From Salinimonas lutimaris (GTDB taxonomy: Bacteria; Pseudomonadota; Gammaproteobacteria; Enterobacterales; Alteromonadaceae), in assembly GCF_005222225.1 (NCBI RefSeq), contig NZ_CP036536.1, forward strand, positions 1,636,001 through 1,700,000: a DNA stretch of 64,000 bases. Reading direction: 5' to 3'. A program made the translations under genes and the position numbers. Of this stretch, positions 1 through 64,000 are shown one piece after another. Under the pieces are notes generated by a model that had not been told where the DNA came from, did no database searches, and was given only the letters and a program-made list of their open reading frames with translations. Numbering within the stretch: position 1 is the first letter of the stretch; each line of letters opens with the position of its first letter.

Positions 1-792
1 GGTGATGGTTTGTTCCAGTGTGCTTTCGATAGTTTTGCCGATGACCGGCAGGTAGTGCAGATTACCCAGTTGGGGGTTATCTTTCACGGCTTTGCCCACG
101 CTTTGTCTGACATGCTCGCGAATGACGCCGCCCTGCTCATCATCTGCCAGTTTGTCACCCATATGCTGCATCACACCAGCCATCCAGCGGGCCAGCACTG
201 GCTGACGGGGAGACAATACCTGATGGGTTATTTTATCAATAAGCGGGGAGCCGTTGGCCACATCTTTTTGTATATCGCTGAGTACCTTTACAACAATACG
301 GTCGCTGAGTTCTTCTACAAACACGTCGTAGTAAAAGGCGAAAAAACGGTATATCCGGGTATTATTCAGATCTACAATCTGCTGCTTGTGCAGCCGGTGC
401 AAAATAGAAAAAATCCGTAAGAAACGGAACAGGCGTGTGGCGCCAAGAGGAATGAGGCCCACAATATCGTACCAGTGTAGTACCGGAAAAAAATACCAGC
501 GCAGATGCTCTTTTCGGGCGAGTGACACCGCCCAGCGCACACAGAATTCAACAAAGAAAATGGCAATAAAGCCAAGATCTATCAACAGAAAATTTTTATG
601 CACCGGTGCATAGGCATATAGCAGGGAAGGCCAGTAACGGTCTAACAGATACTGCATTGAAGTAGTGGCATACAGCGCGTCAAACACCAGCCAGGCCAGG
701 TTTATCAGTAGTAAACCCAGCATCACCAAATCCAGAATCAACCAAGGCGTTTCGTGACTTTCGCGTAACCTGGTCCGGTTGATTCTCAGCAT
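1..792 (-). CDS. Voltage-sensor-like integral membrane protein (3' end outside window)
   Basis: An open frame runs from an ATG at 792 leftward to the window edge with no stop, giving about 264 codons. Near residues 18-38 and 63-85 there are hydrophobic segments. They are followed by a segment containing VGLIPLGATRLF and FLRIFSILHRLHK, in which Arg/Lys recur every three or four residues, as in the S4 helix of voltage-gated ion channels. The remainder is soluble and rich in charged residues. It starts 6 bp after the mltD stop on the same strand, so the two are probably cotranscribed. I infer an ion-channel-like or mechanosensory membrane protein; no pore signature is visible in the part present, and the C-terminus is unseen. 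Confidence 0.6.
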   Translation of the reverse strand, partial: MLRINRTRLRESHETPWLILDLVMLGLLLINLAWLVFDALYATTSMQYLLDRYWPSLLYAYAPVHKNFLLIDLGFIAIFFVEFCVRWAVSLARKEHLRWYFFPVLHWYDIVGLIPLGATRLFRFLRIFSILHRLHKQQIVDLNNTRIYRFFAFYYDVFVEELSDRIVVKVLSDIQKDVANGSPLIDKITHQVLSPRQPVLARWMAGVMQHMGDKLADDEQGGVIREHVRQSVGKAVKDNPQLGNLHYLPVIGKTIESTLEQTIT

Positions 793-798
793 GGTGTT

Positions 799-2490
799 TT
801 ATCCTATGTTTTGCAGCCTTGTCACATCCACAAACAATTTCAGTTTTTGTCCGGGCTGGATATAGCGGTTGCGTTGCAGTTCGTTCCATTTGCGAATGTC
901 ACTGATACGAACATTAAACCGGCTGGCTATCACCGACAGTGAATCACCCCGTTTAACCGTGTAAGTCAGTGACTTTATAATTGCGTCACCTTGTTGGTTA
1001 CTGCTTACCTGGTTTTTCCAGATCACCAGTTTTTTTCCGGTCATCAGAGGATCAGTGGGCGCCATGCCGTTCCATTTTGCGATATCACGGGTACTGACAT
1101 CGTATTTGCGGCTCAGATCCCAAAAGGTATCGCCACTGACAACAGTATGCGTCAGCTTATGGTTGGCATGCTGGGTACTTTGCAGCGATGCCAGACGCTG
1201 GTCTTCGGACAGGGTATAGGCATTCAGTTCTTTCAGGGCCACCGGTACCATAACGTGCTGACCAATACGGATCACATCGCTTTTCAGGCCGTTGACCTTT
1301 TTGATGATCGCGGTGGTGGTGTGATACTGACTTGCCAGCTGGCTCAGGCTGTCACCGCGTTTAATTTTGTAACGTACCCAGTTCAGGCGCTCTTTACGGT
1401 CAATTTTAGCCAGCTTCTGTTCAAACACATCCGCTTTATCAACCGGCAGCACCAGGCGGTGCGGACCGTCAGGATCGGTGGCCCAGCGGTTAAAGCCCGG
1501 ATTTAACGCCTGTAAGGCTTTAAGCTGCATACCTGCCAGGTCAGCAGCAAACGCCAGGTCAACCTGCGAGCCAATATCAAGGGTTTTAATCACCTCGACA
1601 TTTTCTACATCAGGCCAGTTATAGCTGTATTTGTCCTGATTTTTTAACAAATCAGCCAGTGCCAAGAGTTTAGGCACATAAGCCCGGGTTTCCCGGGGCA
1701 GATCCAGTGACCAGAAATCGGTCGGCTTGCCGGCTCTCTCGTTACGCTGAATTGCGCGCATTACCCGGCCCTCACCACTGTTATACGCAGCCAGTGCGTG
1801 TAGCCAGTTTCCATCAAACATAGTGTTCAGGTAAGCCAGATAATCCAGTGCACCCTGGGTGGAGGCGATGACGTCGCGGCGGCCGTCGTACCACCAGGTC
1901 TGGCTCATACCAAAGCGCTTGGCAGTGCCGGGAATGAATTGCCACATACCAGCTGCCCGGCCGTGGGAGTAGGCAAACGGGTCGAATGCACTTTCAACAA
2001 TAGGCAGCAATGCCAGCTCCAGCGGCATATCGCGCTGTTCAATCTGCTCGGTAATGTAGAATAAAAAAGGGCGGGCGCGTTTGGTAAAGCGTTGCATGTA
2101 TTCAGGATGCTTTAAGTACCAGTTACGCTGAATGGCGATGCGTTTGTCGTGATCAGGCACATCCAGGGTCAGCTGGTTGGCAATTCTGTCCCACACATCA
2201 TCAATAACCACCGGCGCTTTGCTTATCTCAGCGGCTTTTTCTTCGGCATCCAGGTCAACCTCAAGCTCGTCATCATCGTTGGGATGGATAACATCAATTA
2301 CGCCGTCTTTGGCCACTTCACAATCCTGCTCGCCATCAATAGGCGTATTGCCCACTTCGCATTGATCAGCTGCGGATTGTGCTTGATTTTGCTCGGCTAC
2401 ATCAGGCTGTGACGTATCATCAGTTGACTGGCATCCGGCCAGCGCTAACGCCAGGGCGATAGATGATAGTGCATACCACGGTCGACGCAT
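799..2490 (-). CDS. mltD: Membrane-bound lytic murein transglycosylase D
   Basis: A 563-residue lipoprotein that cleaves the MurNAc-GlcNAc bond of peptidoglycan to 1,6-anhydro products at the outer membrane. The N-terminus is a lipoprotein signal with lipobox LAGC (Cys20). An acidic linker rich in Asp/Glu (about 60-90) leads to the SLT domain, with the catalytic glutamate in IVESAFDP (about E166) followed by GMWQFIPGTAKRFG. Three LysM peptidoglycan-binding modules follow in the C-terminal third, beginning near residues 370, 450 and 508. This is the normal MltD architecture, with one more LysM than the E. coli protein. It lies beside gloB and a YafS-like methyltransferase, the usual gammaproteobacterial neighbourhood. 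Confidence 0.95.
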   Translation of the reverse strand: MRRPWYALSSIALALALAGCQSTDDTSQPDVAEQNQAQSAADQCEVGNTPIDGEQDCEVAKDGVIDVIHPNDDDELEVDLDAEEKAAEISKAPVVIDDVWDRIANQLTLDVPDHDKRIAIQRNWYLKHPEYMQRFTKRARPFLFYITEQIEQRDMPLELALLPIVESAFDPFAYSHGRAAGMWQFIPGTAKRFGMSQTWWYDGRRDVIASTQGALDYLAYLNTMFDGNWLHALAAYNSGEGRVMRAIQRNERAGKPTDFWSLDLPRETRAYVPKLLALADLLKNQDKYSYNWPDVENVEVIKTLDIGSQVDLAFAADLAGMQLKALQALNPGFNRWATDPDGPHRLVLPVDKADVFEQKLAKIDRKERLNWVRYKIKRGDSLSQLASQYHTTTAIIKKVNGLKSDVIRIGQHVMVPVALKELNAYTLSEDQRLASLQSTQHANHKLTHTVVSGDTFWDLSRKYDVSTRDIAKWNGMAPTDPLMTGKKLVIWKNQVSSNQQGDAIIKSLTYTVKRGDSLSVIASRFNVRISDIRKWNELQRNRYIQPGQKLKLFVDVTRLQNIG

Positions 2491-2577
2491 AAAAAACGAT
2501 CCTCGAATTGTGACTGCATTGAGGCAGTACCCTTAAAACTTAGCGGGATATTGTAATGTTATTACACAACAAATGCA

Positions 2578-3375
2578 TTAAAACTCGTCTTTCCACTTAC
2601 GAATAGTAGCAAAAACAGTGACTTCATCGGTAAGTGAATCATCACTTTTCTGGCTGGCAGCCTGCTGTACCGCGGGCTTATCAGCGCGCAAAAACGGGTT
2701 TATTCGGCGCTGTGTGGCCAGGTCGGTGGGTACACTGGGCTGATTATGGGCACGGATATCATCCACTTTTGAGCATAAAGCCTGTAAGTCAGTATTATTC
2801 GGCTCCACTGCTCTGGCAAATGCCAGGTTGGCCTGGGTATATTCGTGCGCGCAGTACACCCGGGTGTCATCCGGTAAGCGAATAAACTTTTTCAGTGAGT
2901 GCAGCATCTGTTCTGGCGAGCCTTCAAATAAGCGACCACAGCCGCCATTAAACAAGGTGTCACCACAAAACAGTGAACCGTGGCCATAAAAAGCAATGTG
3001 GTCAAGGGTATGTCCGGGCACTTCCAGCGTGGTAAATTCCAGCCCCAGTGCAGGCAGGGTCACAGTGTCATTTTCTATTACCGACCGGGTAATGCCGCGA
3101 ATATGGCCGCCGCGCGGTCCAATCACATCCAGACCGGGGTTCAGGCTCATTAGCTTACTGATACCGCCAGTGTGGTCATAATGGTGATGGGTCACCAGAA
3201 TGGCTGTGAGGCGCAGATTATGCTGGTGTAAAAATTCCAGCACCGGTTCAGCCTGACCGGGATCAACAACGACCGCGTCCTGCTGGTTGTGTAAACACCA
3301 GATAAAATTATCTGAAAAGGCGTGAATAGGCGAAACTGCCAGACCCCGGGGCAGGGCGTCGTGAGCGTGTAACAT
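2578..3375 (-). CDS. gloB: Hydroxyacylglutathione hydrolase (glyoxalase II)
   Basis: A 265-residue metallo-beta-lactamase-fold hydrolase that converts S-lactoylglutathione to lactate and glutathione, the second step of methylglyoxal detoxification in the cytoplasm. The metal-binding motif is THHHYDHTGG (residues 62-71), with further ligands in VPGHTLDHIAF, FCGDTLFNGGCGR and YCAHEY. The C-terminal substrate-binding region ends in RKWKDEF. The N-terminus has about a dozen residues before the conserved PIHAFSDNF, slightly longer than E. coli GloB; the ATG at 3375 is preceded by an AT-rich spacer. It is divergent from the methyltransferase gene at 3462. Confidence 0.95.
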   Translation of the reverse strand: MLHAHDALPRGLAVSPIHAFSDNFIWCLHNQQDAVVVDPGQAEPVLEFLHQHNLRLTAILVTHHHYDHTGGISKLMSLNPGLDVIGPRGGHIRGITRSVIENDTVTLPALGLEFTTLEVPGHTLDHIAFYGHGSLFCGDTLFNGGCGRLFEGSPEQMLHSLKKFIRLPDDTRVYCAHEYTQANLAFARAVEPNNTDLQALCSKVDDIRAHNQPSVPTDLATQRRINPFLRADKPAVQQAASQKSDDSLTDEVTVFATIRKWKDEF

Positions 3376-3461
3376 GGCGTACCTGCTTGTTAAATAGAGA
3401 GGTTGCGATACTATAGGTAGTTCATAGACCTACTGCAACCTTAAGGATCAGCGGCAAGCAG

Positions 3462-4202
3462 ATGAGATCGGCATTACAGCGCAGCGCGCCACGCTACCCG
3501 TCAGACTGGTCTGCATTTCCGGCCGGTCAGTCGGTGCGGGCAGCCGTAGAATCAGTCAGCGATGAATTCAGTCAGCGAATATTTGGTTACCACATGGCCA
3601 AAATTGGCAGCCTGAGCAGCCAGATTAATCTGGAAAACTGCCAGGTGACCCACCAGTTTTCGCAAACCCCTTCCATGTCACCGTTTTGTTCGCTGGTGGC
3701 CGAGTCCACGCAACTGCCTTATGAAGAAAACAGTATTGATGGCTTTTTACTGGCCAACGAGCTGGATTTTGCGCAGGACCCGCATCAGATTCTGCGCGAG
3801 GTCGACCGCTGTATCACCCAGAGCGGTTATGTCATCATCAGCGGGTTTAATCCGTACAGCCTGACCGGAGTAGGGAAGTACCTGCCGATTAAGCGGGGGA
3901 ACTTATTACATGATGCCCGCTTTTTCTCAGCTACCCGGGTTCAGGACTGGCTGACCCTGCTCGGTTTCGACATTATTGAAACTCGGTATCTGCTGTTTTC
4001 CATGCTGTTTTTTAACCAACATCGCAGCTTGCCGGCCAGCTGGCACAATAAACTGAGCCGGTATCTGCCGTGGTGTTCTTCAGTGTATGTGATTCTGGCC
4101 CGGAAGCGGGTGTGGCCGATGACGACCATCCGGCCAAAATGGAAACTCAAACCGCGCTTTTCTACGGTAGGGGCAAGCATGCGTTTACCGGCGGATAAGT
4201 GA
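3462..4202 (+). CDS. SAM-dependent methyltransferase, YafS-like
   Basis: A 246-residue protein of the methyltransferase family that sits between gloB and rnhA in many gammaproteobacteria (YafS in E. coli). Typical of the family are an N-terminal W-x-FPAGQSV segment, then IFGYHMAKIGSLS, a central LPYEENSIDGFLLANELDFAQDPHQILREVDR region matching the late class I methyltransferase motifs, and GYVIISGFNPYSLTGV. The classical glycine-rich SAM loop is degenerate, which is usual here. The start ATG follows AAGGATCAGCGGCAAGCAG. The substrate is not known. Unlike E. coli, rnhA does not follow: a terminator and a divergent-strand beta-barrel gene come next. Confidence 0.8.
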   Translation: MRSALQRSAPRYPSDWSAFPAGQSVRAAVESVSDEFSQRIFGYHMAKIGSLSSQINLENCQVTHQFSQTPSMSPFCSLVAESTQLPYEENSIDGFLLANELDFAQDPHQILREVDRCITQSGYVIISGFNPYSLTGVGKYLPIKRGNLLHDARFFSATRVQDWLTLLGFDIIETRYLLFSMLFFNQHRSLPASWHNKLSRYLPWCSSVYVILARKRVWPMTTIRPKWKLKPRFSTVGASMRLPADK

Positions 4203-4262
4203 CAGAGGGTTTTTGAAAATCAAACTACCTGTTTGTTAAAGCCGTTTAACGAAGAATAAAAT

Positions 4263-4290
4263 AAAAAAGCCGCAGTTACTGCGGCTTAAT
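4263..4290. terminator. Bidirectional rho-independent terminator
   Basis: GCCGCAG (4269-4275) and CTGCGGC (4279-4285) form a 7-bp stem with a 3-nt loop. An A6 run precedes it on the plus strand, giving a U-run for the minus-strand gene ending at 4303; the T-rich tail on the plus side is weaker. It lies between two convergent genes and probably serves both. Confidence 0.75.
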
Positions 4291-4302
4291 AAAATGACTT
4301 AT

Positions 4303-5010
4303 TTAGAAATGATAGCGAATATTTACGCCTGAAATTTCATAATAGTCGTAATTGTTGTAGCTGATGTTTACAGAGAATGCATCGGTTACAGAATACCCTA
4401 GTTCACCACCGTAAATAAATGATGTGTCGTCATCATAATCTACATCGATACGTTCCGCGCCGGCGATTGCCTTGAAATTAAAATCATTGAATCTGGCAAC
4501 ATAGCGAGTTTCAAATCGGTAGATGTCTGCATCCGCCGTTTCTGATTCGCTGATAGGATCGATCGTAAACTCTTCGTACCGTGGATAAAGCATTGTTGCT
4601 TTATGGGCAGTAAAAGTACCCTCAAGCTCTGAATCTACATAAGACAAGCTAAAATCTATCGACTGAGAGTCGGTGATATCAACAATGACACCGGCAGTAA
4701 TACGTGCTTCGGTAAGTTCATAATCCAAGTCGCCATGCAGCTCATATGAGTAAGGATAATCATATTCTGAAATCGTGGCTTGTTGATCATCCTTAGTCTG
4801 CAGATACTGTGCTGCAATAAAGAAATGACCCAGACGCTTTGAAGCGGCTATTTTGAATCCAGACAGATCTTCAGGTAAATCATAGAACTCATTTTGTTCG
4901 AATTTAGCGTAACCAGCTTCAATGTAATCGTAATTAGCATAGTTATCAGATGCGCAGGCAGAGCCGGAAGCCAGCACGGTGGTGGCGACTAGAATAGAAT
5001 TAATTTTCAT
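4303..5010 (-). CDS. Small outer-membrane beta-barrel protein
   Basis: A 235-residue secreted protein with a cleavable signal peptide (MKINSILVATTVLASGSACA, cleavage near residue 20). The mature part alternates polar and hydrophobic residues, is rich in Tyr, Asp and Phe, and ends in NIRYHF, the terminal Phe expected of a BAM-assembled barrel. Its size fits an 8-stranded barrel of the OmpA/OmpW-like superfamily. The DNA is more AT-rich than the flanking housekeeping genes. Function is unknown; the length and the final Phe support an integral outer-membrane protein rather than a periplasmic one. Confidence 0.7.
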   Translation of the reverse strand: MKINSILVATTVLASGSACASDNYANYDYIEAGYAKFEQNEFYDLPEDLSGFKIAASKRLGHFFIAAQYLQTKDDQQATISEYDYPYSYELHGDLDYELTEARITAGVIVDITDSQSIDFSLSYVDSELEGTFTAHKATMLYPRYEEFTIDPISESETADADIYRFETRYVARFNDFNFKAIAGAERIDVDYDDDTSFIYGGELGYSVTDAFSVNISYNNYDYYEISGVNIRYHF

Positions 5011-5330
5011 ATGTACTCCATGTGATTAAAAATCACTATTTATTTATGAGGGCTCAGAATTGGCCATCGAAGTGTTGTTTTTTTATTTACAGAGAGACGG
5101 TTTGTTATCTTTTTTAAGATGTAATTTTTATGGCGTCATCTTTGTAAGGGCGCGCATTCTAGCAGTGAAATTTAAATATTCAATCGAGTTTATGAGTTTT
5201 TTATAAATTAAACGATTTATAATTTATTTTGTATGATTTTTAGATAAAGATAGGTTTAATTTTATTCGTGATGATAAAAAATAACCATTTTCTTTTCGAA
5301 ATAAAAGGAGAAATGAATTTTACATTTGAA
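5011..5330. other. AT-rich intergenic region between beta-barrel gene and metG terminator
   Basis: About 320 bp, strongly AT-rich, upstream of the minus-strand beta-barrel gene and downstream of metG. It must hold the promoter of the beta-barrel gene. A plus-strand reading frame from 5268 runs through the metG terminator into metG and I do not consider it a gene. No RNA gene or repeat is visible. Confidence 0.5.
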
Positions 5331-5360
5331 AAAAAAGGCAGCGAAATCGCTGCCTTTTTT
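5331..5360 (-). terminator. Rho-independent terminator of metG
   Basis: GGCAGCGA (5337-5344) and TCGCTGCC (5347-5354) form an 8-bp stem. A6 lies on one side and T6 on the other, so it can act in both directions. It sits 16 bp beyond the metG stop. Confidence 0.85.
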
Positions 5361-5375
5361 ACTATTTATTCGATT

Positions 5376-7439
5376 TTACTTAACCCGCATGCCCGGCTGA
5401 GCGCCTTCGTGTGGTTCCATAATGTACAAGTCTTTACCACCCGGGCCGGCCGCCAGTACCATCCCCTCAGACATACCGAAGCGCATTTTACGCGGAGCCA
5501 GGTTTGCTACCATGACGGTATGTTTGCCAATCAGACTCTCAGGATCATAAGCTGACTTAATACCGGCAAATACCTGACGGGTTTCACCGCCCAAATCCAG
5601 TTGCAGTTTCAGCAGCTTGTCAGCGCCTTCCACATGCTCGGCGTTAGCAATTCTGGCAACCCGTAGATCGATTTTGGCAAAATCATCAAAGTTGATGGTG
5701 TCGCTGACCGGATCTTTAGCCAGCGGGCTGTTCGGGTCCAGCTTGGGGGCCGCCGCTTCCAGGCTTTCTTTAGACGCTTCAATCATGGCGTCGATTTTCT
5801 CCATTTCCACCCGTTGCATCATGGGCTTAAATTTATTGATGGCGTGACCGGTCAGCACCTCCTGGCTGCTTTGCCAGTTGAACTCGTCATTCAGGAATGC
5901 TTCGGCTTTTTCTGCCAGCACAGGCAGAACCGGCTTCAGGTATACCACCAGAATACGGAACATATTAATACCCAGCGAGCATACATCGTGCGTAAACTGC
6001 TGCTTGTTCTCGTCTTTAATAGTTACCCAGGGTGCGTTGGCATCAATGAACTGGTTAGCTTTATCTGCCAGTGCCATGATTTCGCGAATCGCCTGATGAT
6101 ATTTACGATTTTCATACAGAGACGCAATCTGGTCAGCTGCAGCGTGGAACTGGTCCAGTAATTCCGGTTCCAGTACGGTGTCAGACAATTTACCGTCAAA
6201 CTTCTTGGTAATAAAGCTGGCACAACGGCTGGCAATATTAACCACCTTACCTACCAGATCAGAGTTGACCTTGTGTGCAAAGTCACTGAAATTCAGGTCG
6301 ATGTCGGTGACACCGTCGCCCAGTTTGGCGGCAAAGTAATAGCGCAGGTATTCCGGATTCAGGTGATCAAGAAATGTACGGCCTTTGATAAACGTACCAC
6401 GGGACTTTGACATCTTAGCGCCGTTAACCGTGACAAAACCATGAATATTCACACCAGTTGGTTTGCGGTAGCCGGCACCTTCAAGCATGGCTGGCCAGAA
6501 CAGGCAGTGGAAATACGTGATGTCTTTACCGATAAAGTGATACAGCTCGGCGTCAGAATCTGCATTCCAGAAACTGTCAAAGTCAATATTGTGCTGATTA
6601 CAGTAGTTCATGAAGCTGGCCATGTAGCCTACCGGTGCATCTACCCATACGTAAAAATATTTGTTGGTGGTACCGGGGATCTCAAAGCCAAAGTAAGGCG
6701 AATCGCGGCTGATGTCCCACTGCTGCAGGCCTTCTTCAAACCATTCCTGAAGCTTGTTGGCCATTTCGTTTTGCAGGGCACCTGAGCGAATCCAGCTTTT
6801 CAGCATGTCTTCAAATTTGGGCAGATCGAAGAAAAAATGCTCGGATTCTTTGAGTACCGGCGTGGCGCCGGACACCACGCTGCGTGGGTTAACCACTTCG
6901 GTCGGATCGTACGTAGAGCCGCACACATCACAGCTGTCACCGTTTTGATCTTCCGCGCCACAGCTGGGACAGGTTCCCTTTACAAAACGATCCGGCAGAA
7001 ACATTTCTTTTTCCGGGTCGAATAGCTGATTAATGGTGCGCTTGCTGATATAGCCGGCATTATCAAGACGGGTATAAATCTCTTCGCACAATGCCTTGTT
7101 TTCCGGCGAGTGAGTCACATAATAGTTGTCATAATTGACATAAAAATCCTGCAGATCCTGATGATGCTCTGCACGGGTTTTTGCTACCATTTCTTCCGGT
7201 GTGATACCCAGTTCCTGTGCTTTAAGCATAACCGGCGTACCGTGGGCATCATCAGCACATACGCTGTAGCACTCATGGCCGCGCAGACGCTGAAAACGGG
7301 TCCAGATATCGGTTTGAATATGTTCCAGCAGATGGCCTAAGTGAATAGAACCATTTGCATAAGGTAAAGCACTGGTCACCAGGATGCGGCGTTGACCTGC
7401 ATCAGCCGGTGCAGCAGAAGACGTGGTGTTTTCTGACAT
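5376..7439 (-). CDS. metG: Methionyl-tRNA synthetase
   Basis: A class I aminoacyl-tRNA synthetase that charges initiator and elongator tRNA-Met. Visible motifs are [11 protein letters not shown] (HIGH signature), a zinc knuckle [23 protein letters not shown] within [11 protein letters not shown], and a C-terminal EMAP/Trbp111-type tRNA-binding domain of about 100 residues beginning near [12 protein letters not shown]. The frame is open up to 7460, but I choose the ATG at 7439 (MSENTTSS), giving 687 residues, because the seven upstream codons are not typical of the family. It diverges from mrp, a conserved gammaproteobacterial arrangement. Confidence 0.96.
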
Positions 7440-7547
7440 AATGACTTTTACTGTTCTCAAGCAATTCTAAAATGGCTGCAAATACTAGCTGATCTCAGTC
7501 ATTTTTGCATTACGTAATTACGTTCACAGACAAACAAAAGGTAACGC

Positions 7548-8636
7548 ATGTTTTTTAAGCGCAAAACCAGCCAGCCAGCCGGTGTGGTTGCACAGGCACT
7601 GGCCGATTATTATTCTCTGGACACGGATCTGACCCGGCCCTGGGTAAGCCAGACTGACGGCCAGGTGGAAGTGGTTTTACCGTTTTGCGCAGCCTCTACG
7701 CACAGCGCGCTGACCGCGCATCTGACCCAGGCACTTGAAAACGCCGGTCATGCCAACACACCGTTGAATATTAGCCAGCAGGTTAAAGCCGCTCAGGCAG
7801 CGCATGCGCCGGTCAGTAATGTTCGCAATATTATTGCCGTAGCTTCTGGTAAGGGGGGCGTGGGCAAGTCCACCAGTGCTGTGAATCTGGCGTATGCGCT
7901 GATGCAGGAAGGGGCCAGAGTCGGTATTCTGGATGCCGATATTTATGGGCCGTCTATTCCTATTATGCTGGGCAACCCGCAGGTTAGTCCGACCAGCGCC
8001 GACAACAAACACATGCAGCCACCAGAGGCCTGGGGCCTGGTCGCCAACTCCATCGGCTATCTGGTGCCGGAAGAAGATGCTGCCATCTGGCGCGGCCCAA
8101 TGGCCAGCCGGGCATTAAAACAGATTCTGGATGAAACTCTGTGGCCGGTACTGGACTACCTGATAGTGGACCTGCCACCCGGCACCGGTGATATACAGCT
8201 GACCATGGCTCAGCAAATCCCGGTGTCGGGCTCGGTGATTGTAACCACTCCGCAGGATCTGGCGCTGGCTGATGCACAAAAAGGCATATCCATGTTCTCG
8301 AAAGTCAACGTGCCGGTTTTAGGGCTGATTGAAAATATGAGCTATTACCAGTGCAGCCATTGCGGCAATAAAGATCCGATTTTTGCCGAGCACGGCGGTG
8401 AGGCACTGGCGGAACGCCATGGTTTGCCGCTACTGGGTCAGCTTCCGCTCAATACCAGTATCCGGGAACATGCTGATGCTGGCACACCACTGGTGATTAC
8501 TCAGCCAGACAGCCATCTGTCTGCCACCTATCGCGACATTGCGCGGGCGGTGTCGATGAACCTGGCGCTCAATGTACCTAGCGTAGAGCATACCGCCAAT
8601 ATTAAAGGTGACCCTATCAGCTTTAAACCGGTGTAA
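7548..8636 (+). CDS. apbC: Mrp/ApbC-type Fe-S cluster carrier ATPase
   Basis: A 362-residue P-loop NTPase of the Mrp/NBP35 family that binds and transfers 4Fe-4S clusters in the cytoplasm. An N-terminal domain of about 90 residues leads to the deviant Walker A GKGGVGKST (101-109). Next come DADIYGPS, DLPPGTGD, and the cluster-binding CxxC in YYQCSHCG. The domain order and length match E. coli Mrp. The start ATG follows AAAAGGTAACGC, a good ribosome site. The metG|mrp divergence with dcd downstream is the usual neighbourhood. Confidence 0.93.
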   Translation: MFFKRKTSQPAGVVAQALADYYSLDTDLTRPWVSQTDGQVEVVLPFCAASTHSALTAHLTQALENAGHANTPLNISQQVKAAQAAHAPVSNVRNIIAVASGKGGVGKSTSAVNLAYALMQEGARVGILDADIYGPSIPIMLGNPQVSPTSADNKHMQPPEAWGLVANSIGYLVPEEDAAIWRGPMASRALKQILDETLWPVLDYLIVDLPPGTGDIQLTMAQQIPVSGSVIVTTPQDLALADAQKGISMFSKVNVPVLGLIENMSYYQCSHCGNKDPIFAEHGGEALAERHGLPLLGQLPLNTSIREHADAGTPLVITQPDSHLSATYRDIARAVSMNLALNVPSVEHTANIKGDPISFKPV

Positions 8637-8711
8637 AACTGTCCGGCAGGCTAGTTCACTGCGCGCCCGTTTATGGCACGCTATGGCTTTCATCATAATA
8701 AAGGTGTGGTT

Positions 8712-8909
8712 ATGGCAAAGTTCAGCGGATTTAAAGTGTGTTATCTGGTGTTTGTGCTGTGCGCGCTGGCCGGCGCGGCAAATATGATGGCCGTGATATG
8801 GCTGTTGCCTCTCATGACGCTGGCCGGTGCCGGACTTTTAGCCATTCTGGCCAATGCGCTGATGCAAAACGCAGAGCCGTTTGAGCAAAATCAGAATAAT
8901 TTATTATAA
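8712..8909 (+). CDS. Small two-helix membrane protein
   Basis: A 65-residue protein starting MAKFSGFKVCYLVF, preceded by AAAGGTG 5 bp upstream; an in-frame ATG at 8673 would add 13 residues that look non-coding. Two hydrophobic segments (about residues 7-28 and 31-50) are followed by a polar tail rich in Asn and Gln. It lies between mrp and dcd on the same strand and may be cotranscribed with them. I do not recognise the family and offer no function. Confidence 0.55.
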   Translation: MAKFSGFKVCYLVFVLCALAGAANMMAVIWLLPLMTLAGAGLLAILANALMQNAEPFEQNQNNLL

Positions 8910-8998
8910 ATCAGGGCAGGCAACTGTCAGGGCGGTTGTGCAGCTAGCTGCTAAAACGCATAATAGGCGCCGTTTTTACCTCCCGTCAGGAAAGTTTT

Positions 8999-9595
8999 AT
9001 GCGCTTATGCGACCGTGATATTTACGAGCACTTACAAGCCGGAAAAATTAATATCAGCCCCATGCCCGGTTATGATCAGATCAGTGGTGTTACTGTGGAT
9101 ATCCGGCTGGGTAATAAATTTCGGGTATTTGAAGACCATCAGGCACCCTATATTGACTTAAGCGGCCCGAAAGCTCAGGTTCAGGAAGCGCTTAACTCAG
9201 TCATGAGCGATGAAATTGTATTGCCCGAAGGCAAGGCTTTTTTCCTGCACCCGGGTGAACTGGCGCTGGCCATTACCCATGAATCAGTGACGTTGCCGGA
9301 TAACATCGTAGGCTGGCTGGACGGACGCTCGTCGCTGGCCCGACTTGGACTGATGGTGCATGTGACAGCACACCGGATTGACCCGGGCTGGTCTGGCAAT
9401 ATTGTGCTGGAGTTTTTCAACAGTGGTAAGCTGCCTCTGGCACTACGCCCACTGATGAAAATTGGCGCACTAAGTTTTGAGGTCATGTCGCAGCCAGCCG
9501 AAAAACCCTACAACGCGCGTGCAGATGCAAAATATAAAGGGCAGGCCGGCGCGGTAGCCAGCCGGATTGATTCAGACGGGAAAGACGACGCCTGA
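8999..9595 (+). CDS. dcd: dCTP deaminase
   Basis: A 198-residue trimeric enzyme that deaminates dCTP to dUTP, feeding thymidylate synthesis. It begins [17 protein letters not shown] and contains [12 protein letters not shown], the nucleotide-binding [14 protein letters not shown] stretch, the HRIDPGW segment and [13 protein letters not shown]. These are the conserved blocks of the bacterial monofunctional Dcd. The start follows AGGAAAGTTTT. Its place downstream of mrp matches other gammaproteobacteria. Confidence 0.95.
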
Positions 9596-9708
9596 GAGGC
9601 CTCACGGTTACCAACGCAGTAACAATCTAATTTGTGTAAATAAATTGTAAATAATGAGCGTGAGTTGCTATCTTAAATCACAAGCTTTGTGACCTTCAGG
9701 ATAGCCTC

Positions 9709-11796
9709 ATGCGACCACGCGTTGTTCTAACCATAATACTCAGCCTGCTTTTATGCCCATTGGCGCTGGCTGAATCCTTATCTGTATCTTCCCCCGATGG
9801 ACAAATTACGTTTACCTTCACGGATTCTCATGAATATGCCCAGTATTCTGTCACACTGAATGACCAGCAGATTATCCGGCCCAGCCGCTTAGGCTTTGCG
9901 TTTGCTGAACAGCCGTCGGTGTTCCGGCATCTTGCGTTGTCTGAAGTCAGTCGCAGTAGTCACGACAGCACCTGGCAGCAGCCCTGGGGCGAGCAGCGTC
10001 TGATTCGTAACCACTACAATGAACTGGTGGTGGCATTTACGCATAAGCAGGACAAAACCCGCACATTTGATGTGGAGGTTAAAGTATTTAACGATGGTCT
10101 TGGCTTTCGCTACCGTTTTAACCACAATCAGGCGGTGACCATTACCCGCGAAATGACAGAATTCTGGATTCCCGATTCACACACCGCAACCGCTTTCTGG
10201 ATACCGGGGCAGGGCTTTGATCGTCAGGAATATCTTTATCGTGAAACCCCGGTGAAGGATGTACTGCTGGCCAGCACGCCCATGACAATTAAAATGGCAA
10301 ACGGTACGCACCTGGCTATTCATGAAGCGGCACTGACCGATTTCGCCGGCATGAGCCTGGACTGGCAACAGCTGGGGCGGTTTGAGGTAAATCTGGCACC
10401 GCGGGCCGACGGCAGCAAAGTGAAAAAGTCCGGTAGTTTTACCACTCCCTGGCGAACGGTACAAATTGCTCCTGATGCGGTGGGTTTAATTAACTCACAT
10501 CTGACGCTAAACCTGAATGAGCCAAATCAGTTGGATGATGTAAGCTGGGTTACACCCGGGAAATACATCGGTATCTGGTGGGGCATGCATATTCAAAAGT
10601 ACACCTGGGGATCGGGCGAGCAGCACGGTGCGACCACAAAAAACACCAAGCGTTATATCGATTTTGCGGCGCAGCACGGGTTTGACGGTGTTCTGGTGGA
10701 AGGCTGGAACAAAGGCTGGGACGGTGACTGGATTCAAAATTCTGAACTATTTTCTTTTACCGAAAGTTATCCGGATTTTGATTTAAAAGCGGTAACCGAT
10801 TACGGCCGCAAAAAAGGCGTTAAGCTGGTCGGGCATCACGAAACATCCGGCGGCATTACGCATTATGAAAAACAAATGGATGCCGGTTTTGCGCTGTATC
10901 AGAAAATGGGTGTAGAGCAGATCAAAACCGGTTACGTTGCACACGGCCAAAGTCTGAAGGTCACAGATGAAAAAGGAATAGACAGACTGGAATACACTGA
11001 CAGCCAGCCAGTGGTTAATCATTTTCTGAATAATATAAAAACGGCCGCAAAATATCAGATTGCCATTAACACGCATGAGTCGGTGAAAGACACCGGCTTG
11101 CGCCGCACTTATCCAAACTGGATTTCCCGGGAAAGCGCCCGCGGACAGGAATACAACTCTGGCTGGGCTGCGCCTAATCCGCCTAATCATGTGCCGATGC
11201 TGGCCTTTACCCGAATGCTGTCGGGCCCGATGGATTTCACACCCGGCATCTTCGATCTGGACTACCCACCCATCAAGGGCGGCACCGAAGAGCATGGCCG
11301 CACGAAGTACATGCGCCCCCAAACCACTATCGCCAAACAACTGGCAGAGTATGTAGTGATTTACAGCCCCATTCAGATGGCAGCAGACTTGCCAGAAAAC
11401 TACGAAGCCAGACCCGGCCCGTTCCAGTTCATTAAGGATGTTCCCACTGACTGGGAACACAGTGTGGCCTTACAGGGTGAGGTCGGGCAGTTTGTGGTTA
11501 TCGCGCGTCAGGAAAGAGCGCACCGGCATTATAGCGGCAAAGACTGGTATCTGGGCGCTATCACCAACGAAGACAGCCGGGAAGTGACCGTGCCGCTTAA
11601 TTTTTTACCCAAAGGCGAAACCTTTGAGGCGCAGGTGTATCAGGATGGCGAGCAGGCAGACTGGCAAACAAACCCGTACGACATTGCGATTACCCGACAG
11701 CAGGTCAGCGCCGATGACACTCTTACACTTAAATTAGCCGGAGCAGGAGGCGCGGCGATAAGATTCAAACACATAGCGCAAGCCGGTAGCGAGTAA
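9709..11796 (+). CDS. GH97 alpha-glucosidase/alpha-galactosidase, secreted
   Basis: A 695-residue glycoside hydrolase of family 97. A signal peptide (about residues 1-21, LLLCPLALAE) sends it to the periplasm or outside. A beta-sandwich domain (about 25-270) precedes the catalytic (beta/alpha)8 barrel from KYIGIWWGMHIQKYTW on. Glutamates in GHHETSGG, INTHESVK and SRESARGQEYN occupy the places I expect for the inverting SusB-type alpha-glucosidases, so alpha-glucoside hydrolysis with inversion is my inference; retaining GH97 members use an Asp nucleophile instead. A C-terminal beta domain follows. No sugar transporter or regulator sits beside it: dcd is upstream and a tRNA downstream. Confidence 0.88.
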   Translation: MRPRVVLTIILSLLLCPLALAESLSVSSPDGQITFTFTDSHEYAQYSVTLNDQQIIRPSRLGFAFAEQPSVFRHLALSEVSRSSHDSTWQQPWGEQRLIRNHYNELVVAFTHKQDKTRTFDVEVKVFNDGLGFRYRFNHNQAVTITREMTEFWIPDSHTATAFWIPGQGFDRQEYLYRETPVKDVLLASTPMTIKMANGTHLAIHEAALTDFAGMSLDWQQLGRFEVNLAPRADGSKVKKSGSFTTPWRTVQIAPDAVGLINSHLTLNLNEPNQLDDVSWVTPGKYIGIWWGMHIQKYTWGSGEQHGATTKNTKRYIDFAAQHGFDGVLVEGWNKGWDGDWIQNSELFSFTESYPDFDLKAVTDYGRKKGVKLVGHHETSGGITHYEKQMDAGFALYQKMGVEQIKTGYVAHGQSLKVTDEKGIDRLEYTDSQPVVNHFLNNIKTAAKYQIAINTHESVKDTGLRRTYPNWISRESARGQEYNSGWAAPNPPNHVPMLAFTRMLSGPMDFTPGIFDLDYPPIKGGTEEHGRTKYMRPQTTIAKQLAEYVVIYSPIQMAADLPENYEARPGPFQFIKDVPTDWEHSVALQGEVGQFVVIARQERAHRHYSGKDWYLGAITNEDSREVTVPLNFLPKGETFEAQVYQDGEQADWQTNPYDIAITRQQVSADDTLTLKLAGAGGAAIRFKHIAQAGSE

Positions 11797-11938
11797 TGCT
11801 GATGATATATTAGTCGATTTAAAGGCGATATTTCAGCGTTTGGATGAAATGTCGCCAACCAGACAGCAATTCACAGAAATTATGAGGTAAACCGTTGCAT
11901 TAAGACGAAATATAAGTAAACTTGTCCGCTCTTTCGGT

Positions 11939-12015
11939 CGGTGTGTGGCGCAGCTTGGTAGCGCACTGTCATGGGGTGTCAGGGGTCGGAGGTTCAAATC
12001 CTCTCACACCGACCA
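11939..12015 (+). tRNA. tRNA-Pro, anticodon GGG
   Basis: A 77-nt cloverleaf with acceptor stem CGGTGTG/CACACCG and encoded CCA end. The D-arm has GCGC pairs, the anticodon loop is ATGGGGT with GGG at 11973-11975, and the T-arm is GGAGG-TTCAAAT-CCTCT. A T-T mismatch in the anticodon stem is also present in E. coli proL, which this closely resembles. It reads CCC/CCU codons. Confidence 0.95.
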
Positions 12016-12467
12016 ATCTCTCCTACTTTTCAATGATTTACCCCGCTCATTGATTGCTCGTAAAAAGAGCGTCCCACAATTGTCACATTATACAGTAGTA
12101 CAATTTTAATTTTCTTATCTGATCATTCATTCCTAATTTACCGTCTCTAGCTTCCAGCTCGTTGCTCCAGTATCAATCGTCAGAATTCTCCTCATCCAAA
12201 ACTAGTTAATCCTGAGCTTTACCAAACAGGAAATCACTATGACAAAGAAGACTCACATGCGTGACTTGTAAATCACGTTTATCCATCAGTTTTTGATGCT
12301 TGCTTTGACCACCTTCGGGGTGAGCCCCTTGTGTAATCCGGCAAGCCGGGAACTTGATATGGAGGAGTCACTGCATTATAGAAGCTTAATGATAGGTTTG
12401 TTTGTATTGGTACTCTGTGTTCTTCTTAGCGGGTGATAGTGCCACTTACATAGATACTGTAGTGCTA
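12016..12467. other. AT-rich intergenic region after tRNA-Pro
   Basis: About 450 bp without a convincing gene. It contains short dyads (CCGGCAAGCCGG near 12338; CTTCGGGGTGAGCCCC near 12313). A 25-codon reading frame at 12359-12436 ends in FVLVLCVLLSG followed by TGA: it looks like a lipoprotein signal peptide whose Cys codon is a stop. There is no repeat of the tRNA 3' end nearby that would mark an attachment site. Confidence 0.4.
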
Positions 12468-12501
12468 AAAAATGCCCTGCTAACAGGCAGGGCATTTTTT
12501 A
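12468..12501. terminator. Bidirectional rho-independent terminator
   Basis: A 10-bp stem, AAATGCCCTG (12471-12480) with CAGGGCATTT (12489-12498), is flanked by an A-run and a T6 run. It ends the minus-strand lipoprotein gene whose stop is at 12521. Confidence 0.8.
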
Positions 12502-12520
12502 AGTGGCACGCCATTAATAA

Positions 12521-13792
12521 TTAGATAACGCGACCACCGATATCGCGTACTTTCAGCGATACCGTGTTATACAGTGTTTTTTCAATGTCAGAGTTTATTA
12601 TCTTATATTTCACAGCAAGACCTACTTCTTTAGATAAATCGAAATGCTTTTTTTGAAATCCTCCTATAACTGTATTGTTTTTATAAATTCTATAGTTGTT
12701 AAGAGTGAACGATGTATCTATTGCATTCGGTGGAATTTCAACTCCAATTTTCTTCTCGGTTTCTATATCACCGCCAAAGTAAAATGAAACACTGTTTAGA
12801 GTAACAAATGAATCGGTTTTGTTTGCTATTTGCACACCACCAAATTTGTCTACTTTTATCTCAATATATTCATCTATCAATTCGGGTTGAGGCTGCAAGC
12901 GATATTGGTTAGCGGATTGTACAACATACTCAACATCAGCCAGTTTTGCGCGACCCTTAACTCCCCATTTTTGGTCACAGTTCTTCGTAATAATATTGAA
13001 AGAGCGATGCTTCTTACAGTTCAATTTCAATTCAGCGGTCTCAATGTTTTCATCGGCACGCTTATTCAGTGTGGCTTTTAATTCGCCCAGATTTGTCCAT
13101 TTACCAGAGTAATCAAGTGATGGGACTTGCTTTTTAATCGTAGCTGAAACATCCGGTTTGCCGTTGTAAACCCCCGAATTATCGATAAGTTTAATCCGTT
13201 TAGGTAGCGATTTTTGTATAGAATCCAACCGCTCTATTAACTTCTGGTTCGAGGTATCGATTTGTCTCTTATTTTCCTGGTAAACATTATTGGCACCAGC
13301 TATCAAGGTATTGCGATCTATTTCACCTAAAGCCTGCTTAAGAGCGTTATCGAATGCATCGTGATCAAACACTGAAGTATAGTGTGCACCAGCTCCGATA
13401 ATGCCTAATCCCCCTGTAAACAAAGCAAGTGCTGCATTACCAACAGTTGACTTCAGTACATCCCCACCATCCACTGTATAGCCGCGGAATTCGATATCAT
13501 CATTACAGATGGCGCTATTGTTGTTCATCAAGCCTTTCTCGCACTCAACCTCTTTGGTGTTAAAGTTATGTTTAAGGTTATTGAGATTGATTGATTGACC
13601 CATGTTATTAAAACTGAACGAAGTAAAATGGTATCTACCATCATCACTTTTTGACAATTTCGCATACACCGGAAGCTCAGATTGAACTATGTTAACTGTT
13701 GGCTTTTCAGGGGCGTTGGGAGTTGTTGATGAGCATGCAGATAGTGCCGCTATCGCAGCCAGCGACAAAAGTGATACTTTTCTATTTTTCAT
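12521..13792 (-). CDS. Orphan lipoprotein of unknown function
   Basis: A 423-residue protein with a lipoprotein signal and lipobox LSAC (Cys20). The mature part opens with a Ser/Thr/Pro linker, then a domain of about 100 residues. A hydrophobic Gly/Ala-rich stretch (NAALALFTGGLGIIGAGAH) looks like a membrane or glycine-zipper segment. A helical region (residues about 150-210) and a beta-rich C-terminal half with several cysteines follow. Codon use is clearly more AT-rich than in flanking genes. I recognise no family. It stands alone between a tRNA and an MFS gene, which suggests acquisition by transfer. Confidence 0.7.
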   Translation of the reverse strand: MKNRKVSLLSLAAIAALSACSSTTPNAPEKPTVNIVQSELPVYAKLSKSDDGRYHFTSFSFNNMGQSINLNNLKHNFNTKEVECEKGLMNNNSAICNDDIEFRGYTVDGGDVLKSTVGNAALALFTGGLGIIGAGAHYTSVFDHDAFDNALKQALGEIDRNTLIAGANNVYQENKRQIDTSNQKLIERLDSIQKSLPKRIKLIDNSGVYNGKPDVSATIKKQVPSLDYSGKWTNLGELKATLNKRADENIETAELKLNCKKHRSFNIITKNCDQKWGVKGRAKLADVEYVVQSANQYRLQPQPELIDEYIEIKVDKFGGVQIANKTDSFVTLNSVSFYFGGDIETEKKIGVEIPPNAIDTSFTLNNYRIYKNNTVIGGFQKKHFDLSKEVGLAVKYKIINSDIEKTLYNTVSLKVRDIGGRVI

Positions 13793-14555
13793 TATTTTAT
13801 TTTTCCTTGATGAAAGCTACAACTCTGAAATCCTTTCCGTCATAGGCTCTATTTCTCTAAAAGAAATTTTTTCTTCTCAAACATGGATATAGAAGCTGGT
13901 CGGAGCTCTTTCAGAAGCGGCGAAAGAATAATTAAATCTAGTCACTAGTTCAAGGGTTTATGGCTTGATATGGCATTGTTTGATTTTTTCAGAGCTCTCA
14001 ATTGCATCGGAATCATAAGATTTTATGCTCTTGGAACAATGCTCGTCAGGCGATGTTTGATACTAGGAATACTTTCAGAACCTCAGAGGCCGATGTATCT
14101 GAAACCGCCAGTTGTGTCAGTCAAAGAGTGGCCGACAGAACTTTTGAATATTGCAAGAGAGCCCTCTTAAAAAAGCTATACCTCAGTTCAGCATCCGGTA
14201 TCACATTATTTGAATAGCCTGTAACAGCTCTTCGTCTAGAGCAATGAATATGCAAAGTTGGATGGAGGTCACCATCTTGAATGAGTCAGTGTTAGAAGAG
14301 CTCGATAGCGTAAATGACATTGGCCTCTCATTTTGGTAAGTGGACACCTGTGCCACCTGATTGAAAAGCGAATGCAGCGCAGTAGCGAAAAAAACCACGG
14401 GCAGGAAGCCAGATAAACCGATGAAATGACCCTGCAGGGCTTTTTACGCAGACAGGAGGGTAAAACAACAAAAGCGAACCGGATATCCCATATAGCGAAA
14501 TGGATTACCGGCAGTTTGATGGTAATCTGGCAGAAAGTGTGTTTTGTAGGGATTT
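13793..14555. other. Long AT-rich intergenic region without a convincing gene
   Basis: About 760 bp between the lipoprotein and the MFS gene. Short frames exist (for example plus 13970-14170 and 14002-14217, minus 14201-14398), but they overlap one another, lack ribosome sites and have no recognisable motifs. A segment near 14337-14362 reads GTGGACACCTGTGCCACCTG, which has the look of an insertion-sequence end, but no partner was found. The region probably contains decayed sequence. Confidence 0.45.
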
Positions 14556-15785
14556 TTGCTTTTGTCTACGCGTTTTTCGACCGGATTTTACGCCTTTCTG
14601 GTGGGCCGGGGGTTGTTCAGCCTGATCGATTCCATTGTGGGAACCGCCGTTGCCTGGCACCTGTATATTACCACCCGTGATCCGTTTGACCTGGCGCTGG
14701 TGGGATTATTTATGATCGCGCCTGTGTATCTGTTTTTTGTGGTTACCGGCTGGGTGGCCGATCATGTCTCGCGAAAACGTGTGTTACAGGTTGGTGCGCT
14801 GGCGTGGCTTGTTATTCTGGCCGGGATTGCCTGGCAGATGCAGTCCGGCGAATTCAATAAGTGGATACTGCTGCTGATGCTCAGCGGGCTGGGTACAGTA
14901 AAAGCCTTTCTGTCGCCCTCATTACAGGCCATTGTACCCAACCTGGTGCCGGCTGAGCGAATCAGCGCAGCGGTGGCATTAACCGGTACGGTGTGGAATT
15001 TAGCCATGACAATGGGCCCGTTTATTGCCGGGATGCTGATTAGCTGGCTGGATTACACCTTGTACTGGGTGGCAGTGGGAATTTGCGTGCTAATTAGCGG
15101 CTGTTTTCTGTTGCTGCCGGCTATCGGGCCGGCCAATACCGGCACCCAGCGTAGTAAACGGGCATTGTGGCAGGGTTTCAGCTTTTTACAGAACAACTCG
15201 CTGGTGCTGGGCAGTTTGCTGCTGGATGTGCTGATTGTACTGGGTGGCAGTGTAGTGGCCCTGTTGCCGGTGTATGCGGCCGATATCCTTGAGGTAGGAC
15301 CGCAGGGGCTGGGGCTGATGCGGGCGATGCCGGCTATTGGCGCGGTACTGGTCGGGCTGTATTTATCCCGCTACAAAAATGACTTTGATCAGGCCGGACA
15401 TACCCTGTTCAGGGCGTTACTGATATTTGCCGTGTCTGTTCTGGGGTTTGCGCTGGCTGACTCGCTATGGCTGGCTTGCGTGTGTTTATTTGTGTATGGC
15501 GCATCAGATATGTTTAGCGTGGTTATTCGCGGCGCGGTAGTGCAGCATAATACCCCGGATGCCCTGCGCGGGCGGGTCGGCGCGCTCAATTCCCTGTTTA
15601 TCTCCACATCTAATCAGCTGGGCGATTTCAGGGCCGGCTCGGTGGCCGCTGCACTGGGACCGGTTAATGCAGCATTTATCGGGGCCTGCACTGCATTTGC
15701 TGTGGTTGGCTGGGGGTACTGGCGTTTTCCTAAGCTGGCAGCCATGACCTCGACCAATTATCAGCAGAACCGGCACTCGGCATAA
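14556..15785 (+). CDS. MFS transporter, EntS/multidrug-like
   Basis: A 409-residue major facilitator with about 12 hydrophobic segments. The loop 2-3 signature appears as GWVADHVSRKRVL. Conserved features such as VGRGLFSLIDSIVGTAVAWHLY and RGRVGALNSLFISTSNQLGDFRAG place it near the EntS-like (TMS) exporter group. The start is TTG at 14556, 5 bp after TAGGG; a second TTG at 14562 is also possible, and an in-frame TAG at 14547 rules out a longer protein. The substrate is not evident: no siderophore genes are adjacent. Confidence 0.8.
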   Translation: MLLSTRFSTGFYAFLVGRGLFSLIDSIVGTAVAWHLYITTRDPFDLALVGLFMIAPVYLFFVVTGWVADHVSRKRVLQVGALAWLVILAGIAWQMQSGEFNKWILLLMLSGLGTVKAFLSPSLQAIVPNLVPAERISAAVALTGTVWNLAMTMGPFIAGMLISWLDYTLYWVAVGICVLISGCFLLLPAIGPANTGTQRSKRALWQGFSFLQNNSLVLGSLLLDVLIVLGGSVVALLPVYAADILEVGPQGLGLMRAMPAIGAVLVGLYLSRYKNDFDQAGHTLFRALLIFAVSVLGFALADSLWLACVCLFVYGASDMFSVVIRGAVVQHNTPDALRGRVGALNSLFISTSNQLGDFRAGSVAAALGPVNAAFIGACTAFAVVGWGYWRFPKLAAMTSTNYQQNRHSA

Positions 15786-15859
15786 ACGGCTTTGATACCG
15801 GCTCTGCGACTGGGGGCTACGTCCAGTCGCAGGGCCAGCCGATACGGAATCGCTTTATG

Positions 15860-16177
15860 TTACTGGGCAATTTTTAATGTGACCACGCCCGAAATGATCA
15901 GCATTACCCCCAGATAACGGCCCAATGAGGCGGCATCACCATAAAACAGTACGCCTATTAAAAAGGTGCCCGCGGCGCCGATGCCTGTCCATACCGCGTA
16001 GGCGGTGCCCAGCGGAATACTTTTCTGGGCAGCAAACAGCAAAGTACCGCTGGTGGCCATAAAGATGATGGCGATGATCACGCCCAGAATTTTATACTGC
16101 CCTGTTTGCGCCATTTTAAGACCAACCGGCCAGCCAATTTCGGTCAGGCCAGCCATCACTAAATAAATCCATCCCAT
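15860..16177 (-). CDS. SugE/Gdx-like small multidrug resistance transporter
   Basis: A 105-residue four-helix transporter of the SMR family. It starts MGWIYLVMAGLTEIGWPVGLK, with the membrane-embedded glutamate (E14) and Trp that typify the SugE/Gdx branch. That branch exports guanidinium and some quaternary ammonium compounds, whereas EmrE-type proteins begin differently. The start ATG at 16177 is preceded by GGAGTC. It diverges from a LysR gene only 85 bp away. No guanidine riboswitch is visible upstream, so control by the LysR protein is more likely. Confidence 0.8.
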   Translation of the reverse strand: MGWIYLVMAGLTEIGWPVGLKMAQTGQYKILGVIIAIIFMATSGTLLFAAQKSIPLGTAYAVWTGIGAAGTFLIGVLFYGDAASLGRYLGVMLIISGVVTLKIAQ

Positions 16178-16196
16178 TTGTTGACTCCGGTTGTTT

Positions 16197-16213
16197 GAAT
16201 GTTGCGTGCATTC
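16197..16213. promoter_or_regulatory. Inverted repeat in the sugE-lysR intergenic region
   Basis: GAATG-N7-CATTC lies between the divergent SMR and LysR genes. The spacing and position fit a LysR-type binding site. This is an inference from symmetry and location only. Confidence 0.4.
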
Positions 16214-16262
16214 TATCTTGATATATGATGAAAGAAAGTTAGTTAATATCGAAATTTTAGAT

Positions 16263-17156
16263 ATGTTGAGTCTGGAACAGTTACACATGTTTGTGCTCTC
16301 TGCGGAGCTGGGATCCTTTTCAGCCTGTGCCAGGAAAATGGGCAAAGTTCAGTCGGCGGTCAGTCATGGCGTGAGTTCTCTGGAAATTGATCTGGGCGTG
16401 ACCCTGTTTGACCGGACAACCCGAAGCCCTACGCTGACACCGGCCGGTCATCGCTTACTGGCTGAAGCGCAGGCTGTGTTGTCTCAGTCCGGACAGATCG
16501 AGAAGATTGCCCGTTCTATTAATCTTCAGGAAGAATCATCGTTACTGGTGGCGGTAGATGACGGCCTGATGCACCCGCTGATGATCGATGTCATAAAGGA
16601 GCTGGGAGAGCGTTTTGCCCATCTGCAGCTGGATTTGCAAATGATGCCATCGACCGATATCGGTTACGCAGCAATCAGTGGAGAGCTGGATATGGGAGTG
16701 ATGTTCTCGGAGCTGGAGGTGATACGTCAGGCCGATATTAGTTATATCGGGCAGGTTGAATGTATACCGATATGTCATCCTGATTTTGCACTGGCTGCAC
16801 AAACTGTCAGCTCAACCAGTCAGTTGGTGGCTCACCGGCAAATTGCCATTCGTGGACGAATGCAGGAAGAATCATTGCAGCTGATTAGCCTGACGCCCAG
16901 AGTCTGGTGGTGTTCAAGTCATGCTCAGGCGCTGGCACTGGTTGAACAGCAGGCTGGCTGGGCGTATGTACCGGCATTTCTGGCCACGTCGCTGATAGCG
17001 CAGGGGCGCTTAACAAAAATATCGGTCGCCTTTGACCATAAAACCTGGACGGTACCGGTAGATGTGGTGTTTCCAAAAGGGCGTCTGCGGGGGCCGGCAT
17101 TCAGCTGGCTGTTTGAAAAAATCCGCGGTGTTTTTTCCGGCCCGCCGCTGGCCTGA
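16263..17156 (+). CDS. LysR-family transcriptional regulator
   Basis: A 297-residue regulator beginning MLSLEQLHMFVLSAELGSFS. The N-terminal winged helix-turn-helix (about 1-60) includes SACARKMGKVQSAVSHGVSSLE and LFDRTTRSPTLTPAGHRLL. A periplasmic-binding-protein-like effector domain fills the rest. The frame is open to 16191, but the upstream codons are not family-like, so I start at the ATG at 16263. It diverges from the SugE-like gene and probably controls it and itself. Confidence 0.88.
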   Translation: MLSLEQLHMFVLSAELGSFSACARKMGKVQSAVSHGVSSLEIDLGVTLFDRTTRSPTLTPAGHRLLAEAQAVLSQSGQIEKIARSINLQEESSLLVAVDDGLMHPLMIDVIKELGERFAHLQLDLQMMPSTDIGYAAISGELDMGVMFSELEVIRQADISYIGQVECIPICHPDFALAAQTVSSTSQLVAHRQIAIRGRMQEESLQLISLTPRVWWCSSHAQALALVEQQAGWAYVPAFLATSLIAQGRLTKISVAFDHKTWTVPVDVVFPKGRLRGPAFSWLFEKIRGVFSGPPLA

Positions 17157-17295
17157 GTCGCTTGTATTGATCCAGCGCATGTGTGCACGGGTTTAAATTA
17201 AGCATAATAACGTTAAAGGTTTTCAGTCATCGCCATTGAACCTGCTATCATTAAAGCAGGCTAACAGGCATTTATGACGTAGCAGGCAGGAGTTT

Positions 17296-17700
17296 ATGGC
17301 CGGTCAGACACAACAAACAAAGCGAATCATCACCGCTCCGTACCGGTGGATGCTGCTGTGTGGCGCCTTTATCAGCCTGGGACTGGGAATTATCGGTGCG
17401 GTGGTGCCGGGTATGCCCACCACCGTATTTGTGCTGGCTGCGGCCTGGATGGCAGCGCGCAGCTGCCCGGCGTTAGAAGCCTGGCTGGAGCGTCATCCTA
17501 CCTTTGGCCCCTTATTGTATAACTGGAATAATGGTCGCTGTGTTCCACGTAAGGCAAAATATGCTGCCTCGGCAGGCATGACGCTCTCGGTGGTGGTCAT
17601 GGTGTTGAGCAGTATGCCCGGTATGATCATTATACCTACCGTTGCCGTGATGGCCGCCACGCTAATTTGGCTGTGGATGCGACCTGAGCTTACAAGCTGA
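17296..17700 (+). CDS. DUF454 (YbaN-like) inner-membrane protein
   Basis: A 134-residue membrane protein with the family pattern LGLGIIGAVVPGMPTTVFVLAAAWMAARSCPALEAWLERHPTFGPLL. Hydrophobic helices are seen at about residues 17-50 and 87-128. The start follows GGCAGGAG. Its role is unknown across the family. It stands alone between a LysR gene and an MFS gene. Confidence 0.85.
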   Translation: MAGQTQQTKRIITAPYRWMLLCGAFISLGLGIIGAVVPGMPTTVFVLAAAWMAARSCPALEAWLERHPTFGPLLYNWNNGRCVPRKAKYAASAGMTLSVVVMVLSSMPGMIIIPTVAVMAATLIWLWMRPELTS

Positions 17701-17807
17701 ATACGCCCCCTAATCAGAACTTATATTAACAAATAAATAACATTTAGTTGTTTGTATTTTCGCCATCTGCCTAGACTGGTGTTCCTATTCTATTCAGGGA
17801 CGTTGAG

Positions 17808-19133
17808 ATGGCTCATACTCAGGCTACCGCAATACCAACTGATACACCGGACACCCACACAACGGTATCAAATGGCTACCGCAACTATGTTCTGCTGATC
17901 CTGACACTCGTTTACGCCTTCAATTTTATTGACCGCCAGATTATTGGGATTTTATCGCCGTTTATTAAAGCCGACTTGGGGCTGGATGATGCCCAGCTCG
18001 GCTGGCTGAAGGGCATTTATTTTGCGCTGTTATACACCGTGGTTGGTATTCCGATTGCCTGGCTGGCCGACCGCTACAGCCGGGTAAATATTATTGCCAT
18101 ATCCCTGACCCTGTGGAGTGGTTTTACAGCGGCATCTGGTCTGGCTTCCAACTATATGCAACTGGCCATTGCCCGCATTGGGGTAGGGATTGGTGAAGCT
18201 GGCGGTAGTCCGCCCTCGCACAGTATTATTTCGGATCTGTTTCCAAAGGAAAAGCGAGCCGGGGCGCTGGCTATTTATTCACTGGGTATTCCATTTGGGG
18301 TTATGCTGGCGTTTTTTGCCTCGGCGTTTTTCCTGCAGGGGGGCGCAGCTGACTGGCGTACAGTCATGATAAGTGTGGGCTTGCCCGGAGTGATTCTGGC
18401 TCTGTTACTCAAATTTACCGTAAAAGAGCCGGTGCGTACTCAGGCCTGCAGCGCGCCGTCTGCTGGCAACGGGCCAACAGTCACACAGTCATTAAAAGCA
18501 TTACTGCGTATTCCTACCTGGTGGGGTATGGCGCTGGGAATATCGTTTGGCTCATTTGGTAACTACGCCATCTCAACCTGGATCATCGACTATTATGTGC
18601 GGGCTTTTGCCGGGCTGGATGTGACTACTCTGCTGGTCGTATTCGGGCTGGCTAATGGTACTGCTTACGCGCTGGGCGTTTGGCTGGGTGGGGTGCTGGC
18701 AGATAAATGGGGCAAGCATAATAAACAGGCATATGCGCTTCTGCCGGCTATCATGCTGGCTATTGGAACACCGGCATTTTTCTTCTCCCTGCAAGTAGAA
18801 AACCTGTGGCTGTCGGTTGGGCTACTGACCTTTTTGTTATTTACCAGCGGCTCCTACCTGGGCCCAAGCTTTGCGATGGCGCAAACGTTGGCCCCTTCAA
18901 ATGTTCGTGCCATGTCCACGGCGCTGTTCTTTTTCGTGCTTAATATTATTGCGCTGGGCGGCGGCCCTACCATTACCGGTATTGTCAGTCAGGCCCTGGT
19001 ACCAACCATGGGTGAGGTGGCTGCATTGCGCCAGGCATTGCTGTACCTGGTTATCCCTTATGGGCTATCGATAGGAATGTTCTTGTGGACCAGCACCAAA
19101 ATAGTGGCAGACTGGGAAAAAGCAGAAGGGTAA
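17808..19133 (+). CDS. Spinster-type MFS transporter
   Basis: A 441-residue 12-helix major facilitator. The signature FNFIDRQIIGILSPFIKADLG near the first helix, GIPIAWLADRYSR, and IARIGVGIGEAGGSPPSHSI are typical of the bacterial spinster (Spns-like) group, whose animal relatives move lysolipids and sphingosine phosphate. The bacterial substrate is not known here. The stop codon lies inside the left arm of the terminator at 19131-19156. Confidence 0.85.
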   Translation: MAHTQATAIPTDTPDTHTTVSNGYRNYVLLILTLVYAFNFIDRQIIGILSPFIKADLGLDDAQLGWLKGIYFALLYTVVGIPIAWLADRYSRVNIIAISLTLWSGFTAASGLASNYMQLAIARIGVGIGEAGGSPPSHSIISDLFPKEKRAGALAIYSLGIPFGVMLAFFASAFFLQGGAADWRTVMISVGLPGVILALLLKFTVKEPVRTQACSAPSAGNGPTVTQSLKALLRIPTWWGMALGISFGSFGNYAISTWIIDYYVRAFAGLDVTTLLVVFGLANGTAYALGVWLGGVLADKWGKHNKQAYALLPAIMLAIGTPAFFFSLQVENLWLSVGLLTFLLFTSGSYLGPSFAMAQTLAPSNVRAMSTALFFFVLNIIALGGGPTITGIVSQALVPTMGEVAALRQALLYLVIPYGLSIGMFLWTSTKIVADWEKAEG

Positions 19134-19156
19134 AAGAGGGCAGACGCCCTCTTTTA
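19131..19156. terminator. Terminator shared by convergent genes
   Basis: TAAAAGAGGGC (19131-19141) and GCCCTCTTTTA (19146-19156) form an 11-bp stem with loop AGAC, and A/T runs are part of the stem. The stop codon of the spinster MFS gene forms its first three bases; it also ends the minus-strand DUF3360 gene. Confidence 0.85.
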
Positions 19157-19162
19157 CTGAGG

Positions 19163-20629
19163 TTAATTAAAAGTATCGACCAGCGCCGGAACGCCGGGAA
19201 ACATACCGATAATTGCCATCACAATACACAGGATGGCAAAAGTGATGCCCGGAATAACCCAGCGACCGGCTTTGCCCAGCTCTTTTGAGCGCTCTTTACA
19301 GCCGATAAGGCCCAGATTATCCATCAGCATGGCAAACGACCAGCCAAATACCGGATTAACCAGTACTGAGGAAATCACCACCATAGCCGCAGACTGCGTG
19401 GTTTTGCCTTCGCGGGTCATTTGCATACCAGCTTCCATCAGAGGCAGGAATACGCCGACGATCAGGGCAACCGACAATACCGGTGGCCATACAGCTAAAT
19501 CCATCGGGTAGCCCCACAATGCAGCAATAATACACAGCACACCGGTTACTACCGCACCGGCAGGGATCGGGCGACGGGCAATAGAGGCCGGAATAATATA
19601 GGTTCCCCAGGACGATGAAATGTTACCGCCGCCCAGCAAACTGCCAACAGCCTGACGGGTAGAAGCAGCCATCATGGTGTCATCAATATTCATCTGTACC
19701 TTCGTTGAGTTTTTCGGGTAGCTGAGCTTTTGAAATACCTGATGCCCCAGAAAATCCGGTGACCACATCGCCACGGCCAGCACGGCAAACGGCAGTACCG
19801 CCACAAAATTAGACCAGTCAGGCAGGCCCAGTTGCCAGCCGGTGTTTTCACCCCACCAGTAAGCCGGATTCAGATTAGGCACACCCGGCGAAGTGGTAAA
19901 CTCAAACGGGGCGCCCATAGCAAGGGCAATAACTGCAGCCATACCGGCACCCAGCGGAATCGCCAGCCAGCGTTTTTGAATATGCTCCAGCCAGCCATAC
20001 ATCAAAATAGTGGCAATCAGTACGACAAATGCCAGATAACCCATATTGAAGCTCTCAGCCCAGCTAAACAGTTTTGTGACTTGTCCGCTGATACCTATAA
20101 AGCCCAGGTAAAGCAGCAGGCCGCCACAGACTCCGTTACTGGTGAGTTTGGCCAGAATGCTGCCACCTTTGGTGATACCCAGAATGAAACCGAAGACACC
20201 AATGAGCAAACCCAGTGCCATGGGGTGACCGCCAGAGGCCACCATTAATGGCACCAGTGGTAGCAAAGGACCATGAGTGCCCGCCAGATTTGCTGACGGG
20301 TTTAAAAAACCAGAAATCAGGATGACAAACAGCACTGCGGCAATCAACAGCTCGAAGCGGGTATTTTCAATCACAAACTCAGAGGACAATCCCAGAGGTG
20401 CGGCAAATGCACCGACAACGGCAGCGACCATCACAATTTTACCGATGGTGGCGGCCATACCCGGGACCAGATCTTCCCATTCAAAGCGATAGTCGCGCGT
20501 GGGCAGGTTAGGGCGCCAGCGCCGGGGTGACATCACCTGTAATTCGTGATCAAGATATTCTGCCCGGCTGTTGAATTCAGACGCCGGTCTGGACAAAGAC
20601 GTGTAATCCGATGTTGTTTCCTGTGACAC
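19163..20629 (-). CDS. DUF3360 family membrane transporter
   Basis: A 488-residue polytopic membrane protein. A soluble N-terminus (SRPASEFNSRAEYLDHEL, SPRRWRPNLPTRDYRFEWEDLVP) is followed by about 12 hydrophobic segments. I recall this N-terminal pattern from DUF3360 proteins of vibrios and relatives, which resemble the SLC26/NCS2-type anion or nucleobase transporters. GFLNPSANLAGTHGPLLPLVPLMVASGGHP resembles the transport-core region of that fold. The substrate is unknown, and the isolated position gives no hint. Confidence 0.65.
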   Translation of the reverse strand: MSQETTSDYTSLSRPASEFNSRAEYLDHELQVMSPRRWRPNLPTRDYRFEWEDLVPGMAATIGKIVMVAAVVGAFAAPLGLSSEFVIENTRFELLIAAVLFVILISGFLNPSANLAGTHGPLLPLVPLMVASGGHPMALGLLIGVFGFILGITKGGSILAKLTSNGVCGGLLLYLGFIGISGQVTKLFSWAESFNMGYLAFVVLIATILMYGWLEHIQKRWLAIPLGAGMAAVIALAMGAPFEFTTSPGVPNLNPAYWWGENTGWQLGLPDWSNFVAVLPFAVLAVAMWSPDFLGHQVFQKLSYPKNSTKVQMNIDDTMMAASTRQAVGSLLGGGNISSSWGTYIIPASIARRPIPAGAVVTGVLCIIAALWGYPMDLAVWPPVLSVALIVGVFLPLMEAGMQMTREGKTTQSAAMVVISSVLVNPVFGWSFAMLMDNLGLIGCKERSKELGKAGRWVIPGITFAILCIVMAIIGMFPGVPALVDTFN

Positions 20630-21008
20630 TGCTCACCTCATCGTTGTTCGAATGAGCAGCCAGTCTATGCAGCGTCTGCCAAGGTCACAATGCGACTCTG
20701 GTCTTATACTTTAGTAACAAGTCTTTAACTCTCTGTTAATTATGGTGCTGGTATTTCATACGAACAGGGTGCCAGCTCAGGCGGTATAGCCGGATATTAA
20801 ACGGGGTAATGTGGCCTCATGAGAAACTGCCCTGGCACTTATTCGACAAGCGGCTTTTGAACAAGCATACTTGCGCTTTGCACAATAAAATACTGGACAA
20901 AAGATCATAGTTTTTGCTGTCAGCCCAGTGTAGGGTTAGTCAGTAAGTGGTGTGTCCGGCCACGGCGCGAGCACGTGTTTGTGTTAGTTCAAATTCAAGG
21001 AGTTTCGG
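20630..21008. other. Divergent promoter region, DUF3360 / sbcD
   Basis: About 380 bp between divergent genes, so promoters for both should lie here. I see no LexA-type CTGT-N8-ACAG box, no RNA gene and no repeat. AAGGAG just upstream of 21009 is the sbcD ribosome site. Confidence 0.5.
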
Positions 21009-22238
21009 TTGAAAGTGCTGCATACCTCTGACTGGCATCTGGGTCAGAGTTTTTTTACGAAAACCCGAAAAGACGAGCATCAGGCATTTCTGAGCTGGTT
21101 AGTTGAGCAGGTTGCCACGCAAGGCGTGGATCTGGTGATTGTGGCGGGGGATATTTTTGATACCAGTACGCCGCCCAGTTATGCCCGGGAAATGTACAAT
21201 CAGTTTATTGTACAGCTTCAACAAACCGGGTGTCAGCTGCTCGTGCTCGGGGGTAATCACGACTCGGTATCTGTGCTTAATGAATCCCGGCAGCTGCTGG
21301 CCCAGCTCAATACCCAGGTGATTGCCAGCACGGCCTTACCGGCCGACCAGCAGGTGGTTGAGGTGCATAACAGGCAGGGCGAGGTGGCCGCGCTGGTCTG
21401 CGCGATCCCGTTTGTACGGCCCAAAGATGTGTTGCAAAGCCAGGCCGGTGAGTCCGGTTTGCAGAAGCGTCAGGCACTGGGTGAAGCGATATCGGCGCAC
21501 TATCATGATATTTACCAGCGCGCGGTGGATAAAAAACAGCAACTCGGGCAGGACATTCCAATTCTGGCAACCGGTCACCTGACCGCGCTGGGCGTATCGA
21601 CCTCTGACAGTGTTCGTGACATTTACATCGGCACGCTCGAAGGCTTTGCGGCTGATGGTTTTCCGCCTGCGGATTATATTGCGCTAGGACACATTCACCG
21701 TCCTCAGAAAGTGGCCAAACAAGACCATATACGTTACAGCGGCTCGCCCATTCCACTGAGTTTTGATGAGCTGGGTACCCGTAAACAGGTGGTGCTGGTG
21801 GAATTTGAACAAGGTCGTCGGGTGTCGGTCGATACGTTGCAGGTACCGCTTTTTCAGCCTATGGCAGTGCACACGGGCACTCTGGAGCAACTTGCCGAGT
21901 CGCTTCAGGTGTATGCTAACGCATCGCAGACGGTTTGGCTGAGCATTGAAGTAGAGAATCAGGATTATCTTAGCGATCTGCAAAGTCGAATTCAGACGTT
22001 AACCGAGCCGCTGAATGCCGATGTATTGCAACTGCGCCGTGCCAGAAACCCCAGACGCGAAGCGCTGACCCGGCAAAGCAAAGAAAGCCTGCATGAGCTA
22101 ACACCTACTGAAGTGTTTGATAAAAGACTGGATATGGAAGTGTTTGAGGGGGATGAGGAGAGGCAGCGCAAGGCCCGTATCCGTATGCAGTTTAAACAGG
22201 TGCTTAGCGCTACGCAGAACCCGGAGGAGGCATCATGA
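21009..22238 (+). CDS. sbcD: Nuclease SbcCD subunit D
   Basis: A 409-residue metallophosphoesterase, homologue of Mre11, that with SbcC cleaves hairpins and blocked DNA ends. The metal-binding motifs appear in order: DWHLGQ (8-13), GDIFDT, GGNHDS and LGHIHRPQ. The start is a TTG at 21009 and is decided by AAGGAG 5 bp upstream; the next in-frame ATG lies far inside the catalytic domain. It overlaps sbcC by 4 bp (ATGA), which indicates translational coupling. Confidence 0.94.
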   Translation: MKVLHTSDWHLGQSFFTKTRKDEHQAFLSWLVEQVATQGVDLVIVAGDIFDTSTPPSYAREMYNQFIVQLQQTGCQLLVLGGNHDSVSVLNESRQLLAQLNTQVIASTALPADQQVVEVHNRQGEVAALVCAIPFVRPKDVLQSQAGESGLQKRQALGEAISAHYHDIYQRAVDKKQQLGQDIPILATGHLTALGVSTSDSVRDIYIGTLEGFAADGFPPADYIALGHIHRPQKVAKQDHIRYSGSPIPLSFDELGTRKQVVLVEFEQGRRVSVDTLQVPLFQPMAVHTGTLEQLAESLQVYANASQTVWLSIEVENQDYLSDLQSRIQTLTEPLNADVLQLRRARNPRREALTRQSKESLHELTPTEVFDKRLDMEVFEGDEERQRKARIRMQFKQVLSATQNPEEAS

Positions 22239-25200
22239 GAATTCTTTCGCTGCGTCTGAAAAACCTGAACAGTCTGAAAGGGGAGTGGAAAGTTGATTTC
22301 ACTGCCGAGCCATTTGCCGATAACGGTCTGTTTGCGATTACCGGGCCGACAGGCGCCGGTAAAACCACCTTACTGGATGCCATCTGTCTGGCGCTTTATC
22401 ATCAGACACCCCGGCTGGGGCCGCTGTCTGCCTCGTCTAATGAGATTATGACGCGCGGTGAGTCCGAATGTCTGGCTGAAGTGGAATTTGAAGTTAAAAA
22501 CAAAGCCTACCGGGCCTTCTGGTCAATGCGCCGGGCGCGGGGTAAACCCGATGGCAAGCTACAACCTGCAGATGCTGAGCTGGCTGAAGTAGACGGCGGC
22601 AAGGTACTGGCCACACAAATCAGACAAAAAACCGACGAAGTTGAAGCATTGACGGGCCTGGATTTTAGCCGTTTCACCAAATCAATGATGTTGTCACAAG
22701 GTGACTTCGCGGCCTTTTTAAATGCCAACGAGGCCGACCGGGCCGGCTTACTGGAAGAGCTGACCGGTACCGATATTTACGGGCGTATATCGCGCACTGT
22801 GCACGAACAACATGCCAGTGAAAAAGCTGAGCTGGCAACCCTTAAAGCCCGCTCAGAAGCCGTAGAGTTGCTGTCGTCTGATGTGTTACATGCATTGACT
22901 GAAGAACGTGATGCGCTTTCTCGGCAGCAGGCATCACTGGGCTTACAGTCAGAGCAACTCTCCCGGCATTTACGCTGGTGGGAAGATGTTCATCATGCAG
23001 AGGCTCAGCGCAACCGAGCGCGTGACGAACTACAGCAGGCCGCAGCGGCAATCCAGGAGGCCGGGCCTGAGCTTGCGAAGCTGGCCAAAAGTGCGCCGGC
23101 AGAAAAGCTACGCCCTGTATGGCAGCAGTGTGAGGAAGCCCGCCAGCAGCGTACGCAGGCGAGCCAGCAGCACACCATTCAGCAGCAGGCGTTGCAACAG
23201 GCCACAGCGCAGCAGAAGCAGTGCCAGCAAGTATTTAATGAGGCTGAGCAGGCGTATCAGTTACAGCGCCGGCAATCTGCTGAGCTTGAGCAATTACTCA
23301 GCGAGCAGGTGATTCCGCTTGACCAGAATATTCGTTACCAACAGCAGGGACTAAGTGATGAGCAGGCGGCCACCACAAAGGCACAGCAAAAATATCACCG
23401 GCTGACAGACTCACTGCACGCTAAACAACAGGATATTGCCAAACATGAAAAGCAGCGTGACACACTTAGCGCTGATCTTGCGCAATATAAGTCTTACTCT
23501 GATCTTGGCCGGCACTTACCAGGCTGGGAAGCCTCGTATGAGCGACTGACTCAGTTAGAAGGGCAGCAACAACAGCTGACAACCCGACACTCGCAGGTTA
23601 GCGAACAGCTGAATGCAGCCAGCCGTAGGCTGGAGGAGACTGCCGAAGCAGCCCGCAAAGCCGTGATTCGGCAGCAGGAGAGTGCTAAGCAGGCCGAGCA
23701 GGCCAGGGCGCAAAACCAGGCGCTGCAAAGTACACAAAATGGCAGTAAAGCTGACTTACAGCAACGTCTGACTGTCATAAACAACCATTGGCAGGATTGC
23801 CACCTTGCTGTATCTACCCAGCAAAATTATCAGCAGTGGCAGCAGGAACAAGCGGACCTGAAAGCGCAGCAAGCCAGCCTTGAAAACAGTATCGAAGAGC
23901 TGGGCGAGCAGCGTAAAGCGTTGCTGGACAAATACAATCATCAGCTGCAACTGGCTGAAGATTTATCCCGTCTGGTCAGTCAGGAAGCAGAGCTGGCAGC
24001 CTACCGAAGTCAGCTAAACCCGGGTGATCACTGCCCGTTGTGCGGCGCAACAGAACACAACATAACCAGTATGCAGGTTGACGTGCCCGATACCATTGCC
24101 CGGCGCGATGCCGCCCAGACCATGGTAAAAGAGATCAAAGAGCAGGGTCAGGCTGTAAAGGCTGAGCTGGATGAGAAACAGCAGACGCTGGCGTATAACC
24201 AGAACCGGATTGCAGCATTGGATACCTCGTTAGCCAGTGAGCGTCACACCTGGGGCGGGCTACAAAAAAGGCTCAGTCACATCGGCTTTCAGTGGCATGA
24301 AGAGATAGATAAATCAGGCGCTGCAAAACAGCTACAAACCGACTTTGAGCAACAGATCAGCATGCTCACCGAGCAGGTTCAGGCTTGTGAGGCGGCTGAA
24401 AAAGCAGAATCGCTGGCACTGCAGGAGGTTGAGAATGCCACGGCTCATGTGCAGGTGCTGACCGACAAACAGACGGTGCAGCAACAGGCAGTTAGCCAGG
24501 CGGAGCAAACCCTGGCGCAGAACGCCACCGAGCTTGATGAAAACAGCAAAGCCTTGACCCAACGGGAACAGGCGCTGGCTCAGGCTATTGAAGAGCAGGG
24601 TCTGAATGTACCGACAGATTTTGGCCGCTGGTTTACTGAAATGTCAGCGCGCTATGAACAATATCAACAGCAGCATGAGCAGTTACAACAGCTTGAACAG
24701 GACATCGGTAAGCTGAGCGCTGCGGTACAGGAGATGCAAGAAACACAGAAGCAGGCTGAGCAGGAATATCAGGCGCATCAGCAGCGCGTCGAAACGCTAA
24801 ATCATGCGCTGGCCGGTTTACAGCAGCAGCGTCAGACCTTATTTGGTGAAAAACAGATTGAGCAGGAGCGCCATCGGCAACAGCAACAACTGACGTCAGC
24901 GGAGTCTGCTGTAAATCAGGCCCGGGAGTCTGCCGGCGTTGCTGAGCGTAAGGTAACTGAAATATCGGTCAGCTGTCAGCATGCTGAAGAAAGGCTGGCA
25001 CAGACTGGTCAACAAGCACAAACTGCTCAAACCCAGTGGGCAACCAAACTGGAGCAAAGTGACTTTGCCAGCGCAGAAGCATTCAGGCAGGCATTACTAA
25101 GCGAAGAAGAGCAGCAACGTCTGACCGGTTTAAAACAGCAGCTGGATACCCGTCAGCAGCAGGCGACCGCCGTGGCAAAACAGCATGAACAACACTATGA

Positions 25201-25927
25201 GCAACTGCGTGATCATGAAAACGCCCCGCAATGGCAGCAGCAGGCGGAAGACCAGGTCCGGCAGCAACGTGAAGAAGTGCAGCAGCAGATAAATACGCTA
25301 CTGACCCGCGCCGGACAGGTTACCCAGCAACTTGAGCATGATGCCCGGCAGCGGGAGCGACAGCAGGCTATGGCCTCTGATATGCAGCAGCGTCAGCAGC
25401 ACTTTGATGATATTAGCTACCTGCACTCGCTGATAGGCTCAGCCAGCGGAGATAAGTTCAGAAAATTTGCCCAGGGCCTGACGCTGGATAATCTGGTGTA
25501 CCTGGCCAACCAGCAACTGGCCCGCCTGCATGGCCGGTACTTACTTAAGCGCAAAGACGCCGAAGGTCTGGCACTGACCGTTCTGGACACCTGGCAGGGA
25601 GATGTCGAACGCGACACCAAAACCTTATCCGGTGGCGAAAGCTTTCTGGTTAGTCTGGCGCTGGCACTGGCGCTGTCAGATCTGGTCAGTCACAAAACCA
25701 GCATCGACTCCCTGTTTCTGGATGAAGGGTTTGGCACACTGGACGCGCAGACCCTGGATATTGCACTTGATGCGCTGGATAACCTGAATGCGTCGGGCAA
25801 GATGATTGGCGTTATCAGCCATATTGAAGCGCTGAAAGAACGTATTCCCGCCCAGCTGAAAGTACGTAAGAGAAATGGTGTTGGACTCAGTGAGCTGGAG
25901 CGGGTGTACCGGGTTGAGTCAGCCTAG
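22235..25927 (+). CDS. sbcC: Nuclease SbcCD subunit C (Rad50-like ATPase)
   Basis: A 1230-residue SMC-like ATPase. Walker A is GPTGAGKTT near residue 38. Two very long Gln/Glu-rich coiled-coil arms (about 200-590 and 610-1060) flank a zinc hook, CPLC at residues 600-603, that dimerises the arms. The C-terminal ATPase half has signature LSGGESFLVSLALALALSD and Walker B LFLDEGFGTLDAQT. Length is somewhat above the E. coli protein (about 1050), the excess being coiled coil rich in Gln. It acts in the cytoplasm with SbcD in processing palindromic and blocked DNA ends. Confidence 0.94.
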   Translation: MRILSLRLKNLNSLKGEWKVDFTAEPFADNGLFAITGPTGAGKTTLLDAICLALYHQTPRLGPLSASSNEIMTRGESECLAEVEFEVKNKAYRAFWSMRRARGKPDGKLQPADAELAEVDGGKVLATQIRQKTDEVEALTGLDFSRFTKSMMLSQGDFAAFLNANEADRAGLLEELTGTDIYGRISRTVHEQHASEKAELATLKARSEAVELLSSDVLHALTEERDALSRQQASLGLQSEQLSRHLRWWEDVHHAEAQRNRARDELQQAAAAIQEAGPELAKLAKSAPAEKLRPVWQQCEEARQQRTQASQQHTIQQQALQQATAQQKQCQQVFNEAEQAYQLQRRQSAELEQLLSEQVIPLDQNIRYQQQGLSDEQAATTKAQQKYHRLTDSLHAKQQDIAKHEKQRDTLSADLAQYKSYSDLGRHLPGWEASYERLTQLEGQQQQLTTRHSQVSEQLNAASRRLEETAEAARKAVIRQQESAKQAEQARAQNQALQSTQNGSKADLQQRLTVINNHWQDCHLAVSTQQNYQQWQQEQADLKAQQASLENSIEELGEQRKALLDKYNHQLQLAEDLSRLVSQEAELAAYRSQLNPGDHCPLCGATEHNITSMQVDVPDTIARRDAAQTMVKEIKEQGQAVKAELDEKQQTLAYNQNRIAALDTSLASERHTWGGLQKRLSHIGFQWHEEIDKSGAAKQLQTDFEQQISMLTEQVQACEAAEKAESLALQEVENATAHVQVLTDKQTVQQQAVSQAEQTLAQNATELDENSKALTQREQALAQAIEEQGLNVPTDFGRWFTEMSARYEQYQQQHEQLQQLEQDIGKLSAAVQEMQETQKQAEQEYQAHQQRVETLNHALAGLQQQRQTLFGEKQIEQERHRQQQQLTSAESAVNQARESAGVAERKVTEISVSCQHAEERLAQTGQQAQTAQTQWATKLEQSDFASAEAFRQALLSEEEQQRLTGLKQQLDTRQQQATAVAKQHEQHYEQLRDHENAPQWQQQAEDQVRQQREEVQQQINTLLTRAGQVTQQLEHDARQRERQQAMASDMQQRQQHFDDISYLHSLIGSASGDKFRKFAQGLTLDNLVYLANQQLARLHGRYLLKRKDAEGLALTVLDTWQGDVERDTKTLSGGESFLVSLALALALSDLVSHKTSIDSLFLDEGFGTLDAQTLDIALDALDNLNASGKMIGVISHIEALKERIPAQLKVRKRNGVGLSELERVYRVESA

Positions 25928-25960
25928 CCGGCCCGGTTGGCCGACAAACAGGCGTAGCTG

Positions 25961-26152
25961 GTGGCTTATCACAATTTTGAGGCTGACAAGGCCAGCGATA
26001 CAGTCAGTGACCTTGGCAGTGAGCTTAATGCCCAGTATGTCACAAAGGTGGATGATGCGTTTACGCTGGGTGTGAAATATGCCACTTACTCAGCTGATGA
26101 TGTCAACGTTGATACAGATAAATTGTGGGTGTGGCTAAGTACCGCATTCTGA
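25961..26152 (+). pseudogene. C-terminal stub of an outer-membrane beta-barrel (alginate-export/porin type)
   Basis: The frame encodes about 63 residues, AYHNFEADKASDTVSDLGSE followed by YATYSADD and DTDKLWVWLSTAF. This is the closing strand pattern of a larger outer-membrane barrel, ending in Phe. I recall YHDF-x-AD, DLGSE and ADD-x-DTDK-x-W as typical of the final strands of alginate-export-like porins. An in-frame TAG at 25955 and the sbcC stop at 25925 leave no room for the preceding several hundred residues, and there is no ribosome site. I read it as the remnant left after deletion of the main part of the gene. Confidence 0.65.
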
Positions 26153-26315
26153 TCTCGCTCCTTGTGCAGCCCATTATCCTCAGGCTTAGGTAATGGGCCG
26201 GGCTTTGTGATGAAAAAGGGGCAGGTTGAAGGCTGCCACGTCCACGGCTGCCTTGTTTAATACTGACGGAGTTGGCATAGTAGCGGGCATCAAAAACAAC
26301 GATAAAAAAAGCGAT

Positions 26316-27407
26316 ATGAAGCGATTTTCCTTATCTTTGCTGGCCGGGCTGACGTTAACCACCGCCTTTTCCAGTTGGTCGGTGAGTGCCCAAACCCCTG
26401 AACTAAGCCTGTCTGAAGCTAACCGGTTAGCGGCAATGCCCCAACATTGCGCAACCGTCGAATATCCGAATAAACTGAACCAGGTGCTCAATGATGCCAC
26501 GCAACTGAAAAGCCCCAAAGCATTGCATCCGGCGTTTTATGGCTGCTTTGACTGGCATTCCAGTGTGCATGGACATTGGATGATGGTAAATCTGTTACGG
26601 CATTTTCCTGAGCTGGCCAACGCCCAGTCGATTCGCCAGACGCTGAAAACCAATATCACACCTGATCATATCAAAGCAGAAGTCGCGTACTTTGATATTC
26701 CGCAAAACAGTTCTTTTGAACGTACTTACGGATGGGCCTGGCTGCTTAAACTGGCTGAGGAACTACATCAGTGGGACGACCCTCTGGCCCGTGAATTAGA
26801 GCAGAATTTACAGCCACTGACTGACCTTATGGTGGCCAAATATCTCGAATTTTTACCGAAGCTGGTCTATCCCATTCGTACCGGTGAACATCCTAATACC
26901 GGGTTTGCCCTGTCACTGGCTTATGACTATGCCAACACCACCGGACATAATGAGCTGAAAGCCATAATAGCAAAGCGGGCCAAAGACTGGTTTGCCGGTG
27001 ATAAACAATGTCCGCTGGGCTGGGAGCCCAACGGGTTTGACTTTTTGTCTCCCTGCCTGCAGGAAATGGATGCCATGCGTAAGGTACTGGATAAACAAGC
27101 TTTTGCCGCCTGGCTGGATGACTTTTTGCCCCAGCTGGCAGATAAAAACTTTACTCTGGCCACGGCAAAGGTCAGCGATCGCACCGACGGCAAGCTGGTT
27201 CACCTGGACGGACTTAATTTCAGCCGGGCCTGGACATTATATGGGCTGGTGCAGGAGTTTCCGCAAAAGTACGGTCACCTTAAACCCATTGCCGATGCGC
27301 ATGTGAAGCATTCGCTACCAGCGATCGTGGATGACAACTATGAAGGGACCCACTGGCTGGGAAGTTTTGCAGTATATTCTCTGCAAGAGGGCGGGGCATT
27401 GCAGTAA
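26316..27407 (+). CDS. DUF2891 family exported protein
   Basis: A 363-residue exported protein. I start at the ATG at 26316, where the signal peptide MKRFSLSLLAGLTLTTAFSS begins, rather than at the upstream in-frame ATG at 26226. The mature protein carries HPAFYGCFDWHSSVHGHWMM, YGWAWLLKL, RTGEHPNTGFAL and NGFDFLSPCLQE, with conserved His, Trp and Asp, the pattern of DUF2891. The fold is predicted to be an alpha/alpha toroid like that of some glycan-active enzymes; the function is not established. Cytoplasmic homologues exist, so the signal peptide is worth noting. Confidence 0.8.
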   Translation: MKRFSLSLLAGLTLTTAFSSWSVSAQTPELSLSEANRLAAMPQHCATVEYPNKLNQVLNDATQLKSPKALHPAFYGCFDWHSSVHGHWMMVNLLRHFPELANAQSIRQTLKTNITPDHIKAEVAYFDIPQNSSFERTYGWAWLLKLAEELHQWDDPLARELEQNLQPLTDLMVAKYLEFLPKLVYPIRTGEHPNTGFALSLAYDYANTTGHNELKAIIAKRAKDWFAGDKQCPLGWEPNGFDFLSPCLQEMDAMRKVLDKQAFAAWLDDFLPQLADKNFTLATAKVSDRTDGKLVHLDGLNFSRAWTLYGLVQEFPQKYGHLKPIADAHVKHSLPAIVDDNYEGTHWLGSFAVYSLQEGGALQ

Positions 27408-27465
27408 CTCAGATTAACCTGAACTGACAAGATGACTACGCCCGACCAATGCCGGGCGTGTTACC

Positions 27466-29415
27466 TTATAGCCCTTTTAAATAGGTATCCAGAAATGTCA
27501 CATAGGCTTTGGCGGCGGTTATCCGGTTCTCTTTTTTGGAAAAACCATGCCCCTCATCGTCAAACAACACATAAGTCACCGGAACGCCGTTTGCCTTAAC
27601 AGCCTCTACCAGTTCATCGCTTTCTACCTGCAGTACGCGCGGATCATTGGCGCCCTGAATAACCATCAGCGGCTTGGTGATTTGGTCAGCATGAAATAAT
27701 GGCGATATAGCGCGGTGACGCTTACCATCTGTAGCCGGATCACCCATTTCATCGTACAGCGCTTTTTTAAAGCTCTCCCACCACGGTGGAATCGACTCGA
27801 GCGTGCGTACCCAGTTGGTCACGCCAAAAACATTGATACCCGCCTCAAATTCTTCAGGTTCAAAGGCCAGCGCTGCGGCGGTCATAAAGCCTCCATAGCT
27901 GCCTCCCATAATGCCAATTTTGTCGTTATCCACCCAGTCGAGTGTTTGCAGATATTTTTTACCCCAGACAATATCCTGCAGGTCATCCGTGCCGTGTTTT
28001 TTGTCATCCAGATGATAAAAGGTTTTGCCGTAACCGGAGCTGCCGCGATTGTTGACCGCAAATATCGCATAGCCATGATTAAGCAAATATTGTTGGGTGG
28101 CACTGTAACCGGTACGACTTTGCCCACCGGGACCACCGTGTACCCATACCAGCGCCGGTACAGGGTTGTCAGCGCTGGCCTGTTTAGGCTTATACAAAAC
28201 GCCGGGAATCGACATACCATCAAAACTGTTAAACCGCACAATGGCGCTTTCAACCAGCACGTCTCGGTTGACTTCTTCGCTTAGCGTACTGGTCAGGGCG
28301 CGGGCCTGCGCGCTGCCAATATCCCATACATACAGGTTGCTGGGTGAGGTGTCAGCATTTAAATAAAACGACAAGGTTTGTTCGTCATCTGAAAAACTGA
28401 TCGAACTCAGGTCGCCATCAGGCAGAGCAGGCAAGTGCAGGCGCTGGTCGGTTTGAGTGTCAGTAATGGTGACTTTAGTACTGGCATCGGCGTTTACACC
28501 GCTGACCTGGTAGCGGCCGGTATCAGAAAAATAAATAAAGCTGACATCCCATTCATCCTGCACGGCCGGACTGTGTTTACCGGTGGCCAGCTCGTATTTC
28601 CATATTTCAAGAAATTCGCTTTCTGCGTTGGTCGAATAATATAAAAACCGGCCATCGCGAGAAAAGGTTTCCGGGTAAAACTGTACTGGCTTATCGTACT
28701 GTGATATTTGCTGCGGCTTGAGCGATCGAGTGCGGGTATCCAGAATAAATGTATCACTGTCGCGATTAGTATTTTGTTTGTACAGCGCAATATAGCGACC
28801 ATCAGGGCTGATCGCGCCCACATCCAGCCCCTGCTGATTGCGATAAACGGGTGTCATGGTGTAGTCGTCGGTGTCTACCTGATACAAATCCATAAACTGA
28901 GGATCGCGCTGGTTGCTGGTGATATAAAAATGCTGATCATCCCGGGTAAAACCGATAAAACCGGCGCGGGTTTCTTCTCCCGGCGTCAGATCTTTAACCG
29001 TGCCATCGGTTTCTCTGACGTAGATATGATAACGCTCATTCCCTCCCGAATCCTTAGTGAACAGTAGCCGGTCATCATCAGGAAAATAACGTACAGCGTA
29101 GGTAGAATCATCAAAATGCGTCAGCCGGGTTTTCTCCCCGGTTTTAACGGCCACCTCATACAAACTGAATATACCGCTTTCATCGCTGCTGATGAGTATT
29201 TTTGAACCGTCGGCAGAAAAACTGTTACCTGAGATGCTGGTGGTATCAAAAAATGTCTCGGCGCTGTAAGTCGTAAAGTTAGCGGCGTGTGGCGATGAAA
29301 CCGAAGATGATGTGCTATCCTGCGGTACAGAGACAGACTGTGAACAACCTGTCATTATCAGTGACAGTGTCAGTGATACACTGCCCAGGACGTTATACCT
29401 TGCTGAGTGACCCAT
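27466..29415 (-). CDS. S9 family prolyl-oligopeptidase-like peptidase, lipoprotein
   Basis: A 649-residue serine peptidase. From the ATG at 29415 (MGHSARYN) there is a lipoprotein signal with lipobox IMTGC; the longer frame to 29478 would bury it. A beta-propeller domain (about 60-370) precedes the alpha/beta-hydrolase domain. The nucleophile serine is in GIMGGSYGGFMTAA, the oxyanion region in WVHGGPGGQSR, the acid in GANDPRVLQ and the histidine in DDEGHGFSKKEN. Such enzymes clip short peptides after Pro or basic residues; specificity cannot be told here. It probably sits in the periplasm. Confidence 0.88.
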   Translation of the reverse strand: MGHSARYNVLGSVSLTLSLIMTGCSQSVSVPQDSTSSSVSSPHAANFTTYSAETFFDTTSISGNSFSADGSKILISSDESGIFSLYEVAVKTGEKTRLTHFDDSTYAVRYFPDDDRLLFTKDSGGNERYHIYVRETDGTVKDLTPGEETRAGFIGFTRDDQHFYITSNQRDPQFMDLYQVDTDDYTMTPVYRNQQGLDVGAISPDGRYIALYKQNTNRDSDTFILDTRTRSLKPQQISQYDKPVQFYPETFSRDGRFLYYSTNAESEFLEIWKYELATGKHSPAVQDEWDVSFIYFSDTGRYQVSGVNADASTKVTITDTQTDQRLHLPALPDGDLSSISFSDDEQTLSFYLNADTSPSNLYVWDIGSAQARALTSTLSEEVNRDVLVESAIVRFNSFDGMSIPGVLYKPKQASADNPVPALVWVHGGPGGQSRTGYSATQQYLLNHGYAIFAVNNRGSSGYGKTFYHLDDKKHGTDDLQDIVWGKKYLQTLDWVDNDKIGIMGGSYGGFMTAAALAFEPEEFEAGINVFGVTNWVRTLESIPPWWESFKKALYDEMGDPATDGKRHRAISPLFHADQITKPLMVIQGANDPRVLQVESDELVEAVKANGVPVTYVLFDDEGHGFSKKENRITAAKAYVTFLDTYLKGL

Positions 29416-29630
29416 TAACCCGTTCCTTTTTTGTTTGATCAACAGTGTCAGTGTGTCGAAAAAATAATCATAACCCAAGCGATATGATGTGCTTTTAGTC
29501 GGCTAAATCGTAAAAATTTATGTATATAAAGCGAGTATTTGCAGCGTACGGGTACACCGACAACACGGCAGCCTGTTGAGCGCGGCTTAAAAGGGGAGTA
29601 GGGTGGATAAAAGAAAAGGAGAATCCATTT

Positions 29631-29873
29631 ATGGCACAGGTTCACCACAAAGCGCTGGCGCTGGTCGAACAACATCACTGGAATGATGCACATGATTTGG
29701 TTCACGACAATCACGATGAGTTGTCGTGCCTGATCCACGGATACCTGCATCGAATGGAAGGCGATAAGGTCAACGCCCGCTACTGGTACCGGCGAGCCGG
29801 GCAATGTCTGCCAACCAATTCGCTGGCAGACGAGTTTGTTCGTTTATCTGAGTATATTGCCCAACACGAATAG
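29631..29873 (+). CDS. Small conserved protein of unknown function
   Basis: An 80-residue soluble protein, preceded by AAAGGAGAATCCATTT, a good ribosome site. It is rich in His and Trp; HGYLHRMEGDKVNARYWYRRAG is a compact helix-turn-helix-like repeat reminiscent of a TPR/SEL1 unit. I recall similar short proteins in other gammaproteobacteria but no assigned role. It is flanked by the S9 peptidase (divergent) and the broken TonB receptor (convergent). Confidence 0.7.
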   Translation: MAQVHHKALALVEQHHWNDAHDLVHDNHDELSCLIHGYLHRMEGDKVNARYWYRRAGQCLPTNSLADEFVRLSEYIAQHE

Positions 29874-29896
29874 CCCGGCTTTAGCCGCTGGCACTG

Positions 29897-32050
29897 TTAT
29901 AACGCATAACTTAACCGAACCTGGGTAAACCTGGGCTGCCCGAACTGCACCTGTCCACCCCCGGAAATGTAGTTGTAGTACTTGTCGTCAAACAGGTTAT
30001 TCACGTTCAGCTGAATATTCAGCTGTTCAGTAATCTGGTAGCGCACCATTATGCTGGCAAGGGTTACCGCTTCCTGTACCACACCCGCTCTGGTGCTACT
30101 CTGACTCACCTCATCCATCCAGTTAATACCGCCGCCCAAGGTGAGTGCCGGCAGAGCAGCCAGCTGATAGCTGGTAAACATTTTAAATTGCTTGCGCGGA
30201 TAACTGGGGTTAACATCTACGCCACTGGCATCCTGCGCCTGATATTGCGACCATCCCATATTGATATTCCAGCCATCCACGGGCTGACCAACCAGTTCAA
30301 TTTCAAAACCGGTACTTTCTGTCCCCTGCGCTTCGCGCTGAGCCACGGTTGCCGGTGAACCGGGCACAAAATAAGGATTTCCCTGTGCATCCACGTCATC
30401 CTGGGCCAGATTATCCTGCTTAATGTTGAATACTGACATCGCAGTATGTAGCCGATCATCCAGAAAGCTGCTTTTCAGGCCCAGTTCGTAGGTGACTCCT
30501 TCCAGCGAATCAAGATAGTCGCCGTTTCTGTTCTGAGCATTCTGGGGCCGGAAAATATCGGTGTAGCTGGCATAAATACGGTGCTGGTCGGACATGTCGT
30601 ACAACAGGCCGGCATAGGGAATAAACACCCCTGTTTCACCAAAGTTAGTCGATGTGCCGTAGCTTTGCCCCTCACGCTCCCAGCTGGCAATACGGCCACC
30701 GGCAATCAGTTTGAGCCGCGGTGAAAGATGCAGACGGGTTGCTGCGTAAATCCCTTTTTGTTCTGTATCCAGTTGTTCTCCTACCGAGGTGGGTGAGTCG
30801 CTCCAGTCAGGTTCGGACCATTGATTATCCTAGGTGAAAATATTATCAATCGGCAAAGGGTCGCTGCTTATTACATCATAAACCTGAACCAGTGCATCCT
30901 GTTTGGAATACAGAGCGCCCACCACAAATTCATGCAGATTACCCAAAAGCTGATAATCACCTTTTAGCTGAATATCCAGACTATCCAGATCACTTTCGCC
31001 TGCAGAGCGATACGGCCAGGCAATCAAACCACTGCCGGTATCTTTGTCCAGTGCACCATACACATAAAGTAGTCGTACATTCGGCTTTCTATATTTCAGC
31101 TTGTTGTAATTGGCCTGAAGTTCCCAGCCGTTATCAAAGGTGTGCGCAATATTGGCAAAAAAATTACTGTTTTCGGTTTCCCAGCGGGTCCAGGATGCTG
31201 AGGTGGAGGTTGATACATCCCAGTCCACTGGCGAGCCATCGCTGTACAGGGCAGTAAGGCCTCCCCAAAAATTCCCTTCAGGCACATTGTGTTGATAACT
31301 CAGGCCGGCTCTTAGCAGGGTATTGTCAGTGATGTCACCTTCAATGACGCCGTAAAGTACGCTGGATCGATTGGAAAATATATCCAGGTAAGAGTCGCCT
31401 TCTTCGTATTTTGCCACCACGCGACCACGTACAGTGCCTGCTTCATTTAAGCCTGTCGATACATCGGTGGTTGCTTCCAGATTATTCCAGCTGCCCGCAG
31501 CCACACTGATAGTTCCACTAAAGTCGCGACTGCTAGCGTGTTTGCGAACCAGGTTGATAGAGCCGGAGGGATCGCCCACTCCGGTGAGCAGGCCGGTGGA
31601 GCCTCGTACAAATTCCACCCGGTCATACAAAATGACATCCGCGATGGTTTCGCCGGAATCGGCGGCGAGGCTCCAGGGCAGGGGAACACCATCAATCTGA
31701 TAGCTTTGAATGTCAAAGCCCCGGGCCTGCAATGTATTACGCACATTATCCAGCGCCCTGAAAGATACTCCGGTTGTATTCTGTACCACTTCAATAACCG
31801 TATCCAGCGCCTGATCCTGAATCCGTTCTGCGGTGATGACACTGACAGATTGTGGCGTTTCAAGCAGCGTCAGCCCTAAACCGGTGGCGGTATCAATGCG
31901 TTCCGCAACCGTGTAGCCGCCGACAACTTCGATATGTTCTATTTCATCTGACGGTTCATTGTTATCGGTCTGTGCCAAAACAGGCATGGTACTGAACAGC
32001 ATAAGTGTAGCGGCGGCGGCAGGACGATAGGTAAAGCAACTAGGTAGCAT
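29897..32050 (-). pseudogene. Siderophore-type TonB-dependent receptor with one in-frame TAG
   Basis: One continuous frame of 718 codons is interrupted by a single amber codon at 30832-30830 (codon 407). The N-terminal part has a signal peptide (about 1-26), a plug with SVSVITAERIQDQALDTVI and TLQARGFDIQSYQIDGVPLP, and FVRGSTGLLTGVGDPSGSIN, as in FpvA/FhuE-like ferric-siderophore receptors. After the TAG the same frame continues with DNQWSEPDWSDSPTS and through the barrel to the end FTQVRLSYAL. Everything else is intact. The likely ancestral codon is CAG (Gln) or TGG. A Fur-like box lies 85 bp upstream. It is a young nonsense mutation, a sequencing error, or a read-through case. Confidence 0.85.
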
Positions 32051-32134
32051 GTGTGTTCCTTAAATGATAACGGGCTTTACGCCTCTTAATACAAGGTGAA
32101 CAATAACTGGCGAGAACTATACAGCAATAATAAT

Positions 32135-32153
32135 GTAAATGATAATCGTTTCC
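32135..32153 (-). promoter_or_regulatory. Fur-like box upstream of the TonB receptor
   Basis: The 19 bp around AAATGATAATCGTTTCC match the Fur consensus GATAATGATAATCATTATC at 14 of 19 positions by my alignment. It lies 85 bp before the receptor start, which suits iron repression. Confidence 0.6.
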
Positions 32154-32183
32154 ATTTGTAATGGTGCATTGACGTGGGGGATA

Positions 32184-32278
32184 GTGGAGACAAAAAGCGG
32201 TGGGCCAAAGTGACTGTCCACGCTTAAACGTTCAGTTAGTGAAGATGAAAAACGGTGGAGCAAAGTGACTGTCTCCAC
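32184..32278. repeat. 95-bp element with terminal inverted repeats and internal direct repeats
   Basis: GTGGAGACA (32184-32192) is mirrored by TGTCTCCAC (32270-32278). Inside, AAAAAGCGGTGGGCCAAAG (from 32192) and AAAAACGGTGGAGCAAAG (from 32248) begin two direct copies of about 30 bp, each running into GTGACTGT-C(T)CCAC. The pattern resembles two insertion-sequence ends left side by side, or a very small MITE. It lies between the two Fur-like boxes. Confidence 0.55.
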
Positions 32279-32390
32279 AATCCGGTATCTTCACGCATTA
32301 TTATTCAATCATGTTTATAAAATTAAAGTTAGCTTATTAATGACTAAAACTGATTAGGGCAATGTGTTCTATTCATTACCTCATCTAAAT

Positions 32391-32409
32391 GAAAATGGTT
32401 ATCATTTAT
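32391..32409 (+). promoter_or_regulatory. Fur/Mur-like box upstream of mntX
   Basis: GAAAATGGTTATCATTTAT matches the Fur consensus at 13 of 19 positions. It lies 67 bp before the mntX start. Fur-family repressors that respond to manganese (Mur) use similar sites, so metal repression of mntX is plausible. Confidence 0.55.
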
Positions 32410-32475
32410 TGAATCAATATAACCCGACGTTTTCCCTGCAACACAGGGAAACGCCTGACGAATAGTGGAAAAAAG

Positions 32476-33684
32476 ATGGGTGACTTGTTAACGCCATTGA
32501 ATCATGTAAAAACTGCCGCTCGGGCTAACGCGTGGGTGGTCAATAAACGGCTATTCTTACCGGCTATTGTGCTGGTACTGATGGGGGTGCCGGTATCACG
32601 GGAGGCAACCTTACAGATATTAAGTGATGCCTATTTTCAGGTAGCTGCTTTTGTATATGCGTCGCTGGCACTGTATTACATCGCCACCCACAGGGTCGAT
32701 CCTGAAGCAGTGGGTGAGTACATGCGCAGTAATCCCGCGGCCGAAATTGGCCTGGCTGCCTTTCTGGGGGTACTGCCTGGGTGTGGAGGCGCCATCATTG
32801 TTGTTACCCAGTACACTAAGGGCGTGACCAGCTTTGGTGCCGTAGTGGCTGTGCTGGTTAGCACCATGGGAGATGCCGCGTTTTTGTTGCTGGCTCAGGC
32901 GCCATCAGAGGCCGCGGTGGTACTGTCGATAAGTTTTGTCGCCGGTACCATGACCGGATTAGTGGTCAACCGTTTTCACAACTTTGTTCCTGCTTCTGTT
33001 AATAACCAAAACAGTGTGGACAGTCACAAAAATCATTCCGCAGGTAATGATCAGGTAAACTCGTCGACAGGGCTGGCTGATGTCTCTGTCACTTTCTGGT
33101 TACTGGTAGCATTGCCCTCACTGGCAATTGCCATGCTGCTGGCATTTCAGGTGAATGTAGCGGCGCTTTTAAACATTACCGACAGCACATTTTTAATGGT
33201 CGGTGCCAGTCTGGGTTTTGTCAGCATTATGCTGTGGGCGCTATCCAGTGAAGGAACTGATTATACCTCTGTTGCCAGTGAAGATTGTTGCCCGGCACCG
33301 GTGAACTGGCAACAAAAAGCCGCGCTGGACACTCAATTTGTACTGGCCTGGGTGGTGGCAGCCTTTTTAGTATTTGAAATGACTATCGTATTTCTGGGGA
33401 TTGATGTTGCTGCACAGTTGCAAACTATGGGCCCGGCGGTGGTGGGGCTGGCGATTCTGATTGGCTTTCTTCCCGGTTGTGGCCCGCAGATACTGGTCAC
33501 ATCACTGTACCTGACGGGGGCAGTACCGTTTTCTGCTTTACTGGGAAACGCCATCAGTAACGACGGTGATGCATTATTCCCGGCGCTGGCATTATCACCT
33601 AAAGCAGCCATGCTGGCCACGGTGTACTCAGCCATGCCGGCCATTGTGATCGGATACGGGTATTACTTCTTATTTGAGATATAA
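32476..33684 (+). CDS. mntX: MntX-type putative manganese transporter (10-TM family)
   Basis: A 402-residue inner-membrane protein with about ten hydrophobic segments and clear internal duplication. LGVLPGCGGAIIVVTQYTKG and MGDAAFLLLAQAP in the first half correspond to IGFLPGCGPQILVTSLYLTG and DGDALFPALALSP in the second. The repeated PGCG and GDA motifs are likely to line the ion path. The Pfam family is labelled a putative heavy-metal exporter, but members in roseobacters, vibrios and Alteromonadales were shown to take up Mn2+ (MntX). A cytoplasmic linker of His, Asn and Ser separates the halves. The upstream Fur/Mur-like box favours uptake. Confidence 0.75.
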   Translation: MGDLLTPLNHVKTAARANAWVVNKRLFLPAIVLVLMGVPVSREATLQILSDAYFQVAAFVYASLALYYIATHRVDPEAVGEYMRSNPAAEIGLAAFLGVLPGCGGAIIVVTQYTKGVTSFGAVVAVLVSTMGDAAFLLLAQAPSEAAVVLSISFVAGTMTGLVVNRFHNFVPASVNNQNSVDSHKNHSAGNDQVNSSTGLADVSVTFWLLVALPSLAIAMLLAFQVNVAALLNITDSTFLMVGASLGFVSIMLWALSSEGTDYTSVASEDCCPAPVNWQQKAALDTQFVLAWVVAAFLVFEMTIVFLGIDVAAQLQTMGPAVVGLAILIGFLPGCGPQILVTSLYLTGAVPFSALLGNAISNDGDALFPALALSPKAAMLATVYSAMPAIVIGYGYYFLFEI

Positions 33685-33746
33685 CCCAGGGTAGGGTTAA
33701 CCAAAAGCGTTGTCAGCTTACTGGCAGCTGTTTGCGAGAAGCAGAT

Positions 33747-33776
33747 AAAAAAAGCCGCCGGATGAGTAGCGGCGGC
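33747..33776 (-). terminator. Rho-independent terminator acting on the minus strand only
   Basis: GCCGCCG and CGGCGGC (33754-33760 and 33770-33776 on the plus strand) form a 7-bp GC stem with a 9-nt loop. The A7 run at 33747-33753 becomes a U-run only on the minus strand; on the plus strand no T-run follows. It therefore does not serve mntX and implies a minus-strand transcript here. Confidence 0.75.
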
Positions 33777-33935
33777 ATAAGAACGGCAATGACTGCCAGT
33801 GCGATTACCCAGCATAAAAAGACTGGGGAGCCTGAAATATCCCATCCCTCGTGGCAGACAAGATGCCCACTACAACATGTTGTCCGCCCCATGCCACAAA
33901 GCTGAGTTTGGGTCACAAGACTTTATAACAGACAC
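33747..33935 (-). ncRNA. Candidate small RNA with Fur-like box in its promoter
   Basis: A minus-strand promoter, TTGATA (33970-33965), 17 bp, TAATGT (33947-33942), predicts a start near 33935. The terminator at 33747-33776 gives a transcript of about 190 nt. The promoter spacer contains TAAGAAT-T-ATTATCA (33955-33969), matching the 7-1-7 Fur site in 12 of 14 positions. Inside, GTGGCA (33851) pairs with TGCCAC (33892), and ACAACATGTTGT is palindromic, so the RNA could fold. No convincing open frame with a ribosome site fits the transcript. It has the layout of a RyhB-like iron-responsive sRNA, but I do not recognise the RyhB core sequence. Confidence 0.4.
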
Positions 33936-34061
33936 ACACTTACATTAATCTAAATAAGAATTATTATCAACAGTGAAGCTTTGGGGGATCTAAATAAAAA
34001 CAATTACCATTTGCAAATGGGTTCTGGAGTGTCTACATTAAAGCTAACGGAGGACACTATT

Positions 34062-34421
34062 ATGCAACTATCCTTTTTATGTACTAAACACGCCGACTGG
34101 GTTTACAGTCATCCGCAGCAGGCGCTGCATTGCCTGGCGCGTGACGAGATGCAGGGCACTATGTTGTTTATGGACGGTAAGTATCGTGATTGTATTGCGT
34201 ATCTCGGTTGCGCGTATGATATCACCGCAATCCTGCTGGAAGTGGAAGAGGGCAAAAATGATGGCCTGATAAACAAACTGCAGTCACTAGCCAGTTTATT
34301 GTGCTCTGCATACAAAGAGCTGCGCTTAAATGAATACACCCGGGCACTGGATCGACGCACCAGTCTGTTATTGGTAGCAGCAACCCGGCCGGCTGCAATG
34401 GTGCAGACCGGCAGCGAGTAA
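34062..34421 (+). CDS. Hypothetical protein, 119 residues
   Basis: I choose the ATG at 34062 because GGAGGA lies 8 bp upstream; the in-frame codons back to 33981 are unlikely to be translated. The protein is soluble and mainly helical, with cysteines in FLCTKH, LHCLAR, YRDCIAYLGC and LLCSAY. The middle (DGKYRDCIAYLGCAYDITAI) resembles a TPR-like helical pair. I do not recognise a family. A Fur-like box sits about 95 bp upstream, so iron-responsive expression is possible for this gene as well. Confidence 0.6.
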   Translation: MQLSFLCTKHADWVYSHPQQALHCLARDEMQGTMLFMDGKYRDCIAYLGCAYDITAILLEVEEGKNDGLINKLQSLASLLCSAYKELRLNEYTRALDRRTSLLLVAATRPAAMVQTGSE

Positions 34422-34443
34422 ATCGGCGGTTGGCAAACGCTGC

Positions 34444-35763
34444 TCACCAGCGGTGTTTGCTACATCCAGCTACGGCATAAAATAATATATACAGGTAGCA
34501 GGGGATGGCCATCAGATATGCATTCAGAATGCCGAAATGATCCGACAGTGCGCCGAAGAGCATTGGCAGTATTGCCCCACCAGAAATCCCCATTATCAGC
34601 AGCGCCGAGCCTCTGGCAGTAAAATGTCCCAGCCCTTTGAGGGCCAGAGGCCACACTGCTGGCCAGACAATCGCGTTGGCAAGTCCCAGTAACGCGATAC
34701 AAGTGATAGGGTCGGGTAGCAGGCGAATACCAAGCCAGCCCCACAGGATTTGTGACAACCAGGTGCTGTTGATGTTACTTAGCGGAATGAGGGTGCACAA
34801 TAACACGCCCAGCACGGTACTGAGCATCAGCAACTGACGCTGTGACATCACATTGGGAGTCAGCAACAGGCCAAGACAATAACCTATTACCATAAATATC
34901 ATTGTAAATGAGGTCAGCCCCAGTGCGCCGGTTACACCAAGTTCAGAGCCTGCTAGCCCAATGGTATCACCGGCGATAACTTCCACGCCCACATAGAAAA
35001 ATAACGCTATTACGCCCAGAATGAGCTGAGGAAACTGCCACACTGAGCCTTCGCCTTTGCCAGCTTGAGACAGTGAATTTTGTTCTTCGTCCAACTCAAG
35101 GTCTGGCAGGCCGGAAAAATGCAGAATAACAGCAAGAGCACTCAACGCTGCAGCCATACTTAGGTAAGGCAATATCAGAGCGTCAGCCAGTGACTGAATT
35201 TGAAGCTGGCGTTCTGTCAGTGACAGTGCTGCAATACTTTGTGCGGTAACACCTTCAAAATCAGCCAGCACCATAGTAGTAAAAAGAATCGGAGCCAGCC
35301 AGCCAGCCCCCTTATTAAGCAGACCCATTACAGATATTCGCGCAGCAGCGCTCTCGTTGGGGCCGACCTTAACCAGGTATGGATTGGAAGCTGTCTGAAG
35401 TATGGTTAGCCCGGAGCCTACAATAAACTGAGCAAGTATAAACAGGATAAACATCTGAGACTCAGCCGCCGGTACGAACAGTACGCACCCGCCAGCCATC
35501 ATCAACAAACCGGCAGACATCGACATTCGGTATCCAATTTTATTGATAACCCACGACATCGGCAGCGCCATCACTACATATGCAATATAAAAGCTGAATG
35601 CGATGAGCAATGCTTCAGTGCTGCTTAACTGACACACAATCTGTAAAAAGGGAATCAGTGCACCGTTAAGCCAGGTAATAAAGCCAAATACAAAAAACAG
35701 GCTGCCAATAATACACATAGGTAAAAAGGTTGAACCGGTTGCTTTAAGGGTGGTTGTCGTCAT
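34444..35763 (-). CDS. nagP: N-acetylglucosamine MFS transporter NagP
   Basis: A 439-residue major facilitator of the FucP/GluP group that brings GlcNAc through the inner membrane. Family features are SLFFVFGFITWLNGALIPFLQ in the first helix, LTILQTASNPYLVKVGP, and GISGGAILPMLFGALSDHFG. The start ATG at 35763 overlaps the nagA stop (ATGA). NagP-type porters replace the PTS in Alteromonadales and pair with a separate kinase, as here. It is the last gene of the nag operon. Confidence 0.85.
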   Translation of the reverse strand: MTTTTLKATGSTFLPMCIIGSLFFVFGFITWLNGALIPFLQIVCQLSSTEALLIAFSFYIAYVVMALPMSWVINKIGYRMSMSAGLLMMAGGCVLFVPAAESQMFILFILAQFIVGSGLTILQTASNPYLVKVGPNESAAARISVMGLLNKGAGWLAPILFTTMVLADFEGVTAQSIAALSLTERQLQIQSLADALILPYLSMAAALSALAVILHFSGLPDLELDEEQNSLSQAGKGEGSVWQFPQLILGVIALFFYVGVEVIAGDTIGLAGSELGVTGALGLTSFTMIFMVIGYCLGLLLTPNVMSQRQLLMLSTVLGVLLCTLIPLSNINSTWLSQILWGWLGIRLLPDPITCIALLGLANAIVWPAVWPLALKGLGHFTARGSALLIMGISGGAILPMLFGALSDHFGILNAYLMAIPCYLYILFYAVAGCSKHRW

Positions 35764-36920
35764 GATTTTATCCCCGCAGTTTTGCATTTAAAAGGTGTAA
35801 CCGGCTGCCCATCGTACCAGCAATGAGTCAGGTTCAGTGATTGATCCAAGGCCAGGATATCGGCGCATCGGCCCTCTTCAATCAGGCCATGGCTATTTGC
35901 TTTATTTAAAAATCTTGCCGGTGTGGTGGTTGCCATTAACAGTGCCTGTTCGATGGGTAAACCTAGCTGTTCTACACTATTTTTTAGGGCCTCAGTCATA
36001 GTCAATACTGAACCAGCCAGCGTGCCGTTAGCAAGTGTTAAGGTATTGCCTGAACGGGTTATTTTCTGGTCGTGATAATAGAAGTGAGTACACTCGCTGG
36101 CCGCTGGCGCCATTGCATCGGTGACCAGCATAGTGCGGCTGGCACCCAGCAATCGTATGGCTGGTTTCGCGGTGGCCGGGTGAACATGAATACTATCTAC
36201 AATAATACCGGCAAAAGCGTGGGGATGATTTAGGGCCGCGCCAACCATGCCTGGCTCCCTGCTGGTAAGCGCAGACATGGCATTAAAAAGATGCGTGAAC
36301 CCCGCAGCACCTGCGTTCAGGGCCGCTGTGGCGGTAGCATAATCTGCTTCAGAATGGCCCAGCGATACGATCACGCCAGCTTCGGTCAACTGGGTGATTT
36401 GAGAGGGGCTAACTACATCTGGTGCCAGCGTGACTATGACCTGACCCAGATCTTGTCGGGTGAATAATTCTATTTCAGCGTCAGATACAGGTCGCAAATG
36501 CGTAAAACTATGCATCCCCTTTTTACCAGCGCTTAAGTGAGGGCCTTCAAAATGCAGGCCCGGCAGCCGGTGCGGCTGCGTTTTTCTGGCCAGAGCAAAA
36601 GCATCCGCACCAGCCCGCATCACGTCGATATCATCGGTGATTAAAGTTGGACATAAAGCCCCTGTGCCGGTTTTCTGGTGAGCATTTAGCATGGTAAATA
36701 ATGCCGCGGGAGTAGGGGTATGGTTGAACTGAACACCACCACCACCATTTACCTGAGTATCTATCATCGCCGGACAAAGCAATTCGTAAACCGGAGCGTT
36801 GGGCGGAGGAATAACATTAGTGTTCAGACTGGTAACTATACCGTTATTCAACGTCACACTGACCATTGAAAACATCCGGTAGCCATTAAATAATTGTCGC
36901 GCGTACAATGTTTCCATCAT
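35760..36920 (-). CDS. nagA: N-acetylglucosamine-6-phosphate deacetylase
   Basis: A 386-residue amidohydrolase that removes acetate from GlcNAc-6-P. Family blocks are CPAMIDTQVNGGGG, HFEGPHLSAGKKGMH, VSLGHSEADYATA, GFTHLFNAMSALTSREPGMVG, and VTDAMAPAA, which carries the catalytic Asp. The metal-binding residues His in LGHSEA and THLFNAM are in place. It overlaps nagB by 4 bp upstream and nagP by 4 bp downstream, so the operon is tightly coupled. Confidence 0.93.
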   Translation of the reverse strand: MMETLYARQLFNGYRMFSMVSVTLNNGIVTSLNTNVIPPPNAPVYELLCPAMIDTQVNGGGGVQFNHTPTPAALFTMLNAHQKTGTGALCPTLITDDIDVMRAGADAFALARKTQPHRLPGLHFEGPHLSAGKKGMHSFTHLRPVSDAEIELFTRQDLGQVIVTLAPDVVSPSQITQLTEAGVIVSLGHSEADYATATAALNAGAAGFTHLFNAMSALTSREPGMVGAALNHPHAFAGIIVDSIHVHPATAKPAIRLLGASRTMLVTDAMAPAASECTHFYYHDQKITRSGNTLTLANGTLAGSVLTMTEALKNSVEQLGLPIEQALLMATTTPARFLNKANSHGLIEEGRCADILALDQSLNLTHCWYDGQPVTPFKCKTAGIKS

Positions 36921-37912
36921 ATTGTCTCAGTGACTTTCTTCAGGCCTGCCGGATTATCCGGATCTAGTTGCATCTGTCGGGCGGCAAGCTCTAAGTCCAG
37001 ATAAAAACGCTGCATAATAAGCAAAGGAGATATTAGGGGATGTGCTGTTGGTCGCAGCATACTGATGACTGAGCCACCGCGCCGCGTGACTTCGCAAATT
37101 TGCTGGTCGTGCCAGCCTGATGTGGCATCGTTGATGGAAACATCAAAAACTGTCATGGGCCGGTTGAGCAAGGATATCGGACCGTGCAAAAACTCAGCAC
37201 TTGAAAAGGCCTCGGCGTGAATACCGCATACTTCTTTGAGCTTAAGGGCTATTTCACGGCTGATTGCGTAGCCAAAGGCCCGCCCCAGCACAACACAATG
37301 ACTTAATGGGCGTAGCTGATCGGCATTTAAAAGCGGCGACAGGGCAATAACCTTATCAAGTTCCTCTGGCAGAGTACGCACTGCCTCCATAAGGCTTTTA
37401 TCGAGTGTCACTGCTGCGACCATTCCCAGCAGCGCAAACAAAGTTGCAAGATAACTTTTGGTTGCCGCTACCGCTATTTCAGAACCGGCCCGCAGCGGCA
37501 CAAAAAAATCAGCAATGGTTTGAAGTTCTGAACTCTCGTCGTTGACCAGAGCCACCAACAATGCACCGGCTTGCTTTGCCATAGCAGCCTGAGCCAAAAT
37601 ATCTGGGCTTCGCCCTGACTGGGAAATGACAATGACCAGCGCTTTTTGCAGATTAAGCTGTTTTTTAAATACACTGTTTACCGAGGGCGCAGCAGCGGCT
37701 ACCGGTAACCCTAATTCGGTTTCAAACAGGTATTTGGCAAATACCCCAGCATGATCTGAGCTTCCTCGTCCAATCATATATACGAACTGCGGCTGGAATA
37801 AAGCCAGCTCTCTGGCCAGCGCCTGATATATCCCAGTATTGTCGGCTAACTGGGTTCTGAACGCAGATGGTGTATGCGCCGCTTCGCGAGCCATGTGTGT
37901 AGAAGTCATCAT
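36917..37912 (-). CDS. nagB-II: SIS-domain glucosamine-6-phosphate deaminase (NagB-II)
   Basis: A 331-residue protein with two SIS domains like the isomerase half of GlmS but without the glutaminase domain. Motifs are MIGRGSSDHAGVFAKYLFE, VISQSGRSPDILAQA, AVAATKSYLATLFALLG, and KLKEVCGIHAEAFSSAEFLHGP. In Shewanella and Alteromonadales this form replaces classical NagB and converts GlcN-6-P to fructose-6-P and ammonia. It overlaps nagK by 4 bp and nagA by 4 bp. Confidence 0.87.
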   Translation of the reverse strand: MMTSTHMAREAAHTPSAFRTQLADNTGIYQALARELALFQPQFVYMIGRGSSDHAGVFAKYLFETELGLPVAAAAPSVNSVFKKQLNLQKALVIVISQSGRSPDILAQAAMAKQAGALLVALVNDESSELQTIADFFVPLRAGSEIAVAATKSYLATLFALLGMVAAVTLDKSLMEAVRTLPEELDKVIALSPLLNADQLRPLSHCVVLGRAFGYAISREIALKLKEVCGIHAEAFSSAEFLHGPISLLNRPMTVFDVSINDATSGWHDQQICEVTRRGGSVISMLRPTAHPLISPLLIMQRFYLDLELAARQMQLDPDNPAGLKKVTETI

Positions 37913-38793
37913 TTTAATTCCTCTTGATAATGTCGCGCCAGAGCGACGGCGCCAGATTCTGGTGAGTCTGATGCCGGAGTGAGTAGCGTGCTGACAGAGT
38001 CAGGTAGCCAGGTTTGCCAGAATGAAGCAAGTCCGCCAATATGAGCGATCCGTGCCGGCTTATAGCGCTGTAACTGCTTAATTATCATTGTAAGATAGTC
38101 GGCGCCTTCACGAGCCACGGCGACGGCCTGCGGACAATTGCCTTCACATAATTCAATAATTAAGGGAGCCAGCCTGCCATAATCTGCTGGCCGGTAGTGC
38201 AGGGCTGCCCCTACAATATCGCTTGCGGTATGCAGCCCAAGGCTATGACATATGGACTCTGCAATCGCGTTAGGGGGATGTACACCATCTAAGGTTTCAA
38301 GGGTAAGTGACAAGGCTTTCCAACCCAGCCAGGCACCACCTGATTTATCTCCGAGCGGGAAGCCGTGCCCGCCAAAACTAGCGTGGTTTGGTGGATTCTC
38401 GACAAACGCCGAGCTGCCGGTGCCGGTGATTAAAATCGCGCCGTGTTGTCCATTATGTGCACCGCGACAGGCAATATGCAGATCAGTGGTTATCTTTGTA
38501 TTTGCAAATGGCAACTGCCAGTGCTGCGCTAACGTGTAATAGCGAGGAATATTAACCCCGGCCATACCCAAACAGGCGGTTGTACTGGCAAATATAGTTT
38601 CTGACAGTCCGGCCTGGCTAATAATTGTGGTCACGGCTTGCAGCACTGATAAGCGGGCAGTATTTTCGTCCTGTGCAGGATTGCACGGGCCGGCCAGTGC
38701 TTCGCCAATCAACCGGCCATGAGCATCTTCCAGACGGGCTTTACATTTGGTGCCGCCGCCATCTACACCTAAATAATATGATTGATTTTTCAC
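37909..38793 (-). CDS. nagK: BadF/BcrA-type N-acetylglucosamine kinase
   Basis: A 294-residue ASKHA-fold sugar kinase. The phosphate-1 loop is LGVDGGGTKCKARL, phosphate-2 is ILITGTGSSAF, and GDKSGGAWLG and IAHIGGLASFW follow. The family includes glucosamine kinase GspK and GlcNAc kinases; the presence of nagA in the operon points to GlcNAc as substrate, giving GlcNAc-6-P in the cytoplasm. It starts 27 bp after nagX and overlaps the downstream deaminase gene. Confidence 0.85.
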   Translation of the reverse strand: MKNQSYYLGVDGGGTKCKARLEDAHGRLIGEALAGPCNPAQDENTARLSVLQAVTTIISQAGLSETIFASTTACLGMAGVNIPRYYTLAQHWQLPFANTKITTDLHIACRGAHNGQHGAILITGTGSSAFVENPPNHASFGGHGFPLGDKSGGAWLGWKALSLTLETLDGVHPPNAIAESICHSLGLHTASDIVGAALHYRPADYGRLAPLIIELCEGNCPQAVAVAREGADYLTMIIKQLQRYKPARIAHIGGLASFWQTWLPDSVSTLLTPASDSPESGAVALARHYQEELK

Positions 38794-38820
38794 AATAATT
38801 CCTGAAGGCTCGAGAAAGCG

Positions 38821-39921
38821 TTATATTTTTATAAAAATGTGGCGACGATATAGCCACCAGACAGGCAACGTGCAAATACTCAGAAACAGCAATACCCATA
38901 AGGTCGCGCTCACTAGACCACTCAGTCCGGCTGAGTGTGCCAGTTGCTGATAAAGTGCATGCAAAGAGGTGCCGGAAAGTGGCCAGTCGAGTAGCTTTTC
39001 AATTACCACATGCAGGACATAAGCAGTAATCGCATTGGCACCGAATATCACTGGCAGGTAAGTTCCTGTGCGGTAGCGCATGATGTCGGTGTACCACACA
39101 ATAAAGCCCAGAATCATAGCGCCAATACCGCCAGTAGCCAGCACGAATGAGCTTGACCAGATTTGCTTGATAAAAGGAAAGGCAAGGCTCCATATACACC
39201 CTGTGGCAAAACAGCCAAAGCCCAGAATAAAGAGTTTTGCAGAAGTAGTATAAAGCTGTCCCCGGTTTTGCATCACAATATGGCCCATCAACATACCGAT
39301 AATGCCAGTAGAAACAGCGGGGAGCGTACTAAGTACACCTTCAGGGTCCCATGCGCCGCGCCACAGCATACCTGGAGCAAATTGATCAAACCAGTTAATC
39401 AGATTATGACCCCGTTCCAGACTTCCGGCTTCAATCCCTGGCGCAGGAACCAGCAGAATCAGTAACCAGTAGCTAATAAGTATGCCTGCGCCTATTTTGA
39501 CGGTTTGCCAGATGGAGCAATATATCGCCAGATAGCAACAGGCCAGGTAGACAATCGCTATTCTTTGTAACACGCCCAGTACGCGGATTTGTTCAAACTG
39601 GGTGTATAACAGATTGACGATAAGTCCAAGCGCAAACATTACAACAGCCCGATGCCACACTTTTTTTAACAAAGTACGCTGGGTGGCGGAATCTGTGAGT
39701 TGCTTGCTAAATCCTAGGGGAATAGCAACCCCGACAATCAGAATAAAAAATGGAAAAACCAGATCGGCAAACAAGATGCCTTCCCAGTGCGCATGTGACA
39801 ACTCGCCATAAGTGCCGGGACTGTTTACCACAATCATCGCGATTATAGTCAGACCTCGAAAAACATCCAAAGCGAGCAGCCGACTGGTCAGTTGCTGCCG
39901 GGAAGAAGAAGACATAGACAT
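38821..39921 (-). CDS. nagX: NagX: HGSNAT-like membrane acyltransferase
   Basis: A 366-residue inner-membrane protein with about ten helices. It starts MSMSSSSRQQ; an upstream in-frame TTG at 39936 has no ribosome site. RLLALDVFRGLTIIAMIVVN and FADLVFPFFILIVGVAIPL are the hallmark of the family that includes human heparan-alpha-glucosaminide N-acetyltransferase (HGSNAT) and bacterial NagX. NagX often lies in nag operons, with unproven function; transmembrane acetylation of glucosamine is the usual proposal. It is the first gene of the minus-strand operon, 47 bp from a NagR palindrome. Confidence 0.82.
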   Translation of the reverse strand: MSMSSSSRQQLTSRLLALDVFRGLTIIAMIVVNSPGTYGELSHAHWEGILFADLVFPFFILIVGVAIPLGFSKQLTDSATQRTLLKKVWHRAVVMFALGLIVNLLYTQFEQIRVLGVLQRIAIVYLACCYLAIYCSIWQTVKIGAGILISYWLLILLVPAPGIEAGSLERGHNLINWFDQFAPGMLWRGAWDPEGVLSTLPAVSTGIIGMLMGHIVMQNRGQLYTTSAKLFILGFGCFATGCIWSLAFPFIKQIWSSSFVLATGGIGAMILGFIVWYTDIMRYRTGTYLPVIFGANAITAYVLHVVIEKLLDWPLSGTSLHALYQQLAHSAGLSGLVSATLWVLLFLSICTLPVWWLYRRHIFIKI

Positions 39922-39967
39922 AGTTATTTGCTTCAAAAGTAATCAGTAACTTTACCGTATATTTTTT

Positions 39968-39985
39968 ATGTCAACGTTGTCAAAT
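39968..39985. promoter_or_regulatory. NagR operator, nag operon side
   Basis: ATGTCAACGTTGTCAAAT is a near-perfect palindrome centred on ACGT. It matches the LacI-type NagR motif of Alteromonadales (a TGACA-n-CG-n-TGTCA core), and a near copy stands before the receptor gene at 41172. It lies between nagX and nagR. Confidence 0.8.
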
Positions 39986-40109
39986 ATTATTTGGTGATTT
40001 TTTGTTCTCTGCATGATTATGCGGATGGTCACGCATATATTGCTAAGCAGGGGCGGTGTAACGTATGCTCAGTCACCATGTTGCTATGACGACCACAGGA
40101 TGTTTTTGC

Positions 40110-41132
40110 ATGAAAAAACCAACAATTAAGGATGTAGCCCGGCTGGCCGGCGTGTCGTTTAAAACGGTATCGCGGGTGGTGAATAAAGAAGCGAGTGTCA
40201 GTGATTCAGTACGCGAGCGGGTAAATGAATGTATTAAACAACTCAATTATCAACCCAACCGTACCGCTAGAACTATGCGTAAAGCACCATTTTCTCTGGC
40301 TTTTGTGTACGACAATCCTAACAGCCATTACGTGATAGAAATGCAGAATGGCATTATTTCACAATGCCGTGAAAATGGATTCGAGCTGGTCATTCATCCT
40401 ACGGATTCACGCTCAGAAGAGGTAGGTAAAGAGCTGGCAGCCATGATTGGTTCGAGTCAGATTGGTGGAGTTATTCTGACACCTCCGCTTTCTGAAAATC
40501 GTGAGCTGGTGACCTTTCTTATCGGTCAGCAGGCTAAGGTTGTGAGAATCCTATCAGGTAGTGAGCCGCCTGATAATCTTGCACCCGTCGTCTATGTGGA
40601 CGATGTGGCTGCCGCGCAAACCCTGACCTCTCATTTGCTCAGCCAAGGACATACGTCTATTGGGTTTATCGGGTTTAACGACAGTCACGAGTCTAGCCGG
40701 GGGCGCTTAAAAGGGTTTACACAGGCCCACCTTGAACGCGGACTGAGTGTTAATAAAAACCTGATTCTGGATGGTGAGTTTACGTTTGAGTCTGGCATGG
40801 AAATGACACGTATTTTGATGGAAAGCGACAATAAACCTACCGCGATTGTGGCCTGTAATGACGAAATTGCGGCGGGCGCAGTATTTCAAGCCCGGATTCT
40901 GAACTACCAAATACCTGAAGATCTTTCTGTTGCCGGATTTGAGAATAGTCCGTTTGCTATTCAGACCTGGCCCCATTTGACGACTATCGACCAGCCAAAT
41001 GTTCAGATTGCCGCAGCTGCTGCCAAGCTGGTCATTAATATGATGCAGAAACCAGACACGGAACATATCTCGTCTGCCGGCTTTACCCTGAATTTAATTG
41101 AAAGAGACTCTGTAACCTGTTTAACGCAATGA
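40110..41132 (+). CDS. nagR: LacI-family regulator of GlcNAc use, NagR
   Basis: A 340-residue repressor. The N-terminal helix-turn-helix and hinge are KPTIKDVARLAGVSFKTVSR, VVNKEASVS and LNYQPNRTARTMR. A periplasmic-binding-like effector domain follows with GHTSIGFIGFNDSHESSRGR and VACNDEIAAGAV. The frame is open to 40065, but MKKPTIKDVARLAG at 40110 is the family start. Position between the two arms of the locus, and palindromes before each, support control of both. GlcNAc-6-P is the likely effector, by analogy with Shewanella. Confidence 0.88.
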   Translation: MKKPTIKDVARLAGVSFKTVSRVVNKEASVSDSVRERVNECIKQLNYQPNRTARTMRKAPFSLAFVYDNPNSHYVIEMQNGIISQCRENGFELVIHPTDSRSEEVGKELAAMIGSSQIGGVILTPPLSENRELVTFLIGQQAKVVRILSGSEPPDNLAPVVYVDDVAAAQTLTSHLLSQGHTSIGFIGFNDSHESSRGRLKGFTQAHLERGLSVNKNLILDGEFTFESGMEMTRILMESDNKPTAIVACNDEIAAGAVFQARILNYQIPEDLSVAGFENSPFAIQTWPHLTTIDQPNVQIAAAAAKLVINMMQKPDTEHISSAGFTLNLIERDSVTCLTQ

Positions 41133-41171
41133 ATATAAATTCACAAAACTGAATTTAATTTTATTTTTATG

Positions 41172-41190
41172 TTTGACAACGTTGACATTA
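41172..41190. promoter_or_regulatory. NagR operator, receptor side
   Basis: TTTGACAACGTTGACATTA contains the palindrome TGACAACGTTGACA (41174-41187), nearly the same as the one at 39968. It lies about 120 bp before the TonB receptor start and just after nagR, so it should place receptor and GH89 under NagR. Confidence 0.8.
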
Positions 41191-41310
41191 GTGGGTAGTT
41201 TTGAAGTGAGGTGGTGAAAAAATGATCACCACAATAAAAACAATAAATCTGCTGTCAGTTCGTTTGCCGGGATTGACCTTCACAACATGTTTGAAATGTG
41301 GGAACTACAC

Positions 41311-43944
41311 ATGAAGCTTTTATCATTCAGAAAGACAGTACTAACCAGTGCCATTCTTTATGCATTGAGTTACCCTTCCGTGGCGCAGGAAACTGGGTCA
41401 GATACAGATATTGAACGAATTGATGTGACCTATCGCTCCAGTCTGGTTAAGGCCGCTGCTCTTAAGCGGGATGAAACCAAGGTGTCCGATATAATAACGT
41501 CTGAAGATATTGGTAAATTTCCTACTGAAAATATCGCCGAAGCGATTCAGCGAATTCCCGGCGTGCAAATTTCTAACATTAATGGTCGTGGCTCTACAAT
41601 CAGTGTACGTGGATTAGGCGCACAGTATGCCAGAACTACAGTCAATGGTCAGACTTTGGCTAATGCAGATTTTACCAGTGGTTTTCGCTACGACATTATC
41701 CAGTCAGAGCTGGCGTCGTCTATCTCGGTCATTAAATCACCAAATGCGCAAATGGATACTGGTGGTCTGTCTGGTACTATCAATATCGATACCACGCGCC
41801 CTCTGGCTTACAATGACCGTAAGGTGGTGGCGTCGTTAAAAGGCCAGTATTCTGAGTTTTCACCCACCGATGATGTTACCCCTAAAGCGAATATTACCTA
41901 TATCGACCAGTTTGCCGGTGACACTATAGGCATATTCCTCAATGCAGGTTATCAAGCGCTCGATGACCGGGTTGATAACATGTGGATGGGACGTTGGTTT
42001 AGTGATGATGACGGTAATTTCTATCCGCGCCGCCCGCGTTATCGCCGGATTGATCGCGAAACCGAGCGTCAACTGTTCAATGGCACTATTCAATGGCGTC
42101 CGACTGATGCCTTTGAGGCAAGCTTCACCGCTATATATGCTGATGATGATACTCAGCAAGATCTCAACCAGCAGGTATTTTTGTTCGATGCTGACGATAT
42201 TACCCTGACCAGCGAGGCGGTAAACGGCGTATATAATAGCCTGCAAATTTCAGATTTTACCCTGGAAAACAACCGCCAGGCAGAAGACAAGCAGGCAACA
42301 AGTAAAGCTTTTACTCTGCAGGCCAAATATGAGTCTGACCACTGGCTATATAGTGGTGTTGCGCATTACACCAGCGGTGAGGCTGTACATGCAGAAGAAG
42401 CAGTGATTCTGGCTACCAGTGTGTCGGCAACCATGGATATTACAAACCGCAATGATGTGATATTTGACGTAGCAGAAGACTTAACTGATCCATCGCTGTA
42501 TCCGGCTGATATGCCACGTAATGAATATCCCAACGGCGCGTCACGATTTATGGATTCCTCTGAAACAGCGCTGCAGTTTGATGCAATGCGAATGTTTGAT
42601 GAAGGCTTCGTGACGAGCATTAGTTTTGGGGCCAAGTATCGCAATGAAGAGTTCAACCGGGAGTTTTATCGTACAGACCGCTTCGCAATAGGTGATGCTG
42701 CGCCAGAAGATCTTCCTCTGATGAGTGAATTTAACTACCAGGTGACTGATTTTCTGGATAATCAAATGTCGGTGGAACATGCCTGGATTGCTCCCGACAT
42801 TCAGGCATACAGAGATGCACTGGAAGCCGAAGGTGTGGCTATTCCAACATTTTTTGCTCCACAATCCAGTTACGGTGTAGAGCGTGACATTATGGCAGTA
42901 TATTTACAGGCCGATTTTGATACTTATCTTGGCGAGTATCCGTTTCGCGGTAATATCGGAATGCGTTATGAAACCACTGACCGGACAATAAACAGCTACC
43001 TCACCGGTGACAGCCGCGAGGACAATGGTGAAATAAAAATTGCGCTGGGCGAAATATCTACGGACTTTGATTACAGCAACTTTTTGCCTAGCGTGAACCT
43101 GGTATTGGAACTCACTGATGAGATTCAGGCCCGTTTTGCCGCAGCCAAAGTATTGGTCAGGCCGATTCTCACATCAAATTCGCAAATTGCTGCCTCTGAA
43201 ACATCAGCAGCAAACTCATTCGGCACCACCACTTATACCGCAAATCTGGGACAGCCGGAGATGGAAGCACTCACCGCTAACCAGGCCGATCTGGGGCTGG
43301 AGTGGTACTACGGCGAAGGGGATAGCCTCGCGTTAACCCTATTTGTGAAAGAGTTAAAAAACGGTGCGGTCACTGATTTTGTCTGCCCTGAAAATTACAA
43401 TGGCACAGCTCTGACTGGTACACCGCAGGACTGTTTGGATGCGCAGGGTAACATTTATGAAATTGAAGCTACTTACAACGATGATGCCGGCACCACTATC
43501 AAAGGCTATGAAATTGGCTGGAATCAGGGGCTGGATGCATGGTTACCAATAAAAGGTTTTGGGATAAATGCTAATTACACCTTTATTGACGCTGAGGATG
43601 ATGAAGATTTTGTGCTGACTAATTCTTCTGAAGAAACCTGGAATATTATCGGCTACTGGGAAAATGACGTATTCAGTGCACGGGTCGCGCTCAACCATCG
43701 CAGTCCGTATGTACAGGATAATACTGATGCATTTTTTGCTCGCGAGGGGCGGGTAGTGGATGGCAGAAATCAGATTGACGTATTGCTAAGCTACAACGTG
43801 ACCGACCAGCTGAACTTACGCTTTGGGGCTTTGAATATCAATGGAAATGATGAAGAAGCCTACTTCACCGAAGACATGCCGGTGTGGCAAACCACTAGTG
43901 TCATTGGTAAAAGTTATTATCTGAACGCCGTGTATTCGTTTTAA
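41311..43944 (+). CDS. TonB-dependent outer-membrane receptor, carbohydrate type
   Basis: An 877-residue outer-membrane transporter. The start is the ATG at 41311, where a signal peptide begins (MKLLSFRKTVLTSAILYALS, cleavage near PSVAQ). The plug has VSDIITSEDIGKFPTENIAEAIQRIPGVQI and ISVRGLGAQYARTTVNG, the pattern of the TIGR01782 (Xanthomonas/Caulobacter CUT-type) receptors that carry oligosaccharides. The barrel ends in YYLNAVYSF with terminal Phe. With the NagR site and the GH89 gene next to it, I infer import of GlcNAc-containing oligosaccharides. Confidence 0.88.
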   Translation: MKLLSFRKTVLTSAILYALSYPSVAQETGSDTDIERIDVTYRSSLVKAAALKRDETKVSDIITSEDIGKFPTENIAEAIQRIPGVQISNINGRGSTISVRGLGAQYARTTVNGQTLANADFTSGFRYDIIQSELASSISVIKSPNAQMDTGGLSGTINIDTTRPLAYNDRKVVASLKGQYSEFSPTDDVTPKANITYIDQFAGDTIGIFLNAGYQALDDRVDNMWMGRWFSDDDGNFYPRRPRYRRIDRETERQLFNGTIQWRPTDAFEASFTAIYADDDTQQDLNQQVFLFDADDITLTSEAVNGVYNSLQISDFTLENNRQAEDKQATSKAFTLQAKYESDHWLYSGVAHYTSGEAVHAEEAVILATSVSATMDITNRNDVIFDVAEDLTDPSLYPADMPRNEYPNGASRFMDSSETALQFDAMRMFDEGFVTSISFGAKYRNEEFNREFYRTDRFAIGDAAPEDLPLMSEFNYQVTDFLDNQMSVEHAWIAPDIQAYRDALEAEGVAIPTFFAPQSSYGVERDIMAVYLQADFDTYLGEYPFRGNIGMRYETTDRTINSYLTGDSREDNGEIKIALGEISTDFDYSNFLPSVNLVLELTDEIQARFAAAKVLVRPILTSNSQIAASETSAANSFGTTTYTANLGQPEMEALTANQADLGLEWYYGEGDSLALTLFVKELKNGAVTDFVCPENYNGTALTGTPQDCLDAQGNIYEIEATYNDDAGTTIKGYEIGWNQGLDAWLPIKGFGINANYTFIDAEDDEDFVLTNSSEETWNIIGYWENDVFSARVALNHRSPYVQDNTDAFFAREGRVVDGRNQIDVLLSYNVTDQLNLRFGALNINGNDEEAYFTEDMPVWQTTSVIGKSYYLNAVYSF

Positions 43945-43964
43945 CGTTTCATGAAAGAGCCATA

Positions 43965-43986
43965 GTGCCGCTGGTAACAGCGGCAC
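43965..43986 (+). terminator. Hairpin between the receptor and GH89 genes
   Basis: GTGCCGCTG and CAGCGGCAC form a perfect 9-bp stem with loop GTAA, starting 20 bp after the receptor stop. No U-run follows, so it is more likely a partial terminator or mRNA-stabilising hairpin that adjusts GH89 expression than a full stop. Confidence 0.5.
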
Positions 43987-44007
43987 ATGCAATAGAAGGG
44001 TAAAGCA

Positions 44008-46230
44008 ATGATAAAAAGGCAAATATATACGTTGCGCCTTGTACTTTTAGGATGTGTTGGTATGGCGCTGTTATCAGGGCTGTACGGATGTAGTGAGCCA
44101 GTCGTTAAGCCGCTACAACGCAGCGCACAGGAGCAAGCCGCCAGCGAGGTTATCAGCAGAGTAACCGGACGAGATCAGCCGGGAGTTATCATGAAATATA
44201 TTGCTGATAATGAGCCTGACTGGTACCAGGTTAAGACCACTAATACGCATATGACAGTAAGCGGAAACAGTACTACGGCAATGACCTACGGGGCATATGA
44301 GGCCTTGCGGGAACAGGGAGCACTGAGTGTCAGTTGGGAAGGGAACCGGGTGGCGATGCCAACACGATGGCAGCCGCAACAAAGCGAAGTTACGGCCACA
44401 CCCTTTGCTCTGCGCAGTTATTTGAATGTATGCGCGTATGGATATACCACACCCTGGTGGACCTGGCAGCGCTGGGAGCAGGAACTGGACTGGATGGCGT
44501 TGCATGGTGTGAATAACCCGGTAGCGATGGAAGGGCAGGAGTTTGTATGGCAGCAATTATGGAGCGAGTTCGGCGTTAGTGATAAAGCGTTGGCTAGCTA
44601 TTTTTCCGGACCGGCGTTTACTCCCTGGCAGCGTATGGGCAATATAGAAAGTCATGCCGGGCCTTTGCCGCAAAGCTGGATAAACAAAAAGCATAAGTTG
44701 CAGAAAAAGATACTGGCTAGAATGGAAGAATTGGGTATGCAGCCGGTCGTGCCTGCATTTAGCGGCTATGTGCCTAAGGCGTTTGCGCTTCAGCATCCTG
44801 ATGCCAAAATTTACGCCATGCCCAAATGGACTGGGTTTGAACATGAGACTTACTGGCTTGATCCCGCAGATCCTCTATTCAATAAGCTAGCTAAGCGCTT
44901 TATCGAGCTGTATACCGACAGCTATGGCAAGCACCGTTATTATTTATCCGATGCATTTAATGAAATGTTGCCACCGGTATCGCAAGATAACCGCTATGAA
45001 GATCTGGCTCGCTATGGCGAGCGCATATTTTCCTCCATTACTCAGGTATCCGATGATGCGGTATGGGTGATGCAAGGTTGGATGTTTGGTGCTGATGAAG
45101 AATTTTGGGACTTACCCTCCATCGAGGCATTTTTAAGCAACGTGCCTGACCAGCAAGCCATGATTCATGATATTGGTAACGATCGCTACCATGTCTGGCA
45201 ACGGACTGAAGGATTTAAAGGTAAATCCTGGGTATTTGGGTTTATTCATAATTATGGTGGGTCCGATCCTGTATATGCTGGGTTGTCTGATTATGTTACC
45301 CAGCTACAGACTGCGGAGCAGGCGAATATTCAGGGTAATATGACCGGCTTTGGTGTGTTTCCGGAAGGACTGCATAATAACTCTGTAGCCTATGAGTTTT
45401 TATTCGACTTGCCATGGCAAACTCAGCCAGATATGCAGAAGTGGTTGCAAACTTATACCCGGGCCCGATATGGCAAAACATCCCCGACTCTGATAGCAGC
45501 ATGGAAACAGCTCATAGACGGTGTATTTTCAACTTCCTATTGGCAAAGTCGCTGGTGGGAAGGCTCTGCCGGAGCTTACCTGTTATTTAAGCGGCCCGAT
45601 GAAACGCTGGTGGAGTTTGGTGGTCACCCTGGAAACGAACAGGCGCTAAATGATGCGCTGGCTACCCTGATAAAGCTGGCACCGGATTATCAGAATTCCA
45701 CTTTATTTATGTACGATTTGGTGGACTTTACCAAGCATGCGGTGAGTTTGCGTACTGACTCTAAGCTTCAACAGGCTGTCAGCGCTTATAAAGAGGGCGA
45801 TGTAGAAAAGGGGGACCGGCTGACGGCGGCAGTGACTCGTGACATAAAACAGCTTGATGCATTGATGGGGCTACACCAGGAAAGCCTGCACAGCTGGTTG
45901 ACCGATGCGAGTAATTACGCGGATACCCCGCAGGAAGAAGTGGTGTATCTGCAAAATGCACGACAACAAATCACGATATGGGGCGGTCCAAAATTGAAAG
46001 ATTATGCTTCTAAAGCGTGGCAGGGTATGTATGCCGGATTTTATTTGCCCCGCTGGCAAATGTATTTGCGGGCTTTGCGAACAGCTGCAGTTAACCATAT
46101 CCCATTTGATCATGATGCCACTTCTCAGCAAATACTTGATTGGGAACAGGATTGGGTTAATCGCACCCGTATTCCACCGTTACATGTGCCAGAACAGCCT
46201 GTTGAGCAGATAATGATGCTGTTACGTTAA
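44008..46230 (+). CDS. GH89 alpha-N-acetylglucosaminidase, lipoprotein
   Basis: A 740-residue glycosidase related to human NAGLU. The N-terminus is a lipoprotein signal ending GLYGC (Cys28). A small alpha/beta domain (about 40-125) precedes the barrel that starts near RSYLNVCAYGYTTPWW. The acid/base is probably E319 in LSDAFNEMLPPV and the nucleophile E453 in GVFPEGLHNNSVAYEF. A helical C-terminal domain completes the fold. It cleaves terminal alpha-GlcNAc from glycans. The expected site is the periplasm or the cell surface, anchored to the outer membrane. RBS GAAGGG precedes the ATG; it is probably cotranscribed with the receptor. Confidence 0.92.
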   Translation: MIKRQIYTLRLVLLGCVGMALLSGLYGCSEPVVKPLQRSAQEQAASEVISRVTGRDQPGVIMKYIADNEPDWYQVKTTNTHMTVSGNSTTAMTYGAYEALREQGALSVSWEGNRVAMPTRWQPQQSEVTATPFALRSYLNVCAYGYTTPWWTWQRWEQELDWMALHGVNNPVAMEGQEFVWQQLWSEFGVSDKALASYFSGPAFTPWQRMGNIESHAGPLPQSWINKKHKLQKKILARMEELGMQPVVPAFSGYVPKAFALQHPDAKIYAMPKWTGFEHETYWLDPADPLFNKLAKRFIELYTDSYGKHRYYLSDAFNEMLPPVSQDNRYEDLARYGERIFSSITQVSDDAVWVMQGWMFGADEEFWDLPSIEAFLSNVPDQQAMIHDIGNDRYHVWQRTEGFKGKSWVFGFIHNYGGSDPVYAGLSDYVTQLQTAEQANIQGNMTGFGVFPEGLHNNSVAYEFLFDLPWQTQPDMQKWLQTYTRARYGKTSPTLIAAWKQLIDGVFSTSYWQSRWWEGSAGAYLLFKRPDETLVEFGGHPGNEQALNDALATLIKLAPDYQNSTLFMYDLVDFTKHAVSLRTDSKLQQAVSAYKEGDVEKGDRLTAAVTRDIKQLDALMGLHQESLHSWLTDASNYADTPQEEVVYLQNARQQITIWGGPKLKDYASKAWQGMYAGFYLPRWQMYLRALRTAAVNHIPFDHDATSQQILDWEQDWVNRTRIPPLHVPEQPVEQIMMLLR

Positions 46231-46286
46231 ACGGTTTACAGGATATATTTAGTTCAACATTGCAAAGGTAAATAGTCCGTTCTACT

Positions 46287-46817
46287 ATGCGGGCTATGAA
46301 AGCAAATACCACTTCACAAAAAATTGCTGCTAACCTGGAGCAGGCCTTTGCTGCCTCAGGTTTTGCCGAGCAGGGCGTTGATGCGTTAAGGGATGCGTCT
46401 GGCGTTAGTCTGCGCACTTTGTACAAGTATTATCCGTCTCGTCAGAAAATGGTTATGGCGGCGCTGGAATATCGGCATCAGCGCTATCTGCAGGACATCT
46501 TTACCCCACCTGATGCGACATCAGAACAGAGCTTGTCAGAGATTCTGGAGGCTGTTAGTCAGTGGATGCAGCACAATGCGCCAACTGGCTGCCTGTTTCA
46601 TAGTGCGGTAGCGGCTTATCCCAATGATGAAGAAATTCTGCACATGCTACAGGCGCATAAACATGAGGTGATTGAACGGCTTGTCGCGGTATGCAAAATG
46701 CCACAGGCGGCCGGTGAACTTGCCATTATTCATGAGGGGCTGACTCAGGCCTGGCCAACTCATAAAGAACAGGCATTAGCCGGTGCCAAACGCCTGGCTA
46801 AGTTATTGTGTGAATAG
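46287..46817 (+). CDS. TetR-family transcriptional regulator
   Basis: A 176-residue regulator. The N-terminal helix-turn-helix is IAANLEQAFAASGFAEQG, DALRDASGVSLRTLYKYYPS and RQKMVMAALEYR. The C-terminal ligand domain contains APTGCLFHSAVAAYP, as in several TetR proteins that sense small electrophiles or drugs. The ATG at 46287 or at 46296 could serve. It follows the GH89 gene by 56 bp on the same strand, but its targets are not evident. Confidence 0.82.
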   Translation: MRAMKANTTSQKIAANLEQAFAASGFAEQGVDALRDASGVSLRTLYKYYPSRQKMVMAALEYRHQRYLQDIFTPPDATSEQSLSEILEAVSQWMQHNAPTGCLFHSAVAAYPNDEEILHMLQAHKHEVIERLVAVCKMPQAAGELAIIHEGLTQAWPTHKEQALAGAKRLAKLLCE

Positions 46818-47263
46818 ACTTGCTACGTAATTACCAATACCACAGTTTCCGACTGGTCGTACTGCAGGAAGATGCCTGTTAGCTTGCAGGGGTGGGAATG
46901 CGTTTTAATCGCTCATCGTCGTTAACGATAATCTTTTTTCGAGACTCCCAAACTCAAAAATTAAGTACAGTTTTAGTACAGCCCTCTGTCTTTAACGATA
47001 AAGTAAGATTAATAAATAACCTTAAAATGATAATAAAATGTTAAATATGTATCTTAAATGCATGTTAAATGCTCTTAAATAAAAAATTATCAATTTGTTT
47101 GCCTGTTTTTTAGGCAAACGGAAGCGCTTGGTATTGCAGGTCGTACCACTTAAACGTAACCTCTTTTGGTAGCATGCGCCCCGGAAAAACTTGGGGCTGA
47201 TTTTTAACACATCGGTTAAACGGTGTGCAGGCTTAAGAAAACACATTAAAACCAGAGAGCTTT
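46818..47263. other. Regulatory region upstream of fadL
   Basis: About 445 bp, AT-rich in its middle. It holds a hairpin, GTTTGCCT (47097-47104) with AGGCAAAC (47112-47119), a second GACTGGTCGTAC half-site near 46850, and the candidate FadR operator at 47135. No gene is visible; a short minus frame at 47022-47246 has no motifs. Confidence 0.5.
47135..47152. promoter_or_regulatory. Candidate FadR operator before fadL
   Basis: Read on the minus strand, TAAGTGGTACGACCTGCA resembles the FadR consensus AACTGGTCNGACCAGTT in most positions. FadR represses fadL in relatives, and this site is about 110 bp before the gene. The match is imperfect. Confidence 0.45.
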
Positions 47264-48565
47264 ATGTTTAAACACTCAAAATTGTTTCTGTCTGTAGGCG
47301 TAGCGGTATCGTGCCTTTCTTCTTCTGTTATGGCGGCTGGCTTTCAGGTTAACGAGCACAGTGCAAACGGTCTTGGTCGTGCATTTGCCGGTCAGGCTGC
47401 TACACCGGAAAACGCATCAGTATTGGCGACTAACCCGGCAGCGATTGGTGTATTTAAAAAATCTCAAGTTAGCGGCAGCATCAACTACATCGATCCTAAT
47501 GTTGATATCGAAGGCCAGTCCTTTACACCAGGTGCAATGGCTGAGCCGGTAAATGCTTCTGAAGATAACATTGCCGACACTGCTATCATTCCGTCATTTT
47601 TCTATGTAAAACCGCTGGACGACAAACTGTTGTTTGGTTTAGGCGCCTTCACAACTTATGGTCTGCGTACCGACTATGGTAGCGATTTTGAAGCGTCGCA
47701 TTTTGCTAACGATGCTGAAGTCAAATCGTTCACCATTAACCCTGCAGTATCTTATAAAGTGAATGATACCCTGCGTGTGGGTTTTGGTATGAACGTGACC
47801 TATGCCGATGCTGAAATCAGCTCAGCAGTACCAAACTCACTGGCGCCGGCTCTTTCTCAATTGACCGGCGTCCCAGCAGAAAACCTGCAGGGTGCATCTA
47901 TTTTCAAACTGGAAGGTGACGACTACGGTTTCGGCTGGAATGCCGGTGTTTTCTGGCAGCCTACCAGCATGACTAATGTGGCGCTGTCTTATCGTGCAGA
48001 AACCAAGCTGGAACTGGACGGTGAAGTCAGCTCTGCTCTGACTCCTGGCCTGAATCAGCCGGGTAGCCTGGATCTGAATCTGGCAGCCATTACAGAGTTG
48101 GCTGTAAACCAGAAGCTGGGTGATCAGTGGTCTGTGCAGGCCAGTGTTGTATTTACTGACTGGAGCACATTTGAAAAACTGGAAGCTAATCTGGCCAGCG
48201 GTGATGATTTCCTGATCAAAGAAGAAAACTTTGATGATTCATGGCGTGGTTCGTTAGGTGTGACTTACATGCTTAACGATGAATATACTCTGCGCGCTGG
48301 CTTTGCCTACGATGACGGTGTAGTGACTACTGAAAACCGTTCTCTGAGCATTCCGGACACCGATCGCGTGTGGTACACCGCCGGTATGACGTACAACATG
48401 ACTAAGGACACATCGTTTGATGTGGGTTATGCCTTTATTGATGGTCGCGAAGCCAATATCAATAAGTCACGGGCTTTAGGCTCAACAGGTATTACGTCAA
48501 CCATGGTTGGTACACAGTCTGCCAACGCGCATATCCTGAGCGTACAGGTTAACCACAGCTTCTGA
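47264..48565 (+). CDS. fadL: Long-chain fatty acid outer-membrane transporter
   Basis: A 433-residue FadL/TodX family barrel that passes long-chain fatty acids or hydrophobic compounds through the outer membrane. The signal peptide ends SSVMA, followed by the conserved mature start AGFQVNEHSANGLGRAFAG, which plugs the barrel, and PENASVLATNPAAIG. The barrel strands run to the C-terminus HILSVQVNHSF with terminal Phe. AGAGAG precedes the ATG. Confidence 0.92.
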   Translation: MFKHSKLFLSVGVAVSCLSSSVMAAGFQVNEHSANGLGRAFAGQAATPENASVLATNPAAIGVFKKSQVSGSINYIDPNVDIEGQSFTPGAMAEPVNASEDNIADTAIIPSFFYVKPLDDKLLFGLGAFTTYGLRTDYGSDFEASHFANDAEVKSFTINPAVSYKVNDTLRVGFGMNVTYADAEISSAVPNSLAPALSQLTGVPAENLQGASIFKLEGDDYGFGWNAGVFWQPTSMTNVALSYRAETKLELDGEVSSALTPGLNQPGSLDLNLAAITELAVNQKLGDQWSVQASVVFTDWSTFEKLEANLASGDDFLIKEENFDDSWRGSLGVTYMLNDEYTLRAGFAYDDGVVTTENRSLSIPDTDRVWYTAGMTYNMTKDTSFDVGYAFIDGREANINKSRALGSTGITSTMVGTQSANAHILSVQVNHSF

Positions 48566-48579
48566 TAGCGGGTAAAAAA

Positions 48580-48614
48580 TAAAAAAAACGGCAGTCACTG
48601 ACTGCCGTTTTTTT
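48580..48614. terminator. Bidirectional terminator between fadL and GST genes
   Basis: ACGGCAGT (48588-48595) and ACTGCCGT (48601-48608) form the stem, with an A-run before and T7 after. It overlaps the stop of the minus-strand GST gene at 48613. Confidence 0.85.
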
Positions 48615-49317
48615 ATTTAAAGCGACTGGCATTTTCGTATTCCTGGCCGGCCACGTCTCCCTGACCAAAAAAAGCCGGGAAGGGGACGGGAATGGTTAGC
48701 GCACGCTGGGTAGCAGGGCGCTTATCTATCCGGTCAAACCAGGCTTGTAAATTATCCAGCCCGTCAACAGATACATTAGCCCAGTAATAAGCCCGCGCCC
48801 ACGGGTAGGCTGCCATATCGGCAATCGTGTATTGCTCGTCTACCAGATAAGTACGCCCGGCTAAGCGGGTATCCAGCACTTCCAGCAAACGCCGGCTTTC
48901 ATCTACATAGCGTTTGATGGCAAACGGGTCTTCATTGCCGTTTTTAGCGGCTATACGCTGAAAATACATAGCCTGACCCATCATGGGCCCAATACCGCCC
49001 ATCTGAAACATCACCCATTGCAGGGTTTGTGAGCGCGCTTTGGCTGAGTCAGGTAAAAACCGGTTATATTTTTCTGCCAGATACCACAAAATCGCCCCAG
49101 ATTCGAAAACTGCAAAATCATCATTGCTGCGATCCACAATAGTCGGGATTCGCCCATTTGGATTCAACTGCATATAGGCTGCTGACTTTTGTTCTCTGGC
49201 CGAGAAGTCGATATGTGTAAGATCATATTCAACGCCGGCTTCTTCAAGAAATATCACCGGTTTCCAGCCATTCATGGTGGATGCTGTATATAAATGAATA
49301 TCTGGCTGCTTACTCAT
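48613..49317 (-). CDS. Glutathione S-transferase, YfcG-like
   Basis: A 234-residue cytosolic enzyme. The thioredoxin-like N-terminal domain has YTASTMNGWKPVIFLEEAG, where Thr/Asn of the TMNGWK loop contact glutathione, and NPNGRIPTIVD with the conserved cis-Pro, then FESGAILWYLAEKY. The helical C-terminal domain includes YTIADMAAYPWARAY. The pattern matches the YfcG/YghU (nu-class) disulfide-bond reductases. It overlaps the cupin gene by 8 bp. Confidence 0.88.
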   Translation of the reverse strand: MSKQPDIHLYTASTMNGWKPVIFLEEAGVEYDLTHIDFSAREQKSAAYMQLNPNGRIPTIVDRSNDDFAVFESGAILWYLAEKYNRFLPDSAKARSQTLQWVMFQMGGIGPMMGQAMYFQRIAAKNGNEDPFAIKRYVDESRRLLEVLDTRLAGRTYLVDEQYTIADMAAYPWARAYYWANVSVDGLDNLQAWFDRIDKRPATQRALTIPVPFPAFFGQGDVAGQEYENASRFK

Positions 49318-49690
49318 GTTCAGATCCTTTTTGTTCAGTAATAATCGCTACTACCCTGGATTTGCCCAGATTGGTTACCTGATGAATCCACGCTTGGTGC
49401 CACATAATATGCTCATCCGGTATCTGCGCAATGAGCGGTTTTTCACCAGGCACCGAGATTTTCAGCTTTCCGCCCTGTTGAAAATATACGGTTTCATTAT
49501 TGTGATGGTGCAGCGTATCGGACTCACCTGGCGCCAGCACCATTTTTAAAACCATCACCTTGTCATTTTCAAATAGCAGCGAGTACTGCTTGGGTGAGGC
49601 AATATGTCCGGCTTCAGGTGTTTGAGCGGCCACGGCTGTACCGCTAACACTAAGTACAGCGGACAATAAAAACGATTTAATTAATTTCAT
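49310..49690 (-). CDS. Exported cupin-domain protein
   Basis: A 126-residue protein with a signal peptide (MKLIKSFLLSAVLSVSGTAVAA) and a single cupin barrel. Its metal-binding motif is LHHHNNETVYFQQGGK, followed by MWHQAWIHQVTNLG. It is probably periplasmic. The reaction is unknown; small exported cupins may bind or isomerise small ligands. It lies between an MdaB-like quinone reductase and a GST in a probable HxlR-controlled stress locus. Confidence 0.78.
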   Translation of the reverse strand: MKLIKSFLLSAVLSVSGTAVAAQTPEAGHIASPKQYSLLFENDKVMVLKMVLAPGESDTLHHHNNETVYFQQGGKLKISVPGEKPLIAQIPDEHIMWHQAWIHQVTNLGKSRVVAIITEQKGSEHE

Positions 49691-49745
49691 GATTTGTTAC
49701 CTGTTTTGGCATGTAAAAAAGCCCGCAGCAGCGGGCTACCATCGA

Positions 49746-50330
49746 CTAAAAATGGGCGTTCAGATGTGCTTCAAAACGCACCAGATCGTTTTCAATGTCG
49801 GCATTTTTCATCACGTCATAACAGGCAAAGGTAGGCATGGCCTGCATACCAAAAAATGCAAAGTTAGCATGCATCGGGAATAGCAAATCATCCAGGCTCT
49901 TACCGGCAAACAAAAACTCACTGCTATCGTTAAATGATTCTGCCGGAGCGTTTAGCGTCACAGACATCATGTACCGGGTATCGGTTAACGTGCCTCCGGT
50001 ACCATAGTGTTGTTTGGGAGCCTCTGCGCTGCGCCCGTCACCATGACACAACGCACCTCCCATCCCGGCGGTGTAGACTTCATCCATATATTTTTTAAAC
50101 GACCAGGGCACACCCATCCAGTTAATCGGGCTTTGCAGCAAGACAATATCTGCCCACTGGTGGTTAGCCAGCTCGGTATCAACATCAATCTCGTCCTGCA
50201 TGGTAACGACCCGGGTTGCATGCCCTTTTTTGTGAAGGGTGCTCACAGCAAGATCCACCAGGGTGCTGTTCAGCCGGCCGGGAGAAAACGGGTAGGGTTG
50301 ATGGGCATTAATGATTAAAATATTACTCAT
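49746..50330 (-). CDS. MdaB-like NAD(P)H quinone reductase
   Basis: A 194-residue flavodoxin-like oxidoreductase that reduces quinones by two electrons. I choose the ATG at 50330 because AAGGAG lies 7 bp upstream. MSNILIINAHQPYPFSPGRLN holds the phosphate-binding loop; LLQSPINWMGVPWSFKKYMDEVYTAGM and YGTGGTL are the other family blocks. It starts 120 bp from a divergent HxlR gene, whose family commonly represses such reductases. Confidence 0.88.
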   Translation of the reverse strand: MSNILIINAHQPYPFSPGRLNSTLVDLAVSTLHKKGHATRVVTMQDEIDVDTELANHQWADIVLLQSPINWMGVPWSFKKYMDEVYTAGMGGALCHGDGRSAEAPKQHYGTGGTLTDTRYMMSVTLNAPAESFNDSSEFLFAGKSLDDLLFPMHANFAFFGMQAMPTFACYDVMKNADIENDLVRFEAHLNAHF

Positions 50331-50385
50331 TGCAGACTCCTTAAAAAGTCGGTAGGTCAGAATCAAACATCTGTGGTATATTTTA

Positions 50386-50428
50386 GTTACCGGGTAACCA
50401 TAATCAATTAGTATACTTTTTGTTACTA
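50386..50428. promoter_or_regulatory. Palindromes between the quinone reductase and HxlR genes
   Basis: GTTACC-G-GGTAAC (50386-50398) is a perfect palindrome, and TAGTA-N10-TACTA (50409-50428) is a second. Both lie in the promoter region between divergent genes and are candidate HxlR sites. Confidence 0.5.
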
Positions 50429-50450
50429 CCCTGAATTTTTGGTGAATAAT

Positions 50451-50807
50451 ATGAAAAGTGAAGTAAAAACAGAGACTAGCGGAAGAAAAATAGTTTTAAA
50501 TGCATGTACGGAGCCTTGCGCCATTGAGCAGGGTATGCGATTGATTGGCGGCAAGTGGACTGGCTCTATCATTTATCACTTAAAAGACAATCCTGTGCGT
50601 TTCAATGATTTATGCAGAATGCTGGGCGGGGCCAGTAGAAAGATGATCGACCAGCGCTTAAAAGAACTCGAAGCCAATGGCATGGTGAAGCGGGAAGTGC
50701 TAGATACCCGTCCTATAGCGGTGGCTTATCACCTGACCGATTATGGCCGCTCAGCGCTGGTGATTCTTGAACAGATGCGTGTATGGATGGAGCAGCATCA
50801 GTCATAA
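50451..50807 (+). CDS. HxlR-family transcriptional regulator
   Basis: A 118-residue winged-helix repressor starting MKSEVKTETS at the ATG at 50451; an in-frame GTG at 50439 is possible. The domain runs CTEPCAIEQGMRLIGGKWTGSIIYHL, RFNDLCRMLGGASRKMIDQRLKEL and VAYHLTDYGRSALVIL. Two N-terminal cysteines (CTEPC) and one in the recognition region recall YodB/QorR-type members that sense quinones or electrophiles through cysteine. The divergent reductase-cupin-GST cluster fits that role. Confidence 0.87.
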   Translation: MKSEVKTETSGRKIVLNACTEPCAIEQGMRLIGGKWTGSIIYHLKDNPVRFNDLCRMLGGASRKMIDQRLKELEANGMVKREVLDTRPIAVAYHLTDYGRSALVILEQMRVWMEQHQS

Positions 50808-51191
50808 ATGCTCGACAAAGTCCTGTGGCCTCCTGAGCCTGCCTAAACTGGCCACAGGCTGTTCTGCCAGCGGTGCTTCTTGTGTGCCGTTACAGATGTT
50901 ATCTGCCGTGCCCTGACCCGAGCCGCTTTTTTATCAAAGCCCCCTTCGTAAAACGCACTCCCGCCATAAAAACCGCCGCGCTTTCCCTTACTTAGTGGCA
51001 GTGAATCATGCTAATCCATTGTGTAAATAAACAGTAACTAAACGATAGTAATAAAACTATTTTTGTATTAATCTAATTTTAATTAGTAAAAAATAAATGT
51101 TTTGTGTGGCGAAAAAATCTTCATCAGCGCCATGTCAGGCAACAACGATAGTGATACGGATTTTAGTAAACTGACAATAAAGGAGAAACCA
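50808..51191. other. Intergenic region after the HxlR gene
   Basis: About 385 bp. CCTGTGGCC and GGCCACAGG (near 50822-50857) form a 9-bp stem with a long loop and may end the HxlR transcript. The rest is AT-rich and leads to AAAGGAG before the next gene. No other gene is seen. Confidence 0.45.
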
Positions 51192-51557
51192 ATGTCAGAA
51201 ATGCAAGAAGCAAGTGTGGCTCCAGCCTCTCTTAGTACAAAAGATGATGCGGCAAAAACAAATGCCCTGATTGCTTATGGTCTTATGGTCGTAGGTATGT
51301 TTACGGGAGTTTTCTGGATAGTGGGCGCTATTTGGGCAATGGTAAAAAAAGGCGAAGCCCAGGGCTCAGTATTTGAGGACCATTACACAAATATCATCAA
51401 AACATTCTGGTGGGGGTTAGGGCTTTCAATTTTAGGCGCGATGCTATCGGTAATTGTTGTTGGTTATTTTATGCTGTTAGCGGTTTGGATTTGGTCCATT
51501 TTCAAGATCGTAAAAGGTCTTGCAAAGATTACTTCAAACAAAGCTTACCACGGCTAA
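51192..51557 (+). CDS. DUF4870-like membrane protein
   Basis: A 121-residue protein starting MSEMQEASV at 51192, decided by AAAGGAG 6 bp upstream. After a Ser/Ala/Lys-rich cytoplasmic N-terminus, three hydrophobic segments follow (about 29-52, 69-90, 93-110). VKKGEAQGSVFEDHYTNIIKTFWWG between the first and second is the pattern of small DUF4870-type proteins. Function is unknown. Confidence 0.65.
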   Translation: MSEMQEASVAPASLSTKDDAAKTNALIAYGLMVVGMFTGVFWIVGAIWAMVKKGEAQGSVFEDHYTNIIKTFWWGLGLSILGAMLSVIVVGYFMLLAVWIWSIFKIVKGLAKITSNKAYHG

Positions 51558-51862
51558 TCAGCTCATGTGGCAGAGTGCTTTGAAAAAGCTCCTCTGCTGC
51601 GTACCTTTCTAACACTAAGCTAGACAATAGCGCTGCACAACATTCCACGTTTTTGTTCTACCTCAATTATTTAAAATTTTAAGCGACGGCGCTGTCGACA
51701 GATTCTGATGCGTAAGTGCATTCTGTGTTGAAAAAAGGCAGTGCAGATTAAAATGTGAACTATTTTCCGCTTTAAAAGAATATACATTCAGTTATTCTAA
51801 TATAGTCAGAAGCAGTACTAAGTTACACGCCTAATCATTAAATTAATAAGTAAGGAATACTT
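51558..51862. other. Intergenic region, nothing recognised
   Basis: About 305 bp, AT-rich, between two small membrane-protein genes. A promoter for the CPBP gene is expected. I see no RNA gene, repeat or terminator with a clear U-run. Confidence 0.5.
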
Positions 51863-52465
51863 ATGCCAACTGCTGAATATCAGACGCTCAAAATTATATC
51901 TGCCATTATCCTGGTCCAGGGGGGAATCCTTTTCTACTGGGTTATAACCTCTGATGATTTTATCGGCATGCTGGGATTTTCAGCTATTGCGAATATGAGT
52001 CTGTTGTCGTGGTTAGTGGCGGCTGTGGTAGTGGCTTGTTATATTTGGGGCGCGGCCAGTATTTCTCAGGTGCGCGAGCATATGTTCAGGTTTGATAAAC
52101 TAAAATGTGCCGCCTTAACAGGCGCGCTGGTATCTGGCGTGTTTGAAGAACTCGTTTTTAGAAAGTTGCTTATGGATTATCTGCTTGAAGCAGGTTTTGG
52201 CACAGTTTCTCAAATCATATTATCGGGTATCGGGTTTGGTATGGCTCATCTGGTTTGGGGCGGAAAAGCAGTTTCAGCAGCCGTTAATGCCACGTTCTAC
52301 ACCTTCTTTCTAGGCTGTGGGCTGGCTCTGGTCTATATCGTGAGCGAAAGAAATTTAGCGCTATGTATCATTGCTCACACTCTGGTTACCGCTGCTATTG
52401 AGCCTGGTTTGATAAAATCGGCAGTGCTCAATAAATTAGGATACTTTAAAGAACGTACTGAATAG
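51863..52465 (+). CDS. CPBP-family intramembrane metalloprotease
   Basis: A 200-residue membrane protein of the CAAX/Abi (CPBP) family with about six helices. The catalytic glutamates are in GVFEELVFRKLLMDYL, the first metal histidine in GIGFGMAHLVWG and a further one in ALCIIAHTLVTA. Bacterial members process prenylated or signal-like peptides or give self-immunity to bacteriocins, but no bacteriocin gene is nearby. The start follows AAGGAA. Confidence 0.82.
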   Translation: MPTAEYQTLKIISAIILVQGGILFYWVITSDDFIGMLGFSAIANMSLLSWLVAAVVVACYIWGAASISQVREHMFRFDKLKCAALTGALVSGVFEELVFRKLLMDYLLEAGFGTVSQIILSGIGFGMAHLVWGGKAVSAAVNATFYTFFLGCGLALVYIVSERNLALCIIAHTLVTAAIEPGLIKSAVLNKLGYFKERTE

Positions 52466-52699
52466 ATGTTGTGCCTGTCCGGCTGGCTATTCAATATGTA
52501 ATACTTGAAAATATAACGGTATACCAGCACGTCAAGTGAAGAGCGATCGGCAATAGCTAAAGGCGGATCATCTTTGGGTTGCCTGCAACTTGTAAATCTT
52601 TTCTATACGAAGGTTTAGCTAGCCATAGCCTCATTGAGTAAATCTCTGTCTGGCCCCTGACAGCAGATACAATACAATTTTTTATTTTGGACGTTTTAA

Positions 52700-53218
52700 A
52701 TGCAATCAGCCCATATTGGTCAGCAGGTGTTCAGTGAAACCGAAATCGCCCAAGGTGTGCAGCTGGTGGCAGCCCGGCTCAATCAGGTTTACAGTGAAGC
52801 GGTGGTTATTACCGTGGTGCCGGGCGGTATTTTGTTTACTGCGGACCTGGTGCGCAAACTCACTTTTGACATCATCATGGATTATATTTCCTGCCCGCAT
52901 ACTCCCGGCGACAGACACAATCAGTCAACCATTGTGTTTCACCAGCATATTCCGCTGGCCGGCAAGCATGTGATTATCATTGACGATGCCATTGAGTCGG
53001 GCGGTACAATGAAGCGCCTTGTTGAGCATATCGGGCATCATTACGCGGTAGCGTCACTGGCGGTCGCCACTTTACTGGTGAAGCCCGGGCGGGTTAGCAT
53101 TCCGGTAACCGAATATTATGCTTATGAAATGCCTGATGATGATTTACTGGTAGGCTATGGCCTGCCGTGGAAAGATAAACTCAGACATGTCCCGTTTGTT
53201 AGCAAACTGGTGAGGTAA
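52700..53218 (+). CDS. Hypoxanthine phosphoribosyltransferase-like enzyme
   Basis: A 172-residue type I phosphoribosyltransferase. VPGGILFTADL and VIIIDDAIESGGTMKRL, the PRPP-binding loop with two acidic residues, are conserved. The C-terminal VGYGLPWKDKLRHVPFV is close to the VGYGLDY..R.LP hood of HPRT. It should salvage hypoxanthine or guanine to the nucleotide. Spacing from neighbours gives no operon. Confidence 0.85.
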   Translation: MQSAHIGQQVFSETEIAQGVQLVAARLNQVYSEAVVITVVPGGILFTADLVRKLTFDIIMDYISCPHTPGDRHNQSTIVFHQHIPLAGKHVIIIDDAIESGGTMKRLVEHIGHHYAVASLAVATLLVKPGRVSIPVTEYYAYEMPDDDLLVGYGLPWKDKLRHVPFVSKLVR

Positions 53219-53274
53219 TGATGGCTTATCTGCATCATCAGGCGTTTTAGGCTAAAAACAAACAAGGAGCATGT

Positions 53275-53607
53275 GTGCCCGAATTAAAAACCATTGGACT
53301 GTTTTTGCTTACCGCAGTGGCAGAACTGGTGGGCTGTTATTTGCCTTATCTGTGGCTAAAACAGGGCAAGTCGGTTTGGTTACTGGTACCCGCTGCCGTG
53401 TCGTTGGCCTTATTTGCCTGGTTGCTGACATTACATCCCACTGCCGCAGGCAGGGTGTACGCTGCTTATGGCGGCGTTTATATCTTTGCCGCCATTATCT
53501 GGCTATGGCTGGTTGATGGTATTCGCCCGGGTATCTGGGATGTGGTTGGTGTTACTGTGGCGATGATGGGCATGGCCATTATTATGTTTGCCCCACGCAC
53601 CGCCTGA
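53275..53607 (+). CDS. ynfA: YnfA family (UPF0060) membrane protein
   Basis: A 110-residue protein with four hydrophobic helices. The start is a GTG at 53275, decided by AAGGAG 5 bp upstream. [39 protein letters not shown] and [17 protein letters not shown] are the family pattern. It is SMR-like in fold; export of quaternary ammonium compounds has been suggested for the family but is not certain. Confidence 0.9.
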
Positions 53608-53643
53608 ACCGGCCGGTCAGCGCTTTTTAGCAGGAAAATAACG

Positions 53644-54276
53644 ATGTCGCTTGATGAAATAAAACAGAAAATGCACAGCGGTGAGGTGTATTTTTCGCAT
53701 GAACCGGCGCTAGTTGACGAGCAAACCCAGTGCCTCGAAATTCTTTATGATTATAATCAGTCTCGGCCGTCACAGCATGCACGACGCCAGCAGATTTTAA
53801 CCCAACTGTTTGCCCGTATGGGTGAAAACTGTTACTTCGAGCCACCGCTCAGGGCAAACTGGGGAAAACATACTTACGTTGGTAAGCAGGTGTATGCCAA
53901 TTTCAACCTGACCCTGGTCGACGATACCACGATTACCATTGGGGATTATGTGATGTTTGCGCCCAATGTAACGCTGGCAACCGCCGGGCATCCTATAGAG
54001 CCGGGGCTACGCCGACACGTCGGACAGTTCAATATGCCGGTCACTATTGAAAATAATGTCTGGATTGGCGCACACACCGTGGTGTTGCCCGGTGTGACCA
54101 TTGGTGAAAACTCTGTTATTGGCGCTGGTAGCGTAGTGACCCGGGATATTCCCGCCAATGTGGTGGCGGTGGGTAATCCATGCCGGGTACTCAGGCCCAT
54201 TGGTGAAAATGACAAGCAGAGGTACTTCAAAGACCGACAGTTTGATCCGGCTTTACAGTTCCTGATGGATCCCTGA
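53644..54276 (+). CDS. Maltose/galactoside O-acetyltransferase-like enzyme
   Basis: A 210-residue left-handed parallel beta-helix acetyltransferase of the LacA/Maa family. The N-terminal helical cap (MHSGEVYFSHEPALVDEQTQ) is followed by hexapeptide turns such as VGKQVYANFNLTLVD, ATAGHPIEPGLRR with the catalytic histidine, and GENSVIGAGSVVTRDIP, ending NPCRVLRPI. It acetylates sugars with acetyl-CoA; the physiological acceptor is not known. The start follows GCAGGAAAATAACG. Confidence 0.87.
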   Translation: MSLDEIKQKMHSGEVYFSHEPALVDEQTQCLEILYDYNQSRPSQHARRQQILTQLFARMGENCYFEPPLRANWGKHTYVGKQVYANFNLTLVDDTTITIGDYVMFAPNVTLATAGHPIEPGLRRHVGQFNMPVTIENNVWIGAHTVVLPGVTIGENSVIGAGSVVTRDIPANVVAVGNPCRVLRPIGENDKQRYFKDRQFDPALQFLMDP

Positions 54277-54323
54277 TTTTCTCCGTCGTATTTGGCCGGT
54301 ATTGAATAAAAACGAGGTTAGCT

Positions 54324-54569
54324 ATGCTCTTAAAACCATGGATTTATGGGGGAGTTGTGGTAGTCAGCATACTGGTTTCCGGCTGTTACACCGTACCGGA
54401 TGAGACGGCTGCCACACCTGATATGGAGTTGGGGAAAAACTGCTACATCTCGCAGTGCTCTGACTGTGTGGGGCTGCGGAGCTGCCCGCTGGAACAGCAG
54501 GATATCCTGGGGGCATCTTGCTCATGCCGCACCCCGCAGGGCATTCAGTACGGTAGTGTATCTAAATAG
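54324..54569 (+). CDS. Cysteine-rich small lipoprotein
   Basis: An 81-residue protein with lipobox LVSGC (Cys21). After a short linker the mature part has six further cysteines, in NCYISQCSDCVGLRSC and ASCSCRTP. Such an arrangement suggests a small disulfide-bonded domain or a metal site. GAGGTTAGCT precedes the ATG. I do not recognise a family or function. Confidence 0.65.
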   Translation: MLLKPWIYGGVVVVSILVSGCYTVPDETAATPDMELGKNCYISQCSDCVGLRSCPLEQQDILGASCSCRTPQGIQYGSVSK

Positions 54570-54607
54570 CAGTACCCGGGCTGATACGGCTGCCTCAAGG
54601 TCATCGT

Positions 54608-54632
54608 GATGGCTCATCAAAAATGAGCCATC
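54608..54632. terminator. Hairpin between convergent genes
   Basis: GATGGCTCAT and ATGAGCCATC form a perfect 10-bp stem with loop CAAAA. It lies between the convergent lipoprotein and DUF2938 genes. No clear U-run follows in either direction. Confidence 0.5.
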
Positions 54633-54648
54633 GATTATGCCGGACCGC

Positions 54649-55122
54649 TTATATCACGATACCCGTCAGATATAATCCTACACCCAATACCCCATGGGTG
54701 ATCAGCGCATTTATTCTTGCTGATGCCGGAGCGGGCGCTTTACTGGCTGCTATACCCAAACCCATACCCGGCTGCATCACAAAAAATGGTGTTACCACAG
54801 TGATAATTCCGGTTGCAAGAGCGGGTAAGAAGGTTGGCTGCGCCAGCCAATGGCTGCCGGTAAATAGAAGTAACAGGCCGGCGAAAACGATTCCCAACAC
54901 ATAATGAGCCAGCCATCCAAATACCAGCTCACCGGGTTTAGGTGTCGCGCTGGCCATGCTGGTGTGGCGGAATCTGCCAGCAGGCATATGTAGCAGCCAG
55001 CGTCCCACCATGCCGTAATCAGGAAAAGGAATGCCCAGCCATTTAGACCGCACCATGCCCCATAAATCAGTGATGGCGGTAGCGCCGACGCCAAGCAGCA
55101 GTATCGCTGTATAAGTATGCAT
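54649..55122 (-). CDS. DUF2938 membrane protein
   Basis: A 157-residue protein with about four hydrophobic segments. ATAITDLWGMVRSKWLGIPFPDYGMVGRWLLHMPAGRF, GELVFGWLAHYVLGIVFAGLLLL, and HGVLGVGLYLTG are the family blocks. Function is unknown. Its promoter carries a MerR-type dyad and a MerR regulator diverges from it, so expression in response to a small molecule or metal is likely. Confidence 0.83.
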   Translation of the reverse strand: MHTYTAILLLGVGATAITDLWGMVRSKWLGIPFPDYGMVGRWLLHMPAGRFRHTSMASATPKPGELVFGWLAHYVLGIVFAGLLLLFTGSHWLAQPTFLPALATGIITVVTPFFVMQPGMGLGIAASKAPAPASARINALITHGVLGVGLYLTGIVI

Positions 55123-55161
55123 AAATTCACCTGTTGGTTGAACATCAAAAAGACGGCTGCT

Positions 55162-55192
55162 ACTTTACAACTTAAAGTCAACTTTAGGTCAA
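55162..55192 (-). promoter_or_regulatory. MerR-type operator/promoter for the DUF2938 gene
   Basis: On the minus strand TTGACC (55192-55187) and TAAAGT (55167-55162) are spaced by 19 bp, the stretched spacing used by MerR activators. Between them lies the dyad CCTAAAGT-TG-ACTTTAAG, close in form to the SoxR/CueR class of sites. The MerR gene begins 9 bp away on the other strand. Confidence 0.65.
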
Positions 55193-55200
55193 GAGTGATA

Positions 55201-55635
55201 ATGGATATTTCTCAGGTAGCCAGGAAAACCGGTGTTCCGGCATCAACGCTACGCTATTACGAACAAAAAGGGCTGATTACATCAGTGGGCAGACAGGGGC
55301 TTCGCCGCGTGTTTAAGCCCGATGTGACCGACCGTCTGGCGCTGATTGCCCTTGGACGGGCTGCCGGGCTGAGCCTGAATGAGATTGGTGCGATGTTGGG
55401 CCATCAAACCGAGCCTGAGATTGACCGTGAGTTACTGCTAAATAAAGCCGACGAGCTTGACCGTAATATCACTACGCTGAAAACGATGCGCGACGGACTG
55501 CGCCACGTGGCTCAGTGTACGGCGCCCAGTCATCTGGAATGCCCGCGGTTCAGACGCCTGATGGGTCTTGCCGCGGCCGGCGAACTGGGCGATGGCGGGG
55601 CAGTAACGCGCCGAAGCCCGTTACCGCCAACATAA
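55201..55635 (+). CDS. MerR-family transcriptional regulator
   Basis: A 144-residue regulator from the ATG at 55201. The winged helix is MDISQVARKTGVPASTLRYY, EQKGLITSVGRQGLRRVF. A dimerisation helix follows with LNKADELDRNITTLKTMRDG, then a tail with cysteines in AQCTAPSHLECPRF, a spacing that could bind a metal or redox ligand. Family members of this shape are often called YyaN/AdhR-like or SoxR-like. It diverges from the DUF2938 gene and probably activates it. Confidence 0.87.
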   Translation: MDISQVARKTGVPASTLRYYEQKGLITSVGRQGLRRVFKPDVTDRLALIALGRAAGLSLNEIGAMLGHQTEPEIDRELLLNKADELDRNITTLKTMRDGLRHVAQCTAPSHLECPRFRRLMGLAAAGELGDGGAVTRRSPLPPT

Positions 55636-55650
55636 ACCCGGGGCGAACCG

Positions 55651-55929
55651 CTAAGGTTTTTCAGTGCCCTCAAATACTTCCCGGTGTGTGATCCAGGTTG
55701 CTGCCATCTCACCAAAGGCAATAAAGTGCGCGGTGTTTTCGTGCGCGTCCAGCGCCTGCTGGCTGGCCCATTGCTCCACAATATAGTAGCGGCCGGTATC
55801 GGTGCGAGCTAGTTCGTAGCGTAAAGCCCCGGGTTCCTGACGGCTTTTGTCTACCAGCACCTTAACAGCCTGTTCAAATTGCTCAATGTATTGTCTATCA
55901 ATGGTGAGTCCTACCAGTAATGTAATCAT
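55651..55929 (-). CDS. ABM-family putative quinol monooxygenase
   Basis: A 92-residue dimeric alpha-beta barrel protein. ITLLVGLTIDRQYIEQFEQAVKVL, SRQEPGALRYELARTD, YYIVEQWASQQALDAHENTAHF are the ABM (antibiotic biosynthesis monooxygenase, YgiN-like) pattern. It may oxidise quinols without a cofactor. It overlaps the MFS gene as ATGA, so it is the last gene of a three-gene operon. Confidence 0.85.
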   Translation of the reverse strand: MITLLVGLTIDRQYIEQFEQAVKVLVDKSRQEPGALRYELARTDTGRYYIVEQWASQQALDAHENTAHFIAFGEMAATWITHREVFEGTEKP

Positions 55930-57104
55930 GCGGTTCTCCTGTTGGTAAAGGTTAAATAGGACAGAGGTGCAAGTGCCAGTATGACCATGACAATGCCGGC
56001 TGCCGGGGTATACGCCAGTTCACCGGCTGATACTAAGCGCCCGCCCGCTGTTTCGCCCAGCGCAATGCCCAGATTAAATGCAGCAATATTCAACGCTGAG
56101 GTAAAATCCACCGCTTTGGGCGTATGGGCCTGGGCAATGCTGAGCATGCCGGTTTGCAGGGCAGGAGATAACGCAAAGGCCAGAATCCCCCAGGCAAATA
56201 ATGTGGTTGCCATCAGCCACGGCTGATACATCGCAACCAGCAGAAAAGCCAGTATCAGTGCCAGCGCGCTGAAGTTACCCAAAAGCGTTTTGTTCCAGCC
56301 AAACCGGGCTGATGCGTTGCCCCCACCCAGATTACCGATAAAGGTGGCAGCCCCGAATATCAGCAGCAGAATGCTGGCGGTTTGCTCGGTAAACCCGCTG
56401 ATTTGTACCATAATAGGCGTGACATAAGTGAACGCGGTAAAGGTCGCGCCAAAGCCTAAAATCGTTACGCCCATCATGGCTAGAATATGCGGGTTCTTAA
56501 GCGCTGACAGTTGTGTTTTGACATCAGCTGACGGCGTGACTTCCGGTCGGGGAAGCATGATTGCAGTGGCGACCAGTGAAATAATGGCCACCACCAGTAC
56601 CGCTACAAATGGCCATTGCCAGCCGGCTAGATTGCCGATAAAGCTGCCCAGAGGAACGCCGATAACCATCGCCAGAGTCAGGCCGGCAAACATCAGGGCA
56701 ATGGCGCGGGATTCATTGCCTTTACCGGCCAGCGCGGCTGCCACGGTTGCGCCAATGGCAAAAAAGCTGCCATGTGCCACCGCGGTCAGGAGCCGACCAG
56801 CCAGCAACATGTCAAAGGTGCTGGCGGTAGCAGAGATTAGGTTACCCAAGCTGAATATGGCAATAAGCGCCAATAGCACAGGCTTTTTGTTAAACCGGGC
56901 CAGAAGCAGGGTTACCACCGGCGTACCCAGAGCCAGTGCCAGTGCATACAGACCGACCAGTGAGCCGGCCTTTTCCAGCGGCACATTAAGGTCGCTGGCA
57001 ATACTGTTAAGTACACCCACTACAATAAATTCGGCTACGCCGATGGCAAATGCAGTCAGCGACAACAGATAAATTCCCGGATGAAGACGCATCTTATCAG
57101 CCAT
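55926..57104 (-). CDS. MFS efflux transporter (AraJ/YdhP-like)
   Basis: A 392-residue major facilitator. The ATG at 57104 follows AGGAGGCGCTGT, so I prefer it to the upstream in-frame start at 57155. FAIGVAEFIVVGVLNSIASDL, LYALALALGTPVVTLLLARFNKKPVLL, and AHGSFFAIGATVAAALAG are typical of DHA1 drug-exporter types such as AraJ and YdhP. The start overlaps the stop of the GlcG-like gene. The operon context (GlcG-like, ABM monooxygenase) suggests export of a quinone-like or aromatic compound. Confidence 0.85.
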   Translation of the reverse strand: MADKMRLHPGIYLLSLTAFAIGVAEFIVVGVLNSIASDLNVPLEKAGSLVGLYALALALGTPVVTLLLARFNKKPVLLALIAIFSLGNLISATASTFDMLLAGRLLTAVAHGSFFAIGATVAAALAGKGNESRAIALMFAGLTLAMVIGVPLGSFIGNLAGWQWPFVAVLVVAIISLVATAIMLPRPEVTPSADVKTQLSALKNPHILAMMGVTILGFGATFTAFTYVTPIMVQISGFTEQTASILLLIFGAATFIGNLGGGNASARFGWNKTLLGNFSALALILAFLLVAMYQPWLMATTLFAWGILAFALSPALQTGMLSIAQAHTPKAVDFTSALNIAAFNLGIALGETAGGRLVSAGELAYTPAAGIVMVILALAPLSYLTFTNRRTA

Positions 57105-57486
57105 ACAGCGCCTCCTGAGCCAGTTGCTCATCAGCTTCAAGAGTGGCACCGGCAACTCCTAGGCCCCCGATAACCTGACCCTGTTCATCACGAATTACCA
57201 GACCACCACCAAAACTGATCATGCCGTTGTTGGTCGACTCCAGTGTGTACAGGTCAGCGCCAGCCCGGGCCATACTACCTAAAGCAGCAGAGTCGGTATG
57301 AAACAGCGCAGCGGTGCGGGCTTTTTTGATTGCTACATCAATGGTTCCCAGCGCTGTGTTATCCATACGGGCAAACAGCACCTGCAAACCGGCCTGATCC
57401 ACCACCGCCACACTGATATGAAAACCCTCTCGCTGCGCTGCGTGTTGAGCGTTACTGACTAACTGCTGTGCTTGTGCTAATTGCAT
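57097..57486 (-). CDS. GlcG/HbpS family protein
   Basis: A 129-residue protein of the heme-degrading/HbpS-like fold. LAQAQQLVSNAQHAAQREGF, VAVVDQAGLQVLFARMDN, IDVAIKKARTAALFHTDS, and VIRDEQGQVIGGLGVAGATLEAD cover the usual blocks. Members bind heme or corrinoids, or accompany glycolate and aromatic catabolic genes; no clear catalysis is assigned. It is the first gene of the operon with the MFS and ABM genes. Confidence 0.85.
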   Translation of the reverse strand: MQLAQAQQLVSNAQHAAQREGFHISVAVVDQAGLQVLFARMDNTALGTIDVAIKKARTAALFHTDSAALGSMARAGADLYTLESTNNGMISFGGGLVIRDEQGQVIGGLGVAGATLEADEQLAQEALYG

Positions 57487-57601
57487 ACTTTGCCACTCCG
57501 TATCTTAAAAAGGTTGGTGTGCAGAGTAAGAGCGTGAGGGGCTTAGCAAAAGAGAAGAGCGGAATTGCGGTGCAATGTTTGATAATGCCGAACAAATGTA
57601 G

Positions 57602-58316
57602 CTATGGTGATGAAAAATGAACTCGCTGAAGTTGACCGGCCAGCGTATGCAAGCGGCTTTCCGGAAGCCGGGCTGCTGGTCCTGCTACCCCCAGTACCGC
57701 GATGACGTCGCCATTATCATAAAGCGGCAGAGCCAGGCAGTTCAGACCAATTTCAGCCTGTTCCAGATCAAGCGCATAACCTTGCCGGTAAATTTCAGTC
57801 AGTTCACCAGACAACGTCTCTGACATACTCCCGGTTTTGCGCAACTGTCGAACCAGTTGCGGTGTGAAAGCCAGAAATACTTTACCAATGGCAGATGTGT
57901 TCAGCTTTTCGCGCTTACCCCGTGGGTTAGCCAGACGCAGACTATTGCCTCCCTGTATGGCTTCAGCATAAACATAGTCCTGATTGCCGCCCGGTACTGC
58001 CAGATAACTGGTTTCACCAGATTTGACTGGCGGTATATTCCAGCAGAGCCTGATAACGATTACGCACGGACTCGTGTTGGGCCATCACCGGCTGAGCCAG
58101 CGCACCTAAACGGCTGCCCAACTTATACAGGTTATCCTGGCGCTGCACATAACCCAGTGAAATCAGGGTATTGAGTAGTCCGTGAGCAGTGGTTTTATTC
58201 AGCCCGCAGTAACTGACCAGCTCACTCAGGCGTGCCTGACCACCCAAAGAGCCCAGCGCCTCAAGCAGCGCAAATGCCCGTTCTACCGATTGAATTGTCT
58301 TTAGCGGATTCGTCAT
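57602..58316 (-). pseudogene. IclR-family regulator with a single frameshift
   Basis: The N-terminal part, from the ATG at 58316 (MTNPLKTIQSVERAFALLEA), has the IclR winged helix with LSELVSYCGLNKTTAHGLLN. This frame stops at 58014 (ASQIW-stop). One base over, the effector domain continues without break: SGETSYLAVPGG, YVYAEAIQGGNSLRLANPRG, LNTSAIGKVFLAF and IAVLGVAGPAARLPE, ending at 57602. The shift lies near 58017-58024, where CAAATC would restore the frame if one A were removed. The total would be about 238 residues, normal for IclR. It is upstream of, and probably once controlled, the GlcG-MFS-ABM operon. Confidence 0.85.
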
Positions 58317-58409
58317 GTTAAGTGATAAGCCAGTAAGTATTACACCAGTAGACGGCAATACGCGCTTAAGGGATGCAAAGCAGACTATGCCGGGGTAATG
58401 TACGACGTG

Positions 58410-58649
58410 TTAGTTTTGGGCAAACTTAACCCTGATTTTGCTTTTGGCGATATTTTTATGTTGCAGCTCATGGCAGGCCTTTTTGGCTTCGGCCGCGTCT
58501 GGCATTTCAACAAACGCAAAGCCTTTAGACAGGCCGGTTTCTTTATCCAGAACCAGATCACATTGTGCTACGGTGCCATATTCACTGAAAAGACTGTAGA
58601 TTTCCTGCTCTGTTACTGTTCTGGCGAGGTTACGAACTAAAAGTTTCAT
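58410..58649 (-). CDS. RRM-type RNA-binding protein
   Basis: A 79-residue single RNA recognition motif. RNP2 is KLLVRNLA and RNP1 is KGFAFVEM, in the order beta1-alpha1-beta2-beta3-alpha2-beta4, with IRVKFAQN at the end. Small single-RRM proteins of marine gammaproteobacteria are thought to act in cold adaptation or RNA chaperoning. The start follows AGAAGTACACT. Confidence 0.9.
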   Translation of the reverse strand: MKLLVRNLARTVTEQEIYSLFSEYGTVAQCDLVLDKETGLSKGFAFVEMPDAAEAKKACHELQHKNIAKSKIRVKFAQN

Positions 58650-58739
58650 AGTGTACTTCTATAAGAAAAGAGCCCGATTATCTCAGGTATGCGGTGTTTA
58701 ACCAAGCCAGGATTGTGTTTTTAATACCACAGGCCGTTT

Positions 58740-58910
58740 TTACTGCTGTTTAAGCACTTCAATGCGCTTTGCCAGCTCTTCTGCCTCGGCGGTCATTGCA
58801 GAATAAGTTCTGATATCTCCGTTTCGCTGTGCATGCATGGCTTTTTCCAGCAATGCTGCGTGTTGTTTTTGTAACTTTTTGGTGGGGTCGCGCCGTAAAA
58901 ATGAAAACAT
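58740..58910 (-). CDS. DUF6435-like small coiled-coil protein
   Basis: A 56-residue protein, MFSFLRRDPTKKLQKQHAAL then LEKAMHAQRNGDIRTYSAM and AEAEELAKRIEVLKQQ. It is highly charged and helical and matches my memory of the short DUF6435 proteins found after RRM or other small genes in marine gammaproteobacteria. The ATG at 58910 is preceded by ATACCATT; the ribosome site is weak. Function is unknown. Confidence 0.7.
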   Translation of the reverse strand: MFSFLRRDPTKKLQKQHAALLEKAMHAQRNGDIRTYSAMTAEAEELAKRIEVLKQQ

Positions 58911-59026
58911 AATGGTACCGGTGAAACAGTGGTTATTTTATGAGAATAACGTATTTGCAGCATCAGGTTGATTAACTTCACGCAATAGTCCGGTGTTGCG
59001 GTAAAAGCAGCGACTGACCAGCACTA

Positions 59027-59461
59027 TCAGGCGCTATGAGGAGTTTTCAGTTGCGTGATTCTGGCTTCCATATAGCGCAAAATATCACGCCATGACACCA
59101 TGCCAACGGGATGCTGTCGGGCATCGACAACCGGCAGGCAGGACACAGTATGCTGGTTAAAGCGTTGCATGGCGCTGACTACAGAGTCTGTCGGCTGCAG
59201 GGTAATGACATGACGAGTCATGATCTGATGCGCCCGTTTATCCAGCGTTGCACGGTCCCGGGCACGCTCACTCAGGGTGTCTGCAAATGGGCTGAGTGCT
59301 GCTAATAAGTCCCGGTCAGAAATGATACCGGCCAGTTTATTGTCCTGTACCACCACCAGGTGATGAAAGCCGGTGGCATCAAATAATTCGCGCAAGGTCT
59401 GCAAACTGTCATCCAGGTGCACGCTCACCACCCGGGCAGACATAATCTGGCTCACATTCAT
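59027..59461 (-). CDS. Two-CBS-domain protein
   Basis: A 144-residue protein made of a CBS pair: MSARVVSVHLDDSLQTLREL to IISDRDLLAALSPF, and MTRHVITLQPTDSVVSAM to GMVSWRDILRYMEA. Stand-alone CBS pairs bind adenine nucleotides and act as regulators; the partner here is not known. It is a monocistronic gene, with an AT-rich promoter region shared with the divergent hydrolase gene. Confidence 0.88.
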   Translation of the reverse strand: MNVSQIMSARVVSVHLDDSLQTLRELFDATGFHHLVVVQDNKLAGIISDRDLLAALSPFADTLSERARDRATLDKRAHQIMTRHVITLQPTDSVVSAMQRFNQHTVSCLPVVDARQHPVGMVSWRDILRYMEARITQLKTPHSA

Positions 59462-59602
59462 AGAAAATCCGCTTTATTGTTTTAGATAAGTATAAAAGTG
59501 GTTTAGAAAAACAGCGATTTTTTATTCCAATTCCGGTTTCGGCCATTGTTCTGTGCAAACAGGGTGTTATTATCATTTTGTTAACAACAAACAGAGCTAA
59601 AA

Positions 59603-60862
59603 ATGAAAACGTTTAACCCTACATTGATTTTTACAGCAGGCCTGGCAATAAGCGGCCCCGTCATGGCCGCGCAAAACCTGTATCAAACCCTGCCGGCTGA
59701 GGTTACACCGCAACTCAGTGAGCAAGGAAAAATGCCGGTGGGAGTCACCACAGTGACAGTTACTGACGAGCAGCATCCTGAATTATGGAGTGATAATCGC
59801 AATGAGCGCTCGCTAAAGCTGGAAGTATGGTATCCGGCCGTTAAGCAGACTGCGCCGGCTACGTATGAAAATGTCACCCGTAGTCACACAGTCTTTACCC
59901 TTGAAGGGCAGGCCGGCCGGGACGCTGATCTGGCTGACGGGCAATATCCGCTGGTGGTGTTAAGTCACGGTTATACAGGTTACCGGCATCTGATGTTTTA
60001 TCTGGGTGAGCATCTGGCCTCCCATGGATATATTGTGGCCGCCATAGATCACACTGATTCCACCAACGAAGAAATCAATTTTGCCGAGTCGCCTTATGCG
60101 GGCTTCCCAAGCACATTATTTAACCGTACCAGAGACCAGCAATTTACTCTGGATGCCATGCTTCGTGAACCGCTGTTTGAAACGCACATTGATGAGCAGC
60201 GCGCAGGTTTAATTGGCTATTCTATGGGCGGCTATGGGGCAGTGAGCACAGTGGGCGGTTGCTACCAGTTCAGCGACAGTGCTGCGGGTCAGTTTACCGG
60301 TATCAAAGAGCCTGCGCAGGCAAAAGCACTGGCCGATAAGCTCAATACCTGTGCTGGTGGCAACGCCAGCAGTGAGGAAATGGACCCGCGCTGGTCTGCC
60401 ACGGTAGCGCTTGCCCCCTGGGGCGGCCAGCATCAGTTGTTTGACCCGGCCTCGCTGGCCCGGATTCAGACACCGGTACTGTATGTTGCCGGTGATGCTG
60501 ATGATATTTCCGGTTATGACGGCATTCAGTGGTTATTTGATAATACTGGCAGCCCGGATAGCCAAATGCTGACGATTCATAATGCCCGTCATAATATTGC
60601 TCCGCATCCGGCCCCTGAAGAGGCCTACAGCAAGGAGTTTGATCTGGGTTCATATTATGAGCCGGCCTGGCGTATTCAGAGTTTGAATATGATTATTGAG
60701 CACTTTAGTCTGGCGATGATGGACTGTTATCTAAAGCAGGATAAAAATGCCTGTAGTTACCTGGATGTTCAGGGGAATAGTAATGAAGAGCAGGGCGCTG
60801 CGCCATGGAAAGGTTTTGATAAGCGCTGGGGACTTGGGCTGAGTATGCAGCACAAGCAGTGA
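59603..60862 (+). CDS. Secreted alpha/beta-hydrolase (PAF-acetylhydrolase-like)
   Basis: A 419-residue enzyme with a signal peptide (about 1-22, ending VMAAQ). LKLEVWYPAV and YPLVVLSHGYTGYRHLMFYL, with the oxyanion HG, lead to the nucleophile in GLIGYSMGGYGAVS. The acid is probably in YVAGDADDISGYDG and the histidine in HNARHNIAPHP. The layout resembles platelet-activating-factor acetylhydrolase and dienelactone-hydrolase-like lipases. Likely action is on short acyl esters in the periplasm. The DNA array that follows begins 30 bp after its stop. Confidence 0.83.
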   Translation: MKTFNPTLIFTAGLAISGPVMAAQNLYQTLPAEVTPQLSEQGKMPVGVTTVTVTDEQHPELWSDNRNERSLKLEVWYPAVKQTAPATYENVTRSHTVFTLEGQAGRDADLADGQYPLVVLSHGYTGYRHLMFYLGEHLASHGYIVAAIDHTDSTNEEINFAESPYAGFPSTLFNRTRDQQFTLDAMLREPLFETHIDEQRAGLIGYSMGGYGAVSTVGGCYQFSDSAAGQFTGIKEPAQAKALADKLNTCAGGNASSEEMDPRWSATVALAPWGGQHQLFDPASLARIQTPVLYVAGDADDISGYDGIQWLFDNTGSPDSQMLTIHNARHNIAPHPAPEEAYSKEFDLGSYYEPAWRIQSLNMIIEHFSLAMMDCYLKQDKNACSYLDVQGNSNEEQGAAPWKGFDKRWGLGLSMQHKQ

Positions 60863-60891
60863 GGGGAGCATCGTCGTCTTTGACGTTCACC

Positions 60892-61011
60892 CGTCGTCCC
60901 TGAATCGCGCAGCGATATCAGGGATCTCGTTGGGCATTGACTACCTCAAGCGATAGGATGATTCGAATCAGCCAGCCTGTTGCGGAGATTCCCGCTTTCG
61001 CGGGGACGACG
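60892..61011. repeat. Repeat A, copy 1 (MITE-like)
   Basis: A 120-bp unit with ends CGTCGTCCC and GGGGACGACG in inverted orientation. Inside, TGAATCGCGCAGCGATATCA is a small palindrome, and CCCGCTTTCGCGGGG is a hairpin close to the right end. Confidence 0.75.
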
Positions 61012-61021
61012 TCATATTTTC

Positions 61022-61062
61022 CGCCATCTCTTAACCGCGCAGCAGCAACAATAATCCCGTCG
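61022..61062. repeat. Repeat D, copy 1
   Basis: A 41-bp sequence beginning CGCCATCTCTTAACCGCGCA, repeated identically at 61989-62029. It separates repeat A units. Confidence 0.75.
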
Positions 61063-61065
61063 GCC

Positions 61066-61330
61066 CGTCGTCCAGGGGGCATAAAGTGCAAACCTCGACC
61101 TCCCTTGTGAGCGGCTAACCGAGCGCAACGCTACGTTAGTGACTTAAGTCGTTAATTGAATATCGCAGGTTTACCATCCTTTGCCGGTGTTGACCGGCGG
61201 CAACCAGAGGGTAATGGCGATTACCCTCTGGGCTTCCTCGCTGTCCGGGTGCGCTCAACGCTGCGCTTGAAGGGGCCCAAAAGCGTTACTTTCTTCGAAT
61301 ACTCTGTAGTTGATAATTCCACAATTACCT
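61066..61330. repeat. Repeats B and C, copy 1
   Basis: About 265 bp starting CGTCGTCCAGGGGGCATAAA. It includes a 12-bp perfect stem, CCAGAGGGTAAT (61204-61215) with ATTACCCTCTGG (61220-61231), and then segment C (from 61270, AAAAGCGTTACTTTCTTCGA). It is repeated at 61475-61858 with an insertion. Confidence 0.75.
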
Positions 61331-61446
61331 CGTCGTCCCTGAAGCCCGAAGGGCTATCAGGGATCTCCTTGGGCAATGACTACCTCAAGCACAAGGATTA
61401 TTTCAGTCAGCCTGTTAACGAGATTCCTGCTTACGCAGGAACGACG
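61331..61446. repeat. Repeat A, copy 2
   Basis: A 116-bp unit with the same ends as copy 1. The inner palindrome is GAAGCCCGAAGGGC, as in copy 3, and the right hairpin is TTCCTGCTTACGCAGGAA, a compensated variant that keeps the pairing. Confidence 0.75.
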
Positions 61447-61474
61447 GACTATAAACACGATGTTTTTTCGGTCT

Positions 61475-61858
61475 CGTCGTCCAGGGGGCATAAAGTGCAA
61501 ACCTCGACCTCCCTTGTGAGCGGCTAACCGGGCGCAACGCTACGTTAGTGACTTAAGTCGTTAATTGAATATCGCAGGCTTACCACCCTTTGCCGGTGTT
61601 GACCGGCGGCAACCAGAGGGTAATGGCGATTACCCTCTGGACTCCCACGCTGCCCCTGTGCGCTCAACGCTGTGCTTTAGATGAACAGGCAAAACCAAGC
61701 GGGCCAAAAGGGACATCCGTGTCCCTGTTGTCCCTATCTCATCATCCGTGATGAGATTTGCTTTTGCTTATCTGTTCATCTAAAGCCCATGAGCTTAAAG
61801 GGGCTCAAAAGCGTTACTTTCTTCGAATACTCTGTAGTTGATAATTCCACAATTACCT
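61475..61858. repeat. Repeats B and C, copy 2, with insertion
   Basis: A near copy of 61066-61330, including the 12-bp stem at 61613-61640 and segment C at 61797-61858. Between B and C it holds an extra 113-bp palindromic element, which is absent from copy 1. Confidence 0.75.
61674..61786. repeat. 113-bp cruciform-like element nested in repeat B/C
   Basis: GCTTTAGATGAACAG (61674-61688) and CTGTTCATCTAAAGC (61772-61786) are a perfect 15-bp inverted repeat, extended by GCAAAA/TTTTGC. Inside are two hairpins with the same TCCG loop: GGGACA-TGTCCC (61710-61725) and TCTCATCA-TGATGAGA (61737-61756). Confidence 0.8.
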
Positions 61859-61978
61859 CGTCGTCCCTGAAGCCCGAAGGGCTATCAGGGATCTCCTTGG
61901 GCAATGACTACCTTAAGCAAAAGGATACTTTCAGTCAGCCAGCCTGTTGAGGAGATCCCCGCTTTCGCGGGGACGACG
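61859..61978. repeat. Repeat A, copy 3
   Basis: A 120-bp unit with intact ends CGTCGTCCC and GGGGACGACG. The left half matches copy 2 and the right half copy 1. Confidence 0.75.
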
Positions 61979-61988
61979 TAATATTTTT

Positions 61989-62029
61989 CGCCATCTCTTA
62001 ACCGCGCAGCAGCAACAATAATCCCGTCG
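61989..62029. repeat. Repeat D, copy 2
   Basis: Identical to 61022-61062. It leads straight into repeat A copy 4, sharing the CGTCG motif. Confidence 0.75.
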
Positions 62030-62142
62030 TCCCTGAATCGCGCAGCGATATCAGGGATCTCGTTGGAACCTGGCTACCCATTTCAAAGGTTATTTTGTAT
62101 CAGCCAGCCTGTTGCGGAGATCCCCGCTTTCGCGTGGATGCC
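62025..62142. repeat. Repeat A, copy 4 (decayed right end)
   Basis: The left end matches copy 1. The right end, CCCGCTTTCGCGTGGATGCC, has lost the perfect hairpin and the GGGACGACG terminus. It ends 14 bp from the alpha-galactosidase stop. Confidence 0.7.
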
Positions 62143-62155
62143 AGAAGTGAGGGTT

Positions 62156-64000
62156 TTATACCGCCTCTACGGTGTAGATCAGTGATGTTTGCGGGAATAG
62201 CACCGGCATTTGCATGCCAAAGGTCATCAGGGCTTCGCCACTGAAAATCTCACCATCCGTTTTTTGTAAAATAGACGGAGAGTATTCTTTCAGGTTACCC
62301 AGTTCTGCCCGGTTCAGGCGATATTGCTGTTCCGGGTTCAGACCGGCGAAATAAAAACGCGACGGAATAGTACGGCCGGTCTCTTTCACGTTGTTGTAAG
62401 CAAAGATGCCCTTTGATTTGTCCTTGGCCACATAACCAAACTTCACATTCAGCCCATCATCATCCATTCGGAATAAATCACCGCTGTGTAACAACGAGCG
62501 GTTTTCCTTGTACAGATTAATAGCAGTCTTCAGCACCTCTTTTTCATGATCTGTTAACTCACGTGGGTCCATTTCGATACCCATATGCCCAAACATGGCA
62601 ACTGCACTGCGCAGTTCGATGGGCAGATGACGGCCGGTAATATGGCAGTCGCGCGGACCCACGTGGGCGCCCATAACTTCTGATGGGAAGAAGAAAGAAA
62701 AACCACGCTGAATATACAGGCGATCCAGTGCGTCATTGGAGTCAGAGGTCCAGAAGCGATCCGTGTGTGGCAAAATACCTAAATCAACCCGGCCGCCGCC
62801 TGAACAGCAGCTTTCAATCTCCAGTTGCGGATGTGCAGCGCGGACCCGGTCGATAAGGGCATACAAGGCGCTCATCTGACCGTGCATGGCCGGCTTACCG
62901 GCCAGGTTCCCCGGGTGATTAACATCGCGGTTCATATCCCATTTTATATAAGTGATTTTAGGATAGGCGGTCATTACATCATCAATCACCTTAAACAGAT
63001 AATCGGTGACATCCGGGTTGGTTAAATCCAGTACATACTGATGGCGAAATGGAATATGCGGGTTATTTTTGGTTTGCAGCGCCCATTCTGGATGTGCCCG
63101 GTACAAATCAGAGTCCGGATTAACCATTTCCGGCTCAAACCAGATACCAAATTCCATGCCTTTATCGGTGACATAATCAATCAAGCTATCAAGACCCTGC
63201 GGATAAATGGCTTCATCAACAGTCCAGTCGCCCAGCCCTGCATGGTCGTGACGACGGCCCTTAAACCAGCCATCATCCAGCACAAAGCGCTCCACGCCCA
63301 GCGGGGCCACTTCATCCGCCAGGGCTTTTAATGTGGTTTCATCATGATCAAAGTAAATGCCTTCCCAGGTGTTGTAATGTACCGGGCGGGGCTTACTTTG
63401 AGCACTATGGCGCAGTATGTTGACGCGGATATATTCATGGAATTGTCGAGACAGCGCAGAAAAGCCATCCTGTGCAAAGCCGGCATACAACACAGGAGAA
63501 GTATAAGACTGGCCGCTGGCCAGGCTGACTTCGCCGGGCAGCAGTAATTCACCAAACTGCACATAGCTGCGGCCATCAGCCATCATCTCTGCACGCAGGC
63601 GGTGGTTGGCAGAAGCACCCAGATGAAAGCCCATGCATTCACCGTGCAATTCAGCTGTTCCTCTGGCATAGGCCAGCAGGCCGGGAAATGTATCGTGTGA
63701 GGTTTTTCCGCGGCGGTTTTCACGCACATACGAGCCCATAAACAGATCATGATCCTGAGTCTGAAACTCATTTGACCAGCGTCCCTCAAAACCACGGATG
63801 CTGGTAAAGTGCATTGGCAGAGAGAGGGTAGCGGCATTCAGATACGACAGGTTTATCGCAGTCTGTCCGGTATTTTTAATACTACTGGTAAAGGTGGCCA
63901 CACTGGTGTTGCTATCCAGTGTCACGGTCAGGGTCAGCAGCAGTCCGCGAGTGTCATCAGACAGGGTGAAAACTGCCTGTTGAGCGTTGTGCTCAATATT
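62156..64000 (-). CDS. GH36 alpha-galactosidase (5' end outside window)
   Basis: An open frame of about 614 codons reaches the right edge without a start; the GTG at 63925 is internal, because the 25 codons beyond it are also open. It is a family GH36 enzyme that releases terminal alpha-galactose. The nucleophile Asp is in YIKWDMNRDVNHPG and the acid/base Asp in FWTSDSNDALDRL. Other family blocks are FVLDDGWFKGRR, FGIWFEPEMVNPDSDLY, and ESCCSGGGRVDLGILP. Typical length is about 700-720 residues, so roughly 100 N-terminal residues are missing. No signal peptide can be judged. An adjacent sugar locus probably lies outside the window. Confidence 0.92.
   Translation of the reverse strand, partial: NIEHNAQQAVFTLSDDTRGLLLTLTVTLDSNTSVATFTSSIKNTGQTAINLSYLNAATLSLPMHFTSIRGFEGRWSNEFQTQDHDLFMGSYVRENRRGKTSHDTFPGLLAYARGTAELHGECMGFHLGASANHRLRAEMMADGRSYVQFGELLLPGEVSLASGQSYTSPVLYAGFAQDGFSALSRQFHEYIRVNILRHSAQSKPRPVHYNTWEGIYFDHDETTLKALADEVAPLGVERFVLDDGWFKGRRHDHAGLGDWTVDEAIYPQGLDSLIDYVTDKGMEFGIWFEPEMVNPDSDLYRAHPEWALQTKNNPHIPFRHQYVLDLTNPDVTDYLFKVIDDVMTAYPKITYIKWDMNRDVNHPGNLAGKPAMHGQMSALYALIDRVRAAHPQLEIESCCSGGGRVDLGILPHTDRFWTSDSNDALDRLYIQRGFSFFFPSEVMGAHVGPRDCHITGRHLPIELRSAVAMFGHMGIEMDPRELTDHEKEVLKTAINLYKENRSLLHSGDLFRMDDDGLNVKFGYVAKDKSKGIFAYNNVKETGRTIPSRFYFAGLNPEQQYRLNRAELGNLKEYSPSILQKTDGEIFSGEALMTFGMQMPVLFPQTSLIYTVEAV

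Follow-up and report, generated by a model that had tools for sequence, protein, structure and literature searches.

The locus at positions 34444 to 46230 of the window, by which we mean the whole 64,000-nucleotide stretch of Salinimonas lutimaris DNA that was analysed, may serve the inducible uptake and catabolism of glycans ending in alpha-linked glucosamine or N-acetylglucosamine (GlcNAc), with acetylation preceding cleavage; we give this reading a probability of about one half. It builds on gene content, conservation among relatives, two putative regulator boxes, active-site residues, and the recurrent pairing of a GH89 gene with nagX. Family searches recovered the eight-gene set that the first-pass annotation had claimed here (nagX, nagK, nagB, nagA, nagP, a regulator, a TonB receptor and GH89). 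GH89 is indeed the sole glycosidase of the locus, and a genome-wide search for GH18 and GH20, the hydrolases of a chitin-type nag locus, gave no match at E 0.001.

On the minus strand, nagX (38821..39936; start at TTG 39936, or at ATG 39921 or 39915) encodes an HGSNAT-family transmembrane acetyltransferase. A gap of 27 bp separates it from nagK (37909..38793, minus), a BadF-type GlcNAc kinase gene (PF01869) that scores 286 bits for NagK_SO3507 (NF046058), below the cut-off of 370. The SIS-type glucosamine-6-phosphate deaminase gene nagB-II (36917..37912, minus) reaches 473.3 bits for NagB_SO3506 (NF046059), above the cut-off of 430, and the GlcNAc-6-phosphate deacetylase gene nagA (35760..36920, minus) exceeds its cut-off with 263.4 bits for TIGR00221. 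The MFS GlcNAc transporter gene nagP (34444..35787, minus; start at 35787 or 35763) scores 490.9 bits for NagP_SO3503 (cut-off 625) and 232.9 bits, above the cut-off, for gluP. The 4-bp overlaps reported for nagK through nagP are present in the ORF coordinates of nagK/nagB and nagB/nagA; the nagA/nagP overlap is 4 bp only if nagP starts at ATG 35763, and 28 bp if the longest ORF, from 35787, is taken. The plus strand carries nagR (40065..41132), the TonB-dependent outer-membrane receptor (41287..43944; TIGR01782, 598 bits, above cut-off) and the GH89 alpha-N-acetylglucosaminidase (44008..46230).

All eight genes occur together in 16 of 80 GH89 loci (tblastn), which argues against a chance assembly. 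The cassette recurs in Alteromonas and, re-ordered, in Rheinheimera. Loci L003 and L004 keep everything except the receptor between nagR and GH89, L003 having no receptor and L004 a relative elsewhere; L012 has all but nagR, which would fall at a contig end. In the Rheinheimera locus L018, nagX comes after GH89, and no nagK, nagB, nagA or nagP was found by tblastn. Two Rheinheimera possess an additional nag locus whose NagX differs from that of the first, and GH20 is present in the one scanned.

The product of nagR, for which starts at 40065, 40086 or 40110 are possible, matches LacI (71 bits) and Peripla_BP_3 (124 bits). It reaches no NCBIfam equivalog, the best being lactose_RbsR with 174 bits, below its cut-off, and the name NagR rests on gene context. 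Putative regulator boxes lie between nagX and nagR (TGTCAACGTTGTCA, 39969..39982) and upstream of the TonB receptor (TGACAACGTTGACA, 41174..41187). The 12-mer TTGACAACGTTG of the putative box has exactly two copies in the genome; with one mismatch allowed it is no commoner (18 occurrences) than its reversed control (22). At least one box is present in 18/18 loci, namely the 16 complete eight-gene loci, L003 and L004. The combination of a LacI-family regulator with palindromic putative boxes before the target genes fits a NagR regulon, and the proposal of an alpha-GlcNAc locus with a local LacI-type regulator is supported. A GlcNAc-responsive LacI-type NagR is described as validated in Shewanella in the available text of PMC3223726.

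The homology of GH89 and NagX to human NAGLU and HGSNAT, which the first-pass annotation had recognised, is supported by both family and residue evidence. In GH89 the N-terminal, TIM-barrel (PF05089, 410 bits) and C-terminal NAGLU domains are all above cut-off, and E319 and E453 form the catalytic pair in a hand-counted alignment to 4xwh whose residues were then checked; the corresponding glutamates of human NAGLU are E316 and E446. The N-terminus is signal-like, with a possible lipobox at C28 by eye, and we infer a periplasmic enzyme or a lipoprotein. The genome holds one GH89 and one NagX. In a search for fusions of the two, none of the best 120 of 2480 NAGLU matches was listed with an HGSNAT domain. 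NagX scores 30.1 bits for HGSNAT_cat (PF07786), above cut-off, and matches the human HGSNAT chain at E 1.1e-21. All five active-site residues checked are kept: N38, H48, D58, R118 and E199 align, by hand-counted positions, with HGSNAT N286, H297, D307, R372 and E499, whose roles we take from the text available of PMC11199644. With 172 bits for the equivalog NagX_SO_3504 (NF046061), far below the cut-off of 480, the protein falls in the HGSNAT/NagX family and outside the curated NagX equivalog. Asparagine at position N286 was also considered as a possible sign of GH89 linkage, since N stands in 43/52 linked and 33/75 unlinked NagX rows; because this alignment column has many gaps and T in the canonical rows, no conclusion was drawn.

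The co-occurrence of GH89 and NagX in other genomes, proposed at the outset as a check, was found in several groups, and the pairing is not special to the S. lutimaris genome. Among 196 genomes of the host's family, NagX is present in 117 and GH89 in 9, and in eight of these nine NagX lies within 5 kb of GH89. Three of seven GH89 clusters drawn from Bacteroidota are linked to NagX, as are 10 of 22 plasmid records with GH89: 9/9 in alphaproteobacteria and 1/6 in Bacteroidota (at 7 kb), with none in Actinomycetota (0/5) or Haladaptatus (0/2). In 18 genomes hand-picked out of the 80 loci, seven of them already seen to be linked, NagX lies within 5 kb of 11/38 GH89 genes versus 1/130 GH20 genes; for this count two NagX fragment pairs were merged (45 to 43 rows), the GH20 rows fell from 134 to 130 on removal of four second fragments, and 8 GH89 rows from six added genomes were left out. 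No NagX is found within 10 kb at 35/80 GH89 loci, some of which are cut by contig ends. The NagX tree (127 rows: 134 NagX ORFs plus the window, less 8 identical rows) requires nine changes in GH89 linkage, at least seven of them forced, which reveals that the linkage arose or was lost repeatedly; L082 to L111, whose loci span about 4 kb, were scored as unlinked since their genomes have no GH89; the exception is L088, with a GH89 on a different contig. Other NagX genes lie near GH20 or beside GH3 (L126, L124), pointing to NagX as a general module. The closeness of the pair in several phyla suggests that GH89 and NagX work together.

How they might do so can be sketched as follows. The oligosaccharide would enter the periplasm via the TonB receptor, where inner-membrane NagX, spending cytoplasmic acetyl-CoA, would add an N-acetyl group to glucosamine on the periplasmic face, most likely to a residue that still caps the glycan in alpha linkage, as HGSNAT does. 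GH89 would then cut off the alpha-GlcNAc, NagP would import it, and NagK, NagA and NagB would convert it to fructose-6-phosphate, acetate and ammonia. Both arms would be repressed by the LacI-type regulator at the two boxes until GlcNAc releases it. The lysosomal order is HGSNAT followed by NAGLU, and from what is known of MPS IIIC a GH89 enzyme is not expected to release glucosamine; by this analogy, acetylation before cleavage would fit the pairing better than the acetylation of released glucosamine that the first-pass annotation had assigned to NagX.

A serious alternative, possible though behind the reading above, is that NagX acts only on free periplasmic glucosamine, as in an ordinary nag operon, and that it lies near GH89 owing to a common regulon, with no joint chemistry. 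Fitness data from five bacteria led to the proposal that NagX acetylates periplasmic glucosamine, and a sugar-transporter role is argued against, in the text available of PMC9007349. NagX is also present in nag loci without GH89 and is common without it in the host's family (117 versus 9 of 196), where it can serve free glucosamine. However, GH89 is paired with NagX without window-type nagK, nagA or nagB in L018 and in 24/24 linked loci outside Proteobacteria (distant types would be missed), only one of the 130 GH20 genes has NagX nearby, and the two genomes with two nag loci carry a separate NagX lineage at the GH89 locus.

The genes near GH89 and NagX offer a hint to the substrate. In some relatives the neighbours include PI-PLC and GH28 (Rheinheimera L018 and L037), GH115 (Sphingomonas), or GH28, GH92 and SusC/D (some Bacteroidota), and the presence of PI-PLC, GH28, GH92 or GH115 suggests head groups of glycosyl-inositol-phosphoceramide (GIPC). 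The GIPC head group of plants, algae or fungi has the GlcN(Ac)-GlcA disaccharide of heparan, free of sulfate. Tobacco makes both GlcN and GlcNAc forms, according to the text available of PMC8099651, which would explain an acetyltransferase travelling with GH89. After exclusion of ORFs above 1000 aa, chosen GH89 neighbours were scanned in two sets, 93 out of 104 candidates in the first and 87 out of 141 in the second; the 11 missing from the first are seven from L037 and one each from L028, L033, L136 and L138. Of the families, 25 of 105 and 25 of 118 were listed. Against PDB sequences the L018 GH28 gave polygalacturonase-type and other matches, and neither the 509-aa protein nor the PI-PLC of that locus gave any at E 0.1. 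A literature search limited to Bacteroides found no paper on a bacterial route for GIPC breakdown. We hold it unlikely, and for the window an extrapolation, that GH89 and NagX form a widespread two-enzyme module for glycans with mixed alpha-glucosamine and alpha-GlcNAc ends, with the GIPC head group, GlcN(Ac)-alpha-1,4-GlcA-alpha-1,2-inositol, as a natural substrate.

More doubtful still is a target of the GlcNAc-alpha-1,4-Gal type, be it a galactan or a mucin-like glycan with alpha-GlcNAc caps. The A. confluentis and A. lipolytica loci have a LacZ-type GH2 next to a second TonB receptor, and a third box lies in front of that receptor (the GH2 domain was scanned in L004, the L006 homologue identified by blastp and phmmer). 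This arrangement was seen only in these two Alteromonas loci, and Pfam recognised no beta-galactosidase among the window ORFs scanned, 30 of the 46 with at least 150 aa. GH35 lies near GH89 in 14/53 linked versus 0/41 unlinked loci, a comparison of 94 GH89 loci that counts related genera many times and favours the linked group through its queries, all of which except the sulfatase came from linked loci; the 14 are all from Mucilaginibacter or Pedobacter.

Heparan sulfate or heparosan is the least probable target. NAGLU substrates include GlcN(Ac)-alpha-1,4-GlcA. A Bacteroides GH89 cleaves heparosan oligosaccharides, as the available text of PMC8225759 has it; however, the same 30 of 46 ORFs yielded no recognisable polysaccharide lyase or uronate gene in Pfam. 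The genome has only two PF00884 matches, EptA and a second at 25.8 bits, and the genome search gave no clear sulfatase of the kind that heparan sulfate degradation calls for, an N-sulfatase included. Since the only strong sulfatase-fold match is EptA, heparan sulfate, which had been put forward as a substrate, is unlikely and was rejected for this genome.

If the reading of acetylation followed by cleavage is true, the locus would provide bacterial stand-ins for human HGSNAT and NAGLU whose genes are close to each other and easily tested, and it would account for the purpose of some NagX proteins beyond free glucosamine; if the GIPC reading also holds, it would hint at a bacterial breakdown route for a major plant sphingolipid.

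Among known systems, the GlcNAc-chitin pathway of Shewanella (NagR, NagP, NagK, NagB-II, NagA and NagX), as described in the text available of PMC2996990 and PMC3223726, shares with the window the enzyme set, the MFS transporter, the LacI-type regulator and the TonB receptor. The window differs in having GH89 in place of chitin-type hydrolases, and its NagX, NagK and NagP score below their NCBIfam cut-offs. With the human lysosomal HGSNAT-NAGLU system the window shares a homologous pair with conserved active-site residues and, by analogy, probably the same topology, with acetyl-CoA on the cytoplasmic side and the sugar opposite; however, NagX has 371 aa compared with 663 in human HGSNAT, the genome is without a clear sulfatase, and the product would pass to nag catabolism. 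Plasmid loci of Asticcacaulis and Sphingomonas also combine GH89 with NagX (an HGSNAT-domain protein in the NCBI annotation), the two genes overlapping by 4 bp and a TonB receptor lying upstream (divergent in two), and a BadF kinase comes next in 4/4 Asticcacaulis plasmid loci. Unlike the window, they have GntR regulators nearby (Asticcacaulis) or a sigma factor and FecR (Sphingomonas), and four of the five plasmid loci continue with a GalA beta-galactosidase and GH43, arabinofuranosidase, fucosidase or GH115.

Pfam and NCBIfam confirm the first-pass annotation's reading of the locus (window 34444-46230; window G000:C1:1636001-1700000, in a genome of 4.12 Mb on one contig): the minus strand carries nagP, nagA, nagB-II, nagK and nagX, and the plus strand carries the gene for a LacI-type regulator, followed by those for a TonB receptor and GH89. 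NCBIfam assigns the Nag proteins to the Shewanella type; nagX, nagK and nagP score below the curated cut-offs (172 bits versus 480, 286 versus 370, and 491 versus 625, respectively), so the window's Nag set is a diverged branch. None of the regulator's NCBIfam matches reaches its curated cut-off, and the name NagR is given from context. GH89 and NagX are each present once in the genome, and the genome search returned no match to GH18 or GH20. The genome has another nagK-nagA pair next to a LysR gene at 3.918 Mb (L177 5746-7786); nagB, nagX and a hexosaminidase were not recognised among the seven ORFs scanned there. The sole strong sulfatase-fold match in the genome is EptA, a lipid A phosphoethanolamine transferase; the other match is a 407-aa frame at 25.8 bits. 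The window also contains GH97 (9709-11796, plus strand) and GH36 (melibiase; 62156-63925, minus strand) genes, both distant from the nag locus. Two minus-strand ORFs (29897-30628 and 30830-32050) appear to correspond to the plug and barrel parts of one TonB-dependent receptor, perhaps a broken gene.

The co-occurrence of GH89 with nagX in other genomes, set beforehand as the test of the proposed pairing, was borne out. Among 196 genomes drawn from the family, 117 encode NagX and nine encode GH89, and in eight of these nine the two genes lie within 5 kb of each other. PLSDB contains 22 records that match GH89, and ten of them have NagX within 10 kb: all nine alphaproteobacterial records, where NagX is the next gene and overlaps GH89 (judged from annotation in five and from the longest ORF in four Novosphingobium records), one of six from Bacteroidota (7 kb away), none of five from Actinomycetota and neither of two from Haladaptatus. 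In a GTDB-species sample in which Mucilaginibacter is strongly over-represented, NagX lies within 10 kb in 45 of 80 GH89 loci (20 gammaproteobacterial, one Novosphingobium and 24 from other phyla). A draw of 80 Bacteroidota genomes contained seven with GH89; in the six besides the centre genome, NagX adjoins three of seven gene clusters (eight GH89 genes). In 18 control genomes NagX occurs within 5 kb of 11/38 GH89 versus 1/130 GH20 genes, and within 10 kb of 12/38 versus 1/130, the GH89 figure being inflated because the genomes were hand-chosen and seven loci were already known to be linked.

Mapping GH89 linkage onto the NagX tree requires nine changes, at least seven of these forced by supported branches, versus about 40 in shuffles; the linkage is clustered on the tree yet spread across several lineages. 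The window NagX falls into a clade of 22 linked sequences with a long stem (1.37), which joins eight unlinked sequences (support 90) that come from genomes reached via GH89 loci. Two Rheinheimera genomes (G045 and G111) harbor, besides the GH89 cassette, another nagK-B-A-P-X locus whose NagX differs from that of the cassette (34% and 31% identity to the window NagX, respectively); of these additional loci, the one that was scanned (L126) carries a chitobiase-type GH20. Another NagX-glycosidase pairing is found in L124 (6740-9839), where NagX lies directly 3' of a GH3 gene with an SSF transporter nearby. A fusion of glucosamine-6-phosphate isomerase and PIG-L (GlcNAc-PI de-N-acetylase) domains adjoins GH89 in L182 (6808-8736) and NagX in L147 (6323-8248). 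The archaeal GH89 on the Haladaptatus plasmids (L202 and L204) is found amid PhoX and PhoD-like phosphatases, in L202 also with a 5'-nucleotidase, and may be part of phosphate scavenging.

The window GH89 retains both catalytic glutamates, E319 and E453 (alignment to 4xwh, positions counted by hand). NagX matches human HGSNAT at E 1.1e-21, and its N38, H48, D58, R118 and E199 align with N286, H297, D307, R372 and E499. These HGSNAT residues have assigned roles (PMC11199644): H297 and D307 as the proposed catalytic dyad, N286 in holding the carbonyl of the acetyl group, and R372 and E499 in binding hydroxyls of glucosamine. In another structure paper, too, the corresponding Asn and His are located at the acetyl group (PMC11357348). 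The His and Asp are invariant across 127 NagX sequences; the Arg is retained in 52/52 GH89-linked versus 65/75 unlinked sequences, the Glu in 51/52 versus 66/75, and the Asn, in a gappy column, in 43/52 versus 33/75.

GH89 requires an N-acetyl group on its substrate. We favour an order in which NagX would first acetylate a terminal alpha-glucosamine and GH89 would cleave second, by analogy with the lysosome, where HGSNAT works ahead of the glycosidases (PMC11199644). A serious rival is that NagX acts on free glucosamine, a substrate on which fitness data for NagX are available (PMC9007349). However, a NagX limited to free glucosamine would gain little from an adjoining GH89, whose expected product is GlcNAc, and this argues for acetylation first. 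Alpha-linked and free glucosamine may both be NagX substrates.

Neighbouring genes in relatives provide a lead to the substrate. The Rheinheimera locus L018 consists of a TonB receptor, GH89, NagX, PI-PLC, GH28 and a protein without a Pfam match, and nagK, nagB, nagA and nagP were not found within 22 kb; L037 has the same PI-PLC and GH28 after a full cassette. A 509-aa protein of the L018 run (16171-17700), with relatives in L009 and L037, has neither a Pfam match (E 1e-8) nor a sequence relative in the PDB (E 0.1), and is a candidate new enzyme. Within 10 kb of 53 linked versus 41 unlinked GH89 loci we counted GH28 at 7 versus 1, PI-PLC at 3 versus 0, GH92 at 20 versus 7, GH35 at 14 versus 0, GH2 at 2 versus 1 and the sulfatase query at 2 versus 2, with related genera counted repeatedly and all queries but one taken from linked loci. 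A selected Pfam tally agrees in direction: GH28 occurs in 5/93 neighbours of linked loci and is absent among the 25 families listed for 87 selected neighbours of unlinked loci, which include two sulfatases and two GH20. Against the lead, GH28 queries match 0/10 linked and 1/12 unlinked plasmid records, PI-PLC matches none of the 22, and in L047 PI-PLC is more than 8 kb from GH89. GH28 is not known to act on GlcA-inositol; GH115 has alpha-1,2-glucuronidase activity. In plant glycosyl-inositol-phosphoceramides (GIPCs) the inositol-phosphoceramide bears GlcA, which in turn bears GlcNAc or GlcN; the tobacco form is GlcNAc(alpha1-4)GlcA(alpha1-2)inositol (PMC8099651, PMC6151786). A phospholipase C that acts on GIPC has been described in a fungus (PMC11496612). 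The plant head group fits the combination of GH89, NagX, PI-PLC and, in Sphingomonas, GH115. None of these genes that neighbour the pair was recognised in the 30 of 46 window ORFs scanned. A GH89 locus without NagX nearby, L021, encodes a sulfatase with an N-sulphoglucosamine sulphohydrolase C domain (5376-6935) and is possibly a true heparan-type locus.

Our literature search, outside which most subscription journals and preprints fell, returned no paper joining GH89 with NagX, none on a bacterial HGSNAT/NAGLU operon and nothing tying GIPC to Bacteroides and glucosamine, and the NagX-HGSNAT connection only in the fitness paper (PMC9007349); novelty is not proven by this. In five annotated plasmids NCBI already names the GH89 neighbour a heparan-alpha-glucosaminide N-acetyltransferase domain protein, so the pair is visible to any reader of those records.

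In tblastn searches with the window proteins, all eight genes, with the receptor adjoining GH89, were found in 16 of 80 GH89 loci (L002, L005-L011, L013-L016, L019, L022, L023 and L037); L003 lacks a receptor match, L004 has a receptor relative elsewhere, and L012 ends before nagR. The palindrome TGWCAACGTTGWCA, a putative regulator box, occurs in the nagX-nagR intergenic region (39969-39982) and again in the one separating nagR from the receptor (41174-41187). These two boxes are the only perfect genomic matches to the 12-mer TTGACAACGTTG; with up to one mismatch there are 18 sites versus 22 for the reversed control pattern, and thus only the perfect match is informative. Among 24 loci examined, at least one box is present in all 16 full-cassette loci, L003 and L004 (one in L022, two or three in the other 17) and in L116, and none in L017, L018, L020 or the ordinary nag loci L126 and L127. 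The loci L004 and L006 (A. confluentis and A. lipolytica) have a third box, located at the start of an additional TonB receptor gene or upstream of it; this receptor gene adjoins a LacZ-type GH2 gene. A LacI-family NagR responding to GlcNAc has been validated in S. oneidensis (PMC3223726), and in many genomes NagR regulons are reported to be expanded with chitin genes (PMC5343134). The boxes flank nagR on either side in the divergent layout and lie between nagR and the receptor in Rheinheimera. The Alteromonas loci share the divergent layout of the window, whereas in the Rheinheimera loci the genes form a single colinear run.
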